Positions 1-64,000 of a stretch of 64,000 bases of DNA are shown in pieces (the stretch's first letter is position 1; the number at the start of each line of letters is the position of its first letter). The translations under genes were made by a program, and so were the position numbers. This stretch comes from Brevirhabdus pacifica (lineage in GTDB: Bacteria > Pseudomonadota > Alphaproteobacteria > Rhodobacterales > Rhodobacteraceae): positions 310,001-374,000 of the forward strand of contig NZ_PGFI01000012.1 in NCBI RefSeq assembly GCF_002797755.1, read 5' to 3'. Under the pieces are notes generated by a model that did no database searches, had not been told where the DNA came from, and saw only the letters and a program-made list of their open reading frames with translations.

Positions 1-136
1 CGTTGTTGGACATGTTCTGGGGCTTGAAGGGGGCGACCGAGAGGCCACGGCGCACATACGCCCGCGCCAGCCCCGCCACCAGCATCGACTTGCCGACGTT
101 CGAGCCGGCCCCCTGGATCATCAGCGCCCGCGTCAT
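1..136 (-). CDS. cobQ: Cobyric acid synthase CobQ, N-terminal fragment (cut by window edge)
   Basis: This is the first ~45 residues of cobyric acid synthase, the glutamine- and ATP-dependent enzyme that amidates adenosylcobyrinic acid a,c-diamide at positions b, d, e and g. The start is the ATG at 134-136. The visible sequence begins [20 protein letters not shown], the P-loop-like nucleotide motif that opens the dethiobiotin-synthetase-type domain of CobQ, and then reaches the family motif [10 protein letters not shown]. The glutaminase half lies outside the window. It sits 45 bases after cobO in the same direction, as expected for the last gene seen of the cobW-cobN-cobO-cobQ group. Confidence 0.9.
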
Positions 137-181
137 GGGGTCAGCCGCGCCCCCGGGTGACCTGCCCGTGCCGGGGCTGCA

Positions 182-790
182 TCAGAACTCGACCCCTGCC
201 TGGGCCTTCACACCCGAGCGGAAGGGGTGTTTGACCAGCTCCATCTCGGTGACCAGATCGGCGATCTCGATCAGCTCGTCGCGGGCGTTACGACCGGTCA
301 GCACCACATGGGTCATCGGCGGCTTGTTGGCCAGCAGCCAGTCGCGCACCTCGGCCACGTCCAGATAGTCGTAGCGCAGGGCGATGTTGATCTCGTCCAG
401 CAGGACCATGCGGCGGCTGTCGTCTAGGATCAGCTCTTTCGCCTTGGCCCATGCGGCCTGTGCCATCTCGATATCGCGCGACCGGTCCTGGGTTTCCCAG
501 GTGAAGCCTTCGCCCATCGTGTGAAACTCGCACAGCTCGCCGAAATTCTGCTCGATCAGGTCCCGCTCGCCGGTGTTCATGCCGCCCTTGATGAACTGCA
601 CCACGGCGCAGGGCATCTTGTGGGCGATGCAGCGGAAGATCATCCCGAAGGCCGACGAGGATTTGCCCTTGCCCTTGCCCGTATGGATGATGATCAGGCC
701 CTTTTCCTCGGTCTTGGTGGCCATGATCTTGTCGCGGGCGGCCTTCTTCTTGGCCATCTTGGTGTTGTGGCGATCGAAATCCTCGGTCAT
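182..790 (-). CDS. cobO: Cob(I)yrinic acid a,c-diamide adenosyltransferase CobO
   Basis: Transfers the 5'-deoxyadenosyl group of ATP to the reduced corrinoid, making the adenosylated intermediate needed before CobQ. The protein is 202 residues, normal for the CobO/BtuR family. The P-loop is in the segment HTGKGKGKSSSAFG, and family motifs VVQFIKGG and VLLDEINIA follow. The reading frame is open further upstream, but I choose the ATG at 788-790. It gives the usual CobO N-terminus (MTEDFDRHN), has an AAAGGAG ribosome site six bases before it, and overlaps the cobN stop as ATGA, which implies translational coupling to cobN. Confidence 0.93.
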   Translation of the reverse strand: MTEDFDRHNTKMAKKKAARDKIMATKTEEKGLIIIHTGKGKGKSSSAFGMIFRCIAHKMPCAVVQFIKGGMNTGERDLIEQNFGELCEFHTMGEGFTWETQDRSRDIEMAQAAWAKAKELILDDSRRMVLLDEINIALRYDYLDVAEVRDWLLANKPPMTHVVLTGRNARDELIEIADLVTEMELVKHPFRSGVKAQAGVEF

Positions 791-3700
791 CGCGGGCTCC
801 TTTCGGTTGGGTGGCGGGCGGCGGATTGCAGGCGGGCAAGACGCCCGCGCGCGGCGTTCGAGCGCGGCTGCCACATGCCCCTCTCGATCGCCTCGGCCAG
901 TCGGTCGGCGATCTCGGCCAAGGCCGGGGCGTTGTGTTCGGCGATGAACGCGCGGGTGTCATCGTCTTCCAGATAGGCGTCATAGACCAGATCGAAATGA
1001 TGCGAGGCGACCGCATGGGTGGTGGCGGCAAAGGCGAAAAGGTAATCCACCGTTGCCGCGATCTCGAACGCGCCCTTGTAGCCGTGGCGCTTAACCCCCT
1101 CGATCCACTTGGGGTTGGCCGCGCGGGAGCGCATGACGCGGGCGATCTCTTCGTCGAGGGTGCGGATCACGGGGCGTTCGGGGCGCGAATGGTCGTTGTG
1201 ATAGACGCGCGGCGCACGGCCCGACAGGGTCTCGACGGCGGCCGCCATCCCCCCTTCGAACTGGTAATAATCGTCGCTGTCCAGCAGGTCATGTTCGCGG
1301 TTGTCCTGGTTCTGGACCACGGCTTCCACGCGTTCCAGCCGGCGTTCCAGCACCGGGCGGGCGGGCGTGCCCTCGGCCCCCTCGCCGTAAGCATAGCCGC
1401 CCCATTCAAGGTAGGCATCGGCCAGATCGCCCCGGTCGGCCCAGAGCCGTTCGTCGATCATGGCCTGAAGTCCCGCGCCGTAGGCTCCGGGCTTCGAGCC
1501 GAAGACCCGGAAGGCGGCGCGATCCTCGCCCAGCTCGGGCGCCTCGGCCCGGAAGCGGGCGGCGGCGGGGTTCTGGGCCTGAGTTTCCTCAAGCCGCATG
1601 ACCGCGCGGGCGGCCGAGGCGACTAGGTCGATCTGTGCCGGGAAGGCATCGCGGAAAAACCCCGAGACGCGCAGGGTCACGTCGACGCGGGGCCGACCCA
1701 GCACGCTTTCGGGCAGGATCTCGAAGCCGGTCACGCGGCCGGAATTGGCGTCCCATGTGGGGCGGACGCCCATCAGGGCCAAGGCTTGCGCGATGTCGTC
1801 GCCGCCAGTGCGCATGTTGGCCGTGCCCCATGCGGTCAGCGCCATCGTGCGGGGCCAGTCGCCGTTGTCCTGCAAATGCCGCTCCAGCAGCAGGTTTGCG
1901 GATTTCCAGCCCAGCGTCCAGGCGGCGCGGGTCGGCAGCGCCCGGCTGTCCACCGAGAAGAAGTTGCGCCCCGTGGGCAGCACATCAAGCCGCCCCCGCG
2001 TGGGCGCCCCCGAGGGGCCGGGCGGCAGGAAACGCCCCTCAAGCACGGTCAGCAGGCCCGCCATCTCGGCCGGGCCCGAGCCTTCGACCGCCGGGCGCAC
2101 CCGTGCCGCGATCTGGTCCATCACCGCCCGGCTGGCGGGACCGGGGGCGGGTTCGCTGCCCTCGACCAAAGCATGGGCCAACAGCTCCAGCCGCTCGACC
2201 GTGTCGCCGTGGCTGCGCCAGCCGTCGTCGGTGAGCCTGGCCAGAAGGTCGGGGCGCGGCCCCTCCCACGGGGCGGACATGTCGCAATCCAGCGGGTCGA
2301 AGCCCAGCCCCAGATCATCCGCCAGCGCCCGGTGAAGCGAGGCGTCGCCGCCCGCGCCCTCGCCCCGCGCCACCCGCACCAGCGCCACGATCAGATCGCG
2401 GGCCAGCCGCCCCTCGGGGGCGGTGCCGAAGATGTGCAGCCCGTCGCGGATCTGCGCCTCTTTCAGATCGCAGAGCCAGGCGTCGATCTTGGCCAGCCGC
2501 GCGTCCGAGTCGTCCTCGCGGTCGACCCCGGCGTCGCGGTCCATGCCGGTGGCCTGCATCAGCGACAGGATCTCATCGCGCAGATGGGCGATGCGGCGCG
2601 GATCGACACCGGCGGCCTGATAGTATTCGTCGACCAGCACCTCGAGATCGCGCAGCGGGCCGTAGGTTTCGGCGCGGGTCAGGGGCGGCGTCAGGTGATC
2701 GACGATCACCGCCTGCGCCCGCCGCTTGGCCTGTGTGCCTTCGCCGGGATCGTTGACGATGAAGGGATAGGCGTGGGGCATGGGGCCCAGCGCCACTTCG
2801 GGGAAACAGGTCTCGGACAGGGCGACGGCCTTTCCGGGAAGCCATTCCAGATTGCCGTGTTTGCCCATGTGAACAATTGCTTGCGCCTCAAAGGTGAAAC
2901 GCAGCCAGAAATAGAACGCCAGATAATGGTGCGGCGGCACCAGATCGGGCGAGTGATAGCTGTCCTTGGGATCGACGTTGTAGCCACGCGCGGGCTGGAT
3001 GCCGACGACCACGTTGCCGAAGCTAAGGACCGACAGGCGGAAGCGGCCGCAATCGACCTCTCCGGGCTCGAAGAACGGATCGGATTCGGGGGGGCCCCAA
3101 CGGTCCTCGATCCGTGTGCGGACCTCCAGCGGCAGGCGGCCATAGGCGATCTGATAGTCGGCAAAGCCGAAGGTCTCGCCCCCCGTCTTCTGCTGCCGGT
3201 CGGTCAGCCAGTTGGTCGGCCCGGCCATCAGCGCGGCCATCAGCGCATCGCTGTCTGCGGGCGCATCCGTCACCCGGTAGCCTGCCTGCGCCATCGCGCC
3301 CAGCACGCCCACGGTGGCGGCGGGCGTGTCCAGCCCCACCCCGTTGGCCAGCCGCCCGTCCCGGTTGGGATAGTTGGCAAGCACCAGCGCCACCCGGCGC
3401 TTTGGCTCGGGCGTGCGGGCCAGCGTCACCCAGTTGGCGGCCAGATCGGCGACAAAGCCGATGCGGTCGTTGCGGGCGCGGTAGGCCGCGATCGAACATT
3501 GGGTGGCCTCGTCGAAATAGGCCTCTCCCTTGAAGCTGACGGCGCGGGTGATAATGCGCCCGTCAACCTCCGGCAGCGAGACGTTCATCGCGATGTCCCG
3601 CGCGCCCAGCCCTTGTTCACCGTCCTCCCACCCGTCTTCCGAGGCGGCGGACAGGATCACCTGAAACACCGGCACGCCGGGGGCATCCAGAACGGTCGCG

Positions 3701-4554
3701 ACGTGCCCTTCCTGCCAACCGGCCGGATCGGGGGACGAGATCGCGAAGCTGGTGGCGTTCAGCACCACGTCGGGCGGGGTATCAGCGAAAATGGCTTCCA
3801 GCGTGGCCCGCGACAGCGGGTCTTTGAGTGAGGCCGCGAAGACCGGCAGCGGGTTCAGCCCCCGGCGCAGCAGCGCCTTGATCGTCTGATTGATCGGCTG
3901 AAGCCCGGCCCCCTGCAACAGCGCACGGTAGAAGGTCAGCGCCACGACGGGCGCGCCGGGGGTCCAGTCGCGCCTGAGCGTATCAAGGTCGGTCACCCCG
4001 GCGCCGGGCCAGTAATAGCCCGCCCGCAGAAGCGGGGTCGCACCGGCCGGGGCCGGGTGACTGGCGGGGTCCTTCATGTGGCGGGCATGGCGCAGCAGGT
4101 TGGCGGCGTTCTGGGGCCCGCCCTCGACGCAATAGGCCCAAAGGCTTTCCCAGTCGGCGCGGCTGACCGAGGACAGGGCGAACAGCTCTTCGTCCGGCTT
4201 GTCGTCGCCGGGAAGGGCCGCAAAGGCGACCCCGGCCTCGCGCAGCCGGGCCGAGAACTGCTCGGCCGCGTAACGCCAGTAGGCCGCGCCGCCCAGAAAA
4301 CGCACGATCACCAGACCCGAACGGGTGGCGGTGTCGTCCAGGTATTTGTCCACGGTGAAGGGATGCGTGAACCACGCCAGATTGCACAGGCGCAGCTCGG
4401 GGGCCTCCGCGTCAAGCGACTGGCGGGCTTCGGACAGGGCCGCAAGCTCGGTGTCGGCGGCCGACAGGAACAGAACCTCGGCCGGGGTTTGGCCCGGATC
4501 GACCGGCTCGGACCCGTCCGAGGCCTGACCGGCGGTGGCGGCAAGCATGTGCAT
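787..4554 (-). CDS. cobN: Aerobic cobaltochelatase large subunit CobN
   Basis: Largest subunit of the ATP-dependent cobaltochelatase, which inserts cobalt into hydrogenobyrinic acid a,c-diamide in the late-cobalt route. It is homologous to magnesium chelatase subunit H. The 1255-residue length fits the family (about 1250-1300), and long CobN/BchH blocks are readable, such as HMGKHGNLEWLPGK and the C-terminal NPKWIEGVKRHGYKGA. The start ATG at 4552-4554 overlaps the stop of the acetyltransferase gene as TGATG, and the stop overlaps cobO as ATGA. The partner subunits CobS and CobT are not in the window and must be encoded elsewhere. Assignment is secure. Confidence 0.96.
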   Translation of the reverse strand: MHMLAATAGQASDGSEPVDPGQTPAEVLFLSAADTELAALSEARQSLDAEAPELRLCNLAWFTHPFTVDKYLDDTATRSGLVIVRFLGGAAYWRYAAEQFSARLREAGVAFAALPGDDKPDEELFALSSVSRADWESLWAYCVEGGPQNAANLLRHARHMKDPASHPAPAGATPLLRAGYYWPGAGVTDLDTLRRDWTPGAPVVALTFYRALLQGAGLQPINQTIKALLRRGLNPLPVFAASLKDPLSRATLEAIFADTPPDVVLNATSFAISSPDPAGWQEGHVATVLDAPGVPVFQVILSAASEDGWEDGEQGLGARDIAMNVSLPEVDGRIITRAVSFKGEAYFDEATQCSIAAYRARNDRIGFVADLAANWVTLARTPEPKRRVALVLANYPNRDGRLANGVGLDTPAATVGVLGAMAQAGYRVTDAPADSDALMAALMAGPTNWLTDRQQKTGGETFGFADYQIAYGRLPLEVRTRIEDRWGPPESDPFFEPGEVDCGRFRLSVLSFGNVVVGIQPARGYNVDPKDSYHSPDLVPPHHYLAFYFWLRFTFEAQAIVHMGKHGNLEWLPGKAVALSETCFPEVALGPMPHAYPFIVNDPGEGTQAKRRAQAVIVDHLTPPLTRAETYGPLRDLEVLVDEYYQAAGVDPRRIAHLRDEILSLMQATGMDRDAGVDREDDSDARLAKIDAWLCDLKEAQIRDGLHIFGTAPEGRLARDLIVALVRVARGEGAGGDASLHRALADDLGLGFDPLDCDMSAPWEGPRPDLLARLTDDGWRSHGDTVERLELLAHALVEGSEPAPGPASRAVMDQIAARVRPAVEGSGPAEMAGLLTVLEGRFLPPGPSGAPTRGRLDVLPTGRNFFSVDSRALPTRAAWTLGWKSANLLLERHLQDNGDWPRTMALTAWGTANMRTGGDDIAQALALMGVRPTWDANSGRVTGFEILPESVLGRPRVDVTLRVSGFFRDAFPAQIDLVASAARAVMRLEETQAQNPAAARFRAEAPELGEDRAAFRVFGSKPGAYGAGLQAMIDERLWADRGDLADAYLEWGGYAYGEGAEGTPARPVLERRLERVEAVVQNQDNREHDLLDSDDYYQFEGGMAAAVETLSGRAPRVYHNDHSRPERPVIRTLDEEIARVMRSRAANPKWIEGVKRHGYKGAFEIAATVDYLFAFAATTHAVASHHFDLVYDAYLEDDDTRAFIAEHNAPALAEIADRLAEAIERGMWQPRSNAARGRLARLQSAARHPTERSPR

Positions 4555-5108
4555 CAGGCGGTCCCGTCCCGTTCGCAGGCGTCGCCGGTTTGCGACAACG
4601 CCTTTTGCATGAAGACCGAGCGCGGATCGTCGTCATAATCGCCGAAGGGCGGGCATTCGACATAGCCCAGCCGCCGGTAGAGGCGCCGCGCGGCATGCAA
4701 CAGATCGCCCGTCTCCAGGCACAGACGGTCCAGGCCGCGGGCGCGCGCCTCGGCCTCGACCCGGTCCAGCAGGGCCGCCCCCACGCCCCGGCCGCGGGCG
4801 GCCTCGGCGGTGAAGAGCGCCTTGACCTCGCCATAGGGGGCGTTGCACCCATCGTCACAGGGCAGAAGCGCGCAGCAGCCGATCACCTCGCCCCCCTTTG
4901 CCGGCACATCCGGAGTGCCCGCCGTGGGCGCCCCGATCTCGCGCGCCGCGAACATCAGCACCCCCTTGGCGCGCTGCTGATCCTCGTCGAGGTAATGGTT
5001 CGACTCGGGCGCGAACAGCCGGTCCATCAGCGCCACCGACGCCTGGCGCAGGGCACGAACGCCCGGGTCGTCCAGATCGGCGCGATCTATGGCGAACCCC
5101 GGTCTCAC
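4554..5108 (-). CDS. GNAT-family N-acetyltransferase inside the cob operon
   Basis: A 184-residue Gcn5-related N-acetyltransferase. The acetyl-CoA binding loop is readable as AARGRGVGAALLDRVEAEAR (Q/RxxGxG/A type), preceded by the beta-strand region VKALFTAEA and followed by LCLETGDLLHAARRLYRRLGY, the usual motif B. The substrate is unknown. The start is a GTG at 5106-5108 that overlaps the cobW stop as GTGA; the stop overlaps the cobN start as TGATG. It is therefore translationally coupled on both sides to cobalamin genes, although acetylation is not a step of the known pathway. It could modify a corrinoid side product, a protein, or be a passenger. Confidence 0.85.
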   Translation of the reverse strand: MRPGFAIDRADLDDPGVRALRQASVALMDRLFAPESNHYLDEDQQRAKGVLMFAAREIGAPTAGTPDVPAKGGEVIGCCALLPCDDGCNAPYGEVKALFTAEAARGRGVGAALLDRVEAEARARGLDRLCLETGDLLHAARRLYRRLGYVECPPFGDYDDDPRSVFMQKALSQTGDACERDGTA

Positions 5109-6205
5109 GGGCGCAGGGCGGCCTCGATCGCCGCGCGGTCCAGACCGCTCTGGCCGATCACGACAAGGCGGCTGGCGCGGGCCTCGTCGCCGGTGAAGGG
5201 GCGGTCGAAATAGCTGTCGATGCGGGGCCCGACGGCCTGAAGGACCATGCGCATCGGCTTGCCCTCGATCGCGGCGAAGCCCTTGACGCGCAGCAGGTCG
5301 TGATCGGCGATCGCCGCCGAGACCCGGTCGCGGAGGGCAGCGGCATCGGCCTGCTCGGGCAGCTCGACGACAAAACTTTCGAACTCGTCATGACCGTGAT
5401 GATCGTGGTGGTGATCGTCATCGTGATGATCGTCGTCATGGTCGTCATGGTCGTCGTGATGGTGATCGTCGTCATGGTGGTGGTGGTGCACCTCGCGCCG
5501 CGCCTCGAGGTCATTCTCGGCGCCCACGCCCAGCCCCAGCAGGACCGCCGGGTCCACCTGGCCCATGCGGGCGCCCAGCACAGTCACACCGCCGCGCACG
5601 CCCGCGCGCAGGCTTGCGGCCAGGGCCTCGGCCTCGGCGGGCTCCATCAGGTCGTTCTTCGAGACGACGACCATGTCGGCGCAGGCCAGTTGATCCTCGA
5701 ACAGTTCCGAAAGCGGCGTCTCGTGGTCCAGCCCGTCATCGGCGGCGCGCTGGCGGTCCACCGCGTCGGTGTCGGCGGCGAAGCGTCCGGCGGCGACCGC
5801 CGGCCCGTCGACCAAGGTCACGACCCCGTCCACGGTCACGCGGGTGCGGATGTCGGGCCAGTTGAAGGCGCGGACCAGAGGCTGCGGCAGGGCCAGCCCC
5901 GAGGTCTCGATGACGATATGGTCGGGGGCCTGATCCCGGTCGATCAGCTTTTGCATGGCCGGGATGAAATCCTCGGCCACGGTGCAGCAGATGCAGCCAT
6001 TCGACAGCTCGACCACATCGTCGTCGGCACAGCCCTCGATGCCGCAGCCCTTGAGGATCTCGCCGTCGACGCCCAGATCGCCGAACTCATTGATGACCAG
6101 CGCGATGCGGCGCCCGCCCGCGTTCTCGATCAGGTGGCGGATCAGGGTCGTCTTGCCGGCGCCAAGAAAGCCCGTGATGACGGTGACTGGAATCTTCTGG
6201 GCCAT
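5105..6205 (-). CDS. cobW: CobW-family GTP-dependent metallochaperone
   Basis: A 366-residue G3E GTPase of the CobW/COG0523 family, thought to deliver cobalt to the CobN chelatase. The P-loop is at residues 12-20 (GFLGAGKTT). The metal-binding CxCC motif is at 71-74 in SNGCICCTV, and the base-recognition motif SKND is near 182. Residues 240-272 are almost only His and Asp, a likely metal-storage linker, followed by the CobW C-terminal domain. The start ATG at 6203-6205 is chosen because the P-loop follows at the usual distance; the frame is open upstream but has no family sequence. Downstream it is coupled to the acetyltransferase and cobN. Confidence 0.93.
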   Translation of the reverse strand: MAQKIPVTVITGFLGAGKTTLIRHLIENAGGRRIALVINEFGDLGVDGEILKGCGIEGCADDDVVELSNGCICCTVAEDFIPAMQKLIDRDQAPDHIVIETSGLALPQPLVRAFNWPDIRTRVTVDGVVTLVDGPAVAAGRFAADTDAVDRQRAADDGLDHETPLSELFEDQLACADMVVVSKNDLMEPAEAEALAASLRAGVRGGVTVLGARMGQVDPAVLLGLGVGAENDLEARREVHHHHHDDDHHHDDHDDHDDDHHDDDHHHDHHGHDEFESFVVELPEQADAAALRDRVSAAIADHDLLRVKGFAAIEGKPMRMVLQAVGPRIDSYFDRPFTGDEARASRLVVIGQSGLDRAAIEAALRP

Positions 6206-6219
6206 TGGATGCTCCGCTT

Positions 6220-6239
6220 GCTGGGCCGGCCGGCCCAGC
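6220..6239. repeat. Perfect 20-base GC palindrome between cbiD and cobW
   Basis: Bases 6220-6239 form a perfect palindrome (GCTGGGCCGG followed by its complement), 15 bases upstream of the cobW start in the 139-base gap after cbiD. As RNA on the minus strand it would make a strong hairpin close to the cobW ribosome site. There is no T-run, so it is not a standard intrinsic terminator. I found no cobalamin-riboswitch box in the gap. Function unknown. Confidence 0.5.
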
Positions 6240-6344
6240 CTGCAGGGCTGGCGGGGACCGGTCGCGATGATGTCGTAGCTGGGATGGGTATGCCAGCCCG
6301 GGGGCGCACGCAACATCGCAATTCCCGCCGCCGGGGCGCGCCGC

Positions 6345-7436
6345 TCAGACGTCGCTGTCGGCCAACAGCCCGCCCTCGCGGTCGAAACCGATGACGCGTG
6401 GGGCCACCGGCGCGTCCCCCAGGGCCGCACGCGCCGTGTCCCGGGCCCGGGCGACGATCTCGCCGGCCAGCCGGTCGGCCCCTGCCGGGTCGGCGGCGCG
6501 GGCAATCTCGAACGCCTCCAGAACGGTGTTGGCCCGGGCAATCCGCCCGCCATCCAGGCCCAGCCCGGCGGCCCATTCACCCAGCTGCGCGAAATCCACC
6601 TGGCTGCGGGCCGAATGCAGGTCCAGCGCCCCCTGCGCCAGCTTGGTCAGCTTGCCCATCCCGCCCGCGATCGTCAGCTGCGCGACCGGGTGGCGCGCCA
6701 GGTATTTCAGCAGCCCGCCCGCGAAATCACCCATGTCCAGCATGGCGTGATCCGGCAGGCCCAGCATCTCCTGCGCCGCGCGTTCCGAGGTTGCCCCGGT
6801 GGAGCCCGCGACATGGCTGAGCCCGCCGGCCCGCGCCACGTCCACCCCCCGGTGGATCGAGGCGATCCAGGCCGCGCAGGAGAAGGGCCGCACGATCCCC
6901 GTGGTTCCCAGGATCGAAATCCCCCCCTCGATCCCCAGCCGGGGGTTCCAGGTCTGCAGCGCCAGTTCGGCGCCACCGGGCACCGAGATGGTGACATCGA
7001 AATCCGCCGCGACCGCGTGGTCGCGGGCAATCCCTTCCAGCGTCTCGGTCATCATCCGGCGCGGCACCGGGTTGATCGCAGGCTCGCCCACCGGGACGGG
7101 AAGGCCCGGGCGGGTGACGATACCCACCCCCTCGCCCGCGTGGAACCGCACCCCCTGCCCGGCCGCGCCACGGCTCACCCGGGCGCGGATCAGCGCGCCG
7201 TGGGTCACGTCGGGATCGTCGCCGGCGTCCTTGCGCACGGTGGCGGTGGCAGCACCCGGCTCGGCCAGGCGGTCGTGAAGGGGGAAGGCAGGCTCCTGCC
7301 CGCGGGGAAGACGGATGCGGACGGGATCGGGCCAGGCCCCGCCCAGCAGCGCCTCGGTCGCCGCCGCCGCCGCCGCGGTGGCGCAGGCGCCCGTGGTGAA
7401 ACCGGTGCGCAGGGGTCCTGGGGGTTTGCGGGCCAT
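6345..7436 (-). CDS. cbiD: Cobalt-precorrin-5B C1-methyltransferase CbiD
   Basis: A 363-residue CbiD, the SAM-dependent C-1 methyltransferase typical of the early-cobalt B12 route; it stands where aerobic organisms usually have CobF. The family N-terminus is clear: RTGFTTGACATAAAAAA. Later blocks include GNxGI-type ILGTTGIVRPFSC and GDFAGGLLKYLA, with IAGGMGKLTKLAQG near the end. The start ATG is at 7434-7436; the frame is open far upstream but that part is antisense to cobA. It heads the minus-strand group leading to cobW and is divergent from cobA. Confidence 0.93.
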   Translation of the reverse strand: MARKPPGPLRTGFTTGACATAAAAAATEALLGGAWPDPVRIRLPRGQEPAFPLHDRLAEPGAATATVRKDAGDDPDVTHGALIRARVSRGAAGQGVRFHAGEGVGIVTRPGLPVPVGEPAINPVPRRMMTETLEGIARDHAVAADFDVTISVPGGAELALQTWNPRLGIEGGISILGTTGIVRPFSCAAWIASIHRGVDVARAGGLSHVAGSTGATSERAAQEMLGLPDHAMLDMGDFAGGLLKYLARHPVAQLTIAGGMGKLTKLAQGALDLHSARSQVDFAQLGEWAAGLGLDGGRIARANTVLEAFEIARAADPAGADRLAGEIVARARDTARAALGDAPVAPRVIGFDREGGLLADSDV

Positions 7437-7568
7437 GGCACCGATATAACGGCCCCTTTGCCGCCACGGGTAGCCCCAAAAGCGCGCATTGAGCATTTCA
7501 CCCCCCGGCAGCGGGGGGTATAGGATGGACCGACAAGTGACAGGCCGCCCACCACGGGGACACGCGCG
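7437..7568. promoter_or_regulatory. Divergent cbiD / cobA control region
   Basis: The 132-base gap between two divergent cobalamin genes must carry both promoters. It includes a C6/G6 inverted repeat (about 7500-7517, CCCCCC-GGCAGC-GGGGGG) followed directly by TATAGGAT. I could not fit convincing -35/-10 pairs, and found no B12-box sequence. Confidence 0.35.
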
Positions 7569-8426
7569 ATGCAACAGCCCTTCGATTTCACCGGCATGGA
7601 CGTGCCCGAGTTTCCCGCCGGCATGGTCTGGCTGGTGGGTGCCGGTCCGGGTGACCCGGGGCTGATGACCCTGCAAGGCCTGTCGGCCCTGCGCCGCGCC
7701 GATGCCATCGTCTACGACGCGCTGGTGGATGAACGCATTCTCGCCTGGCGCCACCCCGACGCGAACCTGGAATATGCCGGCAAGCGGGGCGGCAAACCCT
7801 CGGCCAAGCAGCGCGACATCTCTCTGCGCCTGATCGAGCTTGCCCGCGCCGGGCGCCGGGTGGTGCGGCTGAAGGGGGGCGATCCGTTCGTCTTCGGACG
7901 CGGCGGCGAGGAGGCCCAGGCGCTGGTCCGCGCGGGGGTCGCCTTTCGCGTGACACCGGGGATCAGCGCCGGCATCGGCGGGCTGGGCTATGCCGGCATT
8001 CCCGTCACCCACCGGGACGTCAACCAGGCCGTGACCTTCGTGACCGGCCACGACCAAAGCGGCGATGCCCCATCGGCCATCGACTGGCAGGCGCTGGCCA
8101 AGGGCTCTCCGGTGCTGGTGATCTACATGGCGATCAAGCACCTGCCGCAGATCTCGGGCGCAATCCTGGCGGCGGGGCGCGACGGCGCGACACCGGTGGC
8201 GGTGGTCCAGAACGCAACCCGCCCCGACATGCGCGTGCTCGAGACGACCCTGGCCGAGGTGGTCGCGGACGTGGAGCGGCACGGCATGGGCTCCCCCGCC
8301 ATCATCTGCGTCGGCGAGGTGGTGCGCATGCGCCAGGTGATCGACTGGGCCGGCCAGCTTGAGGGCGAAAAGCCACGGGCGCTGGATCCGCTGGGAAGCG
8401 CCCCGCCCGCCGCCGACGCGTCATGA
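7569..8426 (+). CDS. cobA: Uroporphyrinogen-III C-methyltransferase CobA (SUMT)
   Basis: Catalyses the two SAM-dependent methylations that turn uroporphyrinogen III into precorrin-2, the branch point for B12 and siroheme. The 285-residue protein has the tetrapyrrole methylase N-terminal motif VGAGPGDPGLMTLQG, then DAIVYDALVDERIL and the SUMT motif VVRLKGGDPFVFGRGGEE, and later VTPGISAGIGGLGYAGIPVTHR. It has no siroheme synthase (CysG N-terminal) domain, so it is the stand-alone CobA type. The stop overlaps the cobB start as ATGA. Confidence 0.95.
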   Translation: MQQPFDFTGMDVPEFPAGMVWLVGAGPGDPGLMTLQGLSALRRADAIVYDALVDERILAWRHPDANLEYAGKRGGKPSAKQRDISLRLIELARAGRRVVRLKGGDPFVFGRGGEEAQALVRAGVAFRVTPGISAGIGGLGYAGIPVTHRDVNQAVTFVTGHDQSGDAPSAIDWQALAKGSPVLVIYMAIKHLPQISGAILAAGRDGATPVAVVQNATRPDMRVLETTLAEVVADVERHGMGSPAIICVGEVVRMRQVIDWAGQLEGEKPRALDPLGSAPPAADAS

Positions 8427-9733
8427 GCGTGCCCCGCCCGCGCGGATTGCTGCTGAGCGCGCCCGCCTCGGGCAGCGGCAAGACCGTGCTGAGTCTCGCA
8501 CTTTTGCGGGCGCTCGGTCGCGACGGCACAGGGGTCCGCGCGGCCAAGAGCGGCCCGGACTACATCGATCCGGCCTTCCACGCGGCGGCCTGCGGCACTC
8601 CTTCCGTCAACCTCGACGCCTGGGCCATGCCGGTGGAAGAGCTGCGCCAGCGGGCCACGGGCCAGGGCGGCGATCTGCTGCTGGTCGAGGGGGCGATGGG
8701 GGTGCTTGATGCCGGGCGCTGCGGCGAGGGCTCGGCGGCGGATCTGGCGACGGCACTGGGCATCCCGGTGGTGCTGATCCTCGACATCGCGAAACAGGCA
8801 CAATCGGCGGCGCTGGCCGCGGCCGGTCTGCGGGCGCTGGCGCCCGATCTGCCGCTCGCGGGGGTGATCCTGAACCGCGCAGGCTCGGACGGGCACGTGG
8901 CAATGGCGCGACAGGGACTCGCCAAGGCGGGCATCCCGGTGCTGGGTGCGGTCCGCCGCAACCCCGCCCTTGCCCTGCCGGAACGCCACCTGGGCCTGGT
9001 CCAAGCCGGCGAGACCCACGCGCTGGAGGCCTTCATCGAAGCCGCCGCCGACATCGTGGCCGAGGGGGTCGACCTTGCCGCCCTGCGCGACGCGGCGCTT
9101 CCGCTGACGCCACCCGCCGGCGCGGCACGATCCTTTGCCCCGCCCGGTCAGCGGGTCGCCGTCGCCCGCGACACCGCCTTTGCCTTTGCCTACCCGCATC
9201 TGCTGTCGGACTGGCAGGCCGAGGGGGCCGAGATCCTGCCCTTCTCCCCCCTGGCCGACGAGGGGCCCGATCCCCGCGCCGACGCGGTCTTCCTGCCCGG
9301 CGGCTACCCCGAGCTGCACGCCGGGCACCTGTCGGCGGCGCGCGGTTTCCGCGCCGGGATGGCCCGCGCGGCGGCGATGGGCGCGCGGGTCTACGGAGAG
9401 TGTGGCGGCTACATGGTGCTGGGCGAGACGTTGGAGGACGCGGCGGGCGTGCTGCACCCGATGCTGGGGCTGCTGCCGCTGGGCACCAGCTTTGCCCGGC
9501 GCCGTCTGACCCTGGGCTACCGCAACCTCACGCCCATGTCGTCCGATGGCGCCTGGCCCGGTCCCGGCCCCCTGAAGGGGCACGAGTTTCACTATGCCAC
9601 CATCACCCACGAGGGCGAGGCCGAGCGGCTTTTCGCAGCCTCTGACGCCACCGGCGCCCCTCTGCCCGAGATGGGGATGCGGCGGGACAACGTGGCCGGA
9701 TCCTTCGCCCACCTGATCGCCACCGCCGGCTAG
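8423..9733 (+). CDS. cobB: Hydrogenobyrinic/cobyrinic acid a,c-diamide synthase CobB
   Basis: ATP- and glutamine-dependent amidation of the a and c carboxylates of the corrin ring. The 436-residue protein has an N-terminal P-loop-type domain (SAPASGSGKTVLSLALLRAL) with the characteristic GPDYIDPAFH and GVMDG-like EGAMGVLDAG blocks. Its C-terminal class I glutaminase-like domain has the nucleophile region YGECGGYMVLGE and HEFHY. Translationally coupled to cobA by an ATGA overlap. It ends 46 bases from the convergent cobM. Confidence 0.94.
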   Translation: MSVPRPRGLLLSAPASGSGKTVLSLALLRALGRDGTGVRAAKSGPDYIDPAFHAAACGTPSVNLDAWAMPVEELRQRATGQGGDLLLVEGAMGVLDAGRCGEGSAADLATALGIPVVLILDIAKQAQSAALAAAGLRALAPDLPLAGVILNRAGSDGHVAMARQGLAKAGIPVLGAVRRNPALALPERHLGLVQAGETHALEAFIEAAADIVAEGVDLAALRDAALPLTPPAGAARSFAPPGQRVAVARDTAFAFAYPHLLSDWQAEGAEILPFSPLADEGPDPRADAVFLPGGYPELHAGHLSAARGFRAGMARAAAMGARVYGECGGYMVLGETLEDAAGVLHPMLGLLPLGTSFARRRLTLGYRNLTPMSSDGAWPGPGPLKGHEFHYATITHEGEAERLFAASDATGAPLPEMGMRRDNVAGSFAHLIATAG

Positions 9734-9779
9734 CCCCCTGCTTCATTGTCGCGGAAATATCCCCGCCGGAGGCGTCTCC

Positions 9780-10562
9780 TCAGCCGCGTTTCTTGCGGGC
9801 CCCCTCGGCGCGGGGGCGCAGGACATGGGGCATCGCCGCATCATATAGGGCGCTGTCGGGGAACTCGGCGGCTTCAAACACCCGGCCGACGAAGACCAGC
9901 GCCGTGCGCGTCAGCTTGGCGGCGCGGGCCTTTTCGCGGATGTCCGACAGGGTGCCGCGCAGAAACGCCTGATCGGGCCAGCCGACGCGGTAGGCCACCA
10001 CCACCGGGCAGTCGGCACCATAGTGGGGCGTCAGTTCCCGCTCCACATGCAGCAGGTTGCGGATCGACAGGTGGATCGCCAGCGTCGCCCGGGAACGGCC
10101 AAGGGTCGCCAGATCCTCGCCCTCGGGCATGCCCGAGGATTTCATCGCCGTCCGCGTCAGGATCACCGTCTGCGCCAGTTCGGGCACGGTCAGTTCCTGC
10201 CCCAGCGCGGCAGCGGCGGCGGCGAAGGCGGGCACGCCGGGGATGATCTCGAACGGGATCTCCAGCGCGCGCAGACGGCGGATCTGCTCGGCGATGGCAC
10301 CGTAAAGGGACGGATCGCCCGAATGCACCCGCGCCACGTCGTGGCCCTTGGCGTGGGCGTCCGCGATCTCGTCGATGATCTGGTCAAGGTGCAGGGGGGC
10401 CGTGTCGATCACCCGCGCCCCTTCGGGCGCACCGGCGACGATGGCCTCGGGCACCAGCGACCCGGCGAACAGGCACACCGGGCACTGCCCGATCAGGCGC
10501 TGGCCCTTGACGGTGATAAGGTCCGGATCGCCCGGCCCCGCCCCGATGAAATAAACCGTCAT
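9780..10562 (-). CDS. cobM: Precorrin-4 C11-methyltransferase CobM
   Basis: SAM-dependent methylation at C-11 of the precorrin macrocycle. The 260-residue length is normal. The tetrapyrrole methylase fold is shown by VYFIGAGPGDPDLITVKG at the N-terminus, VARVHSGDPSLYGAIAEQIRRL (CobM-type GDP motif) and EIIPGVPAFAAAAAALGQELT. A basic C-terminus (ARKKRG) ends the protein. It is the last gene of the cbiX-cobHLI-cbiG/cobJ-cobM chain, and its ATG overlaps the upstream stop as ATGA. Confidence 0.94.
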   Translation of the reverse strand: MTVYFIGAGPGDPDLITVKGQRLIGQCPVCLFAGSLVPEAIVAGAPEGARVIDTAPLHLDQIIDEIADAHAKGHDVARVHSGDPSLYGAIAEQIRRLRALEIPFEIIPGVPAFAAAAAALGQELTVPELAQTVILTRTAMKSSGMPEGEDLATLGRSRATLAIHLSIRNLLHVERELTPHYGADCPVVVAYRVGWPDQAFLRGTLSDIREKARAAKLTRTALVFVGRVFEAAEFPDSALYDAAMPHVLRPRAEGARKKRG

Positions 10563-12397
10563 GACAGGTCCCCGTCGATCTTGCGCGCATAGCCGCGCGG
10601 CGTGAAAATCCAGTTGCCTTCCGCCCCGGCACCGCCGTCGCCCGACCGCGCCACCCGGCTGGTCGAGGCCCCGATCAGCACGATGGTCAGCATGTCGACC
10701 TCGTCCGTATCAAGGCTGCCAAGGTCGCGCAGGCGCAGCGTCTCGTCGGGCCGGCCAAGGTTCGAGGCCAGCAGCACCGGCGTCGTCGCGGGCCGGTGCT
10801 TCAGCAGGATCTGGCGGGCCTCTTCCAGCAGGGTGCGGCGGCGGCGCGAGACGGGGTTGTAGAAGGCGATGACGAAATCACCCTCGGCCGCGGCAGTGAC
10901 CCGGCGGGTGATGGCATCGCGATAGGTTAGCAGGTCCGACAGCGAGATGGCGCAGAAATCATGCCCCAGAAGCGCCCCCGCGCGGGCCGAGGCCGCCTGC
11001 AACGCCGAGATCCCCGGCGCATGGGTGATCGCGACCCGCTTGGCGGGGGCGGTCACGCCGCCCTCATCCTCGGGGCGGGCGACCAGTTCCATCACCAGCG
11101 CACCCATCGCATAGATCCCCGCATCGCCCGAGCAAATCAGCGCCACGCGCCGCCCCTCGCCCGCGCGTTCCAGCGCGTAGCGGCAGCGGGCCTCCTCCTC
11201 GCCCAGGTCGAATTCGCGGTGCTGCTTGGTGCGGGCCCAGGGCCCCAGCAGATCAAGGTAGAGGCCATAGCCCACCAGCTCGTCGGCCTCGGCGATCAGG
11301 CGCGACGCCTCGGGCGTGCGCCAATCGGCCTTGCCGGGACCAATGCCCACGACCGCCAGATGGCCGCGCGGGGTGCCGGGGGCGGCCCCCTCTGCGGCCC
11401 CGCCCTCGTCCGACCCCGGCAGGGCCAGCGCACAGGTCGCATTGGCCGACTTGACCTTTTCGACCGTCAGCCGCCCCTCGGGGCCCGCCGCCAGCAGCGC
11501 CGCCGCCTCGGCCACACCGTGGCAGCCGATCTCGTCGAAAACCACGTCCGAGGGGTTGGCAAGGCGCGGCGTCTGCGCCTCCAGCTCGGCCACAGGGTGG
11601 AAACGGGCGGGCACGTTCAGGAAACGGGCCACGGCGTGGATCGCGGCCTCGTCTGATTTCAGATCGACGGAATGGACCGCCGCGATGTCGCCGGGGGCGT
11701 AGCCATTCTCGGCAAGCGTCGCCATGACCAGCGCCTGCATCTCGTCCACCGGGCAGCCCCGCGCGGCGCCAAGCCCCAGCATCAGCCGGCGGCGGCGCCA
11801 GATCAGCGGCTCGCAGCCCTCGACCGACAGGACCACGGGCGCATCCGCATCGGCGGCGTCCGAGCCTGTCAGCCTGTCGCCCAACTGCTCGGCCAGCGGC
11901 GCCAACCAATCCGCCCTGCCCGACTGCCGGGCCGGCGCGCCGCCCAGCAGGGCCGCCATCGCGGGTTTGGCGTCCGAAGGGTTTTCCAGCATCCAGCCGG
12001 CGGGCGGCTCGTCCAGGGCCACGCCAAGGCGGGCGTCGCCGGTGGTGGTGATGGCGGCACCCGCCCCCTCGATCATCGCGGCGATCCGCCGGGCCAGCGC
12101 GTTGGCTCCCCGGTGCCCGCCCAGCAGGGGGACGACGGCGCTGCCATCCTCGGACAGGGCCAGAACCGGCGGCTCTGCCCGCTTGTCGGACAGCAGCGGC
12201 GCCAGACAGCGGATCAGGATCCCGCTCGAGGCGATGCCGACGATGGCGTGACCGGCCAGAAAGAGCGCCCGCAAATGGGTCGCCACGTCGTCGAAGTCCC
12301 GCCCGCGCAGGTCGACCCGCGCCCCCAGTTCACCCGCCAACCTTTCGGCAAGCGGCAGGGCCGAGGGCAGTATCGCCACGAGAACGGTCTCAGACAT
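10559..12397 (-). CDS. cobJ: CbiG-CobJ fusion: lactone-opening protein plus precorrin-3B C17-methyltransferase
   Basis: A 612-residue bifunctional protein. Residues ~1-120 are the CbiG N-terminal domain (IASSGILIRCLAPLL, PLLGGHRGANALARRI). A linker is followed by the CbiG C-terminal/CobE domain at ~185-325 (LGLGAARGCPVDEMQALV). Residues ~345-595 are the CobJ/CbiH methyltransferase (VVGIGPGKADWRT, ICSGDAGIYAMGAL, FYNPVSRRR). CobJ contracts the ring and methylates C-17; CbiG opens the delta-lactone in the early-cobalt route. I prefer the ATG at 12395-12397 over 12403, since AAAGG then sits six bases upstream rather than touching the start. It overlaps cobI by 8 bases and cobM by 4. Confidence 0.92.
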   Translation of the reverse strand: MSETVLVAILPSALPLAERLAGELGARVDLRGRDFDDVATHLRALFLAGHAIVGIASSGILIRCLAPLLSDKRAEPPVLALSEDGSAVVPLLGGHRGANALARRIAAMIEGAGAAITTTGDARLGVALDEPPAGWMLENPSDAKPAMAALLGGAPARQSGRADWLAPLAEQLGDRLTGSDAADADAPVVLSVEGCEPLIWRRRRLMLGLGAARGCPVDEMQALVMATLAENGYAPGDIAAVHSVDLKSDEAAIHAVARFLNVPARFHPVAELEAQTPRLANPSDVVFDEIGCHGVAEAAALLAAGPEGRLTVEKVKSANATCALALPGSDEGGAAEGAAPGTPRGHLAVVGIGPGKADWRTPEASRLIAEADELVGYGLYLDLLGPWARTKQHREFDLGEEEARCRYALERAGEGRRVALICSGDAGIYAMGALVMELVARPEDEGGVTAPAKRVAITHAPGISALQAASARAGALLGHDFCAISLSDLLTYRDAITRRVTAAAEGDFVIAFYNPVSRRRRTLLEEARQILLKHRPATTPVLLASNLGRPDETLRLRDLGSLDTDEVDMLTIVLIGASTSRVARSGDGGAGAEGNWIFTPRGYARKIDGDLS

Positions 12398-13124
12398 GGG
12401 CATCCTTTCCGGGGATGAGGATCATGGAAAAATAGGGCGCGGTATCGGGCGCGTCGGCCAGCGCCGAGACGGTCTGATGCGGCAGCGAAGCATGGCTGAC
12501 GAAACGCGCGCGATCGGTGAGGCCCAGCGCCTCGACCACCCGGCGGGCCTTGGCGAAATGCCGCCCCAGCTTCATGATCGCGGCGGCATCGGCCTTTTGC
12601 AGACGGTCGGTCAGCGCCTCTTCGGACAGGGTCGCGGGCAGGACGGTCAGCGTCTCTTCACGGGCGCAAAGCGGGCGCTGCGCCGCCGCCGAAACCGCGC
12701 CGAGCGAGCTGACGCCGGGCACGATCCGGACGGGGAAGCGCCCCTCGAGCCGACCGAAGAGATACATGAACGAGCCGTAGAAGAACGGATCCCCCTCGCA
12801 CAGGACCACCACGTCGCGCCCGGCCGAAAGCTCCTGGCCGATCCGCTCGGCGGCCTTGTCATAGACCTCTTGCGCGGGGAAGCGGGCGGCGGTCATCGGC
12901 ACCACGATGGGAATTTCCAACGCGCCTTCGGGGATGAACCCGGCCACGATGGCGCGGGCGAAGCTTTCGCCGCTGTCGGGGGCCGGATAGGCGATGACTT
13001 CAGCATCCCTGATCAGACGCCATGCCTTCAGGGTCAGCAGTTCGGGGTCGCCGGGGCCGGTGCCCACGCCGTAAAGCGTGCCGGGGACCGTGCCGCCGCC
13101 ATCAGCGAGCTCTGAGGGGGTCAT
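12390..13124 (-). CDS. cobI: Precorrin-2 C20-methyltransferase CobI
   Basis: Methylates precorrin-2 at C-20 with SAM, giving precorrin-3A. About 244 residues. Visible family motifs are GTLYGVGTGPGDPELLTLKA, VVVLCEGDPFFYGSFMYL and VRIVPGVSSLGAVSAAAQ. Two starts are possible. The ATG at 13124 overlaps the cobL stop as ATGA and has GGAG upstream; the ATG at 13139 adds five residues (MEPDE). I prefer 13124 on the coupling pattern seen throughout this operon. Confidence 0.93.
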   Translation of the reverse strand: MTPSELADGGGTVPGTLYGVGTGPGDPELLTLKAWRLIRDAEVIAYPAPDSGESFARAIVAGFIPEGALEIPIVVPMTAARFPAQEVYDKAAERIGQELSAGRDVVVLCEGDPFFYGSFMYLFGRLEGRFPVRIVPGVSSLGAVSAAAQRPLCAREETLTVLPATLSEEALTDRLQKADAAAIMKLGRHFAKARRVVEALGLTDRARFVSHASLPHQTVSALADAPDTAPYFSMILIPGKDAHV

Positions 13125-14314
13125 TTCATCAGGCTCCATTGGGTGACGGGCATGGCCGGGCGCCAGCCGTGCAGGCGGCCGATGGCCTCGGCCCGCTGGA
13201 CCGCGACGCGGATAAGGCTGCCGCCGTGGCGCTGGTGCAGCTGGGTCAGGATGGCCTCGGATTCCAGCGTGACCGCATTGGCGACCAGCCGACCGTGGCG
13301 CGGCAGGGCGGCCAGTGCGATCTCGGCGGTGGCGACGCTGAGCCCGCCGCCGATGAAGACCGCGTCGGGGGTGGGCAGCCCTGCCAGCCCCTCGGGGGCC
13401 GAGACGTCCGACAGGCGCAGCCGGGGGGTGCCGAGGATCTGCGCGTTGCTGGCGGCCATTGCACGGCGGTCGGCGTCGGGCTCCAGCCCGGTGGCTTCCA
13501 TGTCCCGATCAGCCCGCAGCCATTCGATCGCGACCGAGCCGCAGCCACAGCCGATGTCCCACAGCCGCTGGCCGCGCCGGGGGGCCAGCGCCGCCAGCGT
13601 CAGCACCCGCAGCTCGCGCTTGGTCATCTTGCCGTCGTGGTGGAAGGCGTCGTCGGGCAGGCCCCAGCGGGGCAACGGGCGGGCGTCTTCCTGGGCCACC
13701 ACCTCGATGGCCAGAACGTGGAAATCGGGGCTGTCGCCGGACCAGTCGCGGGCCAGCCCGTCGCGGCGGGACTCGTCCGGGCCGCCCAGCGCGCCCAGCA
13801 CCGTCATGCGGCTGTCGCCATAGCCGTTGTCGCGCAGGTGCGCGGCGATGGTGGCCGGGGTCGAGCCATCCTGGGTCAGCAGCAAAAGCCGTGCACCGGG
13901 AAAGAAATGGGGGATCGCCTGTTGCGAGGGCCGGCCGTGGACGGTGATCGCATCCAGATCGGCCAGGCTCCAGCGCATGCGGGCGGCGGCCCATTGGAAC
14001 GCCGAGAGGCAGGGGTGATAGACCAGCTCGTCGGCATCAAAGGCCTTGGCAAAGAACGCCCCGGCCGAGAACCACAGCGGGTCGCCCGTGACCAGCACGC
14101 AGGTCAGGGTGCCGCGCAGGGCGCCGATTTCGTCCACCATCGCGCGGAAGGGGCTGGGCCAGTGCATGCGACGGGCGGTCAGATGGGGGGCCAGCCCGTG
14201 GTGCCGGTCGCCGCCCACCACCACCTCGGCGGCTTCCAGAATGGCCTGGGTGGCGGGGGCAAGCCCGTCCCAGCCGTCTTCGCCGATGCCGATCACATGC
14301 AGCCAGGGCGTCAT
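13121..14314 (-). CDS. cobL: Precorrin-6Y C5,15-methyltransferase (decarboxylating) CobL
   Basis: A 397-residue fusion of the CbiE-type methyltransferase (N-terminal, WLHVIGIGEDGWDGLAP and VLVTGDPLWFSAGAFFAKAF) and the CbiT-type methyltransferase/decarboxylase (C-terminal, LWDIGCGCGSVAIEWLRA, a Rossmann SAM site). It methylates C-5 and C-15 and removes the acetate carboxyl at C-12, yielding precorrin-8X for CobH. It overlaps cobH upstream and cobI downstream by ATGA. Confidence 0.95.
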   Translation of the reverse strand: MTPWLHVIGIGEDGWDGLAPATQAILEAAEVVVGGDRHHGLAPHLTARRMHWPSPFRAMVDEIGALRGTLTCVLVTGDPLWFSAGAFFAKAFDADELVYHPCLSAFQWAAARMRWSLADLDAITVHGRPSQQAIPHFFPGARLLLLTQDGSTPATIAAHLRDNGYGDSRMTVLGALGGPDESRRDGLARDWSGDSPDFHVLAIEVVAQEDARPLPRWGLPDDAFHHDGKMTKRELRVLTLAALAPRRGQRLWDIGCGCGSVAIEWLRADRDMEATGLEPDADRRAMAASNAQILGTPRLRLSDVSAPEGLAGLPTPDAVFIGGGLSVATAEIALAALPRHGRLVANAVTLESEAILTQLHQRHGGSLIRVAVQRAEAIGRLHGWRPAMPVTQWSLMK

Positions 14315-14952
14315 GTTCCGTCCCCCCTCAGATCAAGGCTGATGGCATTGAAGGCGCCTGCCGCCATCGCCGAGCCGCCCCGCCGCCCCAGCAGCGTCGC
14401 GTAGGGCAGGTTCAGCGCCGGGGCCATGTCGTGCAACGCCTGCTTGGATTCCGCCGCCCCCACGAAACCCACCGGAAAGGCCAGCAGGACGGCGGGCCGG
14501 GGCCAGCCCTGTTGCAGGCCCTCGAGCAGGTGGAACAGAGCCGTGGGCGCGTTGCCGATCACCACCACGGCACCTTCCAGCCGGTCGCGCCACAGCTCCA
14601 CCGCCGCGGCCGAGCGTGTGGTGCCCAGATCCCGCGCCAGCGCAGGCGTGCGCCCATCGTTCAGGGTGACAAGCGTTTCGCAATCCGGCGGCAGGGCGCG
14701 CCCGATGATGCCGCGGGCCACCATCTCGGCGTCGCAAAGGATCGGCGCACCCGCAGCCAGCGCGGCGCGGCCCGCATCAAGGCAATCGTCGCTGGCGCGC
14801 AGATCGCTGGCCACATCGACCATGCCACAGGCGTGGATCAGGCGGATCGCCAGCGGGTGCAGGGCGTCGGGCAGATGCGAAAGATCGGCCTCGTCGCGGA
14901 TGATGCGGAAGCTTTCGGCGTAGATCCGGTCGGGGCGGCGTTCATAGTCCAC
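14311..14952 (-). CDS. cobH: Precorrin-8X methylmutase CobH
   Basis: Moves the methyl group from C-11 to C-12 to form hydrogenobyrinic acid. The 213-residue protein shows the CobH/CbiC hallmarks YERRPDRIYAESFRIIRDEADL, RLIHACGMVD (with the catalytic His), and VIGNAPTALFHLLEGL and FPVGFVGAAESK in the C-terminal half. It lies six bases downstream of cbiX and is coupled to cobL by ATGA. Confidence 0.95.
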   Translation of the reverse strand: MDYERRPDRIYAESFRIIRDEADLSHLPDALHPLAIRLIHACGMVDVASDLRASDDCLDAGRAALAAGAPILCDAEMVARGIIGRALPPDCETLVTLNDGRTPALARDLGTTRSAAAVELWRDRLEGAVVVIGNAPTALFHLLEGLQQGWPRPAVLLAFPVGFVGAAESKQALHDMAPALNLPYATLLGRRGGSAMAAGAFNAISLDLRGDGT

Positions 14953-14958
14953 CTTGCG

Positions 14959-16146
14959 TCAGTCCCGCGGTTTGAGATGGCGGCGCACGCTTTCCGGCCC
15001 CAGCGGGTGATCCGCATGCGGGTACTCGGGGTGGGCGTGATCATGCCCGTGGTGATGGTCGTGGTGGTGGCCATGATGATGGTCGTGATGGTGATGGTGG
15101 TCATGGCCGTGGTCATGCCCGTGACCATGCCCGTGATCCATGTCCAGCCGGCACGCGCCCGTGCAGAAATCATCGCAAAGCGCGCAATCGGCCACGTTCG
15201 AGCCGGGGGCCGTGGCGCCCTGCCCCTCGACATGGTGATGGTGGCTTTCCTGGGGGCTGCCCACCTCGGCCTCGAACCCCAGCACCTGCGTGCGATATTT
15301 GCACAGGCCGCAGTTCATGGCCGTGTCGCCGGTCAGGATCTCGGTCACGCGCTCGGCGAAGGTCGCCAGCACCTGCGGATGATCGTTGAGATACCCCGCC
15401 TTGACGAATTCGGTGCCAGGGTTGGCGGCAGCCACCATGTCAGTGAAGCCGTAAATCCGGTCGATCAGGATGCCGGTGAACAGGAAGTAGGGAAAGACGA
15501 TGACCCGCTTGTAGCCCAGCTTGACGACGGCCTCGAGGCAGGGCTCCACCAGCGGGAAGGTGACGCCGGAATAGCCGACCTCGCACCAGCCAAAGCCCAT
15601 CCCCTCCCACAGCATGCGGGCGACCTTGGAGACATTGGCATTGGCGTCGGGGTCCGAGGCCCCGCGCCCGATCACCACCAGGCAGGTTTCGTGCCGCGAT
15701 ACGGGGCCGTTTTCGGCGTCAGCGCTGGCGATGGCCTGCTCGATCCGTTCGCTGGCGGCACGGATCATGCGCGGATCCACCCCCAGTTCGCGCCCGTAGT
15801 CGACGCGGATGCCGTGGGTGCGGGCGTATTCGTTCAGCACCGAGGGGATGTCGTTCTTGGCGTGCATGGCAGCAAACAGCATCCCCGGCACCGCCAGAAT
15901 CCGGTCGCAGCCCTTTTCGCGCAGATTGTCCAGGCCGGCGCGGATCACCGGGTTGGCGAATTCCAAATAGCCGTAGTCCACCTCCCATTCGGGCGGCAGA
16001 AGCGCGGGCAGACGCTGGGCCAGAACCGAGAACTCGCGCACGGCATCCTCGCTGCGCGAGCCGTGGCCGCACAGCATGACGCCGATCTTCTCGCCCCCGG
16101 CGGTAGCGCCGCCGCCATTGCTTTCGGAAATTGCCTTGCCGCTCAT
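14959..16146 (-). CDS. cbiX: Sirohydrochlorin cobaltochelatase CbiX with Cys-rich and His-rich tail
   Basis: Class II chelatase predicted to insert cobalt into sirohydrochlorin. Of 395 residues, ~20-275 form two CbiX half-domains: the metal-site motif CGHGSR at 26-31 and VFPYFLFTG at 217-225. The tail contains C279/C282 in MNCGLC, the CxxC type linked to an Fe-S centre in some long CbiX proteins, then C321, C324, C328 and C332, and a stretch at 338-371 that is nearly all His with Asp and Gly. The start ATG at 16144-16146 follows GGGGA. First gene of the cbiX-cobHLI-cobJ-cobM operon. Some relatives act in siroheme or nickel metabolism, but the context favours cobalt. Confidence 0.9.
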   Translation of the reverse strand: MSGKAISESNGGGATAGGEKIGVMLCGHGSRSEDAVREFSVLAQRLPALLPPEWEVDYGYLEFANPVIRAGLDNLREKGCDRILAVPGMLFAAMHAKNDIPSVLNEYARTHGIRVDYGRELGVDPRMIRAASERIEQAIASADAENGPVSRHETCLVVIGRGASDPDANANVSKVARMLWEGMGFGWCEVGYSGVTFPLVEPCLEAVVKLGYKRVIVFPYFLFTGILIDRIYGFTDMVAAANPGTEFVKAGYLNDHPQVLATFAERVTEILTGDTAMNCGLCKYRTQVLGFEAEVGSPQESHHHHVEGQGATAPGSNVADCALCDDFCTGACRLDMDHGHGHGHDHGHDHHHHHDHHHGHHHDHHHGHDHAHPEYPHADHPLGPESVRRHLKPRD

Positions 16147-16503
16147 CCGCGTCGTCCCCTTGCAAGCCAGGCGCAGCGGATCGGAGGGGTCGCACCCCCG
16201 TTCCGACGATGACGCGCAAGCCCCCTGGATGGGTCGGCCCCGCCGTCTTCCGTTCCGCCTGATCGGCCTCGTCCCCGCCCGGTTAGCAGCCCGGCAAGGA
16301 CTGCGCAACCGCCGCCCGCGGCGTTCCGGCGGCCCAATGCGTCATCACCCGGCGGCCCGCAAAGGGCGCGCTTGGCGGTTTCCCCCGTCCTTCCGCCGGG
16401 TTAAGACTGCCGCGACAGGCCGCCGCAGCCGGCGGCGGGGAACGGCCGGGGATGGCGTGTTGATGCGGCGGATAGAAGACGCCCGAAAGGGCCGGGGCAG
16501 GCG
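16147..16503. promoter_or_regulatory. Divergent cbiX / tupB region, 357 bases
   Basis: Non-coding stretch between two divergent metal-related operons, so both promoters should lie here. It contains a perfect 7-base-pair hairpin at 16419-16436 (GCCGCCG-CAGC-CGGCGGC), roughly 70 bases before tupB. I see no cobalamin-riboswitch core and no confident -35/-10 pair. A molybdenum/tungsten-cofactor riboswitch cannot be judged by eye. Confidence 0.35.
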
Positions 16504-17208
16504 ATGAACGAAATAGTGCAAGGGCTGCTCGAGGCGGGGCGGATGATCGTCACCCTCGACCGCGACCTGATCGAGATCACCCTGCGCAGCCTGCAGGTGA
16601 CGCTGACGGCGGTGGTCATCGCCTCGGCCATCGGCTTGCCGATGGGGGCATGGCTGGCAATCAACCGCTTCCGTTTCCGCCGCGAGACGATCGCGCTGCT
16701 GAACGCGCTGATGGGGCTGCCGCCGGTGGTGGTGGGCCTGATCGTCTACCTGATGCTCAGCCGCTCGGGCCCGTTCGGGGTGTTCGGCCTTCTCTTCACG
16801 CCCACGGCGATGGTGATCGCGCAGGTCATCATCGTGACGCCGCTGGTGGCCTCGATCGCGCATCAGGCGATCCGCGATCTCTGGGCCGAGTATCACGACC
16901 TTCTCATCTCGCTCAACACGACCCGGGGACAGCGGATCCTGGCGCTGATCTGGGACGGGCGGCGGGCGCTTCTGACGGCCTCGCTTGCCGGGTTCGGCCG
17001 CGCCATCGGCGAGGTGGGGGCTATCATGATCGTCGGCGGCAACATCGACCACGCGACGCGGGTCCTGACCACCGCCATCGCGCTGGAGACGGGCAAGGGC
17101 AACTTCGCCCTGGCGCTTGGCCTGGGCTTTGTCCTGATCGGGCTGGCAATCGCGCTGAACATCGCCATCCACGCCCTGTCGCGCACCGAGAGGGACAGCC
17201 AATGGTAA
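16504..17208 (+). CDS. tupB: Tungstate-type ABC transporter permease TupB
   Basis: A 234-residue inner-membrane permease of the TupB/ModB type. About five hydrophobic segments are visible: around residues 30-52 (LQVTLTAVVIASAIGLPMGAW), 65-80, 92-115, 175-190 and 200-222. The cytoplasmic EAA-like loop is near LTASLAGFGRAIGEVGAIMIVGG. It imports tungstate (or molybdate) with TupA and TupC. The stop overlaps the tupC start by seven bases. The formate dehydrogenase downstream needs W or Mo, which supports the substrate guess. Confidence 0.87.
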   Translation: MNEIVQGLLEAGRMIVTLDRDLIEITLRSLQVTLTAVVIASAIGLPMGAWLAINRFRFRRETIALLNALMGLPPVVVGLIVYLMLSRSGPFGVFGLLFTPTAMVIAQVIIVTPLVASIAHQAIRDLWAEYHDLLISLNTTRGQRILALIWDGRRALLTASLAGFGRAIGEVGAIMIVGGNIDHATRVLTTAIALETGKGNFALALGLGFVLIGLAIALNIAIHALSRTERDSQW

Positions 17209-17918
17209 GCTCGATCCTGCCGCTCGAGGTCGCGGGCGCCTGCGTGCGAAAGCGCGGGGCGCACCTAGTGGGGCCGGTGGACCTGACGCTCACCGGCAAG
17301 GGGATCTCGATCCTGATGGGGCCGAACGGGTCGGGCAAGACCACGCTCTTGCGGCTTTTGCACGGGCTGGAGCGGCCGGCCACCGGCAGCCTGCGCTGGT
17401 CCGCCCCCGCCACCGAGGCGCGGCAGCGGCAGGCCTACGTCTTCCAGACCCCGATCATGATGCGCCGCTCGGTGCTGGATTCCATCGCCTACCCGATGAC
17501 CCTGCACGGCGAAAGGCGCGCCCGCGCCCGCGAGATGGCCCGCGACTGGGCAGAGCGGGTGGGCATCGGCCACGCGATCGACCGGCATGCGACCGTGCTG
17601 TCGGGCGGCGAGAAGCAGAAGCTGGCCCTGGCCCGCGCCCTCATCCGGCAGCCCGACGTGCTGTTTCTGGACGAGCCCTGTGCGAACCTGGACGGCCGCG
17701 CCACCCGCGAGATCGAGGCGATCCTGACCCGCGCCCGCGACGAAGGGGTGCGCATCGTCATGGCGACCCACGATATGGGCCAGGCGCGGCGTCTCGCCGA
17801 CGAGGTCCTGTTCCTCCTCAAGGGCCGGTTGCACAGCTCCGGGCCGGCCGATACGTTCTTCTCGCACCCGCGAACACCAGAGGCGAAAGCCTTTCTGAAC
17901 GGAGACATCCTCGAATGA
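17202..17918 (+). CDS. tupC: Tungstate-type ABC transporter ATP-binding protein TupC
   Basis: A 238-residue ATPase. Walker A is GPNGSGKTT (residues 40-48), the ABC signature LSGGEKQKLALARAL, Walker B VLFLDEP, then the switch His in ATHDMGQARRLADEV. The Q-loop region reads AYVFQTPIMMRRSV. The frame runs open upstream of 17202 but there it is the tupB sequence out of phase, so I start at the ATG overlapping the tupB end. The stop overlaps tupA as ATGA, so the three genes are translationally coupled. Confidence 0.9.
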   Translation: MVSSILPLEVAGACVRKRGAHLVGPVDLTLTGKGISILMGPNGSGKTTLLRLLHGLERPATGSLRWSAPATEARQRQAYVFQTPIMMRRSVLDSIAYPMTLHGERRARAREMARDWAERVGIGHAIDRHATVLSGGEKQKLALARALIRQPDVLFLDEPCANLDGRATREIEAILTRARDEGVRIVMATHDMGQARRLADEVLFLLKGRLHSSGPADTFFSHPRTPEAKAFLNGDILE

Positions 17919-18877
17919 TCACTTCGCGAATTTCTGCCACTGTTTCAGCCATTTGCGTCAGTGCTGCGCTTGCAGCACCGGCAATGGCCGAAGAGATGAA
18001 AATGGCGGTCACGACATCGTTCCACAACTCGGGGCTGAGTGAGGTCCTGCTGCCTGCAATCAAGACGGATCTCGATATCGACCTGCAACTTCTGGTCGTC
18101 GGCACCGGCCAAGCGCTGAAGCTGGGCGAATCCGGGGATGTGGACGCCATCCTCGTCCATTCCCGCTCTGCCGAGGAGGCCTTTGTCGATGCCGGCCACG
18201 GCACCGAACGCACCGAGATCATGTACAACGACTTCGTCCTGATCGGGCCCGAGCAGGACCCCGTCGGCGTCGCCCTGTCCAAGGACGCCGCCGAGGCGAT
18301 GTCGCGCATGGCCCTTGGGGAGCACAGCTTCGTCAGCCGCGGCGACGACAGCGGCACCCACAAGAAGGAACTGGCGCTCTGGGCCAGCGCCGAGGAGAAC
18401 CCCGAAAAGTTCGGGTCCTGGTACCGCGCCGTGGGCGCGGGCATGGGATCGGCGCTGAACACGGCCGCCGGCATGGACGCCTACATCATGTCCGACCGGG
18501 CGAGCTGGCTGAACTTTGGCAACAAGGGCGATCTGAAACTGCTGTTCTCGGGCGATCCGGTGCTGTTCAACCAATACGCCTACATCCCCGTGAACCCGCA
18601 GAAGCACCCCCACGTGAAGGCCGAGCTTGCGACCCGTCTGAAGGACTGGCTTGTCAGTGATCGCGCGCGGGAGCTGATCGACGGCTACAAGCTGAACGGC
18701 GAGCAGCTTTTCACCTTCAACGCGGTCGACCCCAACGCCGAACCCGCCCCCGAGCAGGGCGAGGCGGCCGAGGAAGAGGTCGAGGCCCAGGACCCCGACA
18801 CCACCGAGGTTTCGCCCGAGCAGACCCAGCCGCTGGAGCCCGAGACCGAGGTCGAGGCGTCCAAGCCCGCAAAGTAA
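17915..18877 (+). CDS. tupA: Tungstate-type substrate-binding protein TupA with acidic tail
   Basis: A 320-residue periplasmic binding protein with a Sec signal peptide (residues 1-25, AAPAMA). The oxyanion-binding motif is TTSFHNSGL at 33-41. The TupA blocks VVGTGQALKLGESGDVDAILVH, FVSRGDDSGTHKKELALW and IMSDRASWL follow, with the last helix region at 237-270. Residues 271-320 are a low-complexity Glu/Pro/Asp-rich tail not usual in TupA. TupA binds tungstate with high affinity in characterised members, and some relatives take molybdate. A terminator follows within about 40 bases. Confidence 0.9.
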   Translation: MITSRISATVSAICVSAALAAPAMAEEMKMAVTTSFHNSGLSEVLLPAIKTDLDIDLQLLVVGTGQALKLGESGDVDAILVHSRSAEEAFVDAGHGTERTEIMYNDFVLIGPEQDPVGVALSKDAAEAMSRMALGEHSFVSRGDDSGTHKKELALWASAEENPEKFGSWYRAVGAGMGSALNTAAGMDAYIMSDRASWLNFGNKGDLKLLFSGDPVLFNQYAYIPVNPQKHPHVKAELATRLKDWLVSDRARELIDGYKLNGEQLFTFNAVDPNAEPAPEQGEAAEEEVEAQDPDTTEVSPEQTQPLEPETEVEASKPAK

Positions 18878-18918
18878 GCACGCGGCGCGCCCGAATGGGC
18901 GCAGCACCGCAAACGACG

Positions 18919-18945
18919 AAGGGGCGCCGCGGCGCCCCTTTTTTT
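18919..18945 (+). terminator. Intrinsic terminator after tupBCA
   Basis: A perfect palindrome at 18919-18940 (AAGGGGCGCCG and its complement) is followed at once by more T residues, giving TTTTTTT to 18945. Textbook Rho-independent terminator on the plus strand, 41 bases after the tupA stop. On the minus strand there is no T-run, so it should not stop the convergent DUF6505 operon. Confidence 0.9.
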
Positions 18946-18994
18946 GTCCGGTTGAAATCCACCCTGCCCCGCTGCATCGGCCCGGGGCCGGGCG

Positions 18995-19597
18995 TCAGTC
19001 CTGCTTGTCTGTCCCGGGGGCGTGGCTGTGGCCGTGGTCATGCCCGTGATCGTGCCCATGGTCGTGCCCATGCCCATGATCGTGCCCATGATCATGACCG
19101 TGCGCATGGTCGTGACCGTCTTCTTCCAACTCGCCGTGGATGGCGAATTGTTCAAGATCGGCCTCCTGTGCCTCGATGGCCCGGAAGGCCTCGCGCACGC
19201 CGGCGTCGGTCAACTCCCGCGAAACGCAAAGCAGGGTGTTCGGGTCCTGATCCTCGCAAAGCTCGACCATCAGGGCCATCTCGTCCCGTGCCACGCCATA
19301 GGCGGCCTCGATCCCCGGGGCGCCGTAGACGTCGACGAAATGCTGCGCCAGGTTGTGGGTCAGCGCCTCGTATTCGGGCTTTTCGATCGTGGTGACGGCG
19401 ACGAAGGTCACCCGGCCGAAGGTCTCGATGCCCAGCCAGCCGTTGGAGAACGCCTGCTTGGCCTTGCCGCTCAGGTCGGCCTGGGACCAGTTGGAGAATT
19501 CGAACCCTCCCGAGATGCACCACTCCCCGGTGCGGGCGGGGCTGTGAAAGACCAGGGAATCGCTTTCGTCGAAATGGATGGCACGGGCCAGTTTCAT
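18995..19597 (-). CDS. DUF6505-type protein with long His-rich tail
   Basis: A 200-residue protein of unknown function that I recognise as the DUF6505 type found beside the formate dehydrogenase accessory genes in Rhodobacteraceae. It has no signal peptide or membrane segment. Residues 1-155 form a compact acidic/aromatic domain (ARAIHFDESDSLVFH, GEWCISGGFEFSNW). Residues 162-192 alternate His with Asp and Gly (about 20 His), resembling the metal-storing tails of UreE or HypB chaperones. It is the last gene of the DUF6494-mrp-DUF4444-DUF6505 chain, coupled by ATGA. A role in holding a metal for cofactor or chelatase work is inference. Confidence 0.85.
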   Translation of the reverse strand: MKLARAIHFDESDSLVFHSPARTGEWCISGGFEFSNWSQADLSGKAKQAFSNGWLGIETFGRVTFVAVTTIEKPEYEALTHNLAQHFVDVYGAPGIEAAYGVARDEMALMVELCEDQDPNTLLCVSRELTDAGVREAFRAIEAQEADLEQFAIHGELEEDGHDHAHGHDHGHDHGHGHDHGHDHGHDHGHSHAPGTDKQD

Positions 19598-20397
19598 CGG
19601 CAGGGGGTTCCTTCAAGAAGATCGGTGAGCGGCAGCAGCCGCGTGGTCTGTGCGGTGGCGTCGCCGGCGTCGGCGTCGGCTTCTGCATCGGCCCCGGTAT
19701 CGGATTGGGGGCGCAGAAGCATCCCGAAATCCTCGTCCACGCCGATGAAGGTGCCTTGGACCCGCTCGCCGCCCGGCAGGGTGAAGTCCACCGCCTCGCC
19801 CAGCTTCACGACAAGGCCTTCCCACTCGGCGTGCAGGGGTTTCACGCCCTCGTCGTCCCAGCGGTTGATCCACAGCAGGCTGTGGCGCGCCCAGGCTTCC
19901 AGCAGAAGGGGCGGCAGCACCTCGGAACAGCCCTCATCGTAAAGCGAGGTCTGGTCGGGCGTCAGGCCCGGCGTCTCGGGGTCCTGGGGGATCAGCTGTA
20001 AAGTGAAACCCACGACCAGCCAGCCCGGCGGCTCCGTTGCGTCCCCCTCCGAGGCGGCGACGCGGAAGCGGCCGCATCGGGCGCCGTTGACCAGGATATC
20101 CCCATCCCAGGAAAGCAGCACGGCGACCTCGGGCGGGGCCAGCACGCCCAGAGCGTTCTGAAGGCCGATGCCCAGGGTCGGCAGCATCACCATCGCCTTG
20201 CCCAGCGGCACCTCGGGCGCCAGCACCAGCGCCGCCGACAGGGTGTCGGCGGTGATGGCGTGGGTGATCAGCCCCGCGTCGCAGCCTTCCTGCGCGCGGG
20301 CGCAGGCCAGGGCGAAAGGATCCTCGCCCCGGGCGGCTTCCAGCCCCTCCATCAGGGGCGGGAAGGACGGGGCGATCTGGTCTTCGTCCGCCGTCAT
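19594..20397 (-). CDS. Biotin/lipoate ligase-like protein (DUF4444 type), probably lacking ligase catalysis
   Basis: A 267-residue protein with a biotin/lipoate protein ligase-like core and a C-terminal DUF4444 region (GGERVQGTFIGVDEDFGMLLR, SH3-like). The strand that in BirA carries the WPND motif reads SWDGDILVNGARCGRF here: WPND is changed to WDGD (residues 97-100), and the catalytic Lys of the KxxG motif appears as Arg107. The GRGRxG loop is not visible. It may therefore bind a small molecule or a partner rather than ligate. It overlaps both mrp and DUF6505 by ATGA, so it belongs to the formate dehydrogenase accessory set. Confidence 0.82.
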   Translation of the reverse strand: MTADEDQIAPSFPPLMEGLEAARGEDPFALACARAQEGCDAGLITHAITADTLSAALVLAPEVPLGKAMVMLPTLGIGLQNALGVLAPPEVAVLLSWDGDILVNGARCGRFRVAASEGDATEPPGWLVVGFTLQLIPQDPETPGLTPDQTSLYDEGCSEVLPPLLLEAWARHSLLWINRWDDEGVKPLHAEWEGLVVKLGEAVDFTLPGGERVQGTFIGVDEDFGMLLRPQSDTGADAEADADAGDATAQTTRLLPLTDLLEGTPCR

Positions 20398-21464
20398 CCG
20401 TTCCCCTCTTCGATCATCCGGCGGGCGACGGCGCGGAAGGCCTCGGCTTGGGGCGAGTTGGGCTTTGACACCACGATCGGGGCGCCCCCGTCGGCCGCCA
20501 TGCGGATATCGAGGTGCAGCGGGATCTCGGCCAGCAGCGGCACGCCGATCTTCTCGGCCTCGGCCGCGACACCGCCATGGCCGAACAGATGCTCCTCGTG
20601 GCCGCAGTTCGAGCAGATGTGCGTCGACATGTTCTCGATCATGCCGATGACTTTCACGTTCATCTTCTTGAACATGTCCAGACCTTTGCGGGCATCCAGC
20701 AGGGCCACGTCCTGGGGTGTCGAGACGACGATCGCGCCAGTGATCTCGGCCTTCTGGCTGAGGGTCATCTGCACGTCGCCGGTGCCGGGCGGCAGATCCA
20801 CGATCAGCACGTCAAGCGCGCCCCACTGGACCTGGTTCATCATCTGCTGCAGGGCGCCCATCAGCATCGGTCCACGCCAGACGACGGCCTCGTCCTCGCG
20901 GGTCATAAGGCCGATGGACATCATGGTGACGCCGTGGTTGCGCAGGGGCAGGATGGTCTTGCCGTCTGGGCTGGCAGGCCGGCCCGAAACGCCCAGCATC
21001 CGGGGCTGTGAAGGGCCGTAGACATCGGCGTCGAGCAGGCCCACACGGCGGCCTTCGGCGGCCAGGGCCACGGCCAGGTTGGCGGCGACGGTGGACTTGC
21101 CTACCCCGCCCTTGCCCGATGCGACGGCGATGATCCGGTCGACCCCGGCGATCTTCTGGGGGCCCTTGGGCGCGGCGGGCTTGCCCCCGCCCTTGAGGTC
21201 GGGCGGCGGCGCGGCGGCGGCATGGGCCGTCATCACCGCCGAGACGTTGCTGACACCGGCCAGGCCGCGGACCGTCTCCTCGGCCTCGGCGCGCACGGGC
21301 TCCATCATCTTGGCGCGGGCGGGGTCGATCTCGAGCACGAAGCGCACGGTCCCCTCCTCGACGTTGAGCGCACGGATCAGGCCCGCGCTCACCACGTCCT
21401 TGCCGGTGTTGGGATCGGTCACGCCCTTCAGCGCTTCGAGGACGTCATCGCGGCTGAGGCTCAT
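20394..21464 (-). CDS. mrp: Mrp/NBP35-family Fe-S cluster carrier ATPase
   Basis: A 356-residue cytosolic P-loop ATPase that carries 4Fe-4S clusters to target enzymes. Residues ~5-85 are the MIP18/DUF59 domain (DVLEALKGVTDPNTGKDVVSAG). The deviant Walker A is ASGKGGVGKST. LLDADVYGPSQPRMLG and VDLPPGTGDVQMTL follow, and the bridging-cluster motif CSNCG lies near residue 270. Mrp proteins also occur elsewhere as housekeeping genes. Its tight coupling to DUF6494 and DUF4444 beside a formate dehydrogenase with many Fe-S clusters suggests it matures those clusters. Confidence 0.93.
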   Translation of the reverse strand: MSLSRDDVLEALKGVTDPNTGKDVVSAGLIRALNVEEGTVRFVLEIDPARAKMMEPVRAEAEETVRGLAGVSNVSAVMTAHAAAAPPPDLKGGGKPAAPKGPQKIAGVDRIIAVASGKGGVGKSTVAANLAVALAAEGRRVGLLDADVYGPSQPRMLGVSGRPASPDGKTILPLRNHGVTMMSIGLMTREDEAVVWRGPMLMGALQQMMNQVQWGALDVLIVDLPPGTGDVQMTLSQKAEITGAIVVSTPQDVALLDARKGLDMFKKMNVKVIGMIENMSTHICSNCGHEEHLFGHGGVAAEAEKIGVPLLAEIPLHLDIRMAADGGAPIVVSKPNSPQAEAFRAVARRMIEEGNG

Positions 21465-21664
21465 TCGGTGCGCCCCGCGATCTCGCCTTCGACCACGTGG
21501 ACAAGGTCCAGGTCATCGACCGTCAGCACGACCTTGGCCGAGAAGCTGCGGCCCTTGGTGGTGTCGAGGCCCGCGTCGCGCATGGCCTCCTCGATGGCCT
21601 GCTGCGAAGTCACGCCGACCTGCTTGAGGAACTTGCGCATCGTCATGTTGAATTCGTCGCTCAT
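21461..21664 (-). CDS. DUF6494 small protein
   Basis: A 67-residue protein (MSDEFNMTMRKFLKQVGVTS...) of the DUF6494 type, no known function. It is predicted soluble with an N-terminal helix pair (KFLKQVGVTSQQAIEEAMRDAG) and a C-terminal beta segment (SAKVVLTVDDLDLVHVVEG). I choose the ATG at 21662-21664: AAAGG lies six bases upstream, and further upstream the frame runs into the divergent promoter. It heads the accessory operon and overlaps mrp as ATGA. It may be an adaptor for the Mrp ATPase (inference). Confidence 0.85.
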   Translation of the reverse strand: MSDEFNMTMRKFLKQVGVTSQQAIEEAMRDAGLDTTKGRSFSAKVVLTVDDLDLVHVVEGEIAGRTE

Positions 21665-21684
21665 GCTGCACCTTTCGTTTTGGA

Positions 21685-21714
21685 TTGACGGCCGAAACCC
21701 TCGGCCCCTAGGCT
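21685..21714 (+). promoter_or_regulatory. Candidate sigma-70 promoter for the TupA-like cytochrome c gene
   Basis: TTGACG at 21685-21690, 18 bases, then TAGGCT at 21709-21714. Transcription would start near 21721, leaving a short leader with a GGGGAGG ribosome site about 11 bases before the ATG at 21748. Found by eye only. Confidence 0.4.
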
Positions 21715-21747
21715 GACGGCAGGGCACTCAGGGGAGGCCGACTGCCG

Positions 21748-22545
21748 ATGCGATCCGGTTGGAAGCTTGTGTTGACCTTCACGGTCCTTTTGTCCAGCGC
21801 TCTTGCCGCCGGCGCACAGGATCGCCAGGTCGTTGTCGCGGCCGATCCGGCCCTTGAAAGCAGCGGGTTGATGGCCCACCTGGCCCCCCGCTTCCTGCTC
21901 AAGACCCGCATAAGGGTGTTGAGCGTTCCGTTCGAGAATGCCGCCGGCGCCGGCGGCGCGGACGTCCTGCTTGCCCCTGTCGAGGCCCTGCCCGATGCCG
22001 CCCCCGCCCTGCGCGACGAGGCGCGGACCTACGCGGTGCGATCGACCCACGAGAATGCCGACGCGGCCGCGGCCACCTATGCCGCGCGCTTCGTCGACTG
22101 GCTGACCTCCGAGATCGGCGGCAACACCGTCGCGGCCTTCGCGCCTGGTGGCACGCAGATCTATTTCCCGGCCACTGGCCCCGCCGCCGATGCAAGCGGG
22201 CCCGCGCCCACGGGTGACGCGGTCCTGGGCGAGAAACTGTCGCTGACCTTCTGCGGGCGCTGCCATGTGGTCGGGCCGCAGAACCGGATGAAGGGCCTGG
22301 GATCGACCCCGTCCTTCGGCGTGATGCGCACCTTTGCCGACTGGGAAGTGCGGTTCAGCACGTTCTACCTGCTCAACCCGCACCCGTCCTTCACCCAGAT
22401 CGCCGACGTGACCGAGCCCTTCGACGAGGGCCGGCCGCCACCGATCATCCCCCTCGAGATGACGATGGAGCATCTCGAGGCGATCATGGCCTATGTGACC
22501 GGCATCGATCCGGCCGATCTGGGCGCCCCCATCCGGCATCAGTGA
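21748..22545 (+). CDS. Secreted monohaem cytochrome c fused to a shortened TupA-like region
   Basis: A 265-residue protein. Residues 1-23 are a Sec signal peptide (ending AAGA). Residues 27-78 resemble the start of a tungstate-binding protein (ADPALESSGLMAHLAPRF, then IRVLSV and GGADVLLAPV). Residues 112-140 (AARFVDWLTSEIGGNTVAAF, then GGTQIYF) resemble the TupA C-terminal segment ATRLKDWLVSD...NGEQLFTF. The middle ~150 residues of TupA are missing. Residues ~160-265 are a cytochrome c domain with the haem motif CGRCH at 169-173 and candidate axial Met near EMTMEH. Probably a periplasmic electron carrier for the formate dehydrogenase. It ends overlapping the convergent ferredoxin gene by 7 bases. 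Confidence 0.85.
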   Translation: MRSGWKLVLTFTVLLSSALAAGAQDRQVVVAADPALESSGLMAHLAPRFLLKTRIRVLSVPFENAAGAGGADVLLAPVEALPDAAPALRDEARTYAVRSTHENADAAAATYAARFVDWLTSEIGGNTVAAFAPGGTQIYFPATGPAADASGPAPTGDAVLGEKLSLTFCGRCHVVGPQNRMKGLGSTPSFGVMRTFADWEVRFSTFYLLNPHPSFTQIADVTEPFDEGRPPPIIPLEMTMEHLEAIMAYVTGIDPADLGAPIRHQ

Positions 22546-24596
22546 TCCTTGCGATCCGAGTAATAGTCGTCGGTTGTGCGCGGGCGCGGCCGCTCGGCGC
22601 CTGCGAAGGGGTTGTTTTGCGAATGATACTGGGCGTTCACCCGGCAATCATCGCACATCTGGATCATCTTGGCGGCCTCGCTGGTGGCGAACATCGAATG
22701 CTTGCCGGCCAACTTCTCGGTGATCCGCTCGATGGTGGAGCGCACGCCGAAGGTCTTGCCGCAGGAGATGCAGTCGAAGGGCTCCTCCTCGTGCAGGACC
22801 TGCTGACGATAGACCTCGTCGGAGAGGTTGAAGCGCGGCTCCAGCGTGATCGCATCCTCGGGGCAGATCGCGGCGCAGAGGCCGCATTGCAGGCAGGCAT
22901 CCTCCTGGAAGCGAAGCTGTGGCGTGTCGGGGTTGTCGCCCAATGCCCCGGCGGGGCACAGGCCCGCGCAGGAGAGGCAGAGCGTACAGGCCTCGGTATC
23001 GACCAGGACCGCGCCGTAGGGCGCGCCCTCGGGCAGCGAGAACACCGCCTCGGAGCCGGGGTGAAGCGCCTTGGCCGCAAGCCGCGTCACCTGGCGGCGG
23101 CTGCCGAGCGACAGCGCGGCCTCCCCGACGCCCACCAGCGGGGACATCCCCTCGGCGGGGGCCAGGGCCTCGGTCAGCATCGTCGGGTCCGAAATGTCCA
23201 AGAGCCGGACGCGGACGGCGCTTTCCTCTTCGCCCCCTGCCCCGGCCAGCGCGTTGGCCAGCGCGGCCTCGCGTTCCAGCGCGTCGCGCTCGCTGTTGGG
23301 CGAAAGCAGCAGGTCGATGCCCGTAAAGCCGGCGGCCAGCGCCACCATCGCCTCGGCATGTCCGAAGCCCGAGATCGTCTCGAGGCCCAGGGGGATCACG
23401 TCGGCGGGCAGACCTTCGGCGAAGCGCGCGTTCAGGGCGATCATTTCGGCGCCGAACTCGGCGTCGTGGACCAGCAGGCGCGGTGCCTGCCCCCCGGCGC
23501 GGGCATAGGCGGCGGCCAGGGTCTCGATCCGGCGGAACAGGAAGGATACGGGCGGCGCGTCATAGGTGATCGCCCCCGAGGGGCAAAGCGCCGAGCAGGC
23601 GCCACAGCCGGCACAGACCATCGGGTCGATGGCGACATGGTCCCCGGCGGGCGAGATCGCCCCGGTCGGACAGATGTCGAGACAGTTGTGACAGCCCACG
23701 CGACCCGCGCGCGAATGGGCGCAGAGCGACTCTTCCAGCCGCACGTAAAGGGGCTTTTCGAATGTGCCGACCATCTGCGCGGCCTCGAAGACGGCACCCT
23801 CGACCGCGCCGCGATCGCCCGGGTCGACCCGCAGGTAGCCGTCGCGCTTGGCGGGCGCAGGAAAGAGCGAGGTGGCACCGCTGAGGTCCAGGATCAGATC
23901 ACAGCGGGTTTCGGCCCCGTCCATGGGCGGGGTCAGGGTGAAGGCCCCGCGTCCGCCGGGCTCCAGCTGTTGCAGCGCGTCGATGGCCAGGGTGAAGTTG
24001 CCCAGCGTGCCCTGGGCCTTGCGCAACCGCCCGGCCACGATCTCGAAGCGCCGGTCGATGGGCAGATCCGCCGCCATGTCCGTGGCGTGGGTGGTCTGCC
24101 CGGTCAGCAGGACCGTTACCGCCAGCGTCTCGCACAGGCGTTCGGCGGCCGGCAGCGCCACTTCGGGCGCGCCCAGGATCAGGCAGATCCCCTCGGACTG
24201 GACGTCGAGGGCGCGAGCATCGGGCGGGGTGAGACGGGCCTCGGCGACGAGGGCCGCCTGTTTCGGGCCGGCCTCCTCGGCGTGGCTGGACCAGCCGGCG
24301 CGGTCGCGGATGTCGACGAACTGCGGCAGTTCGGCCCCGATCTCGGCGGCAAGCTCCTCGAAGCGGGCGCGCTCCTGCTGGCAGGCGATGGTGACCTCGC
24401 CATCCAGCATCGCCTGTGCCGCCAGGTCGGCCTGGCGGGTGCAAAGGGCGGTATGGACGCGCGAACAGGCGATCTCTGCCCCTGCCTCGATCTTGGCCGG
24501 GTCCACCTTCTGACTTCCCAGGCAGTCGCACAGAATTAGCGTATTGGTCACATCGATCCCCATAAATCGTTTCATTGCCGCGTCGTCATGCGGCAA
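22539..24596 (-). CDS. Multi-cluster 4Fe-4S ferredoxin-type protein of the formate dehydrogenase island
   Basis: A 685-residue cytosolic protein with no signal peptide. Four 4Fe-4S sites are readable: C292/302/305/309, C328/331/334/338, C537/540/543/547 and C568/571/574/578. Two extra CxxC pairs lie at 609/612 and 648/651. The N-terminus has C23, C25, C44, C52 and C72 in a pattern (CDCLGSQ, CSRVHTALC) reminiscent of heterodisulfide-reductase-type electron proteins. It probably moves electrons for formate dehydrogenase or cofactor maturation; the partner is unknown. Start uncertain: 24596 gives MPHDDAAMKRF, 24575 gives MKRF, and neither has a strong ribosome site. Divergent from the fdh operon. 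Confidence 0.85.
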   Translation of the reverse strand: MPHDDAAMKRFMGIDVTNTLILCDCLGSQKVDPAKIEAGAEIACSRVHTALCTRQADLAAQAMLDGEVTIACQQERARFEELAAEIGAELPQFVDIRDRAGWSSHAEEAGPKQAALVAEARLTPPDARALDVQSEGICLILGAPEVALPAAERLCETLAVTVLLTGQTTHATDMAADLPIDRRFEIVAGRLRKAQGTLGNFTLAIDALQQLEPGGRGAFTLTPPMDGAETRCDLILDLSGATSLFPAPAKRDGYLRVDPGDRGAVEGAVFEAAQMVGTFEKPLYVRLEESLCAHSRAGRVGCHNCLDICPTGAISPAGDHVAIDPMVCAGCGACSALCPSGAITYDAPPVSFLFRRIETLAAAYARAGGQAPRLLVHDAEFGAEMIALNARFAEGLPADVIPLGLETISGFGHAEAMVALAAGFTGIDLLLSPNSERDALEREAALANALAGAGGEEESAVRVRLLDISDPTMLTEALAPAEGMSPLVGVGEAALSLGSRRQVTRLAAKALHPGSEAVFSLPEGAPYGAVLVDTEACTLCLSCAGLCPAGALGDNPDTPQLRFQEDACLQCGLCAAICPEDAITLEPRFNLSDEVYRQQVLHEEEPFDCISCGKTFGVRSTIERITEKLAGKHSMFATSEAAKMIQMCDDCRVNAQYHSQNNPFAGAERPRPRTTDDYYSDRKDH

Positions 24597-24933
24597 GATG
24601 GCCCCTAGCTAGGCACGATTCCCGCGCCTCGAACAAGGCGATACTCCGCCGCGTTGGGGGCCTCACGGACCCTCGCGGAAAGCTGATCGCCGCCCTCTTT
24701 CGATAGTGAAAAGAGGGAAATATACATCGGTACACCAGCCGGCCGTTACAACGCCACGGGATGCCCTGCACCCCGCCCTAATGATGCATACCGAGGGAAT
24801 TGGCCAGAAATTTTGACCATTTGCACAGTTTGCACTTGGCGAAACGCTCAGCCTGCTGCATTATTTACAACCAAGGGGATAGCGACATGGCACATCGAAA
24901 GATGGCGCCCGTCGCAAGGAGATCATTAACCGT
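24597..24933. promoter_or_regulatory. Divergent control region of the ferredoxin gene and the fdh operon
   Basis: 337 bases, noticeably richer in A+T than its surroundings, between the ferredoxin gene (minus) and DUF3305-fdh (plus). It should contain both promoters. The clearest signal is a tandem direct repeat TTTGCAC at 24820-24826 and 24829-24835, a possible activator site or -35 cluster. No confident sigma-54 pair or full FNR box was found. DUF3305 is preceded by AAGGAG (24916-24921). Confidence 0.45.
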
Positions 24934-24973
24934 ATGCCGCCGAATGCCACCTCGTTGCCTCTTGGCATCGTGA
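24887..24973 (+). CDS. Possible 28-residue leader ORF overlapping the DUF3305 start
   Basis: ATG at 24887 follows AAGGGGA at a good distance (8 bases) and opens a 28-codon, Arg-rich reading frame (MAHRKMAPVARRSLTVCRRM...) ending TGA at 24973, overlapping the DUF3305 start in another frame. The DUF3305 ribosome site is 12 bases from its own ATG, rather far, so coupling through this ORF is imaginable. It may also be chance. No homologue known to me. Confidence 0.2.
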   Translation: MAHRKMAPVARRSLTVCRRMPPRCLLAS

Positions 24974-25521
24974 TTCGAAAATCACCGGGCGTCACCCGCT
25001 GGGCGGCCTGGAACTGGAAGGCCGTTGCGGTTCTTCCGGGCGCCGGCCCCGAGTCGTGGAAGGAACTGCGCCGCGACGGCGAGACGGTGGAATATCACGC
25101 GGGCACCATCCGGCTGGAACTTCATCGCACCGATACAGAGGCTTACCTGACGACCCTCGCGGGGCGCACGCCCTCGGTCTGCGTCGTCATGCGCCCGACC
25201 GAAAAGCCCACGCCGCCCGCCAACCTCGAGGTTGTGTTCGTGACCGCGTCGGCCTTCGAGGCCCAGGATTACTGTGACAACGCCGAGGACATCGTCGAGC
25301 TGGTTCCAATGCCCGCCGGTCTTGTCGCTTTCGTTCAGGAATTCTGCGACACTCACCACGAAGAGGAGGTCTTCGTGAAACGTCGCCGCGACCGCATCCG
25401 CACCGACCGGCAGGAAAATGGCAAGGGCGACAGCCGCATCCGCCAGGTCTCGGACGTGTATCGCGCACCGCGCCGCGCCGCCAACGCCCCCACCGGGGCC
25501 GACACGGGGACGGACGGATGA
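24934..25521 (+). CDS. DUF3305 protein, first gene of the fdh operon
   Basis: A 195-residue soluble protein recognisable as DUF3305, a family found almost only next to DUF3306 and formate dehydrogenase genes in proteobacteria. The core (residues ~5-140) has PLGIVIRKSPGVTRWAAWNWKAVAVLPG, EYHAGTIRLELHRTDTEAY and PSVCVVMRP; the rest is charged and basic (KRRRDRIRTDRQENGKGD), probably disordered. Function is not known; an assembly or metal-insertion role for the formate dehydrogenase is inferred from context only. Overlaps DUF3306 as ATGA. Confidence 0.88.
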   Translation: MPPNATSLPLGIVIRKSPGVTRWAAWNWKAVAVLPGAGPESWKELRRDGETVEYHAGTIRLELHRTDTEAYLTTLAGRTPSVCVVMRPTEKPTPPANLEVVFVTASAFEAQDYCDNAEDIVELVPMPAGLVAFVQEFCDTHHEEEVFVKRRRDRIRTDRQENGKGDSRIRQVSDVYRAPRRAANAPTGADTGTDG

Positions 25522-26330
25522 GTGCGCGCGGAAACTTCTGGTCCCGCCGCAAGGCGGCCGTGCGTGCCGAGGAACAGGCCGCCGCCCGCGCCGAGCAGGA
25601 GCTGCGCGAAGCCCGCGAGCTGGCCGAACTGGAAAGCACTCAGGCCGAGAAAACCGACGAGGAATTGCTGGAAGAGCTGGGCCTCCCCGATCCCGACACG
25701 CTGGGCAAGGGCGCCGATTTCGCCGCCTTCATGGCCCGCTCCGTGCCCGACCGCCTGCGCCGCCGCGCGCTGCGCCGGCTTTGGCTGTCCGATCCCGTGC
25801 TGGCCAACCTCGACGATCTGGTGGATTACGCCGACGATTACACCGACGCGGCGACCTGCGTTGAGAACCTTCAGACCGCCTATCAGGTCGGCCGCGGCAT
25901 GACCCGCCACGTGGAGGCGATGGAAGCCAAGGCCCGCGCCCTCGCCGACGCGCTTGAAAACCCGCAGGATGGCGACGAAGGCACAAAGGTCGCCGACGCC
26001 GCGTCTGCCGAGGGTTCGGAAAGCTCCAGCTCGCTCCGCCTGCCCGAGGCCGGGTCGCGCACCGCGGCCCATGGCTCGGCCGAGAATGCCCGCGCCCGGG
26101 GCCTCGCCCCCGAAACCGAGATGGAAGACGCGGCCCAGGAGATGGCCGAGGGCGACAGCCCCGAGGACATCGACGACGAGACCGCAGATGCGATGGCCGA
26201 GCTTCGGCCGCGCGACGCCTACACCCATGACGACGAAGGGATGAGCCCCGCCCCCCGGCGGCACATGCGCTTTTCCTTCGCCGAAACCGCGTCCCCCGCG
26301 GATGCCCATAGTTCGAAAGGCAGGTTCTGA
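25518..26330 (+). CDS. DUF3306 protein of the fdh operon
   Basis: A 270-residue soluble protein of the DUF3306 type. The N-terminus is a charged coiled-coil-like stretch (FWSRRKAAVRAEEQAAARAEQELREA), followed by the conserved core LLEELGLPDPDTLGKGADFAAFMARSVPDRLRRRALRRLWLSDPVLANLDDLVDYADDY, here residues ~48-115. The C-terminal half is acidic, low-complexity and likely disordered. Partner of DUF3305; no enzymatic motif seen. Coupled by ATGA upstream and TGATG to the chaperone gene downstream. Confidence 0.88.
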   Translation: MSARGNFWSRRKAAVRAEEQAAARAEQELREARELAELESTQAEKTDEELLEELGLPDPDTLGKGADFAAFMARSVPDRLRRRALRRLWLSDPVLANLDDLVDYADDYTDAATCVENLQTAYQVGRGMTRHVEAMEAKARALADALENPQDGDEGTKVADAASAEGSESSSSLRLPEAGSRTAAHGSAENARARGLAPETEMEDAAQEMAEGDSPEDIDDETADAMAELRPRDAYTHDDEGMSPAPRRHMRFSFAETASPADAHSSKGRF

Positions 26331-26935
26331 TGGCCGAAACCGCCCAGGAGATGATCGCGGAAGAGGATCGGCTGCGCGCTGATCTTTACGATTTTCTCGG
26401 TGTGCTGCTGGCAACGCCGCCGGACAAGGTGCTGTTGCAGAAGACCCGCGCCCTGTCGGGTGACGACAGCGAACTGGGCCAGGCGGTGCAATCGCTGGCG
26501 CGGCTGGCGGGGGCGACCTCTCCTTCCGTCGCCGAAGCCGAGTTCAACGCGCTCTTCATCGGCCTCGGCCGGGGGGAGCTGCTGCCCTATGCCAGCTACT
26601 ACCTGACCGGCTTCCTGAACGAAAAGCCCCTCGCCGCCCTGCGCGGTGACATGGGGCGGCTGTCGATCATCCGCGCGCCCAACGTCTTCGAGCCCGAGGA
26701 CAATATCGCCAGCCTCTTCGAGATGATGGCCGGTCTGATCACCGGCCGCTTCGGCGCCCCGGCCCCGGTCAGCGTGCAGAAGGATTTCTTCAACCGCCAC
26801 CTCGGCCCCTGGGCCGGACATTTCTTCACCGATCTCGAGGGGGCCAAGAACTCGGTCTTCTATGCGCCCGTGGGCGCCGCCGGCCGGGCCTTCATCGAGA
26901 TCGAGAAAGACGCCTTTCGCATGACCGCGGACTGA
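26330..26935 (+). CDS. TorD/DmsD-type molybdoenzyme chaperone
   Basis: A 201-residue all-helical chaperone of the TorD/DmsD/NarJ superfamily (LRADLYDFLGVLLATPPDKVLL, then YASYYLTGFLNEKPLAALRGDMGRL and the loop region PEDNIASLFEMMAGLI; C-terminal FFNRHLGPWAGHFFTDLE). These proteins bind Tat signal peptides of molybdenum/tungsten enzymes and hold export until the cofactor is in. Located just before the two Tat-signal genes of this operon, so FdhA is the likely client. Starts at the ATG overlapping the DUF3306 stop. Confidence 0.9.
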   Translation: MAETAQEMIAEEDRLRADLYDFLGVLLATPPDKVLLQKTRALSGDDSELGQAVQSLARLAGATSPSVAEAEFNALFIGLGRGELLPYASYYLTGFLNEKPLAALRGDMGRLSIIRAPNVFEPEDNIASLFEMMAGLITGRFGAPAPVSVQKDFFNRHLGPWAGHFFTDLEGAKNSVFYAPVGAAGRAFIEIEKDAFRMTAD

Positions 26936-26977
26936 TCCGCGACCACCGGGCCACGGCCCAAAGACAGGAGAATCCAG

Positions 26978-27175
26978 ATGAGCAAAAGAACAGACGGCGA
27001 GAAAGCTAATCGCCGAAACTTTCTCAAGCTTGCTTCGGTTTCCGCCCCCGCCGCCGCGGCCGCCGTGCTGACCGGCACCCAGGCCGAGGCCGCGGATGCG
27101 CTCGACGACGGCAAGCGCGAGGGGATGCAGGATACGGCGCATACCCGCGCCTACTACGACAGCGCCCGTTTCTGA
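26978..27175 (+). CDS. Small Tat-signal protein of formate dehydrogenase regions
   Basis: A 65-residue protein matching the short formate dehydrogenase region TAT target family. The twin-arginine motif is in ANRRNFLKLASV (RR at 12-13), then an Ala-rich hydrophobic segment to about residue 38, leaving a mature part of only ~27 residues (ADALDDGKREGMQ...). AGGAG lies eight bases before the ATG. Its role is unknown: perhaps a third subunit or a Tat-pathway decoy for the chaperone. It sits between torD and fdhA. Confidence 0.9.
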   Translation: MSKRTDGEKANRRNFLKLASVSAPAAAAAVLTGTQAEAADALDDGKREGMQDTAHTRAYYDSARF

Positions 27176-27279
27176 CGGCCGTTCGGACCATTGGTTTCGG
27201 GCGTTGATGATGCCCGCGGCCGCCTTCATCGAAAACCCGGCAACCCGGACTTGGACCGGGAAGCTTATCGGAGGTAACA

Positions 27280-30267
27280 ATGCTCAGGAAAAAGACCAGC
27301 GGGGTCGCCCGGCGCCCTCAGCGGACATCGCTCCTGTCCAATATTTCGGAAAAGGCCCTTGATCGCCGCGCATTCCTGCGCGGATCCGGTCTGGCCATCG
27401 GCGGTCTGGCCGCCATCGGCGCCACCGGCGGCACCGTCACCCGCGCCTCGGCCCAGCAGGCCGTGCAGGGTGCGGTCCAGACGGTGAAGTCGGTCTGCAC
27501 CCACTGCTCGGTCGGCTGTACGGTCGTGGCCGAGGTCAACAACGGCGTGTGGGTCGGCCAGGAACCCGGCTGGGACAGCCCCTTCAACCTCGGTTCGCAC
27601 TGCGCCAAGGGCGCATCGGTGCGTGAACATGCCCATGGCGAGCGTCGCCTGAAGTATCCGATGAAGAAGGAAGGCGGTCAGTGGAAGCGCATCAGCTGGG
27701 AGACGGCGATCAACGAGATCGGCGACGGCATGATGAAGATCCGCGAAGAGTCGGGGCCGGATTCGGTCTACTGGCTGGGATCGGCCAAGCACAGCAATGA
27801 ACAGGCCTACCTGTTCCGCAAGTTCGCCGCCTACTGGGGCACGAACAACGTGGACCACCAGGCCCGCATCTGCCACTCGACCACCGTGGCGGGCGTTGCG
27901 AACACATGGGGCTACGGCGCCATGACCAACAGCTACAACGACATCCACAACTCCAAGGCGATCTTCGTGATCGGCGGCAACCCTGCCGAGGCGCACCCCG
28001 TCTCGCTGCTGCACCTTCTCAAGGCCAAGGAGCAGAACAACGCGCCGCTGATCGTCTGCGATCCGCGCTTCACTCGCACCGCCGCCCACGCTGACGAATA
28101 CGTCCGCTTCCGGCCCGGTTCGGACGTGGCGCTGGTCTGGGGCATCCTGTGGCACATCTTCGAGAACAGCTGGGAAGACAAGGACTTCATCCGCACCCGC
28201 GTCTGGGGCATGGACGAGATCCGCGCCGAAGTTGCCCGCTGGACCCCCGAAGAGGTCGAGCGCGTCACCGGCACCCCCGGCAGCCAGCTGCGCCGCGTCG
28301 CCATGACCCTGGCCAACAACCGTCCCGGCACCGTGATCTGGTGCATGGGCGGCACCCAGCACACCAACGGCAACAACAACACCCGCGCCTACTGCATCCT
28401 GCAGCTTGCCCTTGGCAACATGGGCACCTCGGGTGGTGGCACCAACATCTTCCGCGGCCATGACAACGTTCAGGGCGCGACCGATCTTGGCGTTCTTGCC
28501 GATACCCTGCCCGGCTACTACGGCCTGGCGCCCGGCTCCTGGGCCCACTGGGCCCGCGTCTGGGAAGAGGATCTGGACTGGCTCAAGGATCGCTTCGCCG
28601 TCATGGAAGGCGCCGATGCCGACGGCAAGGACCGGATGATGATGAACTTCACCGGGATTCCGGTGAGCCGCTGGATCGACGGCGTGCTTGAGGATCGCGA
28701 GAACCTCGATCAGCCCGACAACACCCGCGCCATGGTTCTCTGGGGTCACGCCCCCAACTCGCAGACCCGTCAGAAAGAGATGAAGACGGCGATGGAGAAG
28801 CTGGACATGCTGGTCGTGGTGGACCCCTATCCCACCGTCTCGGCCGTGCTGCATGACCGCACCGACGGCGTCTACCTGCTGCCGGCCGCGACCCAGTTCG
28901 AGACCCGCGGCTCGGTCACGGCTTCGAACCGGTCGCTCCAGTGGCGCGATCAGGTCGTGGCACCGCTGTTCGAAAGCAAGCCCGACCACACCATCCTGCA
29001 CATGTTCGCCGAGAAGTTCGGCTTTGCAGACCGCATGTTCCGCAACATCGCGGTCGAGGATGGCGAGCCCAACGTCGAGGACACCACCCGCGAGTTCAAC
29101 CGCGGCATGTGGACGATCGGCTACACCGGCCAGTCTCCGGAACGCATGAAGCTGCACATGGAGAACCAGCACACCTTCGACCGCACCACGCTGCGCGCGG
29201 TTGGCGGCCCGGCCGATGGCGACTACTACGGCATGCCCTGGCCCTGCTGGGGAACGCCCGAGATGAAGCATCCCGGGACGGCGAACCTCTATGACCTGTC
29301 TCTGCCGGTGGCAGAGGGCGGCCTGACCTTCCGCGCGCGCTTCGGCGTCGAGCGGGACGGGCAGAACCTTCTGGCCGAGGGCGTCTACTCGGCGGGCTCG
29401 GAAATCCAGGATGGTTATCCCGAGTTCACCATGGCCATGCTGCAGGAACTGGGTTGGGACAAGGACCTGTCCGGCTACGAGCGCCGGGCGATCGAGTATG
29501 TCGCGGGCTTCCGCGACCAGCGTCCCGTCGCCGGCGAGGAAGAGGTCGGCGAGACCTCGCAGCAGGGTGAGATCCCGTCCGACTACAACGAGAAGGTCGG
29601 CGGCGTGAACTGGAAGACCGACCTTTCGGGCGGTATCCAGCGTGTCGCGATCGCCCATGGCTGCGCCCCCTTCGGCAACGCCAAGGCCCGCGCCGTGGTC
29701 TGGACCTTCCCGGATCCGGTCCCGCTTCACCGCGAGCCGCTCTACTCCAACCGCCGTGACCTGGTGGCCGACTACCCGACCTACGACGACAAGAAGTTCT
29801 GGCGGGTGCCGACCATGTACAAGTCGATCCAGGAGAAGGACTTCTCCGAGGATTATCCGATCATCCTCACCTCCGGCCGTCTGGTCGAATACGAGGGTGG
29901 CGGCGACGAGACCCGGTCCAACCCCTGGCTGGCCGAGCTTCAGCAGGACATGTTCGTCGAGATCAATCCCCGCGATGCCAACAACCTGGGCGTTCGCGAC
30001 GGATCGCAGGTCTGGGTCGAAGGTCCTGAGGGCGGCAAGGTCAAGGTCATGGCAATGGTGACCGAGCGGGTTCATTCCGGCGTCGCCTTCATGCCCTTCC
30101 ACTTCGGTGGCCACATGGAGGGCGTAGACCTGCGGGACAAGTATCCCGACGGTGCAGACCCCTACGTGCTGGGTGAATCGACCAACACGGCACAGACCTA
30201 CGGCTATGACTCGGTGACCCAGATGCAGGAGACAAAAGCCACTCTCTGCAAGATCTGGGCAGCATAA
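27280..30267 (+). CDS. fdhA: Formate dehydrogenase catalytic (alpha) subunit, Tat-exported, Cys-type
   Basis: A 995-residue periplasmic W/Mo-bis(MGD) enzyme oxidising formate to CO2. The Tat motif is DRRAFLRG (RR at 29-30). The proximal 4Fe-4S cluster is held by C73, C76, C80 and C108. The metal ligand is Cys198 followed by His199 (ARICHST), where E. coli FdnG has selenocysteine; hence no SECIS is needed. The molybdopterin-oxidoreductase core and the C-terminal dinucleotide-binding domain (ILTSGRLVEYEGGGDETRSNPWL) are complete. CGGAGG precedes the ATG. Tungsten is suggested by tupBCA nearby, but Mo is possible. FdhD, needed for sulfuration, is not in the window. Confidence 0.96.
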   Translation: MLRKKTSGVARRPQRTSLLSNISEKALDRRAFLRGSGLAIGGLAAIGATGGTVTRASAQQAVQGAVQTVKSVCTHCSVGCTVVAEVNNGVWVGQEPGWDSPFNLGSHCAKGASVREHAHGERRLKYPMKKEGGQWKRISWETAINEIGDGMMKIREESGPDSVYWLGSAKHSNEQAYLFRKFAAYWGTNNVDHQARICHSTTVAGVANTWGYGAMTNSYNDIHNSKAIFVIGGNPAEAHPVSLLHLLKAKEQNNAPLIVCDPRFTRTAAHADEYVRFRPGSDVALVWGILWHIFENSWEDKDFIRTRVWGMDEIRAEVARWTPEEVERVTGTPGSQLRRVAMTLANNRPGTVIWCMGGTQHTNGNNNTRAYCILQLALGNMGTSGGGTNIFRGHDNVQGATDLGVLADTLPGYYGLAPGSWAHWARVWEEDLDWLKDRFAVMEGADADGKDRMMMNFTGIPVSRWIDGVLEDRENLDQPDNTRAMVLWGHAPNSQTRQKEMKTAMEKLDMLVVVDPYPTVSAVLHDRTDGVYLLPAATQFETRGSVTASNRSLQWRDQVVAPLFESKPDHTILHMFAEKFGFADRMFRNIAVEDGEPNVEDTTREFNRGMWTIGYTGQSPERMKLHMENQHTFDRTTLRAVGGPADGDYYGMPWPCWGTPEMKHPGTANLYDLSLPVAEGGLTFRARFGVERDGQNLLAEGVYSAGSEIQDGYPEFTMAMLQELGWDKDLSGYERRAIEYVAGFRDQRPVAGEEEVGETSQQGEIPSDYNEKVGGVNWKTDLSGGIQRVAIAHGCAPFGNAKARAVVWTFPDPVPLHREPLYSNRRDLVADYPTYDDKKFWRVPTMYKSIQEKDFSEDYPIILTSGRLVEYEGGGDETRSNPWLAELQQDMFVEINPRDANNLGVRDGSQVWVEGPEGGKVKVMAMVTERVHSGVAFMPFHFGGHMEGVDLRDKYPDGADPYVLGESTNTAQTYGYDSVTQMQETKATLCKIWAA

Positions 30268-30280
30268 GGAGAAATGAGAA

Positions 30281-30874
30281 ATGGGAAGAGCTAAGTTTCT
30301 CTGTGACGCTGAACGCTGCATCGAGTGCAACGCATGTGTCACGGCGTGCAAGAACGAGCACGAGGTGCCCTGGGGCATCAACCGTCGCCGTGTGGTGACG
30401 ATCCAGGACGGCAAGCCGGGCGAACGCTCGATCTCGGTGGCCTGCATGCATTGTTCGGACGCGCCTTGCATGGCCGTCTGCCCGGTGGATTGCTTCTACC
30501 AGGACGAGGAGGGCATCGTGCTGCACTCCAAGGATCTGTGCATCGGCTGCGGCTACTGCTTCTACGCGTGCCCCTTCGGCGCGCCGCAGTATCCCCAGGC
30601 CGGCAACTTCGGCAGCCGTGGCAAGATGGACAAGTGCACCTTCTGCGCCGGCGGCCCCGAGGCCGACGGCTCCACTGCCGAGTTCCAGAAATACGGCCGC
30701 AACCGGATCGCCGAGGGCAAGCTGCCCATCTGCGCCGAGATGTGCTCGACCAAGGCGCTGCTTGCCGGTGACGGCGACGTCGTCTCGGCGATCTACCGCG
30801 AGCGGGTCGTGGCCCGGGGCTTCGGCTCGGGCGCCTGGGGCTGGGGAACCGCCTATGGCCAGAAGGGCGGCTAA
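30281..30874 (+). CDS. fdhB: Formate dehydrogenase iron-sulfur (beta) subunit
   Basis: A 197-residue electron-transfer subunit with ferredoxin-type clusters: C13/16/19/23 (CIECNACVTAC), then CMHCSDAPCMAVCP, LCIGCGYCFYACP, and the last set from CTFCAGG plus ICAEMC, i.e. the four-cluster FdnH/FdoH pattern. It has no signal or C-terminal anchor helix, so it is probably exported with FdhA by piggy-back on its Tat signal. GGAG lies 9 bases before the ATG, 13 bases after fdhA. It passes electrons from FdhA to the cytochrome b subunit. Confidence 0.94.
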   Translation: MGRAKFLCDAERCIECNACVTACKNEHEVPWGINRRRVVTIQDGKPGERSISVACMHCSDAPCMAVCPVDCFYQDEEGIVLHSKDLCIGCGYCFYACPFGAPQYPQAGNFGSRGKMDKCTFCAGGPEADGSTAEFQKYGRNRIAEGKLPICAEMCSTKALLAGDGDVVSAIYRERVVARGFGSGAWGWGTAYGQKGG

Positions 30875-30926
30875 GCAGCCCTTCGCAAGAAAACGGGGCC
30901 GGGCATGTTCCGGCCCCCACCCATGA

Positions 30927-30950
30927 CGGGGCGGGCATTCGCCCGCCCCG
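30927..30950 (+). repeat. Strong hairpin between fdhB and the gamma subunit gene
   Basis: Perfect 10-base-pair stem (CGGGGCGGGC, loop ATTC, complement) 52 bases after fdhB and 34 before the gamma gene. No T-run follows, so it is more likely an mRNA-stability or attenuation element giving more FdhAB than downstream proteins than a full terminator. Confidence 0.55.
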
Positions 30951-30984
30951 CGTCACATCCGACCCGCTGTCTTCCAAGGAACAC

Positions 30985-32229
30985 ATGATGCCGATGCTCC
31001 GCGCCCTGCTCACCCTCTTGACGGTCATCGTCCTGACCTCCACCGCGCCGGCCCCCGGCGTGGCCCAGGTCGTCCAGGACGGATACGTCATCGACAACCG
31101 CGAGAAGACGGGCGGTGCCCAGACCCTCGAGGACATCATCGCCCGCCAGAAGGGCGTGAAGATCGACGACAGTTTCCGCCGTAACGCCACCGGCGGCGGC
31201 GACACCGGCCTGCCCGAAACCGCACCCCTGGGCACGCTGGGCGGCGCCTCGGACCCCGAACTCTGGCGCGCCCTGCGCTACAACTCGGCCGATGTCATCG
31301 CCTCGTCCCGCACACCCGGCGCCACTGTCCTGGTGCAGGAGGGCGGCATGTGGTGGCTGGACTTCCGCGCCGGCCCGCTGCGCACCTACGGCGGCTGGCT
31401 GCTGCTGGGCACGCTGGGCCTGCTGGCGCTGTTCCTGCTGCTGCGCGGGCGCATCCGCATCGAAGGGCCGATCACCGGCGTCACCCTGCCCCGCTTCAAC
31501 GGGTTCGAGCGATTCACCCACTGGATGACCGCCGTCAGCTTCGTGCTGCTGGGCATCTCGGGGCTGATCACGCTCTTTGGCCGCGTTGGCCTGATCCCCT
31601 ATGTGGGCAAGGAAAACTACGCCGTTCTGGCCCAGGCTTCCAAATGGGTCCACAACAACGTCAGCTGGGCCTTCATGCTGGGGATCATCCTGATCTTCGT
31701 TCTGTGGGTCGTGGAGAATATCCCCAACCGGCATGACGTGAAGTGGCTGATGATGGGCGGCGGCATCTTCTCGAAGGGCAAGCACCCGCCCGCCAAGAAG
31801 TTCAACGCCGGTCAGAAGATGATCTTCTGGGCGGTGATCCTGCTGGGCGTCTCGGTCTCGGCCTCGGGGCTGTCGCTGCTGTTCCCGTTCGAGGTGCCGA
31901 TGTTCGCGGCCACCTTCGCCTGGGTCAACGATCTGGGCCTGCCCCACTACCTGGGCATGGCGGACCTGCCCGGAACCCTTGCCCCGCACGAGGAGATGCA
32001 GTTCTCGCAGCTCTGGCACTCGATCGTGGCCTTCGTCTTCATGGCCGTGATCCTGGCGCACATCTACCTGGGAACCATCGGCATGGAAGGCGCGTTCGAC
32101 GCCATGGGATCCGGTCGTGTGGAAAAGCAATGGGCCAAGGAACACCACTCCATCTGGTACGAGGAACTGACCGGCGAGGACGCACATGCGCCGGACCATC
32201 CTCCGCACGCCCCCACGCCTGCCGAGTGA
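30985..32229 (+). CDS. fdhG: Formate dehydrogenase gamma subunit (cytochrome b), long form
   Basis: A 414-residue membrane subunit. A signal peptide (1-27) and a ~100-residue periplasmic extension precede the FdnI/FdoI-like cytochrome b core, which is about twice the size of E. coli FdnI. Membrane segments are seen near residues 132-152, 178-201, 225-250, 281-303 and 345-368. Likely haem b ligands include His in RFTHWM, KWVHNNVSW and LWHSIV/LAHIY. It takes electrons from FdhB to quinone or another carrier. AAGGA five bases before the ATG supports the start. Confidence 0.93.
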   Translation: MMPMLRALLTLLTVIVLTSTAPAPGVAQVVQDGYVIDNREKTGGAQTLEDIIARQKGVKIDDSFRRNATGGGDTGLPETAPLGTLGGASDPELWRALRYNSADVIASSRTPGATVLVQEGGMWWLDFRAGPLRTYGGWLLLGTLGLLALFLLLRGRIRIEGPITGVTLPRFNGFERFTHWMTAVSFVLLGISGLITLFGRVGLIPYVGKENYAVLAQASKWVHNNVSWAFMLGIILIFVLWVVENIPNRHDVKWLMMGGGIFSKGKHPPAKKFNAGQKMIFWAVILLGVSVSASGLSLLFPFEVPMFAATFAWVNDLGLPHYLGMADLPGTLAPHEEMQFSQLWHSIVAFVFMAVILAHIYLGTIGMEGAFDAMGSGRVEKQWAKEHHSIWYEELTGEDAHAPDHPPHAPTPAE

Positions 32230-32230
32230 C

Positions 32231-33664
32231 ATGAACGGTCGGCCCCGCATCCCGGCGCCGCTGGGCCGCCCCCACCAGGGGGCGCGCGCCGGCGGCTTGG
32301 GCCTTGCCACCCTCTGCGCCGGGCTGGTGCTGGGGGCGGGCATGGCGGGGGCGGCCGAATTCTTCACCCTCAAGGGCCACGGCGGCCCCGTGAAGGGCCT
32401 GGCCGAGGCCACCGACGGATCGGCCATCCTGACCGCCAGCTTCGACTATTCCGTGGGCCTGTGGCACGACGGCCAGCCCCGGTGGCTGGAAAAGCACCGC
32501 GCCGCCGTCAACGCCGTGGAATTCGCGGGCCCCGGCCGCGCGATCAGCGGCGGCGACGATTTCGATGTTATCCTGTGGGACCTGGACGCGCCGGCGGACG
32601 ACGATCCGGGCAAGGTGCTGGGCCGTCACGCGGGCAAGGTCATCGCGCTGGACGTCAGCGCCGACGCCACCATGGCCGCCTCGGCCAGCTGGGACGGCAC
32701 CGTGGGCCTCTGGCCCCTGCCCGCCCCCGGCGAGACCGCGTCAGGCGCCACCCGGGCGGGCCGCCTGTTGAAGGGCCACGACGCGGGCGTCAACGATGTC
32801 CTTTTTTCCGCTGACGGCAGTCGCCTCTACTCGGCCTCGGCCGACGGCACGATCCTGGTCTGGGACGTGGCCGCGGGGGAGCCCCTGCGCCAGCTGGTGC
32901 GCCACGGGTTCGGCGTCAATACAATGGTGTTGAACGAGGCCGAAGGCTGGCTTGCCTATGGCGCCGTCGACGGGGTGACCCGGATCGTCGATGCCACCAC
33001 TGGCGACGAGATCGCCGATTTCACGCTTGAACGCCGCCCGATCCTGGCCATGGCGGGCGACCCCGGGTTTACGACTCTGGCCGTCGGCGACGGCGAGGGG
33101 TTCATCATGCTGATCGACACCGCCAGCTGGACGATCACCCGCGATTTCCGCGCCACGCTGAAAGGGCCGGTCTGGGCGCTGGCCTTCTCGGCCGACGGCA
33201 GCAGCATTCACGCGGGCGGCCTGGACGACGCGGCCTATTCCTGGCCGGTCGGCGCGCTGGACGAGCCCACCCAGATGGTCCGCGACGCGCGCAGCTTCCT
33301 GCGCCCCCCCGAAGAGATGAGCAACGGCGAGCGCCAGTTCCAGCGGAAATGCTCGATCTGCCACAGCCTGACCCCGGGCAGCGCCCGCCGTGCGGGCCCG
33401 TCGCTGGCGGGTCTGTTCGGGCGCCGCGCCGGAAGCGTCGCCGACTACAGCTATTCGCCCATCCTGACCGGATCGGACATCGTCTGGAACGACGACACAA
33501 TCGACCGGCTCTTCGACATCGGGCCCGACCACTACATCCCCGGCAGCAAGATGCCGATGCAGCGCATCACCGGCGCCGGGGACCGGGCCGACCTAATCGC
33601 CTTTCTCCGTCACGCCACCGGGGCGGGAAGCATCAGCCAATTCAAGCAAGAGGACACCAAATGA
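32231..33664 (+). CDS. Periplasmic WD40 beta-propeller fused to cytochrome c
   Basis: A 477-residue secreted protein. The signal peptide covers residues 1-~44 (hydrophobic LATLCAGLVLGAGMAG). Residues ~45-360 contain WD40-like repeats (GHGGPVKGLAEATDGSAILTASFD, DGTVGLWPL, DGTILVWDV). A C-terminal class I cytochrome c follows with haem motif CSICH and distal Met in GSKMPMQ. An in-frame ATG exists at 32186, but 32231 sits one base after the gamma stop and gives a normal signal peptide. Probably an electron acceptor or docking partner of the formate dehydrogenase. ATGA overlap with the next small gene. Confidence 0.9.
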   Translation: MNGRPRIPAPLGRPHQGARAGGLGLATLCAGLVLGAGMAGAAEFFTLKGHGGPVKGLAEATDGSAILTASFDYSVGLWHDGQPRWLEKHRAAVNAVEFAGPGRAISGGDDFDVILWDLDAPADDDPGKVLGRHAGKVIALDVSADATMAASASWDGTVGLWPLPAPGETASGATRAGRLLKGHDAGVNDVLFSADGSRLYSASADGTILVWDVAAGEPLRQLVRHGFGVNTMVLNEAEGWLAYGAVDGVTRIVDATTGDEIADFTLERRPILAMAGDPGFTTLAVGDGEGFIMLIDTASWTITRDFRATLKGPVWALAFSADGSSIHAGGLDDAAYSWPVGALDEPTQMVRDARSFLRPPEEMSNGERQFQRKCSICHSLTPGSARRAGPSLAGLFGRRAGSVADYSYSPILTGSDIVWNDDTIDRLFDIGPDHYIPGSKMPMQRITGAGDRADLIAFLRHATGAGSISQFKQEDTK

Positions 33665-33786
33665 AATCCTTCCTTCTGGCCCTGGTCGCCATCACCGCGA
33701 TCGCCTGGGGCGCCAACGAGGCGCTGGAGCACGCCGGCTTCTCGACCCGCGAACTGACGACCGGCGCCGCCGTCCGCAACGGCTGA
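33661..33786 (+). CDS. 41-residue secreted or membrane peptide at the end of the fdh operon
   Basis: ATG at 33661 overlaps the stop of the WD40-cytochrome gene as ATGA and opens a 41-codon frame. The first ~17 residues are a hydrophobic signal or membrane segment (MKSFLLALVAITAIAWGA), the rest (NEALEHAGFSTRELTTG...) would lie in the periplasm. The coupling and signal-like start make it a credible gene, too short for most annotation. It may be a tiny subunit of the formate dehydrogenase, as seen for other respiratory complexes; this is inference. Confidence 0.65.
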   Translation: MKSFLLALVAITAIAWGANEALEHAGFSTRELTTGAAVRNG

Positions 33787-33949
33787 GCGATCCGGGGCGG
33801 GCGCCGGCGGCGCGCCCGCATCACTATTTCGCCCCCTGTTGGGCCTCATGGCCCGGCACGGGGGCATCTCGCCGCCTTCCCCCTCAACACAGCAGGCTCC
33901 AATGCGATCCGGCGAGGCCGAAAAGCCCCCCGCGGACGTTTCGCGGAAT

Positions 33950-33963
33950 TTGTGCCAGATCAA
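33950..33963 (+). promoter_or_regulatory. Candidate FNR/Crp-family site upstream of the stress protein gene
   Basis: TTGTG-CCAG-ATCAA matches the TTGAT-N4-ATCAA consensus at 8 of 10 positions. Its centre is 70 bases before the ATG at 34027, a plausible activating position. FnrL control of universal stress genes is common in this group. Visual match only. Confidence 0.35.
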
Positions 33964-34026
33964 TGAATGGCCCTCCGCCGCGCGGCATCCTGTCTTCATC
34001 AAGCATCCGACTGATGGAGATTCGAT

Positions 34027-34866
34027 ATGTCCTACCGCACGATCGTCACCCTGCTGAATGACCCCGAGGCCCCCACAGGCGCCCTCGAAGCCGCGATTGC
34101 CCTGGCCAGTGCCCAGGACGCCCACCTGGACGTGATCTGCCTTGGCATCGACCGCACGGACCCCGGCCTTTACTACGCGGGCTCCGAGGCCATCGCCATC
34201 GGCACCGCCCAGCGCGAGGCCCGCGCCAACGCCGCCCAGCTTGAAGAGCGGGTGACCGAGCGCCTGGCCCATGAGTCCCTGCCTTGGGAGGTCCAGATCG
34301 TCACCGTTCACGAGAACGGTCTTTACACTTCGCTGACCGACCGGATGCGCTATGCCGACATGGCGGTCATGCCCACCCCCTACACCCCGCAAAGCCGGGG
34401 CGAAGAGGCCACCGCGGTCGAGGCCGCCCTCTTCGGTGCCGATATCCCCATCGTCATCGTCCCCGAGGGTCTCGAAATGCCTCCGCGGTTCAGCCGGGTG
34501 ATGGTGGGTTGGGACGAAAGCGACCAGGCGCTTGCCGCCGTGCGCGCGGCCCTGCCCATCGTCACCTCGGCTGACGAGGTCGAGATCACCGTCATCGACC
34601 CGCCCCGCCGCGATGCCGATAGCCCCGACCCCGGCGGGCGCCTGGCACGGTTCATCGACCGTCACGGCGGCAACCCCGAGATCGCCGTGCTGGCCCGGTC
34701 CGAGCCCAACACCGCCAACATGCTCAACACGCGTGCCATCCAGGGCGGCTATGACCTGCTGGTGATCGGCGCCTACGGCCACTCCCGCCTGCGGGAGGCT
34801 TTCCTGGGCGGTGTAACCCGGGACATGCTGCGCGACGCCAAGGTGCCGGTCCTGCTGGCCCGCTGA
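34027..34866 (+). CDS. Universal stress protein with two UspA domains
   Basis: A 279-residue cytoplasmic protein of two tandem UspA domains. Domain 1 spans ~1-147 (YRTIVTLLND..., ending IVIVPEG); domain 2 spans ~153-279 (SRVMVGWDESDQALAAVRAAL, then LLVIGAYGHSRLREAFLGGVTRDMLRDAKVPVLLAR). The second domain keeps the ATP-binding GxxGHSxxxxxxxGG(V/S) pattern; the first does not show it clearly. Likely a stress or low-oxygen response protein. It stands alone after a 240-base gap following the fdh operon. Confidence 0.9.
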   Translation: MSYRTIVTLLNDPEAPTGALEAAIALASAQDAHLDVICLGIDRTDPGLYYAGSEAIAIGTAQREARANAAQLEERVTERLAHESLPWEVQIVTVHENGLYTSLTDRMRYADMAVMPTPYTPQSRGEEATAVEAALFGADIPIVIVPEGLEMPPRFSRVMVGWDESDQALAAVRAALPIVTSADEVEITVIDPPRRDADSPDPGGRLARFIDRHGGNPEIAVLARSEPNTANMLNTRAIQGGYDLLVIGAYGHSRLREAFLGGVTRDMLRDAKVPVLLAR

Positions 34867-34986
34867 GCACACGCGCACACGAACAGGTCCGTTCCCGGAC
34901 AGTCGGGATGCCATCAGCTCTCGGGAACGGATCTGACAGGGCCAGACGCGAAGCGCGGCAAGATCGCGCGTCGCAGGGATCCTGTC

Positions 34987-35018
34987 ACCAGGCCTCGCCA
35001 GCAATGGCGGGGCCTGGT
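34987..35018. terminator. Bidirectional hairpin between convergent usp and pxpA
   Basis: A 13-base-pair stem (ACCAGGCC-T-CGCC, loop AGCAAT, complement with one G-T) ends four bases from the pxpA stop. It lacks a clear T-run but is placed for both converging transcripts. A second inverted repeat (TCCGTTCCCG at 34888-34897 and its complement at 34922-34931) lies just upstream. Confidence 0.55.
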
Positions 35019-35022
35019 CGTA

Positions 35023-35790
35023 TCAGAGGCCGATGCGATCCAGCGGCAGCAACTCGTGCCCGGCTGCCAGAAGCGCCTGACGGACCAGCCGCGCCGTCTC
35101 GACCGCGCCCGGCCCGTCGCCATGCACGCAGATACTGTGGAACGGGGTCGCGATGACCTCGCCCTCGCGGGTCACAAGGCCGCCGGCCTCGACCATGGAG
35201 AGCACGTGGTCGCGGGCAGCCTCGGGGCTGTGCAGCACCGCGCCCGGCTGCGAACGCGGGCTGAGCTGGCCGTCGCTCTCGTAGCTGCGGTCGGCAAAAA
35301 CCTCGAGCGCCACGCGCAGCCCCGCCGCGGCCCCGGCCTGGGCAAGCGCGCTTTCGGCCGGTGCCAGCAGGATCAGCGAGGGGTCCAGCCGCGCCACCGC
35401 CCGCGCCAGCACGTCGGCCATCGCCCGGTCGGCGCAGGCCATGTTGTTCATCGCACCGTGCGGCTTGACGTGGCGGATCGGCCAGCCCGCCGCCTGCCCC
35501 ATCGCCGCCAGCGCCCCGACCTGGTAATGCACCAGCGCCTCAAGCTCCTCCTCGGGCAGGTGCATGGGGCGGCGGCCGAAACCGTTCAGGTCGGCAAACC
35601 CCGGGTGCGCCCCGATAGAGACGCCGGCGTCGCGCGCGGCCCCCACCGCGCGCCGCATCACCATAGGATCGCCCGCGTGCAGGCCGCAGGCCAGGTTGGC
35701 ACTGTCGATGATCCCCAGCAAAGCCTCGTCGCTGCCCATCACCCAGGGACCGAAGCTTTCGCCCATGTCGGCGTTGAGGTTCAGCTGCAT
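35023..35790 (-). CDS. pxpA: 5-oxoprolinase subunit A (LamB/YcsF family)
   Basis: Component of the prokaryotic 5-oxoprolinase PxpABC, which cleaves 5-oxoproline to glutamate with ATP. The 255-residue protein begins with the family signature MQLNLNADMGESFGPW, followed by ANLACGLHAGDP, IGAHPGFADLNGFGRR and HVKPHGAMNNMA. The ATG at 35788-35790 is chosen because the frame upstream is only coding for pxpC in another phase. Order pxpB-pxpC-pxpA on the minus strand, four bases after pxpC. Confidence 0.94.
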   Translation of the reverse strand: MQLNLNADMGESFGPWVMGSDEALLGIIDSANLACGLHAGDPMVMRRAVGAARDAGVSIGAHPGFADLNGFGRRPMHLPEEELEALVHYQVGALAAMGQAAGWPIRHVKPHGAMNNMACADRAMADVLARAVARLDPSLILLAPAESALAQAGAAAGLRVALEVFADRSYESDGQLSPRSQPGAVLHSPEAARDHVLSMVEAGGLVTREGEVIATPFHSICVHGDGPGAVETARLVRQALLAAGHELLPLDRIGL

Positions 35791-35794
35791 GCTC

Positions 35795-36898
35795 TTACCC
35801 TTCCTGCGGGGATGGCGTTTCCAGGTGGCCGGGGAAATGGTCGGTCCGGCTGACATCAATGATGCCGCTGATCAGGTTGGCCTCGTAAAGGGTGCGCAGG
35901 TCAAGCCGCCCCTCCGGCAGGGCCGGGCCGACGGCCACGGTCTGCGCCGCGATCCGGGCCAGGCTTTCGCGGTGGGTGCGGGCGATAGCCTCGGCCTCGT
36001 CCCGGGTGACGGCGGCAAAGCGTAGGCGGTCCCCCGGCACCATCCGCCCCAGCCGGGACAGATCGGCGCTGATCACCGTCGCGATCTTGGCATAGCCGCC
36101 GGTGGTCTGGGCGTCCGACAGCAGCACGATGGGCTGTCCGTTGCCCGGCACCTGGATCGCCCCCGGCGCTATGCCGTCCGAGATGATATCGGCGCCGCAT
36201 TCGGGGCGATGTTCCAGCGCGGGCCCCTCCAGGCGCATGCCCATCCGGTCGGTCATCGGCGTGACCGTGTAATCGGCGCCCTGCAGGCAGGCATGGGCGG
36301 CCTGGGTGAAGTGGGCGTCCTGGGGGCCGGGCACGACCCGGATCGGGCCGCTTGCCGGAGCGGGCGGCGCGGCGAAGGTCAGATCCTCGGCCCCGGCGGC
36401 CGGACCCGGGCTGCCGACCCTCAGCCGATCGCCCTTGCGCAGGACCCGCCCCTCCAGGCCGCCGAAGCCCGCTTTGAGGAAGGTCGAGCGGCTTTCCAGC
36501 ACGCGCGGCACCTCGATCCCGCCGGCGATACCAAGCAGCGCCGTTCCCCCGCCCAGGGGCGGATCAAGCCGCAGCACCTCACCCTCGGCGAGGGTGGTGG
36601 CGGTCCAGGGGCGCAGCAGGCGCAGAACCTCCTCGTCACTCTCGCGCGTGACACGGCCCTGGAGGTTGCCGCCGGTCGCGACCCGCACCTTGCCGCCGCG
36701 CACCCGCAGCGCCGGGGCCACCAGAGCCAACTCCAGCGCCTCGGTCCCCTCGGGGTTGCCCAGCAGCGCGTTCAACAGAAAGAGGCTGTCACGGTCCAGC
36801 ACGCCGCCACGGGGCACGCCCTGGGCGCGCCCGCCGCGAAAGCCGGTATCCTGGACCATGGTGCGTGGTCCGGGGCTGAGGATCTCGATCTCAGGCAT
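35795..36898 (-). CDS. pxpC: 5-oxoprolinase subunit C (biotin-dependent carboxyltransferase-like, KipA type)
   Basis: A 367-residue cyclophilin-like/carboxyltransferase-domain-2 protein, partner of PxpB. Motifs: ILSPGPRTMVQDTGFRGGRAQGVPRGG at the start, VVPGPQDAHF in the middle, DGIAPGAIQVPGNGQPIVLLSDAQTTGGYAKIATV near the end. The start ATG at 36896-36898 overlaps the end of pxpB by eight bases; the open frame upstream is antisense noise. Confidence 0.93.
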   Translation of the reverse strand: MPEIEILSPGPRTMVQDTGFRGGRAQGVPRGGVLDRDSLFLLNALLGNPEGTEALELALVAPALRVRGGKVRVATGGNLQGRVTRESDEEVLRLLRPWTATTLAEGEVLRLDPPLGGGTALLGIAGGIEVPRVLESRSTFLKAGFGGLEGRVLRKGDRLRVGSPGPAAGAEDLTFAAPPAPASGPIRVVPGPQDAHFTQAAHACLQGADYTVTPMTDRMGMRLEGPALEHRPECGADIISDGIAPGAIQVPGNGQPIVLLSDAQTTGGYAKIATVISADLSRLGRMVPGDRLRFAAVTRDEAEAIARTHRESLARIAAQTVAVGPALPEGRLDLRTLYEANLISGIIDVSRTDHFPGHLETPSPQEG

Positions 36899-37643
36899 GG
36901 GGCTGTCCATCCGTGCGAAATTCATCCGGGTCGAGTTCGCCCGCCCGGGCGCGTTCTGCCAACGCATCGAAAGCGGCCCGATCGACGGGTCGCAGGTGCA
37001 CAAGGTCGCCACTGGCCAGCAGCGCCGGGCGCGCCCACGCGATGTCGAATAGAGGCACCGGGCAGCGGCCCAGTATGTGCCAGCCGCCGGGGCTTTCCCA
37101 AGGGTAGATCACGCATTGGCGGTTGGCGATGGCGACGGAGCCGGCGGGCACGCGGGCACGCGGCTCGGTCCGGCGCGGCAGACCCAGCTCGGGCGCGAGG
37201 TCGCCCATGAACGGCAGCCCCGGCAGGAACCCGAGGGCGTGGACGGAAAGAGGCGCGGCGGTCATGCCGTCGATCAACGCCTCGCGGCTGATGCCGAGGG
37301 TCGCGGGAAGCTCGGCCAGGTCGGGGGCGACCTCTTCGTCGAAAAGGCAGGGCAGCGACCAGGCACGGCCCGCCCCACCCTCGCCCGCATCCGTGTCCTT
37401 CAGAAGCGGGTGCACGAGGCCGAGCAGCGCCTCCTGCCCCGTCAGCAGCGGATCGTAGTAGAGGGTGACCGACCGGAAGGCGCCCGCCACTTCCTCAAGG
37501 CCCGGCAGCTGGCCGGAGGTGCGGGCGTGGTCCAGCGCCTCGCAGGCCCGGGCCACCAGCGCCGAGGCGGCCGCGCCCGGACCGGGCGCCAGTTCCAATG
37601 TCAAAGCGGTGTCGCCCAGGGGGCGGATCGAGAGGATATCCAC
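36891..37643 (-). CDS. pxpB: 5-oxoprolinase subunit B (KipI type)
   Basis: A 250-residue carboxyltransferase-domain-1 protein. Family motifs: IRPLGDTALTLEL at the N-terminus, LPGLEEVAGAFRSVTLYYDPLL, HALGFLPGLPFMGDLAPELGLPRRTEPRARVPAGSVAIANRQCVIYPWESPGGWHILGR (quoted in parts; residues ~128-195). The start is a GTG at 37641-37643. First gene of pxpBCA. Confidence 0.93.
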   Translation of the reverse strand: MDILSIRPLGDTALTLELAPGPGAAASALVARACEALDHARTSGQLPGLEEVAGAFRSVTLYYDPLLTGQEALLGLVHPLLKDTDAGEGGAGRAWSLPCLFDEEVAPDLAELPATLGISREALIDGMTAAPLSVHALGFLPGLPFMGDLAPELGLPRRTEPRARVPAGSVAIANRQCVIYPWESPGGWHILGRCPVPLFDIAWARPALLASGDLVHLRPVDRAAFDALAERARAGELDPDEFRTDGQPHA

Positions 37644-37800
37644 GGCAGCTTTCCCGACAAGGTTCCCCCCATCGCATAGCCTCTGGTCATCCGGATTGCC
37701 AGCGCCCGGGGCCGCGTGGATCGGCCCCGTGTCTGGAGGGGAATTGTGGAACAGAAGACGGGCCGGCCCGGTCCGGCGCTACGAAGACCCAGGCGTCGGC

Positions 37801-37986
37801 CTAGTGCAGACGGCCGCCGCTATCCTCGCCCTCATCAGGCTCAGGCAGATCCTCGTTCTCCTCGCGCTGGGAGGGCACGGCGTAGGAGCCGTTGAACCAG
37901 CGCGCGAGGTCCAGATCCGCGCAGCGGCGGGAGCAGAAGGGGCGATACTTGGGATCGGTCTCGGCGTGACAGATCGGGCAGCTCAT
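37801..37986 (-). CDS. yacG: Small zinc protein YacG (DNA gyrase inhibitor family)
   Basis: A 61-residue protein with the YacG zinc finger: CPICH at the N-terminus and CSRRC 13 residues later (Cys3, Cys6, Cys18 and Cys22), followed by DLARWFNGSYAVP. The acidic C-terminus is likely disordered. E. coli YacG binds GyrB and inhibits gyrase. The start ATG at 37984-37986 overlaps the RNase gene stop as ATGA and places the Cys pair normally. Last gene of the housekeeping chain. Confidence 0.92.
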   Translation of the reverse strand: MSCPICHAETDPKYRPFCSRRCADLDLARWFNGSYAVPSQREENEDLPEPDEGEDSGGRLH

Positions 37987-39095
37987 CCGACAATCTCCAT
38001 CGGGACGGGACAACGCTCGCGCTTGCGCTGCAATTCAAAATGGCCCAGCGGGGTCCAGCCGACAAGGGCCGTCTCGACCGGGTCGGCGCGGAAGGCGGCG
38101 CGCAGGCATTGTTCGATCTGGCGGCGGTCCTTCTTGGGGGACGGCGCGAAATCGATCGTGATCTGACCCGAAAGACCCCGCAGGCGCAGCGCCTTCGGCA
38201 AGGCTCGGGCCGCGGCCATGTTGGCCTTCAGCGCCGCCGCCGGAGAGGTGTCGCCGCCGGTGTTTACGTCGACGGCGATCAGCGCGCGGGTCGGCTCGAC
38301 ATAGATCGAGGCGCCGCCGGACAGGCGCAGGTGATCGGCGCCGTCGATGGCCAGCGCGTCCAGCACGCCGTGCAGCTCGAACCCGCCCTCCTGCTCGACC
38401 ACCTGATCGGGAAGCGGGTCGGCCCAGTCGCGCCAGGCCAGGTGATGGGCGTCGGGCGCATCCAGCAGCAACTCGGCCTCGGGGCCTTCGGCATCGCCGG
38501 AGACGGCCAGCGCCAGGCGCACGGTCTCGTCGATGTCGAGGGCGATCTCCTCCTCGGTGGCGTGGGCGGCGGCACTGCGCAGAATGAGGCCCAGCCGCGC
38601 GGTCAGCGCGCCCTCGCCAGCCTCGGCATCCGTATCGGCCTGCTCACCGGGGCCAAGATCCTCCTCGACGGCGGCGACCACCTCATGGGCAATAAGCAGC
38701 AACCGGTCGCGCAGTTCCTCGTCACGGATGGAACGGGCGACGTTGATGCCGGGCTTGCCGGGGGTGACGATGACATTGCGGCTTTTGAAGATGGGCAGCG
38801 GCGCGACCGGCGCGGCCTTGCCCGGCTCGGCATAGCCGGTGACCTGCACCAGAAGGGCATCCCCCGGGCGCAGACCCTTGGTCTGGCGCAGGAAAGCGGT
38901 GCCGCCGGGGATGCGGACGATCATGCTGCCCTGTCCCTTCAGGGGACGGTCGAGGATGCCGCGAAACACCGCGCCGGGCGCGGGCGGGGCGTCGGCGGGC
39001 GGATCGATCAGGAAATCCTCAAGCCGACCGTCGACCATCAGGGCGGCAGCGGCGCGCCCTTCCAGGCGGTCCAGGATGACGACGCGTCCCTTCAT
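37983..39095 (-). CDS. Ribonuclease E/G family protein, short form
   Basis: A 370-residue RNase G/E-like protein. The catalytic Mg-binding aspartates are in [10 protein letters not shown] and [14 protein letters not shown], matching the DNase I-like subdomain of RNase E. The C-terminal CxxC zinc-link seen in RNase E (CPxC) is present only as a single CPVP. The N-terminal S1 RNA-binding domain is not recognisable, and about 90 residues of a variable acidic insert ([18 protein letters not shown]) are present. This short form is usual in Rhodobacteraceae next to maf and yacG. Starts at the ATG overlapping the maf stop. Confidence 0.88.
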
Positions 39096-39682
39096 GGGGC
39101 CTCCGGCTGGGTTTGGGGTCGGGGAAGGTAGCCGGCGGCGCGCAAAAGCCCCGCGGTCTCGGCCAGCGGCAGACCGACGACACCGGTAAACGAGCCGCTG
39201 ATCCACGGGATCAGCGCACCCGCCGGGCCCTGGATGCCATAGGCACCGGCCTTGCCCTGCCAGTCGCCGGTGGCGAGGTAGGCATTCAGTTCTTCGTCGG
39301 AAAGGCGTTTCATGCGGACGGTGGTAACGACATCGGCCTGCCACATCCGCGTGCCCCACCTCAGGGCGACCGCGGTGATGACCTTGTGCCGGCGCCCCGA
39401 GAGGGCCAGCAGAAACTCTGCCGCCTCGCCGGCCGTGGCAGGTTTGCCCAGGATCCGGCGGCCGAGGGCCACGGTGGTGTCGGCGCAAAGCATCAGCTCG
39501 TCGTCGGCAAGGGTGCCGGCGGCGGCCTTCTCGGCGGCCATGCGCGCGCAATAGGGGCGCGGCAGCTCGGCGCGGTGGGGCGTCTCGTCGATGTCGGGCG
39601 GGCGGACGGCATCGGGTGTGATGCCGATCTGCGCCAACAATTCAAGCCGGCGCGGACTGCCCGAGCCGAGAACCAGTTTCAC
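39092..39682 (-). CDS. maf: Maf-type nucleoside triphosphate pyrophosphatase
   Basis: House-cleaning enzyme that hydrolyses modified or non-canonical nucleoside triphosphates. The 196-residue protein opens with [18 protein letters not shown], continues with the metal/substrate motif [17 protein letters not shown] and [10 protein letters not shown], and ends with [31 protein letters not shown]. Five bases after infA, ATGA overlap with the RNase gene. Confidence 0.94.
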
Positions 39683-39687
39683 GGCGC

Positions 39688-39906
39688 TTACTTGAAACGG
39701 TAGTTGATACGACCCTTGGTCAGGTCATAGGGGGTCATCTCGACCTGCACCTTGTCGCCGGCAAGAACACGGATACGGTTCTTGCGCATCTTTCCTGCCG
39801 TGTGCGCGATGATCTCATGGCCGTTCTCAAGCTCGACCCGGAATGTCGCGTTCGGCAGGAGTTCCTTCACGACGCCGGGAAATTCGAGCAGTTCTTCCTT
39901 GGCCAT
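39688..39906 (-). CDS. infA: Translation initiation factor IF-1
   Basis: A 72-residue S1-fold protein that binds the ribosomal A site during initiation. The sequence [20 protein letters not shown]...[31 protein letters not shown] type is full length for IF-1 (quoted only in parts). The ATG at 39904-39906 is chosen over an upstream in-frame ATG, because AGGAG lies six bases before it and the product has the standard N-terminus. Confidence 0.97.
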
Positions 39907-40017
39907 GGTCACTCCTGTTTTGCATCCCAAAGTCGGGACGTGCACTAAATGCGCTCAATGAGCGATCTTTTCAAGGCTGGATCGTCGGAATGCCAATTTT
40001 GTTTGCGTTCCGGCAAA

Positions 40018-40037
40018 GGGGCGCCGTCGGCGGCCCC
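40018..40037 (-). terminator. Weak terminator-like hairpin between the phosphatase gene and infA
   Basis: GGGGC-CGCCGACGGC-GCCCC on the minus strand followed by TTT. The stem is interrupted and the T-run short. It would separate the hisD-UPF0262-phosphatase transcript from infA, whose promoter should lie in 39907-40017. Confidence 0.35.
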
Positions 40038-40081
40038 AAAGGACCGGCCCCGCCCTGCCCCCATGACCCGCGTGACCCGCG

Positions 40082-40606
40082 TCACTGCCCCGGGCGGTCC
40101 TTGGCGCCCGCGCCGGGCCGGGCCGAAGGCTTGGCGGCTCCTGCCGGTCCCGCCGCGCGGTCCGGGGGGCCGAAGCGGGTCAGGATACGTTCGCGGATCT
40201 GGTCGCGTGTCTGGCGATAGGCGTCCAGCTTCTCGTCGCGCCGGGTGCCCAGGCCCGTGGGGTCCAGCACCGGCCAGTATTCCACCTCCAGGTGGCAATA
40301 GCGCGTCATCTCCAGCGCCAGGCGCTGGCTGGCCGGGGAGAGCGCGACGATCAGCTCGAATCCCGACAGGTCATCGCCCCACTGCTGCATCTCGTCGAAA
40401 CTGCGCGAGCGGTGACGCTCCAGCTCGACCCCGATCTCACGACAGACCGCGACCGAGAAGCCGTCGACCTCCATCTCGCTGTGCACGCCGGCGGACTGGA
40501 CGTAGGATTCGCGGCCGAAGAATTCCTTCATCATCCCCTCCGCCATCGGCGAGCGCACCGCGTTCTGGTCGCAGCAGAAGAGAACCGATGAGGGAAGCCG
40601 CGCCAT
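40082..40606 (-). CDS. Low-molecular-weight protein tyrosine phosphatase family protein
   Basis: A 174-residue protein with the LMW-PTP active-site loop CxxxxxR: Cys12 to Arg18 in CCDQNAVRSP. The C-terminal DP motif is represented by VLDPTGLG. It may act as a tyrosine phosphatase or as an arsenate reductase-like enzyme; no arsenic genes are nearby, so the former is favoured. The last ~25 residues (GPAGAAKPSARPGAG) are low-complexity. Directly follows UPF0262. Confidence 0.88.
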   Translation of the reverse strand: MARLPSSVLFCCDQNAVRSPMAEGMMKEFFGRESYVQSAGVHSEMEVDGFSVAVCREIGVELERHRSRSFDEMQQWGDDLSGFELIVALSPASQRLALEMTRYCHLEVEYWPVLDPTGLGTRRDEKLDAYRQTRDQIRERILTRFGPPDRAAGPAGAAKPSARPGAGAKDRPGQ

Positions 40607-40607
40607 C

Positions 40608-41090
40608 CTATCCGCCGAAATGAAGGACGCAAATCAGGGTGAACAGCCGGCGCGAGGTGTCCGTGTCGACCTCGGCCTTGCCTTCCAGCCGCTCCTGGAG
40701 GATGCGCGCGCCCTCGTTGTGGATGCCGCGGCGGGCCATGTCGATGGTCTCGATCTGGTTGGTCGGCAGCTTCTTGACCGCATCGAAATAGCTTTGGCAG
40801 ATCTGGAAATAATCCTTCACGACCTGGCGGAAGGGCCCCAGCGACAGGTGAAACTCGGCCGCCTTGCTCTCGTCTTCGGTTTGCAGGTCGAAGACCAGAC
40901 GGCGGTCGCGGATCGCAAGATTCAGCCGGTATGGACCGGGCGGGGCCTCGCGCCCCTCGCGACCGGGCAGGCTGAAGCGGTTGGCCTCCAGCAGATCGAA
41001 GATGGCGACGCGCCGCTCCTGCTCGATCTCGGGGGTGGGGGCCGGCAGGTTGCTGTCGTCGATCTCGACATGGATCAGGCGATCGGTCAT
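40608..41090 (-). CDS. UPF0262 family protein
   Basis: A 160-residue conserved alphaproteobacterial protein of unknown function (LIHVEIDDSNLPAPTPEIEQERRVAIFDLLEAN at the start, LSLGPFRQVVKDYFQICQSYFDAVK, IDMARRGIHNEGARIL). Always found near hisD in this group. Overlaps hisD by ATGA and is one base from the phosphatase start. No signal or membrane segment. Confidence 0.92.
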   Translation of the reverse strand: MTDRLIHVEIDDSNLPAPTPEIEQERRVAIFDLLEANRFSLPGREGREAPPGPYRLNLAIRDRRLVFDLQTEDESKAAEFHLSLGPFRQVVKDYFQICQSYFDAVKKLPTNQIETIDMARRGIHNEGARILQERLEGKAEVDTDTSRRLFTLICVLHFGG

Positions 41091-42397
41091 TGCCCCGCCC
41101 CGTTCAGCCGATCAAGCCGCAGGCGCACCGACAGGCCGTGCGCCTCAAGGCTTTCCGAGCGCGCCAGCGTTTCGGCCGCCGGGCCGATCGCGCCCAGGGC
41201 TTCCGGCGACATCCGCGCCAGGGTGGTGCGCTTCATGAAGTCCAGCACCGACAGCCCCGACGAGAAGCGCGACGAGCGCGCGGTCGGCAGCACGTGGTTC
41301 GGGCCGCCGATGTAGTCGCCGATCGCCTCGGGCGTCCAGGCGCCGATGAAGATCGCGCCGGCATGGGTGATCCGGGCCGCCAGCGCATCGGCGTCGGCGA
41401 CGCAAAGCTCCAGGTGTTCGGGCGCGATGCGGTCCGAAAGCTCGGCCGCCTGGGCCAGGTCGCGCACGGTGATGACCGCGCCGTAATCGCGCCAGCTTGG
41501 GCCGGCGATGGCGCGCCGCTCCAGCGTCTCGAGCCGCGCCTCCACGGCGCGGGCGACGGCTTGGCCGAAAGCTTCGTCATCGGTGATCAGGATCGACTGG
41601 GCCGATTCGTCATGCTCGGCCTGGCTGAGCAGATCGGCGGCGATCCAATCGGGGTCGTTGTCTCGGTCGGCGATGACCAGGATCTCGGAGGGGCCGGCGA
41701 TCATGTCGATGCCCACCTTGCCGAAGACCCGGCGCTTGGCGGCGGCCACGAAGGCGTTGCCGGGGCCGGTGATCTTGTCGACGGGCCGCACGGTGGCCGT
41801 GCCATAGGCCAGCGCCGCGATCGCCTGTGCGCCGCCGATGCGATAGACCTCGTGCACGCCGGCCAGACGCGCCGCCAGAAGCACCAGCGGGTTCACCGCC
41901 CCGTCCGGCGTCGGCACCGTCACCACCAGACGCCCGACGCCCGCGACCTGGGCCGGGATCGCGTTCATAAGGACCGAGGACGGATAGGAAGCCAGCCCCC
42001 CCGGCACGTAGAGCCCCGCCGCCGAAACCGGCGACCAGCGCCAGCCCAGCGTCGCCCCCGCCTCGTCGGTCCAGCTTTCGTCGCGCGGAAGCTGGCGGTC
42101 GTGATAGGCGCGGATGCGCGCCGCGGCCAGCTCCAGCGCCGCGCGCTCGGCCGCGGGCACCTGGGCGCAATATGCGTCGATCTCGTCATCGGTGAAGGCC
42201 AGGGTATCGGGCGTCAGCTGAAGGCGGTCGAACTTGGCCGTCAGCTCGACCAGGGCCTCGTCGCCGCGCTGGCGCACGTCGGCGATGATCGCCGCGACCG
42301 TGTCGTCCACGTCCGGCGCATCCTCACGCTTGGAGCCGAGAAGAGCCTGGAAACGAGCCTCGAACCCCGGTTCGCGTGCATCGAGAAATTGGGGCAT
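41087..42397 (-). CDS. hisD: Histidinol dehydrogenase HisD
   Basis: Zn-dependent, NAD-linked oxidation of L-histidinol to L-histidine, the last two steps of histidine synthesis. The 436-residue length is normal. Motifs: GLYVPGGLASYPSSVLMNAIPAQVAGV, IDMIAGPSEILVIAD, the Zn/catalytic region LLSQAEHDESAQSILIT and RIAPEHLEL, and PTARSSRFSSGLSVLDFMKR. The start ATG at 42395-42397 gives the usual N-terminus (MPQFLDARE). Confidence 0.96.
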   Translation of the reverse strand: MPQFLDAREPGFEARFQALLGSKREDAPDVDDTVAAIIADVRQRGDEALVELTAKFDRLQLTPDTLAFTDDEIDAYCAQVPAAERAALELAAARIRAYHDRQLPRDESWTDEAGATLGWRWSPVSAAGLYVPGGLASYPSSVLMNAIPAQVAGVGRLVVTVPTPDGAVNPLVLLAARLAGVHEVYRIGGAQAIAALAYGTATVRPVDKITGPGNAFVAAAKRRVFGKVGIDMIAGPSEILVIADRDNDPDWIAADLLSQAEHDESAQSILITDDEAFGQAVARAVEARLETLERRAIAGPSWRDYGAVITVRDLAQAAELSDRIAPEHLELCVADADALAARITHAGAIFIGAWTPEAIGDYIGGPNHVLPTARSSRFSSGLSVLDFMKRTTLARMSPEALGAIGPAAETLARSESLEAHGLSVRLRLDRLNGAGQ

Positions 42398-42401
42398 GAA
42401 C

Positions 42402-42878
42402 TTATTCCGGGTGGCTTGGGGCGCGGCCGGAGGGGGCCGCATAGGGGCGCGTCACGTCGCGCAGCAGGACGGACAGGCATTCGACATCCAGCGCCAGCGC
42501 GCCGTCGCCGGCCAGGGTCAGGACGACGCGGCCCGCGCCATCCTCGCCCGGCTCGAACTCGACCGAGAGAACCGAAAGGATGACATCGCGGTCATGCGGG
42601 TCGACACCCTGGCTCGAAACCTTCAGCACGTCGCTGAAATGCAAAACGCTCTGGACCCGCTCGGCGGTGCGGCGGCGGCCGGCGCCCGGCCCCGCCTCCC
42701 AGCGGAACCGGTTGACGAGCAGTGCAAATTCGCGCCGCGACGCCCGCCAGGCGATTTCCGAGGCGGGAAAGACCGCGTCCTGAACCAGGGTCGAGATGAC
42801 CTTCAGATCCTCGGCATCCTCGGCGCCCAGTCGCAGGGGCGCCTCGTCGGCGTCCTCGAAACGTGCGTCCTCGCTCAT
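42402..42878 (-). CDS. DUF2948 family protein
   Basis: A 158-residue conserved alphaproteobacterial protein of unknown function, DUF2948 type ([76 protein letters not shown]). Soluble, no catalytic motif seen. The ATG at 42876-42878 overlaps the murA stop as ATGA. Its position between murA and hisD is conserved in Rhodobacteraceae. Confidence 0.9.
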
Positions 42879-44143
42879 GATTCCCGGATCCGTTCCACCT
42901 GTGCTCCGCATGCGGCCAGCTTCTCTTCCAGCTTCTCATATCCGCGATCCAGGTGGTAGACCCGGCGAACCACGGTCTCGCCCTCGGCGGCAAGACCCGC
43001 CAGGATCAGCGAGACGCTGGCCCGCAGGTCGGTCGCCATCACCGGCGCACCGCGCAAGCGCTCGACCCCGTGGACGACGGCGGTGCCGCCGTGCACCTCG
43101 ATATGGGCGCCCATACGTTGCAGTTCGGGGGCGTGCATGAAGCGGTTCTCGAAGATCTTCTCTTCCAGGCGGCTGGTGCCCTCGGCGGTGCAAAGAAGCG
43201 CCATCATCTGGGCCTGAAGATCGGTGGGGAATCCGGGGAAAGGCTCGGTCGTCACGTCGACCGCCTGCACCCGGTCGCCCCGGCGGCGCACTTTCAGCCC
43301 CTCGTCGGTCTCGGTCACGTCGATGCCGGCGGCGTCCAGCTTCTCGACGAAGGCCTCGACCAGGTCGAGGCGACCGCCCAGAAGCTCGACCTCGCCGCCG
43401 GTGAAGGCGGGGGCCAGCATGTAGGTGCCCAGCTCGATCCGGTCGGTGACGACGGGATGGGTCGCGCCCGACAGACGGTCAACGCCCTGCACGGTGATGG
43501 TTGAGGTGCCGTCGCCTTCGATCTGCGCGCCCATGCGGCGCAGGCAGTCGGCCAGATCGACGATCTCGGGCTCGCGGGCAGCGTTGTTGATGACGGTGGT
43601 GCCCTTGGCCAAGGTCGCCGCCATCAGCACGTTCTCGGTCGCGCCGACGGAGACCAGCGGGAAGTCGACCGTGCCGCCCTTCAACCCGCCCGGGGCCTTG
43701 GCATGGACGTAGCCGTCGCGCAGCTCCAGCTCGGCGCCCAGCGCCTCGAGCCCCTTGAGGTGCAGATCGACGGGGCGCGCGCCGATGGCACAGCCGCCCG
43801 GCAGCGAGACCACGGCCTGGCCGTCGCGGGCCAGCATCGGGCCCAGCACCAGGATCGAGGCGCGCATCTTGCGCACGATGTCATAGTCGGCGGTGTGGCT
43901 GGTCATGTCGTGGGAGGACAGCGCCAGGACCTTGCCGCCCTGAAGCGCGGTCACCTCGGTGCCCAGCGACTGGAGCAGCTGGGTCATGGTCTTGATGTCG
44001 CTGAGACGCGGAGCGTTGGTCAGGGTCAGGGGCTCTTCGCTGAGCAGCGTCGCCGGCATCAGCGTGAGACAGGCGTTCTTGGCGCCGGCAATGGGAATGC
44101 GGCCGCGAAGCTCGGCCCCGCCTTTGATCAGAATTGCGTCCAT
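42875..44143 (-). CDS. murA: UDP-N-acetylglucosamine 1-carboxyvinyltransferase MurA
   Basis: First committed step of peptidoglycan synthesis: transfer of enolpyruvate from PEP to UDP-GlcNAc. The 422-residue protein has the catalytic Cys in [15 protein letters not shown] (the fosfomycin target), the KNA motif in [10 protein letters not shown], and [19 protein letters not shown]. The ATG at 44141-44143 gives the standard N-terminus (MDAILIKGG). Seven bases after the small basic gene. Confidence 0.96.
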
Positions 44144-44150
44144 GGGGTAT

Positions 44151-44306
44151 TCAGTCCTGCTTGTTGCCGCTCTCGCCATCGGCGCCGCTGCGCGCCTTCG
44201 CCTGTGCCTTGCGACGTTTCAGATTGGCCTTGAGGGCAGCCTTGAGACGCTCCTCGCGCGTCTGGGCCACCCTTTTCGGGCCTGATTTGTCCGGTTTCCG
44301 CTCCAT
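44151..44306 (-). CDS. 51-residue basic protein upstream of murA
   Basis: A short frame from the ATG at 44304-44306 to the TGA at 44151. The product begins [20 protein letters not shown] and continues [20 protein letters not shown], then [11 protein letters not shown]: strongly basic, helical, probably nucleic-acid- or ribosome-associated. It ends seven bases before murA in the same direction. The amino-acid pattern is regular rather than random. I recall small proteins of this kind upstream of murA in related genomes, but assign no function. Confidence 0.7.
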
Positions 44307-44647
44307 CGGCACTGTCTATAACAGCCGCCCTCAGCCGTCCAGCCAAGGGCGGGCCCCAGATAGCCCCCGCAACGGGTCACCCCGGCTCAATCCCGCCATG
44401 CCCCGGGGGTTCCGAAATCACCGCCGCAAAAGGCCCGTTGGCACCCTTAGTGGCACGGGCGCCACGCTTGCGCCGGGCGGGGGCGGTTTTCCAAGGGCAT
44501 CGGCCCTGCCCGGCCGGCGGATCGCAGCGGAAATCGAAAACTTGCCAGAAGCCCCTTGCACCGAATTTGGGAATTGTCTAATCAGCCGCCACATCACGAC
44601 GCCGAGACGTTCCGGGCCAACCCGGATCCTTGGCCGAGCGATCGGAT
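44307..44647. promoter_or_regulatory. Divergent region upstream of the murA chain and tRNA-Thr
   Basis: 341 bases without a protein gene. On the plus strand a fair promoter for the tRNA is visible: TTGCAC at 44556-44561, 17 bases, TAATCA at 44579-44584, which would start transcription about 57 bases before the tRNA. The minus-strand promoter of the 51-residue gene and murA should lie near 44310-44400, but I could not pick it out. Confidence 0.4.
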
Positions 44648-44722
44648 GCTGTGGTAGCTCAGTGGTAGAGCACACCCTTGGTAAGGGTGAGGTCGAGAGT
44701 TCAATCCTCTCTCACAGCACCA
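44648..44722 (+). tRNA. tRNA-Thr (anticodon GGT)
   Basis: Complete cloverleaf with encoded CCA. Acceptor GCTGTGG pairs with TCACAGC. The D-arm contains GCTCAGTGGTAGAGC. The anticodon stem CACCC/GGGTG carries the loop TTGGTAA, giving anticodon GGT (codon ACC). The T-arm is GAGAGTTCAATCCTCTC. 75 bases. Confidence 0.96.
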
Positions 44723-44773
44723 TCCCCCACTTTTCCAATGATCCGCCGGCCCCTCGGCCCGACAGCCGTCGTC

Positions 44774-45811
44774 CTAGAGGATGCCCTCGGCCAGTTCCGG
44801 CGCTGGCGAAAGCTCCCCCCGCTCGATGCGGCGGATGATGCGGTGCACCTTCTCGTGGGGGGCGCAGTCGATTCCCATCTCCTGTCCCCGCCGGGCGACG
44901 AGGCCGTTGATCGCGTCGGTTTCCGTCCGACGCCCCTTGCGGATGTCCTGCGCCATCGAGGGGCGCTGATCGGCGCTGCGCCCGCCGGCAATGCGCGCCA
45001 TGGCGGCGCGGATCTCGGCGGCGGCGCCGGTGTCGCCATCCTCGGCCGCGACCAGTGCGTCGAAGGAATAGGCCGTGTCGACAAGGCCATAGTCCAGCGC
45101 CCGCCCCACCCGCACGGTCTGGGCGCCCAGGCGCATCCCCAGTTCGATCGTGACCGGGGTCGTGTCCCGCTCCAGCCCGGTCATTCCGGTCATGCCCGAC
45201 AGGCCGTTGCGCATGGAATTGACCACCAGCTTGGACCATTTGATACCCGGCAGATCCTGCATCACGTCCACATCCTCGGCATGGGCCAGGGCCCGGGCGA
45301 TGCCGTCGCAGGCGCCGATGCGCGCGGGATCCATGGCACCCACGTTGACATGGCCGCGCGGCGACATGCGCTTGATCCGCCCGGGCGCGATCATGTCACA
45401 AGCCAGCGCGGCGATGGCACAGCCGAAAGTGGCCGAGGGGCCCGCGATCTGGGCGATCTCGGGTTCGTTGAACGAGTTCTGCAGGGATACGATCGCCCCG
45501 TCCCGGGCCATGTAGGGCAGGATCATCTCGGTCGCCCAGCGGGTGTCGTAGGATTTGACCGCGATGAAGGCGATATCGACGGGATGCTCGCGGATCAGCT
45601 CCTGCACCTGGCTGAGGTGTCGGATGTCGGGATGGACGACGGCGCGGGCATCGCTGTCCAGCTCTTCCAGGCTCAACCCGTCGCGGCGCACGGTCTCGAC
45701 GTGCTCGGGCCAGGCGTCGAACATCACGACATCCATGCCGGCCTGTGCCATCTGCCCCCCGAAATAGCCGCCCATGGCGCCGGCCCCGATGATCGCGATC
45801 CGCTTGTCCAA
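44774..45811 (-). CDS. Ketopantoate reductase-like (PanE/ApbA) oxidoreductase, TTG start
   Basis: A 345-residue NADP-dependent reductase of the 2-dehydropantoate 2-reductase family. The Rossmann motif is IAIIGAGAMGGYFGGQMAQAG; the catalytic Lys is probably in GIKWSKLVVNSMRNGLSG, and the second conserved Lys in AFIAVKSYDT. No ATG or GTG gives this N-terminus; a TTG at 45809-45811 preceded by GGGAGG (seven bases) is the likely start. Longer than E. coli PanE (303), so a related 2-ketoacid reductase is equally possible. Confidence 0.85.
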   Translation of the reverse strand: MDKRIAIIGAGAMGGYFGGQMAQAGMDVVMFDAWPEHVETVRRDGLSLEELDSDARAVVHPDIRHLSQVQELIREHPVDIAFIAVKSYDTRWATEMILPYMARDGAIVSLQNSFNEPEIAQIAGPSATFGCAIAALACDMIAPGRIKRMSPRGHVNVGAMDPARIGACDGIARALAHAEDVDVMQDLPGIKWSKLVVNSMRNGLSGMTGMTGLERDTTPVTIELGMRLGAQTVRVGRALDYGLVDTAYSFDALVAAEDGDTGAAAEIRAAMARIAGGRSADQRPSMAQDIRKGRRTETDAINGLVARRGQEMGIDCAPHEKVHRIIRRIERGELSPAPELAEGIL

Positions 45812-46108
45812 ATCCGTCCCTCCCGTGGCCCGTGCCGGGCCAGTTCCACGCCCCCTCCCCGGGGCGCATGGTGCTGATTTGAAGCCCAAAACCGGCGGCG
45901 AAGCCATCCCTTTCGGGCGATCGTTCCGCATTTGCCCGCCCCGCGCACCACCCCCGGCGGAGCAGTCCGGCCACCATGCAAGCATGGGCTGTGACGCCCA
46001 GCCTCCCCAGGCGCGACCTACCCGTCGATGGTCCGCGCGGCTTTGCGGGCTAGGTCATCGGGCATCCCCGTCAAAGCCCCCGCCGGGGCCCTGGTGAAAG
46101 GCGCGCGC

Positions 46109-46681
46109 ATGTCCGACCTATCGACCTGGTTCACGTCTTGGGACCGTCTGGAAAGCATCGCGGTCTCGTCGGTGGCGCTTTACGTGCTGATCGTGGTGCT
46201 GGTCCGGGTGATGGGCAAGCGGGTGACGGGCCAGATGAACAGTTTCGACTGGATCATCACCGTCGCCGTGGGCAGCCTGCTGGCCAGCGGCATCTTGCAG
46301 AACAGCGTCTCGGTCAGCGATGCGGCCTTGGCGATCGGGATCCTGGCGGCCTGTCAGTGGCTGATGACCAAGGCCTCGGTCCGCAGCCAGCGGTTCGAGA
46401 AACTGGTCAAACCCGCCCCGCGCCTGCTGGTTCACAAGGGCGCCTATCTGGACGCCCAGATGGAGCATGAGCGCGTGACCCGCGCCGAGGTGGACGCGGC
46501 CCTGCGCGAACAGGGCCATGCCTCCATCGACGAGGTGAACTGGGTCGTTCTGGAAACCGACGGCACCATGAGCGTCGTTCCCCGCATGGCCGTGCCGCTG
46601 GATCAGGCCGGGCTGATGCGGCAGGTGGCCGGGCACGAAAAGCTGGACGAGACACCGCCGCAGGCCGCGCCGCGCGGCTAG
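46109..46681 (+). CDS. DUF421 (YetF-type) membrane protein
   Basis: A 190-residue inner-membrane protein. Three membrane segments are visible at about residues 20-38 ([18 protein letters not shown]), 50-65 and 72-92, then a soluble C-terminal domain with [23 protein letters not shown] earlier and [36 protein letters not shown] later, the DUF421/DUF3290-type architecture. Function unknown. ATG at 46109 preceded by AAAGG. The stop overlaps the convergent lrp gene by four bases. Confidence 0.88.
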
Positions 46682-47160
46682 GGGCGCAGATGCTCCAGCG
46701 GCAATGCGGTGCTGTATGATACCTGGTTGAGGGCGAAACTGGATTTGATGCTGGCGACGCCGGGGATCCGGGTCAGATGCTCCTTCAGGAACTGCTCGTA
46801 ATGCTGAAGGTCGGGCACCACGACGCGCAGCAGGTAATCTGCCTCGCCCGTCATCAGGTAGCATTCGACCACCTCCGGCCGGTCGCGGACATCATCCTCG
46901 AATTCCTGAAGGCGTTCCTTGACCTGCTTTTCCAGCGTGACGCTGACAAAGACGTTCACCATCAGCCCGATGCCCGCCGCGTCCAGCAAGGTGACACGGC
47001 TGCGGATGATCCCCGCCTCCTCCAGCAGTCTTACCCGTCGCAGGCAGGGAGAGGGCGACAGGCCCACCCGCTCGGCCAGTTCCAGATTGGATATGTCGGC
47101 CCGCTGCTGAAGGATCTTGAGGATTCGCAGGTCTGTCGCGTCCAATCGCAAAGTTGGCAT
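46678..47160 (-). CDS. Lrp/AsnC-family transcriptional regulator (MdeR-like by context)
   Basis: A 160-residue regulator: N-terminal winged helix ([47 protein letters not shown]) and C-terminal RAM ligand domain (VEEC-like [22 protein letters not shown]). Divergently placed 134 bases from the E1 gene, the usual layout for control of the neighbour. In Pseudomonas putida the Lrp-type MdeR controls mdeAB for methionine breakdown; the parallel is inference. Confidence 0.92.
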
Positions 47161-47294
47161 GAATTACCCTGAATTGACCACTTTGAAGCAAGTTATTCCA
47201 CAACCCCGTCGGCACGCCAGTCAATTCGCAACCCTGCGCCGGGGGATCCGTGGCACACTCTGCCCAAAGCCGCCTTTTCCGATATGGACGCCCG
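47161..47294. promoter_or_regulatory. Divergent lrp / 2-oxoacid dehydrogenase E1 control region
   Basis: A+T-rich gap (47161-47205 in particular) expected to hold both promoters and the Lrp operator. TTGACC at 47174-47179 is a possible plus-strand -35, but no well-spaced -10 follows. Confidence 0.35.
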
Positions 47295-49691
47295 ATGACC
47301 CGCACGCCCCCGACCTCCCCTGCCCCCCTCGACACGATGGCGCAGCTTGAGCGCAAGATCCTCTGGCTCTCGGCCTGGATGATCCACAATGCCAACCACC
47401 TGCGCGCCAAGAGCGACGATCTGAAGGTCGGCGGGCACCAGGCCTCCTGCGCGTCGATCACCACGATCATGACCGCGCTTTACATGGATATCCTGCGGCC
47501 CCAGGACCGGGTGGCGGTCAAGCCCCACGCCAGCCCTGTCTTTCACGCGATCCAATACCTTCTGGGCCAGCAGAGCCTTGAGGCCCTGAAGGATTTCCGG
47601 GCCTTCGGGGGGGCGCAATCCTACCCGTCGCGCACCAAGGACGCGGACGACGTCGATTTCTCGACCGGCTCCGTTGGGCTAGGGGTTGCGATGACGGCCT
47701 TTGCCAGCCTGACCCAGGACTATCTGAAGGGGCACGGCTGGCTGAACCGCCCCGAGGGGCGGATGGTGGCCCTGGCAGGTGATGCCGAATTCGACGAGGG
47801 CAACATCTTCGAGGCGCTTCAGGAAGGGTATCGCCACGATCTGCGCAATACCTGGTGGGTGATCGACTACAACCGCCAGAGCCTGGACGCCGTCGTGCAC
47901 GAGCAGATGCACGGCCGCTATGCCGAGGTGTTCCGCTCTTTCGGATGGGACGTGAAGACGATCAAATACGGCCGCCTGCTGGAAGAGGCGTTCGAGCGGC
48001 CCGGCGGCGGCGCCCTGCGCGAGTGGATCGATACCTGCGCCAACCCGCTCTACTCGGCCCTGACCTATCGCGGCGCGCCCGCCTGGCGCGACCGGCTGGA
48101 GGCCGACTTGGGCAACAACCTCGCAGGTGCGATCCTGGCGGACCTGGACGACGCGGGGATCGAGCGGCTGATGACCAACCTGGGCGGGCACGACCTGTCG
48201 GCCCTGCGCAGCACCTTCCGCGACACCACCAGTGACCGCCCCACGGCCTTCATCGCCTATACGATCAAGGGGTTCGGCACCCCGCTTGCCGGTCACAAGG
48301 ACAACCACGGCGGGTTGATGACGCCCGAGCAGATGGACCGTTTCCGTCAGGACATGGGCGTCCGCGAGGGCCATGAATGGGATCCGTTCGAGGGGGTCGA
48401 CGCCGACGCCCTGCGCGCCCACCTCGATGCCGTTCCTTTCGCCGCCGAGGGGCGTCGGCGCTACCGGGCCGCGACCCTGCCGGTGCCCGAAGCACTCGCC
48501 CAACCGGTCCGGGGCCGCAGCTCGACCCAGCTGGCGTTCGGCAAGATCCTCGACGACATCGGGCGCGACCGCGAGGGCGCGCTGGCCTCGCGCATCGTCA
48601 CCACATCGCCCGACGTGACGGTTTCGACCGGGCTGGGCCCCTGGGTGAACCGGCGCGGGCGCTTCTCGGTCGATGCGCAGGCCGACGTCTTTCGAGACGA
48701 GAAGGTGCCCAGCATGCAGAAATGGGCGGCAGGCACCTCTGGGCAGCATCTGGAACTGGGGATCGCCGAGAACAACTTCTTCACCATGCTGGCCGCACTT
48801 GGCCTATCGCATTCGGTCTTCGGAGAGCGGCTGCTGCCGGTGGGCACGCTTTACGACCCCTTCGTGGCCCGCGGCCTCGATGCGTTGAACTATGCCTGCT
48901 ACCAGGATGCGCGGTTCATGGTGGTCGGCACGCCATCGGGGATCAGCCTGGCGCCCGAAGGCGGCGCGCACCAGTCCATCAACTCGCCCCTGATCGGCAT
49001 GGCCCAGGACGGGCTGGCCAGTTTCGAACCCGCCTTCGCCGATGAGCTTGAGGCGATCATGCGCTGGTCCTTCGACTACCTGCAACGCGACGCCGATGCC
49101 CTGCCCGAAAAGCCCGACGCATGGGACCGCGATGCCAAGGGCGGATCGGTCTACCTGCGGCTTTCGACCCGCACCCTGGAACAGCCCGCCCGCAGCTTCA
49201 CCCCCGAGGAGGAGCGCGCGGTGATCGACGGCGGCTACTGGATGCGCCCCCCCGGCCCCAACTGTGAACTTGTCGTCGCCTACAGCGGCGCCGTCGCCGA
49301 GGAGGCGATGACCGCCGTGGGGCTGCTGTCCGAAAGCCTGCGCGACATCGGTCTGCTGGCCGTCACCTCGCCCGACCGCCTCAGCGCCGGCTGGCACGCC
49401 GCCGCCCGGGCGCGCGAGGACGGTCAGCTTCATGTCACCAGCCATGTAGAGCGGCTGTTGCAGGCCGTGCCGCGCCACGCCGGGATCATCACCGTCTGCG
49501 ACGCCTATCCGGCGACGCTGGAGTGGCTGGGCTCGGTCAACGGCAACCGCACCCGCGCCCTGGGCGTCGAAAGTTTTGGCCAGTCCGGCAGTGTCGAGGA
49601 TCTTTACGCAGCCTACGGCATCGACGCACAGGCGATCATGCGCGCCGCGCGGATCAGCGTGGGCCTGGTGCCCCGGGCGATCCGGGGCTGA
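47295..49691 (+). CDS. Thiamine-diphosphate 2-oxoacid dehydrogenase E1 / transketolase-like (MdeB-like)
   Basis: A 798-residue homodimeric-type E1 related to AceE. The ThDP motif is GDAEFDEGNIFEAL...IDYNRQSLD (about residues 160-197), a variant of the usual GDGEMDE...NxQ pattern. HNANHLRAKSDDLKVGGHQASCASI near the start and EGGAHQSINSPLIGMAQDGL in the middle are E1 blocks. With an Lrp regulator next door it resembles P. putida MdeB, the alpha-ketobutyrate dehydrogenase E1. No E2 or E3 and no methionine gamma-lyase is in the window. Start uncertain: GTG 47250 or ATG 47295. Confidence 0.85.
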   Translation: MTRTPPTSPAPLDTMAQLERKILWLSAWMIHNANHLRAKSDDLKVGGHQASCASITTIMTALYMDILRPQDRVAVKPHASPVFHAIQYLLGQQSLEALKDFRAFGGAQSYPSRTKDADDVDFSTGSVGLGVAMTAFASLTQDYLKGHGWLNRPEGRMVALAGDAEFDEGNIFEALQEGYRHDLRNTWWVIDYNRQSLDAVVHEQMHGRYAEVFRSFGWDVKTIKYGRLLEEAFERPGGGALREWIDTCANPLYSALTYRGAPAWRDRLEADLGNNLAGAILADLDDAGIERLMTNLGGHDLSALRSTFRDTTSDRPTAFIAYTIKGFGTPLAGHKDNHGGLMTPEQMDRFRQDMGVREGHEWDPFEGVDADALRAHLDAVPFAAEGRRRYRAATLPVPEALAQPVRGRSSTQLAFGKILDDIGRDREGALASRIVTTSPDVTVSTGLGPWVNRRGRFSVDAQADVFRDEKVPSMQKWAAGTSGQHLELGIAENNFFTMLAALGLSHSVFGERLLPVGTLYDPFVARGLDALNYACYQDARFMVVGTPSGISLAPEGGAHQSINSPLIGMAQDGLASFEPAFADELEAIMRWSFDYLQRDADALPEKPDAWDRDAKGGSVYLRLSTRTLEQPARSFTPEEERAVIDGGYWMRPPGPNCELVVAYSGAVAEEAMTAVGLLSESLRDIGLLAVTSPDRLSAGWHAAARAREDGQLHVTSHVERLLQAVPRHAGIITVCDAYPATLEWLGSVNGNRTRALGVESFGQSGSVEDLYAAYGIDAQAIMRAARISVGLVPRAIRG

Positions 49692-49761
49692 CAGGCCCAC
49701 GCGGGGCCGGGTGGCGCGAGGTCGAAGGCCCCGCGCCCAAGCCCGGCCCGAGGGCCGTGGC

Positions 49762-50424
49762 TCAGCCCTTCTTCGGGGCGCCGGTGGTGCGCAGGTAAGG
49801 CAGCACCCGCTCGTATTCTCCGAACCGCTCGGTCGCCTCGTCGTCAGAGACGGCGGCGGTGATGATCACGTCCTCGCCGGATTTCCAGTTGGCGGGGGTC
49901 GCGACCTTGTGCTCGGCCGTCAGCTGGATGGAATCGAGGGCGCGCAGGATCTCGTCGAAATTGCGCCCGGTGGTCATCGGATAGGTCAGCGACAGCTTGA
50001 TCTTCTTGTCGGGCCCGATGATGAACACCGACCGCACGGTGGCGTTGTCGGCGGCGCTGCGCCCCTCGGACGAGCCGCCGGTATCGGCCGGCAGCATGCC
50101 GTAAAGCTTGGCCACCTTCAGATCCGTGTCACCGATCATCGGATAGCCGACCGCGTTGCCCGACACCGTCTGGATGTCGGATTTCCACTTGTGGTGATCC
50201 TCGACCGGGTCGACCGAGATGCCGATGATCTTGGTGTTGCGCTTGGCGAACTCGTCGGCCATCCCGGCCATCACGCCCAGTTCGGTCGTGCAGACCGGCG
50301 TAAAATCCTTGGGATGCGAGAACATCACCGCGTAGCCGTCGCCGATCCAGTCGTGAAAGTGGATCTCGCCCTCGGTGGTCTGGGCCGTGAAGTCGGGGGC
50401 CGTGTCGTTGATGCGTATGGACAT
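49762..50424 (-). CDS. 1-Cys peroxiredoxin (Prx6 family)
   Basis: A 220-residue thiol peroxidase. The only cysteine is the peroxidatic Cys45 in HPKDFTPVCTTELG; no resolving Cys exists, so it is of the 1-Cys Prx6 type. GISVDPVEDHHKWKSDI and the C-terminal TPANWKSGEDVII are typical of the family. It detoxifies hydrogen and alkyl peroxides in the cytosol. Start ATG at 50422-50424 with AGGAGG five bases upstream. Convergent with the E1 gene. Confidence 0.94.
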   Translation of the reverse strand: MSIRINDTAPDFTAQTTEGEIHFHDWIGDGYAVMFSHPKDFTPVCTTELGVMAGMADEFAKRNTKIIGISVDPVEDHHKWKSDIQTVSGNAVGYPMIGDTDLKVAKLYGMLPADTGGSSEGRSAADNATVRSVFIIGPDKKIKLSLTYPMTTGRNFDEILRALDSIQLTAEHKVATPANWKSGEDVIITAAVSDDEATERFGEYERVLPYLRTTGAPKKG

Positions 50425-50561
50425 GGTGTCCTCCTGAAATGGGTGCGACACCATTGATAAAGGCATGCCCGCGCGGCAAGGCAATGGCCCGCGCGCAGTC
50501 GGCGGCAACTGGCCCATGGCGCCGACCTGCCTTTTATCCCCCGCACGAAGGTGGGCGCGGC

Positions 50562-52082
50562 TCAGCCCGCGGGCTGGAAACTGTCCTTCTGCTCCTCGCG
50601 CAGGATGTTCTTCTGGACCTTGCCCATCGTGTTGCGCGGCAACTCTGCCTGCACCACGTAGCGGCGCGGCTGCTTGAACCCGGCCAGGCGCGCCCCAAGA
50701 TCGGCGCGGATCGCGTCGAGGTCGGGACCGCCCGCCCCGTCGGGGACCAGAACGGCGACGACGCTTTCGCCGAAATCGGGGTGCGGAACGCCGATCACGG
50801 CGCTTTCGCGAACGCCCGGCTGCTCATCGAGGATCAACTCGATTTCCTTGGGGTAGATGTTGTAGCCCCCGGAGATGATGAGGTCCTTGTTGCGCCCGAC
50901 GATGGTCAGATAGCCGTCGTCGTCGAAGCGGCCCAGGTCGCCTGTGATGAAGAACCCGTCGGCGCGCAGCTCCTCGGCGGTCTTTTCGGGCATCTGCCAA
51001 TACCCCTTGAAGACATTGGGACCGCGAAGCTCGATCTGGCCGATCTCTCCCTTGGGCAGGGTCTTGCCCGTGTCCGGATCGGTGATCTTGATCTCGACCC
51101 CCGGCAGGGCAAAGCCGACGGTGCCGGCGCGCCGCTCGGCGTCGTAGGGGTTTGAGCTGTTCATCGAGGTCTCGGTCATCCCATAGCGTTCCAGGATCCG
51201 GTGGCCGGTCCGCTCTTCGAAGCGGACATGGGTCTCGGCCAACAGCGGCGCGCTGCCCGAGATGAAGACGCGCACGTGTCCGACCAGCGCGCGGGTGAAC
51301 CGCTCGTCGTCCAGCAGGCGGGTGTAGAAGGTCGGCACCCCCATCATCGTCGTCGCCCGGGGCAGCTGCTCGATCACCGTGTCCTGATCGAACTTCGGCA
51401 GGAAGATCATCGCGCCCCCCGCCAGAAGCGAAACGTTGGTCGCCACGAAAAGCCCGTGACTGTGGAAGATCGGCAGCGCGTGGAGCAGCACGTCGCGGTC
51501 GGTGAACCGCCAGCACGAGACCAGGGCGATGGCGTTCGACAACAGGTTCTCCTGGGTCAGCATCGCCCCTTTCGAGCGCCCCGTCGTGCCCGAGGTGTAA
51601 AGCAGTGCGGCCAGATCATCGCGCCCACGCGCGACAGTGGTGAAGTTTTCGGGGGCGGCCGCCGCCATATCGGCCAGCGATCCGCCGCCCACGGCGTCCA
51701 GCGTCGCAAGGCGGATCCCGGCCCCCTCGGCGATCGGCGCCAGCGCCTCCGCATCACCGGGATCGCAGACGAAAAGCCCCGCCCCACTGTTGGCGATGAA
51801 ATACTCAAGCTCGCTGGCGGTATAGGCCGTGTTGAGCGGCAGGAAGACCGCCCCCGCCCGCACGCAGGCGCCATAGAGGGCAAGCGCCTGGGGCGACTTG
51901 GCCACCTGAACCGCCACCCGGTCGCCCGGCGCGATCCCCTGCTGAACCAGCGCGTTGGCATAGCGCGCCACCTGGCCCAGGAACCCTGCGTGGGTGATCG
52001 TCTGCCCGTCGGGCAGGTGCAGGAAGGGCGTGTCCTTGCCCTCGTGACGGCCGAACAGCGTGTCGTAAAGCGGATTGCTCAT
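50562..52082 (-). CDS. matB: Malonyl-CoA synthetase MatB
   Basis: A 506-residue acyl-CoA synthetase of the ANL superfamily that activates malonate (often methylmalonate too) with ATP and CoA. AMP-binding motif LLYTSGTTGRSKGAML; ERYGMTETSMNSSNPYDAERRAGTVG matches the MatB-specific substrate region; hinge TGDLGRFDDDGYLTIVGRNKD; catalytic Lys in RNTMGKVQKN. The start ATG at 52080-52082 gives the usual MatB N-terminus (NPLYDTLF). Last gene of gntR-tctCBA-matB. Confidence 0.93.
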   Translation of the reverse strand: MSNPLYDTLFGRHEGKDTPFLHLPDGQTITHAGFLGQVARYANALVQQGIAPGDRVAVQVAKSPQALALYGACVRAGAVFLPLNTAYTASELEYFIANSGAGLFVCDPGDAEALAPIAEGAGIRLATLDAVGGGSLADMAAAAPENFTTVARGRDDLAALLYTSGTTGRSKGAMLTQENLLSNAIALVSCWRFTDRDVLLHALPIFHSHGLFVATNVSLLAGGAMIFLPKFDQDTVIEQLPRATTMMGVPTFYTRLLDDERFTRALVGHVRVFISGSAPLLAETHVRFEERTGHRILERYGMTETSMNSSNPYDAERRAGTVGFALPGVEIKITDPDTGKTLPKGEIGQIELRGPNVFKGYWQMPEKTAEELRADGFFITGDLGRFDDDGYLTIVGRNKDLIISGGYNIYPKEIELILDEQPGVRESAVIGVPHPDFGESVVAVLVPDGAGGPDLDAIRADLGARLAGFKQPRRYVVQAELPRNTMGKVQKNILREEQKDSFQPAG

Positions 52083-52111
52083 GGGTCTTGCGGGTCCTTT
52101 GAACGGGGTAT

Positions 52112-52145
52112 GGCCGCGCCCGGGGCACATGGCCGGGGCGCGGCC
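52112..52145. repeat. Hairpin in the tctA-matB gap
   Basis: A 10-base-pair inverted repeat (GGCCGCGCCC at 52112-52121, complement at 52136-52145) fills most of the gap between tctA and matB. No T-run. Possibly an mRNA processing or stabilising element separating transporter and synthetase expression. Confidence 0.5.
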
Positions 52146-52151
52146 GGATGC

Positions 52152-53645
52152 TCAGCTCTGACTGGCCAGGCGCCGGCGGCGGGCGCGATACTGGGCGATC
52201 ACCGGCAGCGACATCGACAGCAGGGTCAGGGCCAGGAAGGTCACGACGATCGGCCGCTCCAGAAAGCCAAGCCAGGAATGATCGAAGATGATCAGCGACT
52301 GCTTCAGCGTGCCCTCGACCAGCTCGCCCAGGATCAGCCCCATGATGACCGGCGCCGCCGAGAAGCCGAAACGCTGCATCACGAAGCCAAGAACAGCGGC
52401 CGAAATCATGATCCAGACGTCCAGCAGCGCCTGCTCCAGCGCATAGGCCCCGATGCAGGCCAGCACGAAGACCGCGGGCCACAAATAGGTGGTGGGGATC
52501 AGGGTAATGCGGGCGAAGAACTTGGCCCCGACGAAGCCGAAGGCGGCAAAGGCGAAATTGGCGATCAGCATGGCCAGGAAGATCGAGTAGAGAAGCGTCG
52601 GCTGCTCGGTGAAGAGATGCGGGCCGGGACGCAGCCCGTGCACCATCAGCGCTCCCAGGATGATCGCGGTGGTGGCACTGCCGGGAATGCCCAGCGCCAG
52701 CGTCGGCACCATGGCAGCGCCGGTGGCGGCGTTGTTGGCAGCCTCCGGGCCCGCGATACCGCGCAGGTCGCCCTTGCCGAACTCGCTCTTGTCCTTGGCA
52801 AAGCGCTTGGCCTCGGCATAGCCCATCATCGCGGCGACGGTGCCCCCCTCGGCCGGCAGCAGCCCGATGAACGAGCCGATGCCGCAGGACCGCGCGATGG
52901 TGCCCAGACAGAAGCGGATGTCCTGCCTGGTCGGCAGCTTGACCGCGTTGATCGGCACCGCGACCTTCTTGAGGTTCAGCTTGCCCGACTGCTTGATGAA
53001 TTCGGCCCCGGCAAAGAGGCCGATCATCACGGGGATGAAGCCGATCCCTTCCGAAAGCTCCCAGTTGCCGAAGGTGAAGCGCTCGATCCCGGTGGTGAAA
53101 TCCATCCCCACGGTGGCGACCAGCACGCCCAGTGCGCCGCCGATCAGGTTCTTCAGCGCGCTTTCCCCCGAGATGGTGGCCAGCATCGACAGGCCGAAGA
53201 CGGCAAGGGCGAAATACTCGGGCGGACCGAAGCTGTAGGCCACCCGGCTGAGCAGCGGCGCCGCCACGATCAGAACGATGATCGAGAAGATGCCGCCGAT
53301 CACGCTAGAGACGGCGGCCATGCCCAGCGCCTTGCCGGCATAGCCCTTCTGCGCCAGCGGGTAGCCGTCGAAGGCCGTGGCGGCGGCGGGCGGCGCGCCC
53401 GGCGCGTTGACAAGGATCGCGGTGATCGAGCCGCCGAACGTGCCCGCACAGTAGAGCGCGGACAGCAGCGCGATGGCGGCGATCGGGTCCATGGTCAGGG
53501 TGAAGGGCAACAGCAGCGCCGTCGCCATGGTCGAGGAAAGCCCCGGCATCGCGCCCACCAGCACCCCGCCCAGGGTGCCGAAGATCACCACGCCCACGAG
53601 ATAGGGATCACCGAACCCGGCCAGTGCTGCAAGAAAGGAATCCAT
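52152..53645 (-). CDS. tctA: Tripartite tricarboxylate transporter large permease TctA
   Basis: A 497-residue membrane protein with about 11-12 hydrophobic segments. TctA signatures: PYLVGVVIFGTLGGVLVGAMPGLSSTMATALLLPFT at the start, IGLLPAEGGTVAAMMGYAEAKR (the duplicated PG(L/A)GG-like motif) and MVPTLALGIPGSATTAIILGAL. Works with TctB and the binding protein TctC in Na+- or H+-driven uptake of di- or tricarboxylates. The matB neighbour points to malonate or a close relative. Confidence 0.94.
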   Translation of the reverse strand: MDSFLAALAGFGDPYLVGVVIFGTLGGVLVGAMPGLSSTMATALLLPFTLTMDPIAAIALLSALYCAGTFGGSITAILVNAPGAPPAAATAFDGYPLAQKGYAGKALGMAAVSSVIGGIFSIIVLIVAAPLLSRVAYSFGPPEYFALAVFGLSMLATISGESALKNLIGGALGVLVATVGMDFTTGIERFTFGNWELSEGIGFIPVMIGLFAGAEFIKQSGKLNLKKVAVPINAVKLPTRQDIRFCLGTIARSCGIGSFIGLLPAEGGTVAAMMGYAEAKRFAKDKSEFGKGDLRGIAGPEAANNAATGAAMVPTLALGIPGSATTAIILGALMVHGLRPGPHLFTEQPTLLYSIFLAMLIANFAFAAFGFVGAKFFARITLIPTTYLWPAVFVLACIGAYALEQALLDVWIMISAAVLGFVMQRFGFSAAPVIMGLILGELVEGTLKQSLIIFDHSWLGFLERPIVVTFLALTLLSMSLPVIAQYRARRRRLASQS

Positions 53646-53770
53646 GCTTCAAAAAGCTCCTGTTGGTGCTGGCTTCGCCCGGCCCGGCCGGCTGCGAAGA
53701 AAGGTCCTTTGAATTGCGACGCGCACGGCGCCGGGCCGATCCGCCTGCGGGCGGGCCCGGGCCGGACGCC

Positions 53771-54277
53771 TCAGATCATCTTGTCGATCAGCCCCTCGAC
53801 GACGCCCGGCGGGAAATGCACCTTCAGCAGGACGTCGAACAGCAGGTAGACCGCCACCGGAAAGCCCAGCGCATAGAGAACCAGCGTGGCCGTGAACCGC
53901 TCTCCCCAGGTCAGGGGCATGACGATGCAGAACAGGAACATCGCCGCCAGCGGGCCCAGGGCCTCGAAGGCCATGACGAAGGCCACCATCAGCGCCCCCG
54001 TCACCAGCATGATGATCTTTGGCGCGCGGCGGGCGGGCTCGGGCTGTCCCAGCCCAAGCGCCATCATCAGCACCGTCAGCGCGGCGATCACCGCAAGGAC
54101 CATGCGCGGAAACGTGGCCGGCTGGACGTTCTGGGCCAGGGCCGCGGGGGCCTTCTGGATGTCCAGCGACACCCAGTAGGCCACGGCGCAGAACAGCAGG
54201 ATCACGAATCCCACCGCCATGTCGCGCGGCAGGCGGCCCGCCTCCACGGGCCGCCCGGTCTCGGATCCGACCTGCAT
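53771..54277 (-). CDS. tctB: Tripartite tricarboxylate transporter small permease TctB
   Basis: A 168-residue TctB with four membrane helices (VGFVILLFCAVAYWVSLDI at ~22-40; ATFPRMVLAVIAALTVLMMALG at ~53-74; KIIMLVTGALMVAFVMAFEALGPLAAMFLFCIVM at ~86-119; ATLVLYALGFPVAVYLLFDVLL at ~128-150). The ATG at 54275-54277 overlaps the tctC stop by one base. A 125-base G+C-rich gap with inverted repeats separates it from tctA. Confidence 0.9.
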   Translation of the reverse strand: MQVGSETGRPVEAGRLPRDMAVGFVILLFCAVAYWVSLDIQKAPAALAQNVQPATFPRMVLAVIAALTVLMMALGLGQPEPARRAPKIIMLVTGALMVAFVMAFEALGPLAAMFLFCIVMPLTWGERFTATLVLYALGFPVAVYLLFDVLLKVHFPPGVVEGLIDKMI

Positions 54278-55272
54278 CAGATCAGGCCGAGTTCCTTGAG
54301 CGCGGTCTCGCTCTCGACGTAGATCCGCTCGATATGGGCGTTCCACTTGTCCTGACCCACGACCGAGGATTTCGGCATGCCGCCGCTTTCCAGGTAGGCC
54401 TGGTAGACCGAATGCTCCATCGACTTGACCAGACCGTCGGACAGGATCTGCATACGGTCCTCAGGGACACCCGAAAGGCAGGCAAAGCCGCGCACGGTCG
54501 AGGCATAGGCGTCGACCCCCTGCTCGGCCGCCGTCGGCACGTCGGGAATACCCGAGATGCGCTCCTCGGACAGGGCCACGACGGGGATCAGGTCGCCCGC
54601 CTCGAACTGGCTCTCGCCTTCGGCGTAGTTCAGGATTGCCGCGTCCACGTTGCCGCCGACCAGCGCCGTGACGATGTCGCCGCCGCCCTGGAAGGGCACG
54701 ATGGCGTAGGGAATGCCGCCGGCCTTCTTGCAGAAATTGTGGATGCCCACATGGTCAGCGCCGCCCGCGAAGGTGGTGCCCCACTTCAGGCCGCCGTCCT
54801 TCTCGGAGGAAGCCTTGATCACGTCCTCGAGGGTCTTGATCTCGCTGTTGGCGGGCACGGCGATCACGGTGGGATCGTCGGTGGCGCGGGCCAGACCGGC
54901 CAGATCCTCGATCTTCAGGGGCACCTTCTTCTGGATGATCTGGAAGATGTGGCTCTGAGTGATCGTCATGAAGGTGTAGCCGTCGCGCGGACGCGAATCG
55001 ACATACATCAGCGCCGCGGCACCCGAGCCGCCGCGCTTGGACACCACGACCATGTCCTGGTCGAAGACGCGGCGCGCGCGCAGCATCATCATGCGGGTGG
55101 TGATGTCGGTGCCGCCCCCCGGACCCGCGTGGGTCACGACGTTCAGCGTATCGTTGGGAAAGGCGTCCTGCGCGAAAGCAGGCCCGGCAAGGGGCCCAAG
55201 GGCTGCCATGCCGCCCAGCGCGGCCGAGCGCCCGAGAAAGGCGCGACGGTTCGGTACAAGGATATCAGTCAT
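54277..55272 (-). CDS. tctC: Tripartite tricarboxylate transporter substrate-binding protein TctC
   Basis: A 331-residue periplasmic binding protein (Bug family). The N-terminus PNRRAFLGRSAALGGMAALGPLAGPAFA looks like a Tat signal (RR at 9-10), with cleavage after residue ~34. Family blocks: VVTHAGPGGGTDITTRMM and the phosphate-loop-like RPRDGYTFMTI; PDVPTAAEQGVDAY and SGVPEDRMQILSDGLVKSM near the end. Binds the carboxylate imported by TctAB. 42 bases after gntR. Confidence 0.93.
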   Translation of the reverse strand: MTDILVPNRRAFLGRSAALGGMAALGPLAGPAFAQDAFPNDTLNVVTHAGPGGGTDITTRMMMLRARRVFDQDMVVVSKRGGSGAAALMYVDSRPRDGYTFMTITQSHIFQIIQKKVPLKIEDLAGLARATDDPTVIAVPANSEIKTLEDVIKASSEKDGGLKWGTTFAGGADHVGIHNFCKKAGGIPYAIVPFQGGGDIVTALVGGNVDAAILNYAEGESQFEAGDLIPVVALSEERISGIPDVPTAAEQGVDAYASTVRGFACLSGVPEDRMQILSDGLVKSMEHSVYQAYLESGGMPKSSVVGQDKWNAHIERIYVESETALKELGLI

Positions 55273-55314
55273 TTTTCCTCCCCTAAATGACCTGGCCCCT
55301 TTCGGTGCCGTTGC

Positions 55315-56112
55315 TTATGGCGCGTCGGCATCTCCCCTGCCGACGCTGCCCCCGGCCGGTGCGGCCAGGGGATCGTTGCGCGCCCCGTCCACCGGCGAGC
55401 CGGCGGCGGTGACGTTGGTGTCCAGGGCCCTGTCGTCCGCCAGGGTGCGCACAAAGCGCTCCAGCCCGGCCTCGATATGGCAAAGGGCGGCCAGACGTGC
55501 GGCTGCCGCATCGCCCTGGCGCACGGCCTCGACGATGGCCTCGTGTTCGCTGATCGACCGGGCGATGTTCATCGCGACCGACAGGCCGCGACGGCGAAAC
55601 AGGTGCATTTCCTTGACCAGGCCGTCGTAGACGCCCTTGGCCTTGGGGTTCTGGGCCCCGCGAAGCAGCATGTCGTGAAAGGCGATGTTCAGTTCGTAAT
55701 AGGCCGGGCGGTCGTCACCGGCGAAGGCCGCGCGCATGTCCGTCAGGTTCCGGTCCAGCGCCGACATCAGCTCCTCGTCGGGGGTCCGGGCCATGTGGCG
55801 CGCGGTTGCGGCGCAGGCCATCGCGAAGATCGCCCCGCGCAGGTCATAAAGGTTGCGGATCTCCTCGACCGTCAGGCGACGCACGAAGGCGCCCCGGTTG
55901 GCGATCGTCACGATCAGGCCTGAATCGATCAGCGAACGGATCGCCTCGCGGACGGTGCCACGGCTGACGTGCATGGAGTTCGCCAAAGCCAGCTCGTTGA
56001 GCTTCTCGCCCGACTGGATCTCGCCCGCGAGGATACGCCGCTCGATCTCCGAGCGGACCTCCCCCGCCAGGGTTTCGCGGCGTGCGCCGATGGGATGCGT
56101 AAGCTGGTTCAT
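55315..56112 (-). CDS. GntR-family regulator with FCD domain
   Basis: A 265-residue regulator: N-terminal winged helix (VRSEIERRILAGEIQSGEKLNELALANSMHVSRGTVREAIRSLIDSGLI, residues ~19-68) and C-terminal all-helical FCD ligand domain with the metal/ligand residues D and H in the DMRAAF...YYELNIAFHDMLL and EHEAIVEAV blocks. Such proteins usually repress and release on binding a carboxylic acid. It opens the tctCBA-matB operon and faces the CoA-transferase operon. Confidence 0.93.
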   Translation of the reverse strand: MNQLTHPIGARRETLAGEVRSEIERRILAGEIQSGEKLNELALANSMHVSRGTVREAIRSLIDSGLIVTIANRGAFVRRLTVEEIRNLYDLRGAIFAMACAATARHMARTPDEELMSALDRNLTDMRAAFAGDDRPAYYELNIAFHDMLLRGAQNPKAKGVYDGLVKEMHLFRRRGLSVAMNIARSISEHEAIVEAVRQGDAAAARLAALCHIEAGLERFVRTLADDRALDTNVTAAGSPVDGARNDPLAAPAGGSVGRGDADAP

Positions 56113-56141
56113 GCCCTACACCTCGCCGTCTCGAATGCATT

Positions 56142-56182
56142 TTGTCAACAATTAACATTTGGATTGTCAACATTTCCAAATG
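56142..56182. promoter_or_regulatory. Candidate GntR operators in the divergent gntR / CoA-transferase gap
   Basis: Two copies of TTGTCAACA lie at 56142-56150 and 56164-56172 (22 bases apart, two helical turns). Around the second copy is an inverted repeat CATTTGGA (56156-56163) and TCCAAATG (56175-56182). A plus-strand promoter TTGTCA (56164) - 16 - TTATGG (56186) would be covered by the site. Good operator for the adjacent FCD-type GntR. Confidence 0.6.
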
Positions 56183-56223
56183 CCCTTATGGCTCAAGGGG
56201 TCTGGAGAACGGGGAGGAACCGG

Positions 56224-57444
56224 ATGTCCCACGAAAACACCGCGAGAGATGCGGGCGCGGCACGGCTGCCCCTGCCCAGCACCGCGCTACAGCACATCCG
56301 CGTCCTGGACCTGACCCGCGTCCGCTCGGGCCCGACCTGCGTGCGCCAGCTTGCCGACTGGGGCGCGGACGTCATCAAGATCGAGGCGCCGGTCGACGGC
56401 GCCCAGCTTGGCGGCCCCCGCCAAGGATCCGATTTCCAGAACCTGCACCGCAACAAGCGCAGCCTGACCCTCAACCTCAAGACCGACGCCGGGCGCGATG
56501 CTTTCCGCCGGCTGGCCGACACCGCCGACGTGGTGGTCGAGAATTTCCGCCCCGACGTGAAGACCCGCCTCGGCATCGACTACGACACGCTGGCGGCCAG
56601 CAATCCGGGGCTGGTCTATGCCTCGATCTCGGGCTTCGGCCAGGACGGCCCCTACGCGGGACGCCCGGGCTTCGACCAGATCGCGCAGGGCATGGGCGGG
56701 CTGATGTCCATCACCGGCAAACCCGGCGAAGGACCGATGCGCGTCGGGATCCCGATCGCCGACCTCTGCGCCGGGCTGATGGCCGCGCAGGCGATCATGA
56801 TCGCCCTGCTGGAGCGTCACCACTCGGGCAAGGGGCAATGGGTGCAGACATCGCTTTTGCAGGCGCAGGTCTTCATGCTGGACTTCCAGGGCGCGCGCTA
56901 CCTGATGGATGGCGAGGTGCCCGGCCAGGCCGGCAATAATCACCCCACCTCGATCCCGACCGGGGTCTTCCGCACCCAGGATGGCCACATGAACCTGGCC
57001 GTCGCCGGACAGGAGATCTGGAAGCGGTTCGCGATCGCCCTTGGCCGGGAGGACTGGACGACGGACCCCCGTTTCGAAACCGCCCCCGCCCGGTCGGAAA
57101 ACCGCGATGCCCTGACCGAGGAGATCGAGGCCGTCACCACCACCCAGACCACCGCCCACTGGGTCGAGGCGATGAACCGGGCCGGCGTGCCCGCAGGCGA
57201 GATCAACGACATCGGCCAGGTCTTCCGCGACCCGCAGGTGCAGCACCTGGGCATCGCCCAGCCCGTCACCAGCCAGGAGCGCGGCGAGACCCACCTGATC
57301 GGCCAGCCCATCAAGATGAGCCGCACGCCAAGCCACATCGCCGCCCCGCCCCCCTTGGCCGGTCAGCACAATGCCGAAATCCTGTCCGAGGTCGGTTTCT
57401 CGGAACAGCAGATCGAGGCGATGAAACGCGATGGCGCCATCTAG
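56224..57444 (+). CDS. Class III (CaiB/BaiF-type) CoA-transferase
   Basis: A 406-residue family III CoA-transferase. Motifs: IRVLDLTRVRSGPTCVRQLADWGADVIKIEAP, LHRNKRSLTLNLKT, VVVENFRPDVKTRLGIDYDTL, SGFGQDGPYAGRPGFDQIAQGMGG and the catalytic Asp region GIPIADLCAGLMAAQAI. Moves CoA between carboxylic acids. GGGGAGG precedes the ATG at 56224; the frame is open upstream but antisense to gntR. Candidate exchange: malonyl- or related CoA with a donor acyl-CoA. Confidence 0.93.
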   Translation: MSHENTARDAGAARLPLPSTALQHIRVLDLTRVRSGPTCVRQLADWGADVIKIEAPVDGAQLGGPRQGSDFQNLHRNKRSLTLNLKTDAGRDAFRRLADTADVVVENFRPDVKTRLGIDYDTLAASNPGLVYASISGFGQDGPYAGRPGFDQIAQGMGGLMSITGKPGEGPMRVGIPIADLCAGLMAAQAIMIALLERHHSGKGQWVQTSLLQAQVFMLDFQGARYLMDGEVPGQAGNNHPTSIPTGVFRTQDGHMNLAVAGQEIWKRFAIALGREDWTTDPRFETAPARSENRDALTEEIEAVTTTQTTAHWVEAMNRAGVPAGEINDIGQVFRDPQVQHLGIAQPVTSQERGETHLIGQPIKMSRTPSHIAAPPPLAGQHNAEILSEVGFSEQQIEAMKRDGAI

Positions 57445-57470
57445 GCGCCCAAGGAACGAAAGGCCCCAAC

Positions 57471-58310
57471 ATGGCAGACAGCACCCTCACCGCCGGCTCC
57501 ACTTCCGGCCCCGTGGCCTCGCCCACGACCGACAAGATCCTGACCCAGCGCGATGGCGAAATCGCGAGGATCGTCTTCAACCAGCCCGAGAAGCGCAACG
57601 CCGTCTCGCTTGAGATGTGGCAGGCGGTCGAGGCCGCCCTGACCGAATTCCGCGACGACCCTGAGGTGCGCATCCTCGTCCTGTCCGGTGCGGGCGGCAA
57701 GGCCTTCGTTTCGGGCGCCGACATCTCGAAATTCGAGAGCGAACGCGCCAGCAAGGAGGCCGTGGCCACCTACAACGCCACCACCAAGCGGGTCTATGAC
57801 ATGGTCGAGGCCTTCCCCAAGCCGACCATCGCCCAGATCGACGGCTTCTGCGTCGGCGGCGGCGTGGCGCTGTCGCTCTGCTGCGACATGCGGATCTGCG
57901 GCAAGGGCAGCCAGTTCGCCGTGCCCGCCGCCAAGCTGGGCCTGGGCTATGCCTTTCCGGGCCTCAAGCGCCTGGTTGACGTGGTGGGCCCCTCCTTCGC
58001 CAAGGAGATCTTCTATACCGCCCGCCGCTTCGACGCCGAGGAATGCCGCACCATGGGGCTGGTCAACCGTGTCGTCCCCGACGACCAGGTCGCCGAGACC
58101 GTCACCGAGACCGCGCGCATGATCGCCGCCAACGCCCCGCTGACGGTGGAATCGGTGAAGTTCATCGTGGGCGAGGTGCTCAAGGACGCCGACAAGCGCG
58201 ACCTCGCGGCCTGCGACGCCAAGGTCGCGGACTGCTTTGCCAGCCGTGACTATGTCGAGGGCCGCCGCGCCTTCATGGAAAAGCGCAAGCCCGTCTTCGA
58301 GGGGGCGTGA
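57471..58310 (+). CDS. Crotonase-family protein lacking both hydratase glutamates
   Basis: A 279-residue crotonase. The oxyanion loop SGADISKFES and GFCVGGGVALSLCCDMRI are intact. However, the two catalytic Glu of enoyl-CoA hydratases are replaced by Ala133 (GGGVALS) and Ala153 (VPAAKLG), so hydration is unlikely. Tyr160 in KLGLGY aligns with the Tyr of methylmalonyl-CoA decarboxylase (YgfG, LGVPY). With matB next door a decarboxylase acting on malonyl-CoA-type substrates is a fair guess (inference). 26 bases after the CoA-transferase; stop overlaps the thioesterase start. Confidence 0.88.
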   Translation: MADSTLTAGSTSGPVASPTTDKILTQRDGEIARIVFNQPEKRNAVSLEMWQAVEAALTEFRDDPEVRILVLSGAGGKAFVSGADISKFESERASKEAVATYNATTKRVYDMVEAFPKPTIAQIDGFCVGGGVALSLCCDMRICGKGSQFAVPAAKLGLGYAFPGLKRLVDVVGPSFAKEIFYTARRFDAEECRTMGLVNRVVPDDQVAETVTETARMIAANAPLTVESVKFIVGEVLKDADKRDLAACDAKVADCFASRDYVEGRRAFMEKRKPVFEGA

Positions 58311-58804
58311 TGTCCGGCGGACAGGGCGGATCCGCCGAAGGCGGCGCGCAGCGGCGGGTCGATCCCGCCGCGGCGCGCGCCCGTTTCGACGCGGCGCTGG
58401 ACGGCCACCACCAGGATTTCGAAACCTTCTTCCTGGCGCGGCTGATCGGGCTGGAATTCGACTACCTCCCCACCGGGGCCAGCGACCCCGAGAAGGAGGC
58501 CTGCCGCCTGACCTTCCCGGTCGGGGAGATGCTGATGAACCCCCAGGGAAGCCTGCACGGCGGCATCATCGCCACGGCCATGGACATCTCGATGGGACAC
58601 CTGCTGCGCAAGGTCCAGGGCGCCGCCGGCGCGACGATCGAGATGAAGGTCCAGTACCTGCGCCCGGTCGGCCCCGGCCAGGCCGTCTGCGAAGGCCGCT
58701 TCATCCGCCGCGGCCGCGCCCTTTCCTTCATGGAAAGCCGGATGTTCAACGACGAGGGCAAGCTGGCCGCCCACGCCACGGCGACCTGGAAGATGCCCGG
58801 CTGA
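58310..58804 (+). CDS. PaaI-type hotdog-fold acyl-CoA thioesterase
   Basis: A 164-residue hotdog thioesterase. The catalytic-loop region MLMNPQGSLHGGIIATAMDISMGHLL matches the PaaI/4HBT family (HGG motif, acidic residue in AMD), followed by IEMKVQYLRPVGPGQAVCEGRFIRRGRALSFMESRMF. Hydrolyses acyl-CoA to recycle CoA. The start ATG at 58310 overlaps the crotonase stop as TGATG. Last gene of the operon. Confidence 0.88.
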   Translation: MSGGQGGSAEGGAQRRVDPAAARARFDAALDGHHQDFETFFLARLIGLEFDYLPTGASDPEKEACRLTFPVGEMLMNPQGSLHGGIIATAMDISMGHLLRKVQGAAGATIEMKVQYLRPVGPGQAVCEGRFIRRGRALSFMESRMFNDEGKLAAHATATWKMPG

Positions 58805-59085
58805 GGGCCGCGCTTTCACTGGCAAATGAAATCCGGGGTGGCCAATTCCCAACGCCATCCTAACAGACCTCGCCGGGCTGAATTCCCGGCTCATCCCTTC
58901 AGCTGTACGGGGCCCCCAAAGCGTTCTCACACAGGGCGGTCACGTGGCTGGCGATATGAAAAGTTTGGATGAGGTCGAAGGTCGCGCCCGGTCCGGAACG
59001 AACGGCGCCGGACTATCCCTTCTCGGGACGCATCCACTCTTCGCCATTTTTTGATGAAGCTATCTAATCCCAAGCTTTGGGATAA

Positions 59086-59175
59086 TGGCGGAGACGAAGG
59101 GATTCGAACCCTCGAGACGGTTTCCCGCCTACTCCCTTAGCAGGGGAGCGCCTTCGACCACTCGGCCACGTCTCC
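59086..59175 (-). tRNA. tRNA-Ser (anticodon GCT)
   Basis: 90-base tRNA with encoded CCA (TGG at 59086-59088 on the plus strand). Acceptor GGAGACG/CGTCTCC, D-arm GGCCGAGTGGTCGAAGGC, anticodon stem-loop CTCCC-CTGCTAA-GGGAG giving GCT (codons AGC/AGU), long variable arm typical of tRNA-Ser, T-arm GAGGGTTCGAATCCCTT. A small hairpin (59067-59083) follows its 3' end. Confidence 0.96.
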
Positions 59176-59508
59176 GCGGACGGGTATAGCCGGGCAAGCC
59201 ACGGAGTTACAAGGCGAAACAGGCGGTTCGGGGCAAAAACCCGAGGGGAAGTACAAACCTTTGAAATAGGGGGGAAAAGGTTCCTGCGCCGGGCATTGCG
59301 GCGCAGGTGGCAGGGTCCTTGCGGGCCAAACGGATGCTCCAGGCCAAGGCGCGAACGGTCGTCAGGGGGCCGGGAATCCGGCGGCCGGGCAAGCGGCGCC
59401 CAGCCCTATGCCACACCGCGAGGGGCTGGCGGAAGACCGCCACCCTCCCCCTCTTCCGGCGGTGACGTAGGGGCACTGCCCTTGAGGAGGGGGCCGCAGG
59501 AACATATC
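59176..59508. other. 333-base gap before the radical SAM gene
   Basis: No gene seen. It holds the promoter of the tRNA-Ser (minus) and of the radical SAM operon (plus). The main structure is a perfect 8-base-pair hairpin at 59283-59307 (CCTGCGCC, nine-base loop, GGCGCAGG). A second partly complementary region surrounds 59449-59465. No confident promoter picked. Confidence 0.3.
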
Positions 59509-60750
59509 ATGAACTTTATGAAACAGGATCTCCGCCAGAAACTCGCCATCCTCAGTGACGCCGCCAAATACGACGCCTCCTGCGCGTCCAGCGGATCGGT
59601 GCGCCGGGACTCGAGCGACGGCAAGGGACTCGGCTCGAACGAGGGGACCGGCATCTGCCATGCCTATGCGCCAGACGGGCGCTGCATCAGCCTGCTGAAG
59701 ATCCTGATGACCAATTTCTGCATCTACGACTGCGCCTATTGCGTGAACCGGGTCTCGTCCAACGTCGAGCGGGCGCGCTTCTCGGTCGAGGAGGTGGTGA
59801 CGCTGACCCTCGAGTTCTACCGGCGCAACTACATCGAGGGGCTGTTCCTCAGCTCGGGCATCATCCGCTCGCCCGATGCCACCATGGCCGACATGGTCCG
59901 CATTGCCCGCACCCTGCGGCACGAGCATGGTTTTCGCGGATACATCCACCTCAAGACCATCCCCGACGCCGCGCCCGAGCTGATCGAGGAGGCCGGCCTG
60001 CTGGCCGACCGCCTGTCGATCAATGTCGAGCTTCCGACCGACGACAGCGTTCGCGCCTACGCGCCCGAGAAGGACCCCGCGCAGATCCGCCGCGCCATGG
60101 CGGGGGTGCGGGTAAAACAGCTTGAACGCTCGGAGAAATCGCACACCGGCCGCCTGCCCGCCCGTTTCGCCCCGGCGGGCCAGTCGACCCAGATGATCGT
60201 CGGGGCCGACGGCGCAAGTGACAGCGCCATCCTGGGCAATGCCACCCGGCTCTATTCCAGCTACAGGCTCAAGCGGGTCTATTATTCGGCCTTCTCTCCC
60301 ATCCCAGACAGTTCCAGCGCGCTGCCCCTGATCAGCCCGCCGCTTCAGCGAGAGCACCGGCTCTACCAGGCCGACTGGCTCTTGCGTTTCTACGGCTTCG
60401 GGGTCGAGGAGATCACCGGCGTCAGCCGCGACGGCAACCTTGATCTGGAGATCGACCCGAAACTGGCCTGGGCGCTGGCGCATCGGGAGCTGTTCCCGGT
60501 CGATGTGAACCTGGCCGAACGGGAGATGTTGCTGCGCGTGCCCGGGTTCGGCACCAAGACCGTGGGCCGCATCCTCGCGACCCGGGCGCACCGGTGGCTG
60601 CGCTACGACGATCTGCGGCGGATGGGGGCGCAGATGAAAAAGGCACGGGCCTTCGTGACCCTGACCGACTGGACCCCCGGCGCGCTGACCGACAGCGCGG
60701 GGCTGCGGGCGCGGTTCGCGCCACCGCCCGAACAGCTCAGCCTGTTCTGA
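59509..60750 (+). CDS. Radical SAM protein, putative DNA modification/repair type
   Basis: A 413-residue radical SAM enzyme of the putative DNA modification/repair family usually paired with UdgX/DUF4130. The SAM-cluster cysteines are C71, C75 and C78 (CIYDCAYC). Additional Cys at 25, 50 and 59 may hold a second site. Near the C-terminus a helix-hairpin-helix (LLRVPGFGTKTVGRILATR) suggests DNA binding. Start ATG at 59509 with AGGA upstream; the open frame before it has no family sequence. Eight bases before the next gene. Confidence 0.9.
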   Translation: MNFMKQDLRQKLAILSDAAKYDASCASSGSVRRDSSDGKGLGSNEGTGICHAYAPDGRCISLLKILMTNFCIYDCAYCVNRVSSNVERARFSVEEVVTLTLEFYRRNYIEGLFLSSGIIRSPDATMADMVRIARTLRHEHGFRGYIHLKTIPDAAPELIEEAGLLADRLSINVELPTDDSVRAYAPEKDPAQIRRAMAGVRVKQLERSEKSHTGRLPARFAPAGQSTQMIVGADGASDSAILGNATRLYSSYRLKRVYYSAFSPIPDSSSALPLISPPLQREHRLYQADWLLRFYGFGVEEITGVSRDGNLDLEIDPKLAWALAHRELFPVDVNLAEREMLLRVPGFGTKTVGRILATRAHRWLRYDDLRRMGAQMKKARAFVTLTDWTPGALTDSAGLRARFAPPPEQLSLF

Positions 60751-60758
60751 GGGCAGCC

Positions 60759-62252
60759 ATGCGATCGGTCATCCTGCCCGTGATGGGCACCAATGCCGCG
60801 TGGCGTAACGCGGCCCGCGACCTGGCGGCGCGGGGCGTGCCGCCCGAAGACGTGTTGTGGCAATTCGGCGAGGGGGGCAGTGACCTGTTCGCGGCCGGTC
60901 AAGCCGCACCACCCGGGCCGGATGCCCCTGGGGCCCCTGCCCTTCGCGTTCCCCGCGCCTTCGTGGCGTTGGCGGGGGAAGTCACGTGCCACTCGGACCC
61001 CGAACGCTTTGCCCTGCTTTACGCGATGCTCTGGCGGCTGCAGAAGCGCCCGGGCCTGCTGTCGGACCGGGGCGACGCCCAGGTGGACCGGCTGGAGGCG
61101 ATGGCCAAGTCCGTCCGCCGCGACATGCACAAGATGAAGGCATTCGTGCGGTTTCGCGACATCGGCGGTGCCGACGGGCAGGAGCCCGGCGCGCGGCGCG
61201 CCTTCGCCGCCTGGTTCGAGCCCGAGCACAACATCGTGGAGGCGACCGCCCCCTTCTTTGCCAAGCGTTTCGGTGACATGGACTGGACCATCCTGACGCC
61301 GAAGGAGTGCGCCCGGTTCGATCGCGAGGGTCTGCACTTCTCGCCCGGGGCCGCGCGCCCGCCCCTGCCCGAGGACGCAACCGAGGAGCTGTGGACCACC
61401 TATTTCCGCAACATCTTCAACCCCGCCCGCCTGAAGGTGAAGGCGATGCAATCCGAGATGCCGCGAAAATACTGGAAGAACATGCCCGAGACGGCCGCCA
61501 TCCCCGAGATGATCGCGGGCGCCGAGGCGCGGGTGCGCGGGATGCAGGCCGCCGCCCCCAGCCTGCCGCCCTTGCGGGCCGAACGGATTCTGGAGCGCAA
61601 CCGCACGGCCCCGGGGGCGCAGGCGGATGCGGCCGACAGGGACGGGCCGCTTCAGACCCGCCCCGTCACCTGGCCCGCACTCGACAAGGGGTTGGCGGGC
61701 TGTCGTCGCTGCCCGCTCCATGCCGACGCGACCCAGGTCGTGCCCGGACGCGGCCCCCGCGACGCCGCGCTGATGATCGTGGGCGAGCAGCCGGGCGACC
61801 ATGAGGATCTGACAGGCCAGCCCTTCGTTGGTCCGGCCGGGCAGCTTCTGGACCGCGCCGCGCGCGAGGCCGGGCTGGACCGAAACGCGGCCTTCATCAC
61901 CAACGCGGTCAAGCATTTCAAGTTTGCCCCGCGCGGCAAGCGGCGCATCCATCAGCGCCCTGACAACACCGAGGTGATGGCCTGCAAATGGTGGCTGGAT
62001 GTCGAGCGAGAGCTGCTGCGCCCTCGCCTGATCCTGGCCCTGGGCGCCACCGCGGCGCGGGCGCTGACCGGCAATGGCGACGCCATACTTGCCCGCCGCG
62101 GCCGGGTCGAGCGGACGGCAGACGGCACGCCGGTGCTGCTGACCGTTCACCCCTCCTACCTTTTGCGGCGCAGCGATGCCGCCACGATCGAGGCCGACAT
62201 GGCCGCCTTCGTGGATGACCTGCGCCATGCCGCCCGGCTGCTGGCCGCGTGA
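60759..62252 (+). CDS. DUF4130 - UdgX fusion (uracil-DNA glycosylase-like cross-linker)
   Basis: A 497-residue two-domain protein. Residues ~1-250 are DUF4130 (HSDPERFALLYAMLWRLQ, DMHKMKAFVRFRD, WFEPEHNIVEATAPFFAKRFGDMDWTILTP). Residues ~305-497 are a family 4-type uracil-DNA glycosylase of the UdgX class: C315/C318 for an Fe-S cluster, motif GEQPGDHED (342-350), and the UdgX-specific loop KRRIH (394-398), whose His makes a covalent bond to uracil-DNA in characterised UdgX. Motif 2 is HPSYLLR. Together with the radical SAM protein this forms a DNA damage module of unclear reaction. Confidence 0.92.
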   Translation: MRSVILPVMGTNAAWRNAARDLAARGVPPEDVLWQFGEGGSDLFAAGQAAPPGPDAPGAPALRVPRAFVALAGEVTCHSDPERFALLYAMLWRLQKRPGLLSDRGDAQVDRLEAMAKSVRRDMHKMKAFVRFRDIGGADGQEPGARRAFAAWFEPEHNIVEATAPFFAKRFGDMDWTILTPKECARFDREGLHFSPGAARPPLPEDATEELWTTYFRNIFNPARLKVKAMQSEMPRKYWKNMPETAAIPEMIAGAEARVRGMQAAAPSLPPLRAERILERNRTAPGAQADAADRDGPLQTRPVTWPALDKGLAGCRRCPLHADATQVVPGRGPRDAALMIVGEQPGDHEDLTGQPFVGPAGQLLDRAAREAGLDRNAAFITNAVKHFKFAPRGKRRIHQRPDNTEVMACKWWLDVERELLRPRLILALGATAARALTGNGDAILARRGRVERTADGTPVLLTVHPSYLLRRSDAATIEADMAAFVDDLRHAARLLAA

Positions 62253-62547
62253 CGTTCCGACGCGCCCTGCGTATGAAGCTGAAAAATCCTTGATGCGTTC
62301 CGGCGCGGCCCGGGGCGGATCCAGAATCGCGCCCCCGCCCAGCCAGGTTTCGCAGGGTAAATTCAGGCAGTTACGCGAAATCCCTTTCGGTTCCCCGCGA
62401 ATTCACAGATTGGCGGCACGTTGCCGATCTGCCGCAATCTGGGGTTGAGAGGGGTGTTTCCTTAAGGTTTCGATGCAAAAAACGCGAAAGGCCCCCGCAT
62501 ACTCAGGGCAGCAATACCACAGGCAATAACAAGAAAAGGATACAGGC

Positions 62548-63033
62548 ATGAAAACCGGTTCTCTTGCTCTTTTGTTGGCCATGGGCCTTGCGGCTTCGGC
62601 CATATCGCCTTCGCGGCTTGCGGCGGCCCCCGCTCAGGCGGGCGTCGACGGACAGGGCTTTGCCCAGACATGCACCCATTACGGTAAACGCGCCAATGGC
62701 GACGAGGTGGAGCCTTTCTATATCTCGGCGCTTGCAGACAGTTGCGAGGTGGCGCTGGCGCAGCTCGCCGCCGGTCCGGCCCGCGACAACCGCGCCCCAA
62801 TGGCACAGACCCGCGCCCGGGTCTTCCTGGAGCGGCTGACCCTGCTGCGCCAGACGGTCACAGCGATCAACATCAACCGCTTCCTTCACGTGCGCACGGC
62901 GACCCAGCCCACCGTGGCCTTCAAGCCGGTCACGAAAACCGGGGAATACCTGATTGCCCGGCGCCTTGGCGCCTTCGCCGCGCACCGCGCCTTCGAGGCG
63001 CAGGCCGACTTCAAGGTCTCGGCGCGGAAGTAA
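62548..63033 (+). CDS. Secreted protein of unknown function
   Basis: A 161-residue protein with a Sec signal peptide (residues 1-~27, LALLLAMGLAASAI). The mature part has two Cys (in FAQTCTHYGK and DSCEVAL) that could form a disulfide, and a helical segment (TRARVFLERLTLLRQTVTAININRFLHV). No family recognised. AAGGA seven bases before the ATG. It stands alone after a 295-base gap that shows no gene. Confidence 0.7.
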   Translation: MKTGSLALLLAMGLAASAISPSRLAAAPAQAGVDGQGFAQTCTHYGKRANGDEVEPFYISALADSCEVALAQLAAGPARDNRAPMAQTRARVFLERLTLLRQTVTAININRFLHVRTATQPTVAFKPVTKTGEYLIARRLGAFAAHRAFEAQADFKVSARK

Positions 63034-63114
63034 GCGGGATCACGGGCGCGGCCGCCCTTATCGGCGCCGCGACCGGCCCGGCGCAGGCGAGCGCTGTTCA
63101 GGCGTTGAAAGCGG

Positions 63115-64000
63115 TCAGGCGTTGAAAAGGAAGTGCAGCACATCGCCATCCTTGACGATGTAGCTCTTGCCCTCGACCCGCAGCTTGCCGGCGTCCTTGG
63201 CCCCCTGCTCGCCGTTGTTGGCGATATAATCGTCGTAGGCGATGGTCTCGGCCCGGATGAAACCGCGCTCGAAATCGCCGTGGATGACACCGGCGGCCTT
63301 CGGCGCGGTGGAACCCGCGGGCACGGTCCAGGCCCGTGCTTCCTTGGGTCCGACAGTGAAATAGGTCTGCAGGTCCAGCAACTCGTAGCCCGCCCGGATC
63401 AGACGGTCGAGGCCCGCCTCCTCCAGCCCCAGCTCCTCCAGGAACTCGCGCGCCTCCTCGGGGTCGAGCTGGCTGATCTCTTCCTCGATCGCGGCCGAGA
63501 TCACGACATGGGCCGCGCCCTGCGCCTCGGCCATCTCGGCGACGCGGCGGGTCTGGTCATTGCCGGTGGCGGCGCTGGCCTCGTCGACGTTGCAGACATA
63601 GAGGACGGGCTTGGAGGTCAGAAGCTGAAGCATCGCCCAGGCCTTCTCGTCCTCGGCGTCGATCTCGACGGTGCGGGCGGGGCGCCCCTCTTCCAGGGCG
63701 GCCAGCGCCCGGCGCAGCAGGCGGTCCTGCTGGGCGGCATCCTTGTCGTTGCCCTTCAACTTGCGCTGCAGGTTCTGAAGCCGCTTCTCGATCGATTCCA
63801 TGTCCGCCAGCATCAGCTCGGTCTCGATGGTCTCGGCATCCTCGACCGGGTCGACGCGCCCGTCGACATGGGTGATGTCGTCATTCTCGAAACAGCGCAG
63901 CACATGGGCGATGGCGTCGCACTCGCGGATGTTGGCCAGGAACTGGTTGCCCAGCCCCTCGCCCTTGGAGGCACCCTTCACCAGGCCGGCGATATCGACG
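63115..64000 (-). CDS. ychF: Redox-regulated ATPase YchF, C-terminal part (cut by window edge)
   Basis: Obg-like P-loop ATPase that binds the ribosome. The visible ~294 residues start inside the motif [20 protein letters not shown] (G-domain) and include the coiled-coil arm ([26 protein letters not shown]) and the C-terminal TGS domain ([30 protein letters not shown], then the [11 protein letters not shown] end). The P-loop itself lies beyond the window. Complete 3' end; convergent with the secreted-protein gene. Confidence 0.95.

Follow-up and report, generated by a model that had tools for sequence, protein, structure and literature searches.

A formate dehydrogenase-linked cytochrome c with a predicted half domain derived from the tungstate-binding protein TupA

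The formate dehydrogenase (fdh) gene cluster of Brevirhabdus pacifica encodes a protein, P0001, in which a cytochrome c domain follows an N-terminal half reminiscent of the tungstate-binding protein TupA, and this raises the question of what half a metal receptor might do beside a haem. A preliminary description of the 64,000-nucleotide stretch of DNA analysed here (the window) read the N-terminal half as a TupA whose first and last segments were joined directly after loss of about 150 residues, suggested either a metal-sensing or docking electron carrier or a remnant fold reused as a haem scaffold, and knew of no similar protein. It proposed three checks, namely a profile comparison with TupA, a structural model superposed on TupA and a survey of homologues near fdhA. 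Our own literature search, mostly outside subscription journals, likewise found no described protein of this kind.

The open reading frame of P0001 is real, with 12 full-length relatives beside it in the first alignment, and Pfam and NCBIfam assign it to no family. Among five plasmid records that hold the gene, four call the product 'hypothetical protein' and one 'c-type cytochrome'. The protein comprises, from its N terminus, a signal peptide, a half domain of TupA origin (residues ~25-145), a linker rich in Ala and Pro and a cytochrome c domain with one haem (Table 1), which bears out the attachment of a CGRCH haem domain to the TupA-like half. A signal peptide together with a CxxCH motif points to the periplasm, and P0001 is therefore inferred to be periplasmic.

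The cluster runs in the order tupBCA, DUF6505, ligase-like, Mrp-like, cytochrome, 4Fe-4S, DUF3305, DUF3306, TorD-like, fdhABC and WD40-cytochrome, and both genes flanking that of the lobe-cytochrome lie on the opposite strand. The best NCBIfam match of fdhA is TIGR01591 (Fdh-alpha) at 474.7 bits, under the 666.25 cut-off of that family; because tupABC lies in the cluster, the enzyme is taken as tungsten-type. Fdh operons with DUF3305 and DUF3306 were noted earlier, and the accessible part of that report does not mention the lobe-cytochrome (PMC4464133). The source genome holds a second FdhA-like gene outside the window (C2:426777-428933), which shares 62% identity with residues 7-736 of the first. 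At the C terminus of the window's TupA is an acidic tail of ~50 residues (18725-18874, + strand), which the eight other TupAs in alignment A2 do not have. His/Asp/Gly-rich tails (HDHGHDHGH), possibly metal-holding segments, end the DUF6505 protein (18995-19597, - strand) and a CbiX-like protein named by eye (14959-16308, - strand).

Table 1. Position of the lobe-cytochrome gene, its parts and its neighbours in the window
Feature	Position	Strand	Basis or remark
Whole gene, lobe-cytochrome P0001 (fdh cluster)	21748..22545	+	265 aa plus stop
Signal peptide, residues 1-24	21748..21819	+	cleavage site by eye; model helix 3-21; sequence
TupA lobe-A-like domain, residues ~25-145	21820..22182	+	two segments matching both TupA ends; profiles, model
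Lobe-specific conserved patch, residues 48-56 (R48, F49, L50, L51, K52, T53, R56)	21889..21915	+	column comparison
Ala/Pro-rich linker, ~residues 146-155	22183..22212	+	sequence; mean pLDDT 67 at residues 141-150
Monohaem cytochrome c domain, residues 156-265	22213..22542	+	CGRCH 169-173, PHPSF 211-215
tupBCA, tungstate-type ABC transporter	16504..18877	+	Pfam, NCBIfam; tupC named by eye
tupA, full-length relative of the lobe	17915-18877	+	NCBIfam, alignment
DUF6505, biotin/lipoate-ligase-like and Mrp/ApbC-like genes; conserved upstream neighbours	18995..21464	-	Mrp named by eye
Polyferredoxin-like 4Fe-4S protein	22539..24596	-	convergent with cytochrome gene, 7 bp overlap
DUF3305, DUF3306, TorD-like, fdhA, fdhB, fdhC	24934..32229	+	TorD, fdhB, fdhC named by eye
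WD40 beta-propeller then cytochrome c domain, beside fdhC	32186-33664	+	Pfam

Kinship of the N-terminal half with TupA

The kinship between P0001 and TupA is visible only with profiles and structure, since a plain BLASTP comparison of P0001 with the TupA of the window gave nothing (best E 9.3) and Pfam and NCBIfam were negative. The TupA profile A2 has nine rows, none of them a cytochrome. Searched against the complete source genome translated in six frames, it found TupA first (E 4.2e-128), followed in second and third place, and in order, by segments of P0001: the C segment against profile positions 234-271 (E 2.4e-4) and the N segment against positions 10-60 (E 2.8e-3, a range that includes signal-peptide columns). 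The next match in the source genome stood at E 0.055. With signal peptides removed, all 78 lobes (77 loci plus the window's; L079, L083 and L095 left out) matched A2 at E<=1e-3 (Z=1000), and in every case both an N-part match and a C-part match exceeded 2 bits; at that threshold the controls gave 0 of 780 shuffled sequences, 0 of 78 reversed sequences and 0 of 78 haem halves. Because P0001 had led to eight of the nine rows in A2, which could favour the match, the comparison was repeated with 30 TupAs found via the window's TupA and chosen independently of P0001. Again 78 of 78 lobes matched in both segments, the window's at E 2.3e-5, and the controls were at zero, including those for the two-segment criterion. 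A comparison by hhalign of A1 with A2 (98.1%, E 8.7e-14) covers 49 columns that include the signal peptide and is for that reason not leaned on.

A profile of 60 lobe-bearing (long) forms, searched against 177,635 PDB sequences, placed 3muq (E 5.9e-5), 5my5 (6.3e-4), 3lr1 (2.4e-3) and 3cvg (2.7e-3) at the top, 5my5 and 3lr1 being TupAs and 3muq and 3cvg uncharacterised chains. Both 3muq and 5my5 align in the two segments, beginning to beginning and end to end; 3lr1 aligns in the first segment only and 3cvg in the second only. The fifth match, at E 0.043, is Alternative Complex III subunit A, aligned at its haem part. The TupA family NF041772 is touched by 40 of the 60 long-form members at E<=1 (best 5.4e-5), and its cut-off of 400 bits, which P0001 does not reach, does not discriminate here because the window's own TupA (195.9 bits) also misses it.

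An AF2 model built from 60 sequences has mean pLDDT values of 95-98 in nine of the 11 blocks of residues 31-140, the other two being at 78 and 84. It superposes on TupA 5my5 with Z 16.5 and an r.m.s.d. of 2.2 A over 120 residues, model residues 25-144 lying on chain residues 2-251; the next structural matches are 3cvg (Z 14.2), 3muq (14.1), ModA proteins (~13) and TupA 3lr1 (12.7). With other binding proteins scoring so closely the fold alone does not single out TupA, as the sequence does, so that while the binding-protein fold of the lobe is clear, the kinship with TupA rests more on sequence than on fold. Foldseek with the whole model gave no match at E<=0.001; its best was at 3.0e-3, followed by TupA 5my5 at 3.2e-3, with TMq <=0.35 in these.

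Across 398 genomes of the phylum, with the best 11 candidates per genome at most scored, a lobe-only profile at E<=1e-6 found seven lobe-cytochromes and 13 partial matches, all of the latter in full TupAs, and thus no other one-lobed protein. A TupA motif filter accepted three of these 13 loci and was too strict; by profile scoring all 13 are full TupAs (338-451 bits). Profiles and model together confirm the prediction that residues ~25-145 are a half domain derived from TupA, sharing with TupA (NF041772; 5my5, 3lr1) the topology of lobe A and the two segments in order.

Losses from TupA, newly fixed residues and the haem domain

In the TupA of DaG20, according to the accessible part of its description, lobe A comprises A2-R76 plus Y201-E251 and lobe B A91-Q200; the ligand site is made of TTTS in lobe A with R118, T124 and D170 opposite, and the Arg is the selectivity residue, R118E abolishing binding (PMC5517513). 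Between the matched segments lie ~173 residues in TupA and ~45 in P0001, a net loss of ~128, and by the DaG20 boundaries the missing part is essentially lobe B. P0001 does not have the two lobes with a cleft that a binding protein has, these ~128 middle residues being absent. The earlier picture of a deleted TupA therefore stands in that both ends are present in order; it does not stand in that the ends are separated by ~45 residues rather than joined directly, and the loss is smaller than the ~150 residues proposed. An equation of Tyr94 with TupA Tyr221 was ruled out, the column table giving Thr at residue 94, and we claim no exact junction residue. Direct repeats between tupA and the cytochrome gene within 15000-23000 are short, such as 28 nt at 71% in D4, and look like chance; no scar of a recent duplication was seen there.

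A column comparison of 80 lobes with 38 TupAs (L079 left out) shows that the ligand site has decayed while the core fold stayed. The TupA residues T33, T34 and H82 (100% of the 38 TupAs) and S35 and N38 (97%) are replaced in the lobes; T33 T34 S35 become D P A in P0001 and, in its relatives, P (64%), mixed residues and A (41%). The lobes lack the lobe-B motif SRGDDSGT together with the selectivity Arg, and they have no counterpart of the segment holding R118, T124 and D170. G40, P47 and W118 are invariant in lobes and TupAs, and L46 and F139 are the most frequent residues in either set, P0001 itself having A46 and Y139. By the same comparison a new conserved patch (RFSLKT..R, with basic R48, K52 and R56) has arisen: R48, F49, K52 and G124 are identical in 80 of 80 lobe rows, and S50, L51, T53 and R56 occur in ~86-96% of lobes (P0001 has L50), at positions where TupA varies, F standing in the F49 column in 44% of TupAs. 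Compared with TupA, then, P0001 lacks lobe B and the oxyanion site and has gained a haem domain and a basic patch.

The haem domain carries the CxxCH motif near its start, in common with class I cytochromes c (PF00034), and C169, C172 and H173 are invariant in 60 sequences. The window's domain scores 14.6 bits, below the PF00034 gathering cut-off of 21.3, and 51 of 60 relatives match that family at E<=1 (best 1.4e-4). Modelled without haem, the domain has a pLDDT of 72.7 and a best structural Z of only 6.6, to cytochrome c6; by title the structural matches, which include c6, c549/PsbV and SoxX, are cytochromes or entries with a cytochrome part, except for 4dy9, which is unplaced. A sequence search of the domain in the PDB aligned mostly the CxxCH helix (best E 0.007), and the same search with the relative L160 alone found no match.

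Class I cytochromes have a distal Met, whereas P0001 has none at the presumed distal place. The family shows PHPxF (also PHPAL, PHPVH and PHPAI) with an insert of ~18 residues where L160 has PHPVMPN. H212 and F215 are invariant in alignments A3 and A6, and no Met is invariant in either; M181, eight residues past the haem His, is found in at least 90% of long forms and replaced in most short ones. As judged from the place of the ligand in the alignment, the usual distal axial Met has probably been lost. Since it seems to be replaced, the haem probably has either the invariant His212 or nothing at its sixth position, and the potential should be lower than in Met-ligated cytochromes. In the fusions described in the accessible part of PMC6147048 the cytochrome c domain is joined to the molybdenum or tungsten enzyme itself, whereas in P0001 it is joined to half of a metal receptor.

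Genetic linkage, origin and selection

Among 295 genomes of the same family the long form was counted in 103 and the short form in two (G004, G078), so that in 103 of the 105 genomes with the cytochrome the match extends into the lobe; in all, one lobe is kept in ~100 sampled genera. The count of 103 rests on the extent of the matches, which in 100 genomes take in the N part of the lobe as well. Six matches begin after residue 45; three of these genomes (G136, G219, G223) have a further match over the N part, and three have the C part of the lobe only (G182, G211, G240). Eleven further family genomes with a match hold TupA segments only (four read, seven overlapping TupA matches).

The long form is tied to formate dehydrogenase by constant genetic linkage. 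An FdhA orthologue is present in 100 of the 103 long-form genomes against 129 of 295 overall (best two candidates per genome; matches with a best identity <=62%, in seven genomes, not counted as orthologues), and the three long-form genomes lacking an FdhA match are drafts in at least 210 contigs. TupA is present in 101 of 103 against 194 of 295 (best eight candidates per genome); the two drafts without a full TupA have a 67-residue partial match only (G250) or, as the sole A2 match at E<=1e-5, the lobe-cytochrome itself (8.0e-6; G313). Because 127 of the 129 FdhA genomes carry TupA, dependence on TupA is not separable from dependence on FdhA. In the neighbourhoods of the best 80 of 409 relatives, which overlap with the family genomes, mrp lies upstream in 74 of 78 loci and the 4Fe-4S gene downstream in 68 of 69; with room to judge, fdhA lies at most 10 kb downstream in 59 of 60, and tupA within ~10 kb upstream in 16 of 68. 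A WD40-cytochrome match above 90 bits occurs in 32 of these best 80 of 409, many of which end before that place, and this protein is a possible partner of the lobe-cytochrome.

The linkage is one-sided, as 29 of the 129 FdhA genomes have no long form, so that the lobe-cytochrome does not occur wherever the enzyme does. None of the 27 clusters fetched from these 29 genomes contains the haem domain at E<=0.01. In 17 of the 27, all of the same family (L165-L176, L179-L183), mrp and the 4Fe-4S gene adjoin with no cytochrome gene between them; in the remaining ten the cluster is rearranged, a flanking gene is missing or a contig end cuts the cluster short. The gene thus appears to be useful but dispensable, some fdh clusters being without it.

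In a class-wide sample the haem domain was found at E<=1e-6 in 18 of 385 genomes, 13 of them outside the window's family; 11 of the 13 are without the lobe as far as they could be read and two have it. Six lobe-less forms lie in fdh clusters of other families (L150-L153, L156, L158), with tupA within ~2 kb of the cytochrome gene in L152, L153 and L156. These short cytochromes, for which we found no family name, resemble P0001 in haem domain and fdh neighbourhood, but their signal peptide is followed directly by the haem domain. A haem-domain tree of 48 rows, which leaves out L116 (long) and L157 (short) through a motif cut as well as L160, places eight lobe-less forms outside a single clade (98/98) that contains 37 of 37 long forms together with three lobe-less ones (L150, L161, L162), a minimum of two changes; its root, L159, was chosen by us, its bootstrap had not settled, and the long branches L156, L158 and L159 meet. 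The tree, with weak inner support, suggests one gain of the lobe and then a later loss, inasmuch as the short L150, L161 and L162 nest with long forms. Long forms also occur in Defluviicoccus and other metagenome-assembled genomes (MAGs) outside Rhodobacteraceae, which suggests transfer or binning error; the Defluviicoccus MAG contigs L053, L055, L056, L057 and L078 contain the cluster, in part or whole, with the long form.

In the 11 closest pairs dN/dS is 0.09-0.38 for the lobe and 0.04-0.22 for the haem domain (L079 left out of the set). Several Defluviicoccus pairs at dS 0.37-0.47 have values of about 0.61-0.76 for the lobe, some distant pairs exceed 1 there, and the medians at dS 0.1-1.5 are 0.49 for the lobe (1,510 pairs) and 0.29 for the haem domain (1,523 pairs). 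The values are low in the closest pairs but higher in several Defluviicoccus pairs, and we therefore regard purifying selection on the lobe as moderate and as weaker than that on the haem domain.

Proposed role of the lobe and its alternatives

We think it somewhat probable that P0001 is an accessory periplasmic electron carrier for the adjacent formate dehydrogenase, in which the TupA lobe would serve as a docking or scaffold module and not as a metal sensor. A short cytochrome is already part of fdh clusters in other families, and in the family of the window, as in a few further Alphaproteobacteria, it bears lobe A of a TupA-type tungstate receptor at its N terminus. The lobe, as a rigid docking or positioning module, may keep the haem close against a partner within the formate dehydrogenase system, either periplasmic or in the membrane, so that the haem passes electrons while the lobe docks. 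The relative placement of lobe and haem domain is uncertain (model pTM 0.62). FdhABC may give its electrons to quinone without any cytochrome c, which counts against a carrier, as do the FdhA genomes that lack the long form and the faster evolution of the lobe compared with the haem domain. The suggestion of a remnant fold reused as a haem scaffold survives in part, in that reuse as a scaffold fits; a lobe kept in 103 of 105 genomes and bearing a newly fixed patch is not a mere remnant.

The lobe might instead be an inert spacer or stabiliser that binds nothing and keeps the haem domain soluble or distant. Its faster evolution would suit such a role, and the apparent loss of the lobe in L150, L161 and L162 lends it weak support. 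A fixed charged patch would be superfluous in a spacer, and the identity of R48, F49, K52 and G124 in all lobe rows against their variation in TupA makes this reading unlikely, if the strongest of the alternatives.

It is more doubtful that the lobe docks on the TupB permease as a one-lobed competitor of TupA and links the import of tungstate with the haem's redox state. The lobe does derive from the protein that docks there, TupA is enriched in long-form genomes, and tupA is sometimes close by. The enrichment is unspecific, however, since nearly all FdhA genomes have TupA, two long-form drafts are without a full TupA, and TupA does not conserve the residues that became fixed in the lobe patch. 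Related to this, and slightly less probable again, is a redox switch in which the lobe would bind the TupB half-site or another partner surface of TupA, and the redox or ligand state of the Met-less haem would throttle tungstate supply or formate dehydrogenase output.

That the lobe still binds tungstate or another oxyanion, making P0001 the metal-sensing electron carrier first suggested, is very improbable: its homology to TupA and its place among tupABC and fdh genes favour the idea, but the oxyanion residues are replaced and lobe B is gone with SRGDDSGT, whose selectivity Arg, to judge from the accessible part of the DaG20 work, binding cannot do without (PMC5517513). An unrelated fold with a chance or compositional likeness to TupA, which the negative BLASTP, family and Foldseek searches might have suggested, is already contradicted by the profile, PDB and model matches and their empty controls, and can be set aside.

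P0001 combines known domains, half a receptor and a haem domain, in an architecture of which we found no description. Two-lobed binding proteins are usually treated as units, and here is a traceable case in which half a receptor appears to have become a module: the lobe gave up its ligand site, acquired a fixed surface of its own and was joined to a haem, an old receptor part apparently reused as a building block. The lobe-cytochrome would be a testable accessory factor for the formate dehydrogenases of many marine bacteria.
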